Below, piece by piece: positions 1 through 20,752 of a stretch of DNA of 20,752 nt. Origin of the DNA: a virus. Location: positions 1-20,752 of the IMG/VR virus record IMGVR_UViG_3300032282_002562; one strand, written 5' to 3'. The notes under the pieces were generated by a model. That model was not told the DNA's origin. It ran no database searches and was given only the letters and a program-made list of their open reading frames with translations. Numbering within the stretch: the stretch's first letter is position 1; each line of letters starts with the position of its first letter. The position numbers were made by a program, and so were the translations under genes.

Positions 1-104
1 GCAGAAGCATGTGATATTTTTACTAATGCGCTGTTGCTGTAAGAACTGAAAGTTATTGTATTACAAACAGATTCTGTTCCGAGTGGTTTAATTATTGCTG
101 CCAT
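1..104 (-). CDS. Partial conserved small phage protein (N-terminus only)
   Basis: An open frame starts with ATG at 104-102 and runs off the left edge after 34 full codons. It begins MAAIIKPLGTESV and continues with a Ser/Asn-rich stretch. The start overlaps the stop of the upstream gene as TAATG (one shared base), and GGGGAG six bases before the ATG is a good ribosome site, so translation is probably coupled. The position, after 67 and the zinc-ribbon gene and before the expected protease 21, suggests a small head or virion-associated protein. The phrase P-x-G-T-E-S-V near the start reminds me of small conserved proteins in marine T4-like phages, but this is memory, not a search. Function unknown. 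Confidence 0.6.
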   Translation of the reverse strand, partial: MAAIIKPLGTESVCNTITFSSYSNSALVKISHAS

Positions 105-931
105 TATACTCTCCCCGTATCACCAATATTACCAGAAGGGTAATTTCCGGAAGTTAAATCAACTTGACCATCTGATGGTGCTGATTCTTTTTCTTCTTTT
201 TTTGGCTTGCCTTTTTTCTTTTTGCCATCTTCAAGCATCGGCATTGCAAGATCTTCATTCATTTTAGAATCAAGATAATCAGCAACGGTGTCAAGATAAT
301 CAGAACCTTTTGTAATTTTTGATTGGACCCAAGCTTCTAACTGACCTTCGCCTTTAAGATGTTGCATTAAACGAGCAATAGCACGACCAGCTGTTGCTAA
401 CTCATTACGAGCCATATCAAACTCATAATCAGCTTCTTCTTTTAGCTTTGACTTTTCAGGATGCATTCCATAATAAGCGCCAAGAGCCATACGTTGACGC
501 TCTTTAGTTGATTTACCTGCAAACTTTGGATTCTTTGAATGGACAAAATCAGAAATAGTTTCGCCAGCAGTTGTTGACTTAGATAATACTTCACTTAAAC
601 CTTTTTTACCGCTTAGGAGAAGTTTTTTAGAACCTTTTTTGTTCATTGCACCACAACCGCAAGAATCACCTTCTTCATACATATTTCCGCATGATTCACA
701 TTTCATTTTTGATGATTCATAAACAGATTCTTTTTGTTTAGGAAATTTAGCTTCTTTTGTTTTCCCTTTATATGTATCATCTGTATTACCAACGCGATCT
801 GCATGTTTTTCAATCTCATGCTTTGCAGCAAAAGCCTGACCATCTTTAGACTTTTCCCAGTCAGATAAGTCCATCTTTTCTTTCTTGCTGGACTTAACAC
901 CAGCTAAAATTGTCTTAAGATCTTTAGCCAT
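104..931 (-). CDS. Zinc-ribbon protein in the gene 68 position, putative prohead or virion protein
   Basis: A 275-residue, Lys-rich hydrophilic protein. Residues 1-75 are charged and probably disordered. C78-x2-C81 and C91-x-C93 form a likely zinc knuckle. Residues 131-155 are a basic segment (NPKFAGKSTKERQRMALGAY), and residues 165-224 look helical (ADYEFDMARNELATAGRAIA and following). The tail is Lys/Glu-rich. The last two segments recall conserved proteins of marine T4-like phages. ATG at 931 is preceded by AAAGGA. In T4 the slot after gene 67 holds prohead core protein 68 (141 residues); this protein is about twice as long and I see no clear sequence match, so the head role is inferred from position only. 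Confidence 0.7.
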   Translation of the reverse strand: MAKDLKTILAGVKSSKKEKMDLSDWEKSKDGQAFAAKHEIEKHADRVGNTDDTYKGKTKEAKFPKQKESVYESSKMKCESCGNMYEEGDSCGCGAMNKKGSKKLLLSGKKGLSEVLSKSTTAGETISDFVHSKNPKFAGKSTKERQRMALGAYYGMHPEKSKLKEEADYEFDMARNELATAGRAIARLMQHLKGEGQLEAWVQSKITKGSDYLDTVADYLDSKMNEDLAMPMLEDGKKKKGKPKKEEKESAPSDGQVDLTSGNYPSGNIGDTGRV

Positions 932-945
932 TTTTTTTCCTTTAA

Positions 946-1146
946 TTATTCTGTATCTTCTGTATCTTCTGACTCATTTTGATCATAACCATACATCTGT
1001 TGAGCAATCTGTATTTTTTTATTATTAACAGCAGCTTGTAATCTATCAACAATAAGATCATTAAATGCTTGTTCAAATTCTACAGGTTTTTGTTCCAAAG
1101 CAGTTGAAACTAAATCTTGTAATTCATATTTATAATTATCTGTCAT
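946..1146 (-). CDS. gp67: Prohead core protein (T4 gp67-like)
   Basis: A 66-residue protein with a helical body and an acidic C-terminus rich in Glu and Asp (NESEDTEDTE). T4 gp67 is 80 residues, lies directly after portal gene 20, and has the same plan: an amphipathic N-terminal part followed by an acidic tail. The pattern AF..LIVDRLQAAVNNKKIQIA here resembles the corresponding part of T4 gp67. The family is an internal scaffold component of the prohead and is processed by protease 21 during maturation. The gene starts five bases after the gene 20 stop, and its ribosome site AGGA lies at the end of gene 20. The assignment rests on size, composition and position more than on identity. Confidence 0.75.
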   Translation of the reverse strand: MTDNYKYELQDLVSTALEQKPVEFEQAFNDLIVDRLQAAVNNKKIQIAQQMYGYDQNESEDTEDTE

Positions 1147-1151
1147 ATCAA

Positions 1152-2915
1152 TTATCCTTGGTTTGGTGCGCTAGACATTTGTTTAACAATATCAGGGTTT
1201 TTGGCAACAATTTGTACTGCTCTTTTATAAGCAGATTCATCTTGCATATTTCTATTGTTACCTTTTTTCTTCATCTGATCTACTGTAACTAATGCCTGTC
1301 TAACTTTTTCATACTTATTAGATTCTTCAGGAGTTTGTTGTTGTTGTTCGCCTTGTCCTTGTTGCATTTCAGAATTATGTTGAGCAATCATTTGAACATT
1401 TTGTTCAATTGCTGGATTAATCCAACGTGGTTCCTGAGTTGCATTTTCAGCATTAATTTGAGCGTCATATTCAACAATTTTATCATCTGACTGTTTAAGA
1501 ATATTTTTACGAATCCAGCTGTGTGGGTAATATTTACCAGCCATATCTTGAAAATTACGAGCAAGGTTAATTCTTGCTTCTGCAATTTCATTATCTTTTA
1601 ACTCAGTAAAATAATTATCTTTGGCAAAATCAAATTTAACATCATGTACTAAATCATGCCATTCTTCAATAGTCATAATACCTTTTAATACCAATTGTTT
1701 TTCCATAATCGCTAAAAACAATTGAGAAAATTTTGAACGAAGGCGAATAATAAAACGCCCAAATTTTAATTCGTCTCTGGTAATTTCTGTTGCTCTGCCA
1801 ATTGAAAATAGAGCATCAGAGTTTAATCTTGAAACTGGAACGTTAAGTGTTTGTAGAAATTTCTTTTGGAAATAAAGAACATCATCCATTTGGCCAAGTG
1901 TTTGACCGCCAGGAAGCGTGGTAACCTCTGTACCCCTTCCTCCTTCACGACGAGGAAGCCAATAATCCTCCAACATCGTCATGAATTTGCGATCATCCCT
2001 AACTTCACCAGTAGATGCATCATAAATTAATCTATTCTTATGCTTAACCATAATGTCGCGTACATACTGTTCAGCTTTAATCTTAGGTAAATTACCAACG
2101 TCAATATACCAAATACGACGTTCTGGTGCACGAGCAAGACGATAAATTACAAGAGCATCTTCGAGAGTACGTAGCTGGTTCAATGCCTTAATAGCTTTAT
2201 GTAAATATGATAAAACCATTGTGCCTTGGTTATCAGTTAATCCTGATGTTACATGAAGAATAGAATCCTTGGCAATTCTTAAACCAGATGTTGCTGGACC
2301 TGTAGTTTTATTACCATAACTAAATCCTTTATCATTGAAAATATAATATTCATTGATAGTTTTAGTTACCATAGCATCGCCGCTGGCAGCAGTTGAATTA
2401 ATTTTCTTTCTTGCGATTTCTCTTACTTTACGAATTTTACGTGGGTCAATGTATCGAACTTCTTTAATGCCTTCTCTGGGCGTATTTTCATCGACAATAA
2501 CATGATAGTATAAACGTCCATCAATATACCAACGTCTGTAAATGTCATAAGCGTGTTTATTAAAATCTAAAATTCTTAAACATGATTGAAATTCATCACG
2601 AATAACTTTTTTAATATTATCTGAAATTTTAGTATTATCTAAATTGATAGTTACAATTTGATCTTCGTCAATAGACATTGTTTCATTAACAATTTCATCA
2701 ACGGCTGCATCACATTCTGGCTGTAATGCCATTTCACGATATTTGGTAACAAGCTCTGCTTCTGTTCTTACTGTACCATCAAGGTCAACGTAAGTACCAA
2801 ATGAACCACCAGCTGCAACAACTACTGCGCCATCATCCGACTCTTTTGGAGCAAATGATGTTACCTTATCAACCTGATCTTTTTTTTTGAATTCAAATCC
2901 GAATAATTCTGCCAT
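1152..2915 (-). CDS. gp20: Portal vertex protein of the head (gp20)
   Basis: A 587-residue protein; T4 gp20 has 524. It forms the dodecameric ring at the unique head vertex, through which DNA enters and to which terminase and the neck bind. The central part carries hallmark phrases of the T4 portal family: RYIDPRKIRKVREI near residue 160, LARAPERRIWYIDVGNLPK near 255-275, YWLPRREGGRGTEVTTLPGG near 320-340, and LQTLNVPVSRLNSDALFSIG near 355-375. The C-terminal 60 residues are Gln-rich and polar. ATG at 2915 has GGAG six bases upstream, and a strong hairpin lies just before it. The protein sits between tube gene 19 and core gene 67, as in T4. Confidence 0.95.
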   Translation of the reverse strand: MAELFGFEFKKKDQVDKVTSFAPKESDDGAVVVAAGGSFGTYVDLDGTVRTEAELVTKYREMALQPECDAAVDEIVNETMSIDEDQIVTINLDNTKISDNIKKVIRDEFQSCLRILDFNKHAYDIYRRWYIDGRLYYHVIVDENTPREGIKEVRYIDPRKIRKVREIARKKINSTAASGDAMVTKTINEYYIFNDKGFSYGNKTTGPATSGLRIAKDSILHVTSGLTDNQGTMVLSYLHKAIKALNQLRTLEDALVIYRLARAPERRIWYIDVGNLPKIKAEQYVRDIMVKHKNRLIYDASTGEVRDDRKFMTMLEDYWLPRREGGRGTEVTTLPGGQTLGQMDDVLYFQKKFLQTLNVPVSRLNSDALFSIGRATEITRDELKFGRFIIRLRSKFSQLFLAIMEKQLVLKGIMTIEEWHDLVHDVKFDFAKDNYFTELKDNEIAEARINLARNFQDMAGKYYPHSWIRKNILKQSDDKIVEYDAQINAENATQEPRWINPAIEQNVQMIAQHNSEMQQGQGEQQQQTPEESNKYEKVRQALVTVDQMKKKGNNRNMQDESAYKRAVQIVAKNPDIVKQMSSAPNQG

Positions 2916-2930
2916 TTATATCTCCAAAGT

Positions 2931-2951
2931 GGGGAGAATTATATTCTCCCC
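2931..2951 (-). other. Perfect 9-bp inverted repeat in the 19-20 spacer
   Basis: The arms 2931-2939 (GGGGAGAAT) and 2943-2951 (ATTCTCCCC) are exact inverted copies separated by three bases. In the minus-strand transcript this folds to a stem of four G:C pairs at the base and a tight loop. It lies between the gene 19 stop and the gene 20 start, ending about five bases before the gene 20 ribosome site GGAG. No U-run follows in the transcript, so a standard intrinsic terminator is not supported. It could be a processing site, an mRNA stabiliser for the tail-tube transcript, or a brake on gene 20 translation. Confidence 0.7.
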
Positions 2952-2976
2952 TATTACATCATTTAATTTTTTATTT

Positions 2977-3591
2977 TTAGCCTGGACCAAGTGGACCATC
3001 CACAACAGTATCTCCACCATAAACATTAACACCGCCAGCGCTCTTAGAAGAAGATTCAACGCCAGGAGTCCAGTAATCGTATGAAAATGATACTGGGAAC
3101 GTTTCAATATTATTAGTTGTATCCCAATCAAGAGCGATACCACCAATTTCAGTTGGGAAAGCTCCAATAATATTGTAAGATCTAATTACAGAACCATCCT
3201 TAGAATATTGAATAACAGACAAGTCTGACTTGTAATTTTCAGAAGAAACATTTGGATCACGAACATTCGATACCAAGCGATTCATTGCATTAGACCATTT
3301 CTCAAACAATGCACGAACAGAAAAATCCTCATCATTCATTACATTAACTTGCCATGCACCAAATTCTCGATCGCCAGCAAGTTTAATTTTACGTCCAAAA
3401 TAAGGAATTTCAAACTGTCCGATAGTCGAAGCAGGAAGTTCAGCAGTTCTGCAAACGAATTCAAATTTCTGAGTTGATGCTGCGTCGATACCAATACCTT
3501 GTGGTGTTGATAAACGAACATTAAAGAGGGATGGTCTGGCACCACCGTATACCAGACCATTTGACTTAAACGTATTAATATTAAATGGCAT
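2977..3591 (-). CDS. gp19: Tail tube protein (gp19)
   Basis: A 204-residue protein; T4 gp19 has 163. It stacks as hexameric rings to make the inner tube of the contractile tail. Recognisable parts are the N-terminal MPFNINTFKSNGLVYGGARP, the segment TAELPASTIGQFEIPYFGRK near residues 50-70, the FEKWSNAMNRL helix near 115-125, and the EIGGIALDWDTTNNIETFPV strand region near 150-170 followed by FSYDYW. The C-terminal 30 residues are Gly/Ser-rich and longer than in T4. ATG at 3591 has AAGGAG eight bases upstream. It follows sheath gene 18, with a late promoter box over the gene 18 stop, so the tube gene can be expressed on its own at a high level. Confidence 0.93.
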   Translation of the reverse strand: MPFNINTFKSNGLVYGGARPSLFNVRLSTPQGIGIDAASTQKFEFVCRTAELPASTIGQFEIPYFGRKIKLAGDREFGAWQVNVMNDEDFSVRALFEKWSNAMNRLVSNVRDPNVSSENYKSDLSVIQYSKDGSVIRSYNIIGAFPTEIGGIALDWDTTNNIETFPVSFSYDYWTPGVESSSKSAGGVNVYGGDTVVDGPLGPG

Positions 3592-3619
3592 CTTTGTTAC
3601 TCCTTTTGAGTCTTTATTC

Positions 3620-3627
3620 TATTTATT
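3620..3627 (-). promoter_or_regulatory. Late promoter box before gene 19 (AATAAATA)
   Basis: The minus strand reads TTTTAATAAATAGAATA, a one-base variant of the T4 late -10 element TATAAATA. It overlaps the stop codon of gene 18 and lies about 30 bases before the gene 19 start. The same layout is repeated before gene 18, which supports a functional role. In T4, such boxes are read by host RNA polymerase carrying gp55 and gp33 with the sliding clamp. Confidence 0.6.
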
Positions 3628-5623
3628 AAAATTTGCCAACAACTTCGGAGAACTGAACACCAGTAGCAACAGCTACGAAATTCAACTGAATAAAGTTGAT
3701 AGAACGAGCTGGTTTAATATAGATATCACCAACAAACTGGTTGCTGTCGATAACCTGAGGAGTATTATTAGTTTCATCGCATACTACCAAAAAGTCAGTA
3801 ATACCACGGCGACCTTGAATATTTCTCAGATATGGAGTAACAAGATTTTTAAATTGAGATCTTGTGAAAGCATCATTGAACTCGAAGAGAGAATATTTTG
3901 CAGCAGTAGCAATAGCCTTTTCAAGAACAATAAACAAACGACGAACGTTGATACGATCAAATGCCGATGGTTTAGTTTGAAGGGTCTTATCGCCATAAAG
4001 AACAGTTCCCTGACCTGGAAATGTTACAACTGGATTAATATTTTTGGAATAAAGAACATCACGTTCTGCTTTATTTGGATTATAAGCAAGCTTAACGATA
4101 TTCTTAATTTGACCGCGATTGAACCCAGCTGGTGACCACCAAGCATCATTTGTCTGATCAGTGCGAACACAAAGTCCAGCAATATCACCGTTTAATGGAA
4201 TCCAACGATAAACATCATTGTAACGATCATACTGATACTTATACCCGCTGTCCATTACTGCATAAGAAGTGCTACGAAGAGCATTTCTCCAGCTAACAAG
4301 ACCATCTGACTGTGTGCCAAATGCATTTAATGTAACGCCTTTATCTGGAGAAATAAGAGCAACACAATCTTTACGAGTTTCGCAGATGTTATCAATAATG
4401 TAATTAGCGAGTTGGAAGTTTATTGTAGAACCTCCAAGATCGCCACCAAGAGGACGACCCTGAAGAATAAGAGAAACATCAACATCTTCGGCGGAAGCAA
4501 ATAAATTATAAGCTTCAGCTACAGCGCCAAAATTATATGTTGATGTTTCGTCATATCCATCAACACCTAATGTGAACATAATATCTGCTGGAGCAGTAGT
4601 TGTAGAAGTAGCAACATTCATTGCATTAGCTGATGAAGCATTACTTCTATCATTAGCCCACCAAATATAAGCTGAATTTTGATTTATTACATCTTTATAG
4701 TAATTGCTAGTGTTATCTTTTGTTTTAGAATCTGTTGCTCTTGAAAGGCCAGTATAAGCCTCAAGAATAGTTCCTGGCATTCCAGTAAAACTACCACCAT
4801 CATCAACTACAACAATATGAACTTCATCTTTAGCAGATGTATTGCCATTAGCAGCAACATAATCAGATGTACCTGGAGCATTACCAACTACATTAATAAA
4901 TTCCCAATTTCTAACAATATTAGTAGAAGAATAGTCTGTGTGTAATCTATAAGGTTCTGTAAACAAATAAACAGCATTAGCGCCAACAGTAAACATATTT
5001 GCAATCTGCAGATATTGTTGGCCAATTGTACTATTACCAACCAATAATTTGTCGCCAATAGCAAAATTAGAAATAGAAGTTAAATCTAAAGTATTAGCTG
5101 TTTTTTGACCAATTTTAAATCCTAAAGAGTTAGTTAAAGTAACATTTGATTGGTAAGAAGTTGGGTTATCGCAAACAGCAACTCTTAAAGAATTACCAAG
5201 AGCTCCTGGGTATTTGGCGATATAAAGAGCGCCAGATTCAAAAGTTCCATCTTTTAACTGATAATCTGTTTCATTTTTTACAATGCAGCTAGCAGTGTTA
5301 GTAATTGATCCACCATCGGCGATACCAACAGCTGAATATGTAATTCCAGAAGAATCAAAAGTTGTATTTGCAGCACGAGAAATATAAAGAGAATTACCAT
5401 AAGAAAGGAAGTTAGCAGCAGTAAACCATGTTTCTGCATTAAAGCTGGTTGGTTTACCAAATCTTTTTATAAGGCTATTTTCTGTATCTACAAGAATTCT
5501 TTCGCCGATTGGACCCCAACGAAAAACACCAGCAATGGCGCCAACAGAAGTTGCAACAGCAGGAACAACTGTTGTTAGGTCGATCTCGGAAACATTTACA
5601 CCTGGGCTTAATTGGAATGCCAT
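3626..5623 (-). CDS. gp18: Contractile tail sheath protein (gp18)
   Basis: A 665-residue protein; T4 gp18 has 659. It forms the helical sheath that contracts to drive the tube into the cell. The N-terminus FQLSPGVNVSEIDLTTVVPA is typical of the family. The conserved C-terminal core is clear: WWSPAGFNRGQIKNIVKLAY near 490-510, INPVVTFPGQGTVLYGDKTL near 530-550, INVRRLFIVLEKAIATAAKY near 560-580, and a final strand set ending FVAVATGVQFSEVVGKF. The middle domain (about 100-420) is the variable, surface-exposed region. ATG at 5623 has AAGGAG seven bases upstream. It is followed by tube gene 19 after a short gap and preceded by its own late promoter box. Confidence 0.96.
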   Translation of the reverse strand: MAFQLSPGVNVSEIDLTTVVPAVATSVGAIAGVFRWGPIGERILVDTENSLIKRFGKPTSFNAETWFTAANFLSYGNSLYISRAANTTFDSSGITYSAVGIADGGSITNTASCIVKNETDYQLKDGTFESGALYIAKYPGALGNSLRVAVCDNPTSYQSNVTLTNSLGFKIGQKTANTLDLTSISNFAIGDKLLVGNSTIGQQYLQIANMFTVGANAVYLFTEPYRLHTDYSSTNIVRNWEFINVVGNAPGTSDYVAANGNTSAKDEVHIVVVDDGGSFTGMPGTILEAYTGLSRATDSKTKDNTSNYYKDVINQNSAYIWWANDRSNASSANAMNVATSTTTAPADIMFTLGVDGYDETSTYNFGAVAEAYNLFASAEDVDVSLILQGRPLGGDLGGSTINFQLANYIIDNICETRKDCVALISPDKGVTLNAFGTQSDGLVSWRNALRSTSYAVMDSGYKYQYDRYNDVYRWIPLNGDIAGLCVRTDQTNDAWWSPAGFNRGQIKNIVKLAYNPNKAERDVLYSKNINPVVTFPGQGTVLYGDKTLQTKPSAFDRINVRRLFIVLEKAIATAAKYSLFEFNDAFTRSQFKNLVTPYLRNIQGRRGITDFLVVCDETNNTPQVIDSNQFVGDIYIKPARSINFIQLNFVAVATGVQFSEVVGKF

Positions 5624-5665
5624 ATTAATTCTCCTTTTTGTGGAATATATTAAAGTATTTTATTT

Positions 5666-5673
5666 TATTTATT
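5666..5673 (-). promoter_or_regulatory. Late promoter box before gene 18 (AATAAATA)
   Basis: The minus strand reads TTTTAATAAATAAAATAAAA across the end of gene 17. The box is AATAAATA, one base off the T4 late consensus, and it overlaps the gene 17 stop codon. It lies about 45 bases before the gene 18 ATG. The surrounding bases closely match the box before gene 19. Strong late transcription of the sheath gene fits its high copy number in the virion. Confidence 0.6.
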
Positions 5674-7321
5674 AAAAGTCTTCCTTTACATTCCACATCC
5701 AACTGTCAGGCACAAATTTCTCTAAAGGTTCACTATCAAAATTATTACCCCTACCATCATCAAAAAAGCCAAAAGGAGACATATCTTGTTCCATATCTTC
5801 TTCAGTTTTTTCCCTCAATGACATAAGGGTGTTAATATTCGTATAGTCTTTAAAATATTGTTGCTCAGATAACCAAGCAAATAATACCAAACACATAACC
5901 AAATCGTCATGTTTACCAGACTCAGCCTCAAAGGAATTACCTCTTTTCGAGAAAGTGGATAATTCATTAATTGTATTAAAATCATTAATAATAAGTTGGT
6001 TCTGTTCTATTAATAATTTAAGAATGGAACAACCAATAGATTTGACTATTTTAGTTGTTCTAATACCCTTATCCACATTAGTTCCACCAAATCCACCAGT
6101 TATTCGTTTTCCGGAACGTCCAGCGTTTTCAGTAAACAATACATTCTCATATCCAAAATCATAATGTAAAGAGTGAGAAACCTGTTCACCAATGTCATTA
6201 ACTTCGACTAAAACAGAGGAATTATTATATGCTTTGGCAACTCTATGAATAACATCGGCATAATCAACTGGTGAAATAGAATTATTGCGATACATACAAG
6301 CTTGTTGGTATGGCATTTTTGTTACATCTAGTAACTGGAAAGCTGAATAGTCAAGTCCTTTACCACGGGAAACGTCGCAGACCATAAGATAAACATGCCC
6401 TTCTGTTGGGGCATAATACTGTGTCAATCCATCTCTATCAACTATAGATGGTTGGTGGACTAATTCTTTAAGTTTCCAACCTGCAATAAGTGTTCCGGAA
6501 GAACCAAGGAATTCGCAATTATATTCCTGCTCAAATTTTTCAGTATCAAAGTTCATAGCAGCTAATGTGTCTTGACGCCACCCTTCATTTCTTCCAGGAA
6601 CATCTTGCCAGTTAACTTTAATATATTGATACTGATTTCTTTTTTCATTGGCGTTTAACCATATACTGTAAAAATGGTTTAATCCATTTGGCGTAGACAC
6701 AAGAATAATTTTTGATTCATTACCAGAAGAAATCGTAGGATAAACTGAGGTAAAAAACTCATCCCAATTTTCAATGAACGCCGCTTCGTCAATAAACAAA
6801 AGGTTGATGGAATAACCACGAATAGCATCAGTTGATGTAGCAGCGGCTATAACACGGCTATTATTTTCAAGCTCAAACGAACCTTTATTCCATTCTTTAA
6901 CACCCTGTTGTAACCATTTAGGTAGGTGCTGATAAGCAAGCTGAATACGACCAAGAATTTCTCTGGCCGTATCGCCTTTATTAGCAAGGAGCGCGACTGT
7001 TTTATCAGCATGGAATATAATATACCAAAGAATAAAAGCGCAGGTTGTTGTTGACTTACCAGCCTGTCTGGCAGTTGTTATAATATTAAAACGATTAGCA
7101 GCAAATGATCTTAACATAGTTTTTTGATAATCATAAAGTTTGAAATTAATCAAACCTTCATTTATGCTAATTATTTTCATATATGTTTCGGTAAAATATA
7201 CTGGATCTTGAGAGCATTTAATATACTCTTGAACAAGATCTGGAGTCCATTCAATAGATTGATTAGACTTTTTAAGTAGTATATTACCTTTATAACCTTT
7301 TAAATTATCTATCTCGTTCAA
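5672..7321 (-). CDS. gp17: Terminase large subunit, DNA packaging motor (gp17)
   Basis: A 549-residue protein; T4 gp17 has 610, and the difference is mainly a shorter N-terminus. The ATPase domain has Walker A ARQAGKST at 84-91 and Walker B LLFIDEAAF at 174-182 with catalytic E179, plus an ST-P coupling motif at 209-211. The RNase H-like nuclease domain has acidic residues D316 (VCDVSRGKGLDY), E373 (LVEVND) and D472-D473 (KHDDLVM), which align with the T4 triad D401, E458 and D542. It cuts concatemeric DNA and pumps it into the prohead through the portal. The start is TTG at 7321, just after the gene 16 stop. No ATG is available nearby, the frame closes at TGA only four codons upstream, and the ribosome site is weak. 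Confidence 0.96.
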   Translation of the reverse strand: MNEIDNLKGYKGNILLKKSNQSIEWTPDLVQEYIKCSQDPVYFTETYMKIISINEGLINFKLYDYQKTMLRSFAANRFNIITTARQAGKSTTTCAFILWYIIFHADKTVALLANKGDTAREILGRIQLAYQHLPKWLQQGVKEWNKGSFELENNSRVIAAATSTDAIRGYSINLLFIDEAAFIENWDEFFTSVYPTISSGNESKIILVSTPNGLNHFYSIWLNANEKRNQYQYIKVNWQDVPGRNEGWRQDTLAAMNFDTEKFEQEYNCEFLGSSGTLIAGWKLKELVHQPSIVDRDGLTQYYAPTEGHVYLMVCDVSRGKGLDYSAFQLLDVTKMPYQQACMYRNNSISPVDYADVIHRVAKAYNNSSVLVEVNDIGEQVSHSLHYDFGYENVLFTENAGRSGKRITGGFGGTNVDKGIRTTKIVKSIGCSILKLLIEQNQLIINDFNTINELSTFSKRGNSFEAESGKHDDLVMCLVLFAWLSEQQYFKDYTNINTLMSLREKTEEDMEQDMSPFGFFDDGRGNNFDSEPLEKFVPDSWMWNVKEDF

Positions 7322-7322
7322 A

Positions 7323-7736
7323 TTATTTTCTCATATCAGATATAACTTTTTGCAACTCAGCTGTTGATCCAACAAATAAATTGTTAGTAACATTTTGTGC
7401 CTTTTCATTCATTGGTGAATCGATTGCTTGTATTTGTCTAATTTTAGATTGTAATTCTAATAATTCTTTATTAGCATTTACTACAGAATCCATTAATTTA
7501 CCAAGAACTTCATATGCTCTTGGACTTTGTGAACTTTCTGCTATTTCAGATAACTTATAAATCGCCTCAGTTCCATTTTCAATAACAGAAACAATATGCG
7601 ATCTGGCTGATTCAAAATCAGCTCCAGCACTATCATTGTGAGCATCAGCAATTATTTTTTTAACCGAATCTTGCGCAGCGATTGGCGTCAGCCCTAAAGC
7701 TTTGCCAATCGGATCATTATTATTTTCTTGACTCAT
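7323..7736 (-). CDS. gp16: Terminase small subunit (gp16)
   Basis: A 137-residue, mostly helical protein; T4 gp16 has 164. The segment from about residue 50 to 110 (SHIVSVIENGTEAIYKLSEI and following) fits the long coiled-coil core of the T4-type small terminase. It binds DNA and regulates gp17 ATPase and nuclease action at the start of packaging. The start ATG overlaps the gene 15 stop as ATGA, and gene 17 starts one base after its stop, so 15, 16 and 17 are translationally linked. The identification rests on position, length and helical content, because small terminases diverge fast, but the order 15-16-17 makes it secure. Confidence 0.88.
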   Translation of the reverse strand: MSQENNNDPIGKALGLTPIAAQDSVKKIIADAHNDSAGADFESARSHIVSVIENGTEAIYKLSEIAESSQSPRAYEVLGKLMDSVVNANKELLELQSKIRQIQAIDSPMNEKAQNVTNNLFVGSTAELQKVISDMRK

Positions 7737-8575
7737 TGTAACTCATCTTCATTAAATATTTGAGTGATAAACCCATAATCGTCATTGACATTTATTTCTC
7801 TATAAGGTATAGTATTACTAATGTTACTTGTAGGTTGGCCTCCTACAGTTAATCCAGGTTGAACAGTAACTCTTTCTGAAATAGCTGTAACACCAACTGC
7901 ATCAGCAAGTTTTCCATCAGCGACTTCCGGAATATAAAAATTAGTTTCAACGAATTTAATAACACCAGCTTTTCTTACTGGTCCATATATATAGCCTTTT
8001 AAAATAAGATCTAATGTCCAAATAATAGCTCTACGATTTTTGAAATCGCCGTCATAATTATCACTATAAGAAATATTATTAAGTATAATAGGAATATCCA
8101 TATTAATTTCCATATCTGGAATTAACTTAACAGAAGTTGTCCAGTCTGGCGTAAAGTAAGGTAAAATCTGTTCAATTATTTTTGTACCATCTTCGGCGTT
8201 TTTGGCGTAAATATAAACTTTGAAATCAAAATTATATGGAACAGGATTATATTGATAATTCATTTTATTGTTATCTGCGTTTTTAACAGAAGATTTACCA
8301 ATAGTGTTTAATTTTCTTGACCCATCATATTTAATTTGCCCCATCTCAAATGAAATCATTGGCAAAGTAAGTGTTGCTGACTGCCTAGCAATAGCTGGAT
8401 CTTGAATAACTCTGGCTAACATTTTATCTTTGGGACCATATGTAACAGGAATACTATTTAAAGCAGTTTGATTGCCAGAACTATCTGATTTAGTAATTTT
8501 AATATCGTTAAACAAAGTACCAACAAGGATAACATATTTGCGAATAGTTTGAAAATAAAATGTATGTCCGAAAAT
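7733..8575 (-). CDS. gp15: Tail sheath stabiliser and tail terminator (gp15), non-AUG start
   Basis: The protein caps the finished tail and joins it to the neck. Conserved parts are the N-terminal TIRKYVILVGTLFNDIKI, the VPYNFDFKVYIYAKN strand near the middle, and IIEQILPYFTPDW, which matches the T4 gp15 phrase EQILPYFQPHF. The first ordinary start codon in frame is TTG at 8515, but the family N-terminus extends beyond it: codons from 8575 read (I)FGHTFYFQTIRKY, matching T4 MFGYFYNSSFRRY. There is no ATG, GTG or TTG there. The codon at the matching position is ATT at 8575-8573, with GGAGG six bases before it. From this start the product is 280 residues (T4: 272). The coordinates assume the ATT start. 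Confidence 0.87.
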   Translation of the reverse strand: MFGHTFYFQTIRKYVILVGTLFNDIKITKSDSSGNQTALNSIPVTYGPKDKMLARVIQDPAIARQSATLTLPMISFEMGQIKYDGSRKLNTIGKSSVKNADNNKMNYQYNPVPYNFDFKVYIYAKNAEDGTKIIEQILPYFTPDWTTSVKLIPDMEINMDIPIILNNISYSDNYDGDFKNRRAIIWTLDLILKGYIYGPVRKAGVIKFVETNFYIPEVADGKLADAVGVTAISERVTVQPGLTVGGQPTSNISNTIPYREINVNDDYGFITQIFNEDELQ

Positions 8576-8581
8576 GTTACA

Positions 8582-8586
8582 CCTCC
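8582..8586 (-). promoter_or_regulatory. Strong ribosome site placed for an ATT start of gene 15
   Basis: The minus strand reads AATGGAGGTGTAACATTTTC. GGAGG is a full Shine-Dalgarno core, and six bases later comes ATT, the codon that aligns with the initiator Met of T4 gp15. No ATG, GTG or TTG with an open gene 15 frame lies at usable spacing: the GTG just after the site is followed by a stop. The next in-frame candidate, TTG at 8515, is more than 60 bases away. Confidence 0.7.
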
Positions 8587-8608
8587 ATTATTTGTAAATA
8601 AGTATACA

Positions 8609-9331
8609 TTATATCATTCCTTCGCTGAATGGATCAATAGTTGTAAAGTCAATAAAGTTATCTGACTCTTTTTGTATTTCTGCATTATCGGCAGATGGCA
8701 TTAAATTTTCCATACTTGAATTTTCAAAAACAATATAATTACCATCTTCTGTTAAAATATAATTACCATCTTGATCTTTTAAAGCCCAATCCATTTGGTT
8801 GGTATCGAAATGAGTTTGTAATGAATCAATTTCAGGCACACCCGTAATAAATTTTTCATTGCTATATTCAAAATTCTCACAAGTAAGTTCCCATGTTTGT
8901 AGTCCACCCATTTGATAAAACATTTCAAATTTAGAAACAGATTTAATCTGAAAACATTTTTGATTTAATGGGAAAAATATAATATCGCCTTCGTTTGGCC
9001 TAATTTGATTTGTTATGGTTGCAACATCTTCATTAAATCTTCTTTGGGCGACAGAGAATGTAACTTGATCTCTTATTTCAACACCAAATTTAGACATGAA
9101 GTTACCATCGCCAGAAAATCCATCAACAGATTTAATGTATAATTCTAACGGTATTGCTAATTCATAACTTGATTGGTCATCAGCGCCATAAACAGAATCG
9201 TAGTTGTTTAGTTTACGGGGAACGTAGTACATATCTTCGCCATAAATGCGAATAGCTTCAATAATCAAATTCTCAATAAGAATTTGTTCTTGTGATGATT
9301 TAAAATTATTAAAGAAAAAGTTGGTTGAAAT
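8609..9331 (-). CDS. gp14: Neck protein gp14, with a disrupted or non-AUG 5' end
   Basis: gp14 forms the neck collar with gp13 and seals the filled head for tail joining. Clear family segments are IIEAIRIYGEDMYYVPRKLN, then SKFGVEIRDQVTFSVAQRRF, PNEGDIIFFPLNQKCFQIK and FYQMGGLQTWELTCENFEYS, all paralleling T4 gp14. The first usual start codon is TTG at 9268, but the family sequence clearly extends further: the frame stays open to 9352 and reads ISTNFFFNNFKSSQEQILIE, matching T4 NPYVNFNHYKNSQILAD. No ATG or GTG exists there. Either ATT at 9331 is used, or the true N-terminus is the 20-codon frame starting at ATG 9395, separated by a one-base shift at a run of six G. The joined product would be 261 residues, close to T4's 256. 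Confidence 0.88.
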   Translation of the reverse strand: MSTNFFFNNFKSSQEQILIENLIIEAIRIYGEDMYYVPRKLNNYDSVYGADDQSSYELAIPLELYIKSVDGFSGDGNFMSKFGVEIRDQVTFSVAQRRFNEDVATITNQIRPNEGDIIFFPLNQKCFQIKSVSKFEMFYQMGGLQTWELTCENFEYSNEKFITGVPEIDSLQTHFDTNQMDWALKDQDGNYILTEDGNYIVFENSSMENLMPSADNAEIQKESDNFIDFTTIDPFSEGMI

Positions 9332-9332
9332 C

Positions 9333-9395
9333 TTAGCCCCCCTGCGCAGAAGCTAATTCTGCCTTATACTGATAATTTATGTTTACATTTATCAT
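9333..9395 (-). pseudogene. Out-of-frame 5' part of gene 14 (20 codons)
   Basis: ATG at 9395-9393 opens a 20-codon frame, MINVNINYQYKAELASAQGG, that stops at TAA 9335-9333. The frame ends at a run of six G (9342-9337 on the minus strand). With one G fewer, it reads straight into gene 14 as ...ELASAQGAKISTNFFFNNF. The peptide fills the space where T4 gp14 has about 24 residues before its first conserved block. It is labelled as a broken gene piece, but it could be a homopolymer error in the sequence, a programmed +1 frameshift, or a short leader peptide. I see no clear ribosome site before this ATG. Confidence 0.55.
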
Positions 9396-9432
9396 ATTGT
9401 TAAAAAAATATTTAGTAAAAAAGTATAGTGCG

Positions 9433-10173
9433 TCAGCCAATAAAATCCGTTATTGGTAAGCTAAAGCTTGTAATCATTTCTTTTTCAAGTGCTGATCTTT
9501 CAGCTGTGGCATCATTATAAATTTTCTCACCATTAAACTTAATACCGCCTGGTAATTGCATACCTGTAAACTTAGTAAGATTAGAACCCCACTGCTGTTT
9601 AATTAAACAGGTAGCATAATTTTGAATCCAACGTTCAGAATATGCCTTTGAATAAACTTCGGGGTCAACAATCTGATAAGCTTCAAGAATAAGAAAATCT
9701 CCCTCATTAATAATTTTCCAATCCATATCAATATAACATTTATTAATTATACGATTATATCTCAATGGTTGTTGACCGACTAACATCTGTTCAAGAAACT
9801 GAACATGTTGCATAGCCATATAATATGGAACCATTGAAACAGATGTGAGGGTGTAAAGATCGTTCAAAGCAATCTGATAACGAATGTTGAATAGATTGTT
9901 TGTATTGAGAGCTTGACCAATAGGGAATAGATTAACAACACCAATAATATTATCTGGCATTGTTATATAACGGTTGGTTTTATCCGTCGCTGAAATTTGA
10001 TATTTGTAGTATACCTTTTCGGCACCATCAAAGTGGTAATCCCAATAATAGCTAAAAGCTTCTGTTACGCGATCTTCAACCTGATCGTCATCGACGTTAA
10101 TCTCAATAACAGGCTTACCTAACTTACGAAGGCAATATTCTTTAAATTCGTCTCTAGTTGTTATTGCAGCCAT
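9433..10173 (-). CDS. gp13: Neck protein (gp13)
   Basis: A 246-residue protein from the chosen start; T4 gp13 has 309. It works with gp14 at the head-tail connector after packaging. The N-terminus MAAITTRDEFKEYCLRKLGK, followed by PVIEINVDDDQVEDRVTEAF and YYWDYHFDG, is characteristic of marine T4-like gp13. Later parts include VVNLFPIGQ and LRYNRIINKCYIDMDW. The frame also contains TTG six bases upstream (10179), but the ribosome site AGAGG is eight bases before ATG 10173 and only two before the TTG, so ATG 10173 is preferred. A perfect late promoter box lies about 20 bases upstream. Confidence 0.93.
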   Translation of the reverse strand: MAAITTRDEFKEYCLRKLGKPVIEINVDDDQVEDRVTEAFSYYWDYHFDGAEKVYYKYQISATDKTNRYITMPDNIIGVVNLFPIGQALNTNNLFNIRYQIALNDLYTLTSVSMVPYYMAMQHVQFLEQMLVGQQPLRYNRIINKCYIDMDWKIINEGDFLILEAYQIVDPEVYSKAYSERWIQNYATCLIKQQWGSNLTKFTGMQLPGGIKFNGEKIYNDATAERSALEKEMITSFSLPITDFIG

Positions 10174-10193
10174 TGGCAAATCCTCTTTTCATT

Positions 10194-10201
10194 TATTTAT
10201 A
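10194..10201 (-). promoter_or_regulatory. T4-type late promoter TATAAATA before gene 13
   Basis: The minus strand reads GTACTATAAATAAATGAAAAG, an exact match to the T4 late -10 element. It sits about 20 bases before the gene 13 ATG, in the short space after the small conserved gene. It would start transcription of the neck-terminase block (genes 13 to 17). Confidence 0.75.
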
Positions 10202-10213
10202 GTACAAGAGGAT

Positions 10214-10444
10214 CTAATTAATTACGATTGTGGAAGTATCTTTTTCAATATGCATATCCCCTTCGCATGTAATATTCCATTGGTCGCCTTCCCTTTCACT
10301 GACACAAGGAACATTTATCTTAATATGTTTTACCAAATATTCTTTTCTATCAGGAAGCTCGCCCTCAAAAACCCTCCATACATGTTCCAAAGTTCCTCTA
10401 CCAGGATGCCCTCTAGTCTGGTTAAATCTTATTGAATATTTCAT
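10214..10444 (-). CDS. Small conserved phage protein of unknown function
   Basis: A 76-residue soluble protein beginning MKYSIRFNQTRGHPGRGTLE, then HVWRVFEGELPDRKEYLVKH and a β-rich second half containing GDQWNITCEGDMHI. The start ATG overlaps the stop of the oxygenase gene upstream as ATGA. The motif RFNQTRG...HVWRVFEG is one I associate with short proteins found near gene 13 in marine T4-like phages, but no function is known to me. It has no signal peptide or membrane segment. It closes the five-gene coupled run, and the gene 13 late promoter follows. Confidence 0.75.
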   Translation of the reverse strand: MKYSIRFNQTRGHPGRGTLEHVWRVFEGELPDRKEYLVKHIKINVPCVSEREGDQWNITCEGDMHIEKDTSTIVIN

Positions 10445-11109
10445 ATAATTTCAGCTGGAGATTGGAAAGTTTGCATAGATTGATTATTAAAAGTATTATG
10501 AACAGCGCCCATGGGGGCTACACCAATATTGATATGGATAAATCTAAAAGGTTCATCAGAGCCATTTTTAGTAAACGAATGTGGTAGCCAAGAATTTGAT
10601 AAAATCAATGTTCCAGGGTTTGGCTCAAAAACATGTTCATTAAAAGAAGTATAATCCATATTTTTTCTGGAAAAATCCTCTGGTAAATTGTTTATTACCT
10701 TTGATTGTCTGGGATCATGAAATATGACTTTGGAACAATCTTTGGGGCAATCAAGAAAATAAAATCCAACAATCTGGGCAAGATGCCCATGGACATGTTG
10801 ATCTTGCCCAGAATACTTATGATGCTCCTGACACCATATAGCCTGAAACACAGTATTAAACATGTTCATATTATAACCCTGATCATAAAGGATTTTCCAT
10901 GCAGCGTTAATAACATATTTGGAAAAATCTTTTAATCTCATATCATGATTAAAAGGTTCAGTATTTCTTGCAGGATATAAGTCGTGAATATTTTCTTGAA
11001 TTATTTTGTTTCTTTGAATATATTCATAAGAAACTGTTTTAGCAGTTTCTAAAAATTCTAATTTTTCTGTTTTGTAAATTAAAGTTTGGAATGGAGATAT
11101 AATTTCCAT
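10441..11109 (-). CDS. 2OG-Fe(II) oxygenase family protein
   Basis: A 222-residue protein with the pattern of the 2-oxoglutarate and Fe(II)-dependent oxygenases often found near phage tail genes (Pfam 2OG-FeII_Oxy_5 type). Visible signature: QHVHGHLAQIVGFYFLDCP, with H105-x-H107 as the probable first metal ligands; an aspartate-containing strand VIFHDPR at 128-134; then NPGTLILSNSWLPHSF with distal ligand H177; and FRFIHINI with R189 as the likely 2-oxoglutarate binder. The family oxidises a substrate (often a peptide side chain) while converting 2-oxoglutarate to succinate and CO2. The substrate is not shown by the sequence; nearby fibre genes make virion proteins plausible. It overlaps both neighbours by 1-4 bases. 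Confidence 0.8.
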   Translation of the reverse strand: MEIISPFQTLIYKTEKLEFLETAKTVSYEYIQRNKIIQENIHDLYPARNTEPFNHDMRLKDFSKYVINAAWKILYDQGYNMNMFNTVFQAIWCQEHHKYSGQDQHVHGHLAQIVGFYFLDCPKDCSKVIFHDPRQSKVINNLPEDFSRKNMDYTSFNEHVFEPNPGTLILSNSWLPHSFTKNGSDEPFRFIHINIGVAPMGAVHNTFNNQSMQTFQSPAEII

Positions 11110-11858
11110 TATCCTCTTCCCTTATATTTGTAGGGACATTCCATTGTGTATTCTTTTTTTGACCAAAAATGCCTTCTGTAATACTGTCTTGCCTTAGAGG
11201 GAAAACTAAATGCGCTCATATCAGATTCTTGTATTGTCGCTTTATCACATTCAGCTGTAAATTTTTCTCTTTTGTAAGGCAAAACATGTAATAAAGGAGT
11301 TCCAACTCTAATAATAAATTCACATTCTTTTAATGGAGAAAAAACAAAATTTACAGTACCAAAACCTTTGTCATAATCAACAATTCCTGGATAAATAAAA
11401 ATCTTATCACTAAAATTATAATGTAAATATGAAGGTAAAATATAAGCAGAATATCCTGGTTTAGTTTGGATATACCATGGAATTGGTACTTTATATACAA
11501 CCTTTTTTACATTATCGCTTGTTGCGATCGTTTTAGCAAAAGAAGAATCCATCATACCAGGTTGTAATATTCTTTGGTCTGCTGGGTTGTTTGGATTATT
11601 ACTTAAATTTTCTAATTTACAAATAACTCCTGCTTTATTAGCTTTAATATGTATGTCGCAATGAGCAGAAATAATATAACCAGCATCATAAAAATCCGTT
11701 AACCCTGGGCATCTATTTAAATTTTTATTTTTTGATAATTCTCTTTGCCATTCTGAATCAATTTTTTTAGCACATTCTACAGGAGATGTTATTGCAAAAT
11801 TTCCAAACAATGACTTAAAGGAAATTGTTGGAGTTTTTTTACGAAACCATGAAATCAT
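11109..11858 (-). CDS. Paralogue B of a tandem pair, domain of unknown function (DUF6065-like)
   Basis: A 249-residue protein related to the gene just upstream. Shared features in order: a Cys-Pro or Cys-Met-Pro segment followed by GYII (here NRCPGLTDFYDAGYIISAHC), a central IPWYIQTKPGYSAYILPSYL strand, PGIVDYDKGFGTVNFVFSPL, and RVGTPLLHVLPYKRE near the end. The C-terminus is basic and Tyr-rich, ending YKYKGRG. No catalytic motif is recognised. The overall pattern matches what I recall of DUF6065, a family of unknown function; this name is from memory. Starts and stops overlap neighbouring oxygenase and paralogue genes (ATGA at 11855-11858), so the products are probably made together. Confidence 0.7.
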   Translation of the reverse strand: MISWFRKKTPTISFKSLFGNFAITSPVECAKKIDSEWQRELSKNKNLNRCPGLTDFYDAGYIISAHCDIHIKANKAGVICKLENLSNNPNNPADQRILQPGMMDSSFAKTIATSDNVKKVVYKVPIPWYIQTKPGYSAYILPSYLHYNFSDKIFIYPGIVDYDKGFGTVNFVFSPLKECEFIIRVGTPLLHVLPYKREKFTAECDKATIQESDMSAFSFPSKARQYYRRHFWSKKEYTMECPYKYKGRG

Positions 11859-12571
11859 TTTATAGATCCTCTCAATTCATTAGTATAAACATGTCGACGA
11901 CCGTTTTGAGAGTTTTGAATTTTAATTATTTTTTCTTTTTCTTTATCAGTCATTTTTCTTGGTTTAGCAATTTTTTCAGTATCAGATCGTTTAATAGGAA
12001 TAACAGTAACAAGAGGGGTTCCTGCCTCAACCAAACCATCAAAATCATTAAGATGCCAGATCGCAGGAAAATTAATTTCTTTTGGATAACTATCTGTCTC
12101 AACTAATCCAGATAAACATGTAAATCTTGGTTCAATTCTATTGATTGGTGGAATGAATAATGTTGAATATCCAGGAGCGGTTTTAATAACCCAACGATTA
12201 ATAAATTTTATTGCCGATCTAGGATATGTTGGTGAAGTTTTATTTCCTAATTGTTCAAGACCATGAAATTCAACAAGAGGTCCATATGGATTTTTAGAAG
12301 CGTCAATAAGTTTACCATCTTTACTTGTTCTAATATTAACATCGCCCCATAAAGGTATAATATAACCAAGCGACATAGAATCAAGTAATGGCATACATTT
12401 TTTGGCTGTCAATCCTTTTGCGCCAAATTGATCTTTGTTTTCCATAAATTGTGGAATTTTTTTAAACCATTCTGGCATCATTTTATATGCAGGAACTGGT
12501 TCTGGTATAACACCAAAATCATCAGGTAAACAATAAAATTCCATAATATCAGATTTAAATAATTTAATCAT
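11855..12571 (-). CDS. Paralogue A of a tandem pair, domain of unknown function (DUF6065-like)
   Basis: A 238-residue protein. It starts MIKLFKSDIMEFYCLPDDFG, then VPAYKMMPEWFKKIPQF, LTAKKCMPLLDSMSLGYIIP, NRWVIKTAPGYSTLFIPPIN, LSGLVETDSYPKEINFPAIW and VEAGTPLVTVIPIKRS. This is the standard layout I associate with DUF6065 (FYC-PEDFG, CPP-LDAM--GYIIP, TPPGYS-LF-PP), and it keeps that pattern better than its neighbour, which looks like a faster-evolving copy. Function unknown; the β-rich character and position suggest a partner of the oxygenases or a small-molecule or sugar-binding role, but this is conjecture. The start overlaps the stop of the upstream P4H-like gene as ATGA. Confidence 0.72.
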   Translation of the reverse strand: MIKLFKSDIMEFYCLPDDFGVIPEPVPAYKMMPEWFKKIPQFMENKDQFGAKGLTAKKCMPLLDSMSLGYIIPLWGDVNIRTSKDGKLIDASKNPYGPLVEFHGLEQLGNKTSPTYPRSAIKFINRWVIKTAPGYSTLFIPPINRIEPRFTCLSGLVETDSYPKEINFPAIWHLNDFDGLVEAGTPLVTVIPIKRSDTEKIAKPRKMTDKEKEKIIKIQNSQNGRRHVYTNELRGSIK

Positions 12572-13161
12572 TTATATTTTTCGCCAAGAGCCCATGTTAC
12601 TAAAGTAATACGTTCTCCGGAAGTAACCTTTTCAACTTTATGTGGCAAATAAGAATAAAAGAAAACAATATCACCAATTTTTGGTTGTAATTTTGTTGCT
12701 CTTTTATTTTCTCCACCATTTTCATTAATTAATAAAGCGCCGCCTTTATAATTATCACTATCAGTTAACATAATACTTATTGAAAGTTTTCTAAACAATC
12801 CGCCAGGTCTTGGTTTGTTTTCAACATCAACATGCCAATCATAATGACCATCAACATTATATTTGGAGTATTGAAACCCATCAAATCTAGAAAAATCCAT
12901 TTGATACTTGTCGTGATTTACTTGTAATAAAATATCATGAAGCCTTTCAAACATCCATTTGTTTTCTTCAAGGGGTTCAATCCAAGTAATATCTGTATCT
13001 CTAACATTTAAATCTACGTTTTTTGGACCACCAATAGAACCTTTTTGGAATTCAGCTAATTCACCAGCCTTTATAATATGTTCGCATTCTTCTGGGGTAA
13101 ACCCACCTCTCCAAACTATTACTGGTTCATATGGTGGTGAAAATTTATCAATATTTCTCAT
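12568..13161 (-). CDS. Prolyl-4-hydroxylase-like 2OG-Fe(II) oxygenase
   Basis: A 197-residue protein with a complete P4H-type double-stranded β-helix core. Iron ligands are H110 and D112 (YDWHVDV) and H174 (LPHKV); R184 (GERITLVTWALG) is the 2-oxoglutarate binder. Upstream elements FTPEECEHIIKAG (21-33) and FDGFQYSKYNVDGHYDWH, and downstream LSISIMLTDSDNYKGGALLI, match the PKHD-type / PiuC-like hydroxylases. It likely hydroxylates a protein side chain in the infected cell. The ATG at 13161 has AAGGA at good spacing. It directly follows the Tyr/Pro-rich appendage gene, making that protein a candidate substrate. All catalytic residues are present. Confidence 0.88.
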   Translation of the reverse strand: MRNIDKFSPPYEPVIVWRGGFTPEECEHIIKAGELAEFQKGSIGGPKNVDLNVRDTDITWIEPLEENKWMFERLHDILLQVNHDKYQMDFSRFDGFQYSKYNVDGHYDWHVDVENKPRPGGLFRKLSISIMLTDSDNYKGGALLINENGGENKRATKLQPKIGDIVFFYSYLPHKVEKVTSGERITLVTWALGEKYK

Positions 13162-13184
13162 TTCATTTTCCTTAATTTACATTA

Positions 13185-14084
13185 TTAAACATTTTTAATA
13201 GTTATATATCCTCCTGGGGGAACTGATACTGATGTGCCTCCGGAAATGTAAGCTACTGTAGTTGATGTACATGAAACGGTTGGTGCTGTTGCGCAAGCAG
13301 AACCGCCTGGAAATGTAACACCCAAAACATTTGATGGCGATGAAGAAGAGCCTAGAACATATGGGTTATAATTTGGATTTCCTGGTACAAGAGTTCCGGG
13401 AGTATACGCAGCTGGAACATAATTTCCTGGAACATTGTAAGGAGTGCTAGGAGTATATGATGCTGGAACATAATTTCCTGGAACATAAACTAAATTTCCT
13501 GGTGTATATGAACAAGGTGTATATGAGGCTGGACTAGCAGGAGAACCGCCGCTAACAGTTATTGTTGTATAATTAACAACATATATATTATTACCTGGAC
13601 TAGGTGTGAACATATCAGTATTATAATAGCTAGCATAATATCCAGAACAAGCTGCTGGAGCGGAGCTGTAATTCGTACCACCATTATGTGCAGTATAACC
13701 ACACCAGTATGTAGTATATTGATCAACATAATACGCCGAAGTTGCTGGTGATGCAGGCTGTGCAGGAGTATATACAGCTGGCGAATAATAACCAGAATTA
13801 TAATATGAATATGAATTATTATATGCTGGTGTGTATACTGCAGGATTATAAGCAACATATGAATTATTATATGCTGGTGCATATGTTGGGGAGTTATAAT
13901 ACTGATTAGACCCAGCAACATTACCGCCAGAGGCATAATTACCAGGAGAACCTTTACCGCTTATATAAACAGTGGTTTTTCCATATGGCGCTAGATAATT
14001 ACCAGGAGCATTGAATGTTGTTGTTGCTTGAACACCAACATTTGTTTTCTCTTCAAATAAAGTTTGACTGGTAAGTTTTTTCAT
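13185..14084 (-). CDS. Tyr/Pro-rich repeat appendage (tail fibre-like) protein
   Basis: A 299-residue low-complexity protein. Residues 20-50 (TTFNAPGNYLAPYGKTTVYI and SGKGSPGNY) resemble the N-terminal modules of some phage fibre-associated proteins. Two blocks, about 68-110 and 188-241, are built from Tyr-x-Pro units (YTPA, YNPA, YSPA, YVPG), about 13 in all. A middle section has aromatic and Cys residues (C128, C146), and the C-terminal 45 residues (FPGG...CATAPTVSC...VSVPPGGYITI) look like a β-rich cap with C264 and C272. It has no signal peptide. Composition suggests an extended, surface-exposed shaft. Only its role as a virion appendage is inferred, from its place between fibre genes and oxygenases. 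Confidence 0.7.
   Translation of the reverse strand: MKKLTSQTLFEEKTNVGVQATTTFNAPGNYLAPYGKTTVYISGKGSPGNYASGGNVAGSNQYYNSPTYAPAYNNSYVAYNPAVYTPAYNNSYSYYNSGYYSPAVYTPAQPASPATSAYYVDQYTTYWCGYTAHNGGTNYSSAPAACSGYYASYYNTDMFTPSPGNNIYVVNYTTITVSGGSPASPASYTPCSYTPGNLVYVPGNYVPASYTPSTPYNVPGNYVPAAYTPGTLVPGNPNYNPYVLGSSSSPSNVLGVTFPGGSACATAPTVSCTSTTVAYISGGTSVSVPPGGYITIKNV
13390..13510 (-). repeat. DNA repeats coding the Tyr-x-Pro shaft
   Basis: Within the Tyr/Pro-rich gene, the + strand unit GCTGGAACATAATTTCCTGG occurs twice (near 13411 and 13463). It is preceded each time by GGAGTATA and followed by AACAT, with related shorter copies nearby. A second set, GAATTATTATATGCTGGTG, recurs near 13813 and 13861. These nearly identical short repeats could change copy number by slippage or recombination, altering shaft length. 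Confidence 0.65.
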
Positions 14085-14093
14085 TTAAAAATC

Positions 14094-15677
14094 TCAAGAG
14101 GCATTAATTATAGCCAGTGAACCATATACAACATTATTTATAATAAAAAATGTCCATACATCTGTCGCAGCATTAGTAGTTGTTCTTGGTGGAACAATAC
14201 CACCTGCCCATTTAGGTCCGGACATACCAGCAGAAGTATTAGAAGCCCAAGTTAAACTATAACCAGCGCCTGTATTATAAACTTGAGCTGAGAATGTAAA
14301 TACACCATTATTCGATGTAACAGCTGTTGGTGGGTTGGTAAAAGTGATTGTTGAAGAAGCACCCATATTAACTAAGAAGTGAGTAGCGCCATCACCAGTG
14401 TTTAAATCAACAACAGTTGTAGAAGAAGCCACGGTAACAACGCGAGTAGCTTCATTGGAAATAACTGCTCCGTTGAATGTAATAGTATTACTAAATGTTT
14501 GAGTGTTCGTCCAAGTATACTGAGCAGATGTATTGGTGTTAACAGTTGACCAATATGGCGATCCAGTTGTACCATTAGATGTTAACAACTGTCCAGCAGA
14601 TCCTGCTCCACCATTGGCATATATTGGAAGCCCAGAAACAGTTACTCTACTTGTATTAGCAACAAAAGAAGTACCAACTGTATAAGCGGCAGCATTAACA
14701 GTATTTGCTAAAATAGAAGTTGAAAAAGTAATTGTATTTTGGAATGTTTGAGTGTTGGACCAAGTATACTGAGAAGCTACGTTAGTACCTGCAGCTGCAG
14801 CTGCCCAGTATACGTTACCAGCGCCATTAGATGTTAAAACATAGCCAGCTGTTCCTTGTGAACCTGTCGAGTCAATAATCTGAGCGCCAGAATTTACTAT
14901 TAATTTACCACTAGAAAGTATTTGAACATTACTTGAAAACGTATGAACATTGGTCCATGCATACTGAGCAGCTACGTTAACGCCAGATACAGTTGACCAA
15001 TAAGGCGAACCAGTTGAACCGTTAGATGTTAATACTTGACCAGATGTACCAGTAGAACCATTAGCTGAAAATGGTATAGTCGATAATGTTAATTGTGATG
15101 AGTTTGCTATAAAGTTAGTACCAACAGTATAAGAAGCAGCATTAACCGTACCAGTAATAAAAGAACCAGTAGAGTTAGCTATAAATCCATTGGAGTTTAA
15201 TGTTGTTGTATTGGCAACAAAAATTGACCCGACTGTATAAGAAGCAGCATTAACTGCACCATTAACATACGATCCAGTAGAATTTGCGATAAATCCATTG
15301 GAGTTTAATGTTGTTGTGTTGGCGACAAAAATCGAACCAATAGTATAGGAAGATGCGTTAATAACACCACCATAAACACCAGTGGTATTAACGGTTACGC
15401 CTGATGTTGTAATTGATAAGGCATTAACTGTCCCAGTAGTAAATATACCAGAAGCATTAGCCAAAACAACTGAAGCGATATTGGCGGAACTTGTCGCATA
15501 AACAGTAGCGACGTTGGCGACGCCAGTAGTAGTAAAAGCAGTGGCGTTTACCAACCCTGTAGAGTAAACACCAGAATTGTTTGCCACAAAACTATTACCA
15601 GTAATGGTAGTAGAATTGGCAATAAAAGCTGTGTTTACTGTAAGAGAGTTTTTTACTACAAAATTGCTGTCGGCCAT
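14094..15677 (-). CDS. Tail fibre or adhesin with 36-residue repeats
   Basis: A 527-residue Asn/Ser/Thr-rich protein. The first half is made of repeats of the type VNAASYTVGSIFVANTTTLN plus SNGFIANSTGSYVNGA; three consecutive units are spaced 36 residues apart. The second half has three copies of a module GQVLTSNGSTGSPYWSTV followed by a Tyr/Trp-rich AQYTWTNTQTF. The C-terminal 110 residues form a distinct domain (FTFSAQVYN, GPKWAGGIVPP, DVWTFFIIN) shared with the 170-residue protein at 18209-18721. Such repeats are common in trimeric β-rich fibre shafts of marine T4-like phages. ATG 15677 has AGGGG upstream, and an exact late promoter box lies about 30 bases before it. Confidence 0.82.
   Translation of the reverse strand: MADSNFVVKNSLTVNTAFIANSTTITGNSFVANNSGVYSTGLVNATAFTTTGVANVATVYATSSANIASVVLANASGIFTTGTVNALSITTSGVTVNTTGVYGGVINASSYTIGSIFVANTTTLNSNGFIANSTGSYVNGAVNAASYTVGSIFVANTTTLNSNGFIANSTGSFITGTVNAASYTVGTNFIANSSQLTLSTIPFSANGSTGTSGQVLTSNGSTGSPYWSTVSGVNVAAQYAWTNVHTFSSNVQILSSGKLIVNSGAQIIDSTGSQGTAGYVLTSNGAGNVYWAAAAAGTNVASQYTWSNTQTFQNTITFSTSILANTVNAAAYTVGTSFVANTSRVTVSGLPIYANGGAGSAGQLLTSNGTTGSPYWSTVNTNTSAQYTWTNTQTFSNTITFNGAVISNEATRVVTVASSTTVVDLNTGDGATHFLVNMGASSTITFTNPPTAVTSNNGVFTFSAQVYNTGAGYSLTWASNTSAGMSGPKWAGGIVPPRTTTNAATDVWTFFIINNVVYGSLAIINAS
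14135..14142 (-). promoter_or_regulatory. T4-type late promoter TATAAATA before the Tyr/Pro-rich gene
   Basis: The minus strand reads TTATAAATAATGT within the last codons of the 527-residue fibre gene, an exact match to the late -10 element. It lies about 50 bases before the ATG at 14084. Because it is inside coding sequence, it could be chance in AT-rich DNA, but the spacing suits a promoter for the Tyr/Pro-rich protein and the oxygenase run. Confidence 0.5.
15181..15360 (-). repeat. 108-bp tandem repeats in the fibre gene
   Basis: The + strand segment starting ATAAATCCATTGGAGTTTAA at 15181 recurs at 15289 with few changes, an offset of 108 bases or 36 codons. A further diverged copy extends in the 5' direction of the gene. 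The repeats encode the fibre shaft unit and are similar enough at DNA level to recombine. Confidence 0.75.
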
Positions 15678-15706
15678 GGTTCACTTTCCCCTGTTGGCGT
15701 TTATTT

Positions 15707-15714
15707 TATTTATA
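15707..15714 (-). promoter_or_regulatory. T4-type late promoter TATAAATA before the 527-residue fibre gene
   Basis: The minus strand reads GATTATATAAATAAAATAAAC in the space between the chaperone gene and the fibre gene, containing an exact TATAAATA. It lies about 30 bases before the ATG at 15677. Confidence 0.72.
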
Positions 15715-15723
15715 TAATCAATT

Positions 15724-16191
15724 TTATGGTTTTGTTGGCCAAGTTACTGACCATGGAAATTGTTCAGATTGTGTAATATCTCTCAGCTGTTGACGATATG
15801 TTGCCCAAGCCGATTTATCAACCGGAGCATCGGCTAACTGTGTCCAATCGCATTCTGAAAGAAATTGATTTCGTTGATCTCTGATGCTTTTTGTTTGTTC
15901 TTCATCTTTACGAGCTTTGTATTCGGCTTCTTCTTTGGGATCAGTAAAAACTGGACCAAGAATGTATTTTGTATACCACTTACCATCTATCTCTTCTACA
16001 CCATCATATTGACTAGATTGATAAACAGTTCCACCAGTAGCTTGAGGTCCTTCAAAAACAGGATCTACACCAAGTTCGTCGAGTACTTCCAGAGTAGTTA
16101 ATTCCCACGATGCGCCAGTTGTTTCTGCTTGATATCTGCGAAACTCTTCTTCATACATTACCTGACCAGTTGATCTTATTCTTATTTGCAT
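15724..16191 (-). CDS. Tail fibre assembly chaperone-like protein
   Basis: A 155-residue protein. The C-terminal 55 residues, with RNQFLSECDWTQLADAPVD and WATYRQQLRDITQ, match the phage tail assembly chaperone family (Pfam Phage_tail_APC; typical phrase R-x-x-L-L-x-x-x-D-W-T-Q-L-x-D-A-P). Such proteins help fibres fold or trimerise and are usually coded next to the fibre they serve. The N-terminal 100 residues (MQIRIRSTGQVMYEEEFRRY...) are specific to this type. The frame also has an ATG at 16212, but AAGGA lies seven bases before ATG 16191 and nothing comparable precedes 16212, so 16191 is chosen. The gene follows the 664-residue fibre by 13 bases, making that fibre the probable client. Confidence 0.75.
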   Translation of the reverse strand: MQIRIRSTGQVMYEEEFRRYQAETTGASWELTTLEVLDELGVDPVFEGPQATGGTVYQSSQYDGVEEIDGKWYTKYILGPVFTDPKEEAEYKARKDEEQTKSIRDQRNQFLSECDWTQLADAPVDKSAWATYRQQLRDITQSEQFPWSVTWPTKP

Positions 16192-16204
16192 TTTTGTTTC
16201 CTTT

Positions 16205-18199
16205 TTATGCAATAGCTAGGAAAATATAAGTTGCACCGTTGATATTAACGGTAGCGTTAGCGGTAGATGTGACTGTAAAGCCCGTGCTGGCAGCATAGCA
16301 ACCATTGTTGCCTGTGACTTCTGCTGCTGTGCTGTTCATACGCAAGTATGGGCTGGATGAGCTGGTAAAGCCTCTCGCGCTGTCAAAGACATACCAATTG
16401 CCATAAGCATCTGTGCGCTTAACCATTAACCACCTTGCGCCGCCAGCTCCAAATCCGCAGTCGATAGTTTGTGTTCCACCAGTACCAGTGAATGATCCAA
16501 CTTTGCTAATTCCTGCAAGGGTTGCAAAGAGGTAGGCAACGTAGGTGAGTCCGCTGCCGCTGGTGGCGAAATAAGGTCCTACAGTAAAGTATGAAGATGT
16601 TGGCGCAGATGGATATGCGCCCGAATCCGATTGAGGATTATCCGATTGCAAGCTCAAACTATATAAACCATTCGCTCCTGCTGTCAAATCTTTATGATAT
16701 ACAGTCCATTCACGCGCTAAGTTTCTGCATTTAATAATTATACAACCTGGTGTAGATCCTAAATTATGTGAAATATTTTGAGTTGATCCTGTCCCCGTAT
16801 AGCAAACTTCATCAAAGAAGCCGCGAGCGCGTTTGAAATTCCAATTTATAAACGAGTAACCACTGCCGTTAACAGCATAACCTCCAGCATCAGCCCCTAA
16901 TGTATATCCATTCTGAACTGCAAAACTAGCTAAAGTATTTGTTGCATTAGAATAATTGTTTGTTGTTGTTACTTCAGCGGCTGTTGCTGATGTTACTAAC
17001 AGTCGATTTGCTCCCCGCAATCTATCAAAATCAGTAGGTCCAGTTCCTAATGCACCGTTTCTGTCTGCAACCCACATCATATCAACAGGAGATATAGACG
17101 TTGTAACAGTTGTAATTGCGCCTGTTCCAGTTCTTGTAGCTGGTTCAAACACACTCGTCCCTGTTGTCGGTGTAGCCATCGGACCACGACGAATGGCGAT
17201 GTAGATGAATGCATAATGATCATTATCAGGATCAGGCACAGTAAAACTAGTCGCATTTATTGTTAGACCACCTGTACCTGCAGCTTCCGCAGATCCGAGA
17301 GCTAGCGTTAATAATGAAAAATCTCCAGATGCTCCTAATCCACGCATTGTATCATAAATATACCAATTTTGTGGGCCATTAGTTCTCTTATATAATATAC
17401 ATTGCGGCTCATATCCAAGATTTACAGTTGCAGGTATCGTAAACGACCCACAAGTAATCACATTGTCAGTGCCAGCAGAGCCAAAGCCTCCTGCATCATG
17501 GGCGAATAGGTAGGCTACGTAGGTTACACCGTTAACGTTTGTTCCATAAGGAGAGCTAACCAATATGTTTGTAGAAGTTGGCGTGTCCGTAGGACTCCAA
17601 AAATCTGCGGATGCTGCGGCTGATGTTAGTAACAAACCTTTATCTGCGATACTGCGATGCCATACAAACCAATTACCAGTTGCGCTTGTGGATTTAACAA
17701 AAATACATCCCGGAGTGCTTCCTAAGTTATGAGGAATAGAACGTCCGCTTGTTCCATTCCCCGTATACGTCACAATATCAAAGAACTTCGCTTGTTTGCG
17801 GAAGGTCCATGAGGCGTAATTAGTTCCGCTTAAATTTACAGCTTCTGTTACAGCATCCGAACCTAAAGTAAAACCGCTTGCTGTAAAGCCAGTTAATGCA
17901 GTAGTTCTAGCAATTTGCGAGGCAGTATTACCTGTATAAATGTTATAAGTTGCACCACGGGCAGTATCGTAAACAGAATGATTAGTTGCTACATTTCTAC
18001 CACTAAAAAATACAGCACCACCTTTGGTAGACAAGTCAATGCCGTTAGTAATTGTTCTATTTGCGCTGTCGCCCGTATACAAATACGTCGAAAACACATC
18101 TTCAATGTATACTGGTGCTGCGGCTGGTGCTGCTGCGGCTGCTGCGCCAAATCCATATCCTCTAGTAGAACCAGCTCCTTCAGTGATCAGTAACGGCAT
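16205..18199 (-). CDS. Large repeat-containing tail fibre protein, GC-richer
   Basis: A 664-residue Gly/Ser/Thr-rich protein made of repeated β-rich modules. Two full modules share WTFRKQAKFFD / WNFKRARGFFD, then a YTG-G core, HNLGSTPGCI(F/I)(V/I)K and a NW-V-(W/Y)H strand. Two more diverged copies carry EPQCILYKRTNGPQNWYIYD and ARWLMVKRTDAYGNWYVFDS. The layout resembles phage tail modules I know as DUF7483; that name is from memory. The C-terminal part ends GATYIFLAIA. Residues 20-35 are an Ala/Pro linker. Base composition differs from the neighbours: row 16261-16320 has 31 of 60 G+C against 20 of 60 in row 1501-1560, suggesting recent acquisition. GAGG lies seven bases before the ATG. Confidence 0.82.
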   Translation of the reverse strand: MPLLITEGAGSTRGYGFGAAAAAAPAAAPVYIEDVFSTYLYTGDSANRTITNGIDLSTKGGAVFFSGRNVATNHSVYDTARGATYNIYTGNTASQIARTTALTGFTASGFTLGSDAVTEAVNLSGTNYASWTFRKQAKFFDIVTYTGNGTSGRSIPHNLGSTPGCIFVKSTSATGNWFVWHRSIADKGLLLTSAAASADFWSPTDTPTSTNILVSSPYGTNVNGVTYVAYLFAHDAGGFGSAGTDNVITCGSFTIPATVNLGYEPQCILYKRTNGPQNWYIYDTMRGLGASGDFSLLTLALGSAEAAGTGGLTINATSFTVPDPDNDHYAFIYIAIRRGPMATPTTGTSVFEPATRTGTGAITTVTTSISPVDMMWVADRNGALGTGPTDFDRLRGANRLLVTSATAAEVTTTNNYSNATNTLASFAVQNGYTLGADAGGYAVNGSGYSFINWNFKRARGFFDEVCYTGTGSTQNISHNLGSTPGCIIIKCRNLAREWTVYHKDLTAGANGLYSLSLQSDNPQSDSGAYPSAPTSSYFTVGPYFATSGSGLTYVAYLFATLAGISKVGSFTGTGGTQTIDCGFGAGGARWLMVKRTDAYGNWYVFDSARGFTSSSSPYLRMNSTAAEVTGNNGCYAASTGFTVTSTANATVNINGATYIFLAIA

Positions 18200-18208
18200 A
18201 TTTTATCC

Positions 18209-18721
18209 TCAAGTGTATTTGGTTTGTGAAGCTAAGACTGTATATGCTGCTGAACCAGTTTTAATGATCGTATAGGTATATCCATCAATACCAGAAGCAT
18301 TACCAGCAGTTGGTGCTGAACCACCCTGCCATTTTGGTGTTACTTGTGTTCCATCAATGTAAATCGTATTGCTATAATAAGCAGTTGTTCCTTGTGTAAC
18401 AAGCATGGCAAAAGTAATTGTTTGTCCTGTAGCCAAAGCAGTATTTAATGTAGTGCCAGAAGAGAATGCAACATTTGGATTCCAGTTAGCAGCTGCATTT
18501 GTTGTTAAATACATTACCGACTGACTAGAAAGATAATATGTCATTGTACTGTTTGCAGCTGTTGCCGATACGTTTGTCGTTTCTGCTGCATTTAAAAGAA
18601 GTGTTCCAATAGAAGAAGCAGAACCAGTCAACGAAAGAGTCGCATTAGAAGTTATTACATTTGAAGATGTATTTACTGTTAAATACTGGGCTGATTTTGC
18701 TAATTCATTACTGACGGTCAT
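18209..18721 (-). CDS. Small tail fibre or adhesin-like protein
   Basis: A 170-residue Ser/Thr/Ala-rich, β-rich protein. The C-terminal half (TITFAMLVTQ, TPKWQGGSAPTAGNASGIDG, YTYTIIKTGSAAYTVLASQ) parallels the C-terminal domain of the 527-residue fibre (FTFSAQVYN, GPKWAGGIVPP, DVWTFFIINNVVYGSLAI), so both carry the same terminal module. Marine T4-like phages often carry such proteins in their fibre clusters. ATG 18721 has AAGGA at good spacing, and a late promoter box precedes it. A receptor-binding or fibre-tip role is inferred from the domain and neighbours; no enzyme motif is seen. Confidence 0.72.
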   Translation of the reverse strand: MTVSNELAKSAQYLTVNTSSNVITSNATLSLTGSASSIGTLLLNAAETTNVSATAANSTMTYYLSSQSVMYLTTNAAANWNPNVAFSSGTTLNTALATGQTITFAMLVTQGTTAYYSNTIYIDGTQVTPKWQGGSAPTAGNASGIDGYTYTIIKTGSAAYTVLASQTKYT

Positions 18722-18741
18722 TTGTTATTCCTTTTTATTAT

Positions 18742-18749
18742 TATTTATT
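18742..18749 (-). promoter_or_regulatory. Late promoter box (AATAAATA) before the fibre block
   Basis: The minus strand reads CATCTAATAAATAATAATAA. The box AATAAATA overlaps the stop codon of the methyltransferase gene and lies about 20 bases before the ATG at 18721. This is the same stop-codon overlap seen before genes 18 and 19. Confidence 0.55.
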
Positions 18750-19278
18750 AGATGCTTATCCTCGATGGTTTTACTGCTTTCATAACAAAAAATAATTCTT
18801 CATCGGTTTCTTTTACATAAACATCATCAAAATCTGCCTTATATAAAGAACGATAGTCGGTCATCTGACTAACACCAGTTTGCTTTGTATATTCAGTTTG
18901 TTTTAGAAACACTAAACTATCAGATTGAATAACTCTTGTATGCCCTGGATCACCCCATGCCCATTGAGATTTATAAGAAGGACATTTTGCGAATATTTTT
19001 CCCTCTGGCTTTAGTATTCTCCAAAACTCACTAAACTGATTGAAGAAAAATTTATAATCTCCCTGCCTACCAGTATGTTCCAAAACATCATATGCATGGA
19101 TTTCATCAAACTCATTATCCTCAAATGGATAAGGTAAAACACAAAGATCATGAACAACGTCAGGCTTGTGACATTCCTCAATATCTAATGTTACCAAATT
19201 ATCCCAAGCTTCGAATCCCTTCGAAAAGAGAACTTTTTTTCTTGCAGCCCCACAACCAATTAATAATTCTTTTCTCAT
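18748..19278 (-). CDS. Class I SAM-dependent methyltransferase
   Basis: A 176-residue protein with a compact Rossmann methyltransferase core. Motif I is LLIGCG at 5-10, followed by an acidic strand end LDIE (31-34), a VVHDL segment with D44, and motif IV-like FDEIHAYDVLEHTG at 57-70. The VLEH phrase, RILKPEGKIFAKCP at 87-100 and the general spacing match the Methyltransf_11 type. The family transfers a methyl group from S-adenosylmethionine; the substrate cannot be told. Phages use such enzymes for nucleotides, lipids, sugars or proteins; here it lies between a 2OG oxygenase and fibre genes, so modification of a virion component is possible. AAGGTG is five bases before the ATG. Confidence 0.85.
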   Translation of the reverse strand: MRKELLIGCGAARKKVLFSKGFEAWDNLVTLDIEECHKPDVVHDLCVLPYPFEDNEFDEIHAYDVLEHTGRQGDYKFFFNQFSEFWRILKPEGKIFAKCPSYKSQWAWGDPGHTRVIQSDSLVFLKQTEYTKQTGVSQMTDYRSLYKADFDDVYVKETDEELFFVMKAVKPSRISI

Positions 19279-19354
19279 AATATCACCTTATCCAAAAACA
19301 TGATTACCGACATGGTATAACTTTATCCATGGCGCTCCATATATCTTACCGCCA

Positions 19355-19936
19355 TTATCTCATGAGGCTCATTTGGTTTAAAGATTGAGTTCTGAGCTCC
19401 CAATCAAACTTATTTATCTTGTAACCAAACATCCACAAAACACGAGAAGTGTTTCCTTCTACGGTAGATACCGAGTGAACGACGTCCGATGGTAGATAGC
19501 AGTGTAAGTCGCCGACACTAAGCTTAATTGGAAGACCCCCAACTTGCAACAATCCACCCGAATCGGCTGCTCTCGTCAAAATGTTGCAGCGTAATACATG
19601 AAGCTTACCCCCATTTTCCATGGGGTCTTTGTGGGCGTATACATCCCCGCCAGGATAAGTACAGCTAACAACAACTCCGTCTTTACCACCTCCCTCAACA
19701 CTTTTCTCGAGATCATGGAGACGAAGTCGATCTGTTATCTTTGAGAAAATAGAATGAACAATTTCAGGATAAACGAACCTGTCCCCATACAGTCTAGTAG
19801 TTAGTCTACCTTCGTACCCCCTAAGTCCACGACTGATCCCTTTATCAAGATACCCCAAAGGGATACCCTCATCAACAAATTGATTAAGCTCGTGTATTTC
19901 TTCTGGAGATAAAAACTCTCTTACAATAATTAGCAT
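19355..19936 (-). CDS. 2OG-Fe(II) oxygenase family protein
   Basis: A 193-residue protein with the double-stranded β-helix signature. The FLSPEEIHELNQFV opening (8-21) is typical of the family. Iron ligands are H102 and D104 (YAHKDP) and H154 (DVVHSV); R165 (SRVLWMFGYKI) is the likely 2-oxoglutarate binder. LRCNILTRAADSGGLLQVGG lies between, as expected. It is the third such enzyme in the window and is not an obvious recent copy of the other two. The gene is GC-richer than its TusA neighbour (29 of 60 in row 19501-19560), suggesting a different origin. No clear ribosome site is seen before ATG 19936. The substrate is unknown. Confidence 0.82.
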   Translation of the reverse strand: MLIIVREFLSPEEIHELNQFVDEGIPLGYLDKGISRGLRGYEGRLTTRLYGDRFVYPEIVHSIFSKITDRLRLHDLEKSVEGGGKDGVVVSCTYPGGDVYAHKDPMENGGKLHVLRCNILTRAADSGGLLQVGGLPIKLSVGDLHCYLPSDVVHSVSTVEGNTSRVLWMFGYKINKFDWELRTQSLNQMSLMR

Positions 19937-19974
19937 GACTTATAATTTTCTACAAATTTATGCATAACATAAAC

Positions 19975-20199
19975 TCACTTTTTTTCAATATAAACTTTTA
20001 TATGTGTTGAGAAACTATCAATTTTTAATAGGTTATGTTTTGTTGAATTACAATAATCAACAAAATCATAGTGTGCTATAGGATCTGTTGTTATTACAAT
20101 CAAAATGTCACCTATAGTTAATTCGTTTATTTTCTTATGTGCTTTTATAATTGGAATAGGACACATTAAACCTGTTAAATCATATTCGTATGATTTCAA
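19975..20199 (-). CDS. tusA: TusA-family sulfur carrier protein
   Basis: A 74-residue protein with the full TusA/SirA fold pattern: strand YDLTGLMCPIPIIKAHKKIN with the diagnostic CPxP motif (C13-P14-I15-P16), then INELTIGDILIVITTDPIAH, where the G-D and TDP match E. coli TusA, and VDYCNSTKHNLL. C13 is the persulfide-carrying cysteine of the family. TusA proteins relay sulfur for tRNA 2-thiouridine, molybdenum cofactor or sulfur oxidation. The start is TTG at 20199, overlapping the cupin stop as TTGA, so translation is coupled; the only later Met (residue 12) lies inside the active-site motif. No ribosome site is seen. It is very AT-rich (16 of 60 G+C in row 20041-20100). A TusA in a phage structural region is unexpected. 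Confidence 0.85.
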   Translation of the reverse strand: MKSYEYDLTGLMCPIPIIKAHKKINELTIGDILIVITTDPIAHYDFVDYCNSTKHNLLKIDSFSTHIKVYIEKK

Positions 20200-20597
20200 T
20201 TATTTAATACCGGATGTGTCAAATTTATTACTGTTTTAGAAGCTTCCATTAGATCAGAGTCCGGAGGTAATATTTCTCCATCATCATCACGAAGAGCGTG
20301 CACACAAGCTATCAATGCTTCGTCAGTTAATGAAACAAACGAATGTAGTTTATTTGCGCGGGTGACAATTAAGTGTGGAGCCTCAAACTCAACTTCAATT
20401 CCTTCGCAAAATGCGCGAACTGTACCAGAAGCAAGAAGAGTGACATGGTCATAGACGTGCATATGACCTTCCATTTTCTGCCCCTTCTGTGTAAATTTCA
20501 TATATTTTACAAAAACATTCCCAGCAATAGCTACTTGGGAATTTGGAACCCCTTTAATTTCTAAATCGTCTCTATGTTTTGGCTGACTATTGAGCAT
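20196..20597 (-). CDS. Cupin-domain protein
   Basis: A 133-residue single-domain cupin. The first motif is EGHMHVYDHVTLLASGTV, with probable metal ligands H45, H47 and H51, and the family glycine at the end. The second motif includes PHLIVTRANKLHSFVSL, with ligand H85 and a β-strand ending ALIACVHALRD. Cupins bind Fe, Mn or Zn and include dioxygenases, isomerases and simple binding proteins, so the reaction cannot be given. ATG 20597 has a very strong ribosome site (GGAGGA). It overlaps the upstream gene by 11 bases and the TusA gene by 4, forming a coupled run. Confidence 0.8.
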   Translation of the reverse strand: MLNSQPKHRDDLEIKGVPNSQVAIAGNVFVKYMKFTQKGQKMEGHMHVYDHVTLLASGTVRAFCEGIEVEFEAPHLIVTRANKLHSFVSLTDEALIACVHALRDDDGEILPPDSDLMEASKTVINLTHPVLNN

Positions 20598-20752
20598 TAG
20601 TATTTCCTCCTAGTTCTGTCACTGTTATAGTTGTTTGCGGATCTGGAGCTCGCTCTGGTTCCGGAACAAACGAATTACTCTCGGGCACATAGTTATCCCA
20701 GAGGTTAGGATCATTTGCAAATTCTGAAACGGCGCGGAAGCCGACATCTGGA
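20587..20752 (-). CDS. Partial protein of unknown function (C-terminus only)
   Basis: The last 54 codons of a gene that enters from the right edge and stops at TAG 20589-20587. The visible part begins PDVGFRAVSEFANDPNLWDN and ends in a Pro/Glu/Thr-rich tail, TITVTELGGNTNAQ. The GFR near the end of a globular part is reminiscent of the C-terminal GFR of formylglycine-generating-enzyme (FGE-sulfatase) or C-type lectin folds, which occur in phage tail proteins, but this is weak evidence. The stop overlaps the cupin start, and the cupin ribosome site lies within this gene. Confidence 0.6.
   Translation of the reverse strand, partial: PDVGFRAVSEFANDPNLWDNYVPESNSFVPEPERAPDPQTTITVTELGGNTNAQ

Follow-up and report, generated by a model that had tools for sequence, protein, structure and literature searches.

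The window, a 20,752-base IMG/VR virus record analysed over its whole length, encodes close to one end a 74-residue protein that almost certainly belongs to the TusA family and very probably acts as a persulfide carrier. Its gene is accessory cargo in a variable stretch of a T4-superfamily structural cluster and is best read as host-derived. In bacteria, proteins of the TusA type take up cysteine-derived sulfur atoms and deliver them to tRNAs and cofactors. TusA sits at a branch point where sulfur is directed into Fe-S clusters or into tRNA. This branch is known to govern the growth of phage lambda, and a phage with a TusA of its own makes viral steering of it directly testable. A 2021 survey of sulfur phages had noted viral TusA before (PMC8190135), and the gene described here, which adjoins a cupin gene, joins a known kind of gene.

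Identity and fold

The protein matches the Pfam TusA profile (PF01206) over profile positions 2-70 of 70 with E = 3.2e-18 and 65.8 bits, clearly above the cut-off of 28.6 bits. In NCBIfam, the TusA equivalog PRK00299 (E. coli-type TusA, tRNA 2-thiouridine) ranked first, above YedF and YeeD, with E = 1.7e-12 and 47 bits, which is below the equivalog cut-off of 78 bits. The phage protein has the superfamily fold in common with the TusA-domain proteins YedF, YeeD/TsuB and CstA, but scores far weaker against YedF (23.7 bits, cut-off 79) and YeeD (18.6 bits, cut-off 147.5). A PDB search with the phage protein returned chains of E. coli TusA alone (E = 1.7e-6).

An AlphaFold model, calculated from an alignment of 31 sequences, has a pLDDT of 93.7 and a predicted two-layer α/β TusA fold that superposes on TusA of the E. 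coli IscS-TusA crystal structure (3lvj, chain C) with a TM-score of 0.89 and an rmsd of 1.1. A helix of the predicted model begins at residue 15, with the CPxP cysteine C13 at its start. The initial annotation had recognized TusA from the CPxP motif with C13, the G-D-(I)-L and TDP segments and the length of 74 residues. All of these motifs are present (C13 within C-P-I-P, GDIL at residues 30-33 and TDP at 38-40), and profile, PDB and structure comparisons bear the assignment out. C13 is invariant across the 31 aligned relatives, as are G10, P14, P16, K22, G30, D39, P40 and D45.

E. coli TusA (YhhP; 3lvj, 3lvk, 1dcj) and the phage protein are alike in fold, size, the CPxP cysteine and a second cysteine, with C13 and C50 aligned to E. 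coli Cys19 and Cys56. The E. coli row of this alignment is consistent with the 1dcj stretch from the PDB search. In E. coli, Cys19 receives the persulfide from IscS, and Cys56 is important for client contacts (PMC11302665). The phage protein differs in its sequence (26% identity), its shorter N terminus and its score below the equivalog cut-off. It also carries Ile15 at the position of E. coli Glu21, which pairs with Arg220 of IscS; most alphaproteobacterial relatives have Leu at this position.

Gene arrangement and phage context

The tusA-like gene lies on the minus strand at positions 19975-20199 (TTG start at 20199, TGA stop at 19975). The coordinates and length first assigned to this reading frame were correct, and the strand, which had not been named, can now be added; the plus strand of this segment is full of stops. 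No form longer than 74 residues is possible because an in-frame TAA directly precedes the TTG, and the next in-frame ATG would remove the conserved DxxGL. Immediately upstream is the cupin gene (133 residues; 20196-20597, minus strand), whose TGA stop overlaps the TTG in the sequence TTGA (20196-20199, minus strand). The cupin ATG is preceded by a strong Shine-Dalgarno sequence, AGGAGG; none was seen upstream of the tusA TTG. Because the start lies within the cupin stop and has no evident Shine-Dalgarno sequence, translation of tusA is probably coupled to that of the cupin. The G+C content of tusA, 24% versus 36%, is the lowest in the contig. Since the gene is A+T-rich and begins with a TTG that no visible Shine-Dalgarno sequence precedes, its expression may be low.

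The contig is identified as phage by a T4-superfamily structural block (1152-10179, minus strand), in which the portal, sheath and large terminase were recognized by homology and the other components by position. The nearest relatives of the large terminase, sheath and portal, at ~49-60% identity, come from Sinorhizobium, Stenotrophomonas and Synechococcus (cyanobacterial T4-like) phages. A host assignment was dropped, as the three proteins each point to a different host; the carrier is probably a T4-superfamily phage that infects a proteobacterium. Nothing in the data points to the marine setting that had been supposed.

We fetched 80 viral contigs with related terminases, one of them at 100% identity in a record that ends short of the TusA locus. 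PF01206 was found in none of the 50 related phage records searched, many of which are fragments and some of which do not reach the corresponding region. Across 17 upstream regions, the genes up to position 10179 are mostly conserved, and most of those beyond are missing or scattered. Exceptions beyond this point are a gene of dioxygenase type by appearance (12568-13161), a fibre-like protein with repeats (14094-15677) and a few isolated matches. We regard tusA as accessory because it is absent from these 50 relatives and because the region past the neck gene is variable. Both the phage location of the gene and its place outside the T4 core, as originally proposed, are thus upheld.

Upstream of the cupin gene, and overlapping its start, is the 3′ end of an unassigned gene cut by the contig end (20587-20751, minus strand). 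The next gene 3′ of tusA (19355-19936, minus strand; 193 residues) has no Pfam match and is 2-oxoglutarate/Fe(II) dioxygenase-like by eye (HxD...H...R). It is followed by an accessory SAM-dependent methyltransferase-like gene (18748-19278, minus strand) with a Methyltransf_11 match above the cut-off. Several dioxygenase-like genes, judged by motifs seen by eye, fall within one variable region (10441-13161 and 19355-19936). Two adjacent, overlapping genes (11109-11858 and 11855-12571) seem by eye to be related to each other, and a Pro/Tyr/Ser-rich repetitive protein with YTPAxYxx-like repeats (13185-14084) lies beside the fibre-like genes. No tRNA was found in the contig, and no MnmA, Tus partner or further sulfur gene was seen in this 20.7-kb fragment.

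It is highly improbable that tusA is bacterial DNA mis-assembled onto a phage contig, or a chance passenger. The gene does lie ~550 bases from the contig end, with the lowest G+C, and the right arm of the contig is mostly without matches among relatives. However, it is on the strand of the phage genes, overlaps a cupin gene that itself overlaps the preceding gene, and has a third-position G+C within the range of phage genes; nor do bacterial tusA relatives adjoin cupins in the annotated loci that we read.

Cellular and viral relatives

In an unseeded draw of 150 genomes from the phylum of a Methylophaga genome (G051, the genome of L191), 106 contained matches, the best at 44-53% identity. The best scores came from alphaproteobacterial proteins of the 'sulfurtransferase TusA family' (Rhizobium, Dongia, Kiloniella, Rhodobacteraceae), with ~35-50% identity over the matched segments. 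The named relatives are nearly all alphaproteobacterial, in a search biased by seeding with alphaproteobacterial sequences; several alphaproteobacteria were also among the lowest E-values of an unseeded plasmid search. The phage protein shares with the alphaproteobacterial TusAs a DxxGLxCPxP...TDP...D...C pattern and differs from them in its long branch and in having KH at residues 54-55, where they have GH. Trees of 74 columns resolve little, with ~2 changes per site on the phage branch and a biased composition, and the position of the protein shifted between two trees built on almost identical data, from near Rhizobiaceae to near L206. By sequence comparison, alphaproteobacterial TusAs are its nearest cellular kin, though it sits on a long branch of unstable placement. 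A specific bacterial donor was dropped on account of the differing trees, the long branch and the biased composition. A mixed alignment was rejected as a search query for being too divergent.

We checked 50 genomes that encode a close relative of this TusA, 49 of them alphaproteobacterial by title and one a Methylophaga. Only two contain a DsrC/TusE-family gene above the cut-off and nearly all contain MnmA, one being without a match and one having a weak partial match.

No close relatives, and no second copy, of the phage TusA were found in viral contigs by sequence searches and a degenerate DNA pattern. Phage-coded TusA is rare, because no PHROG family matches the protein well, a BFVD structure search gave no close structure (best E 0.009, not TusA), and the inspected matches in deposited phage records include no clear phage-coded case. 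The tusA genes of Acinetobacter phage MD-2021a and of Staphylococcus phage PhiSepi-HH3 (S. epidermidis), in the public records L002 and L004, were set aside, as their lnt-corC-tusA and nrgA, treR neighbourhoods, respectively, read as bacterial chromosome. In unannotated S. aureus wastewater records, the match equals cstA from staphylococcal plasmids in both percent identity and bit score. A faecal scaffold (L005) is also among the phage-record matches. A search with a second viral TusA as query also matched contigs of the Salmonella chromosome and some short records that carry no annotation. Among the viral matches, L200, with a cysM-like gene ahead of tusA, looks like bacterial flank.

With alignments of alphaproteobacterial and of viral proteins as queries, TusA was retrieved from a few other IMG/VR viral contigs. 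In L110 (6007-6548), L111 (5980-6981) and L194-L196 (5989-6532 in L194), tusA is directly followed on its 3′ side by a DsrC-family gene. L193 and L198 duplicate the records of L111 and L110, respectively, and L194, L195 and L196 have identical neighbourhoods. The DsrC assignment is confirmed by Pfam in L110 and L111; that of L194 was recognized by sequence and is nearly identical to that of L110. Both C-terminal DsrC cysteines are kept in L110 and L194, and both are lost in L111. Two further records, L197 and L199, reach no further than TusA or slightly beyond it, so the 3′ neighbour falls outside them. In L111 (219,676 bases), a porin (Pfam Porin_4) and, by eye, a PstS-like phosphate-binding protein lie near tusA, at 5043-5897 and 7210-8196.

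The DsrC-linked viral TusAs (L110, L111, L194-L197) are likewise phage-coded and have both cysteines, and they are 36-41% identical to the phage protein. In contrast, they have a DsrC partner wherever the record extends past TusA, and their gene surroundings differ from those of the cupin-adjacent gene. No DsrC lies beside the latter in the 20.7-kb contig, its neighbours being the cupin and the dioxygenase-like gene, and no cupin adjoins TusA in the other viral contigs, read by eye. In one tree, the phage protein fell outside the group of DsrC-linked proteins, although a topology test did not reject a single clade (p-AU 0.37). The cupin-adjacent gene suggests that viral TusA occurs in two settings, one of them outside the DsrC-linked sulfur phages.

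Proposed role during infection

We propose that the phage uses an accessory, host-derived TusA as a persulfide carrier that works with a host cysteine desulfurase and feeds tRNA thiolation, a chain that, as a whole, has about an even chance of being correct. The phage TusA would dock on an IscS-type cysteine desulfurase of the host, where Cys13 would accept sulfane sulfur as a persulfide and then hand it on. Host sulfur flow would thereby shift from Fe-S assembly on IscU towards TusA clients. The likeliest client would be MnmA-type 2-thiolation of U34 in tRNA-Lys/Glu/Gln, which would preserve the reading frame and the translation of phage late genes. Docking on IscS is an assumption, because the position of Glu21 is taken by Ile15, and we infer the tRNA step from homology and precedent.

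In the known system, IscS donates a persulfide to TusA, which relays it further and competes with IscU (PMC3980101, PMC11302665). Lambda infectivity is lowered by the loss of tusA, tusE or mnmA and raised by the loss of iscU, hscA or hscB (PMC2900299), which has been explained by the thiolation of tRNA-Lys at U34 and by frameshifting in the lambda G/T genes (PMC3980101). The role in tRNA thiolation that the initial annotation had considered is therefore plausible and has a phage precedent, and we give tRNA thiolation as the benefit to the phage slightly less than an even chance. TusBCD and TusE are missing from many bacteria that do possess IscS, TusA and MnmA (PMC3980101). In an alphaproteobacterial-type host, the pathway would work without TusE, and the gene content of the 50 genomes with close TusA relatives is in line with such a TusBCD- and TusE-less pathway.

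Delivery of sulfur to clients other than tRNA, such as molybdenum cofactor (Moco) or FdhD-type sulfuration, or a general buffering of persulfide, seems rather unlikely. E. coli TusA serves Moco synthesis too (PMC3980101; see also PMC3831636), and the gene of one relative, in Salipiger, has a formate dehydrogenase cluster next to it and the Moco gene glp nearby. Other alphaproteobacterial relatives, however, have no such neighbours, and there is no recognized Moco gene in the contig. We consider it quite unlikely that the phage infects a sulfur oxidizer and that its TusA feeds reverse-Dsr or sHdr via DsrE/DsrC, as has been proposed for sulfur phages. Other viral TusAs directly precede a DsrC-family gene, with both C-terminal cysteines in L110 and L194; viral dsrC is known, and the 2021 survey names TusA among the proteins common around phage sulfur genes such as dsrC/tusE and soxYZ (PMC8190135). 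The oxidation genes of that survey are nevertheless absent from our contig, the phage protein stands apart from the DsrC-linked TusAs in one tree (a single clade is not rejected, p-AU 0.37), and the genomes with its closest cellular relatives mostly lack DsrC. The earlier suggestion of a host sulfur-oxidation route thus finds no support in the contig. A decoy that binds the host cysteine desulfurase chiefly to starve Fe-S assembly, without passing sulfur on, is improbable. On IscS, TusA and IscU do have overlapping sites and compete for them (PMC11302665), and IscU loss favours lambda (PMC2900299), but both functional cysteines are kept, and a pure decoy would need neither.

In addition to tRNA thiolation, joint modification of the virion or of nucleotides by TusA and the cupin had been suggested. 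The two proteins would then make up a persulfide module that is specific to the virus and coupled in translation, and would modify a phage product, either a virion protein or a nucleotide, by thiolation or in another way, or act on a persulfide substrate. If true, this would be viral sulfur chemistry of a kind not yet described, and we judge it very improbable. The 4-nt stop/start overlap is the sole evidence we saw for a joint function, and a cupin fold with a His-rich metal-site pattern would be compatible with one. Comparative data lend no support: the synteny survey found no second cupin-tusA pair, a distant cupin relative in L021 occurs without TusA, and the PHROG match of the cupin, itself weak, is to a tail-fibre family ('short tail fiber protein'). 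No close relatives of the cupin were found in viral contigs, and its Pfam match is below the cut-off. Its structure model, although predicted with moderate confidence (pLDDT 65), has cupins as structural matches, and H45, H47, H51 and H85 are common to the cupin and its relative in L021.
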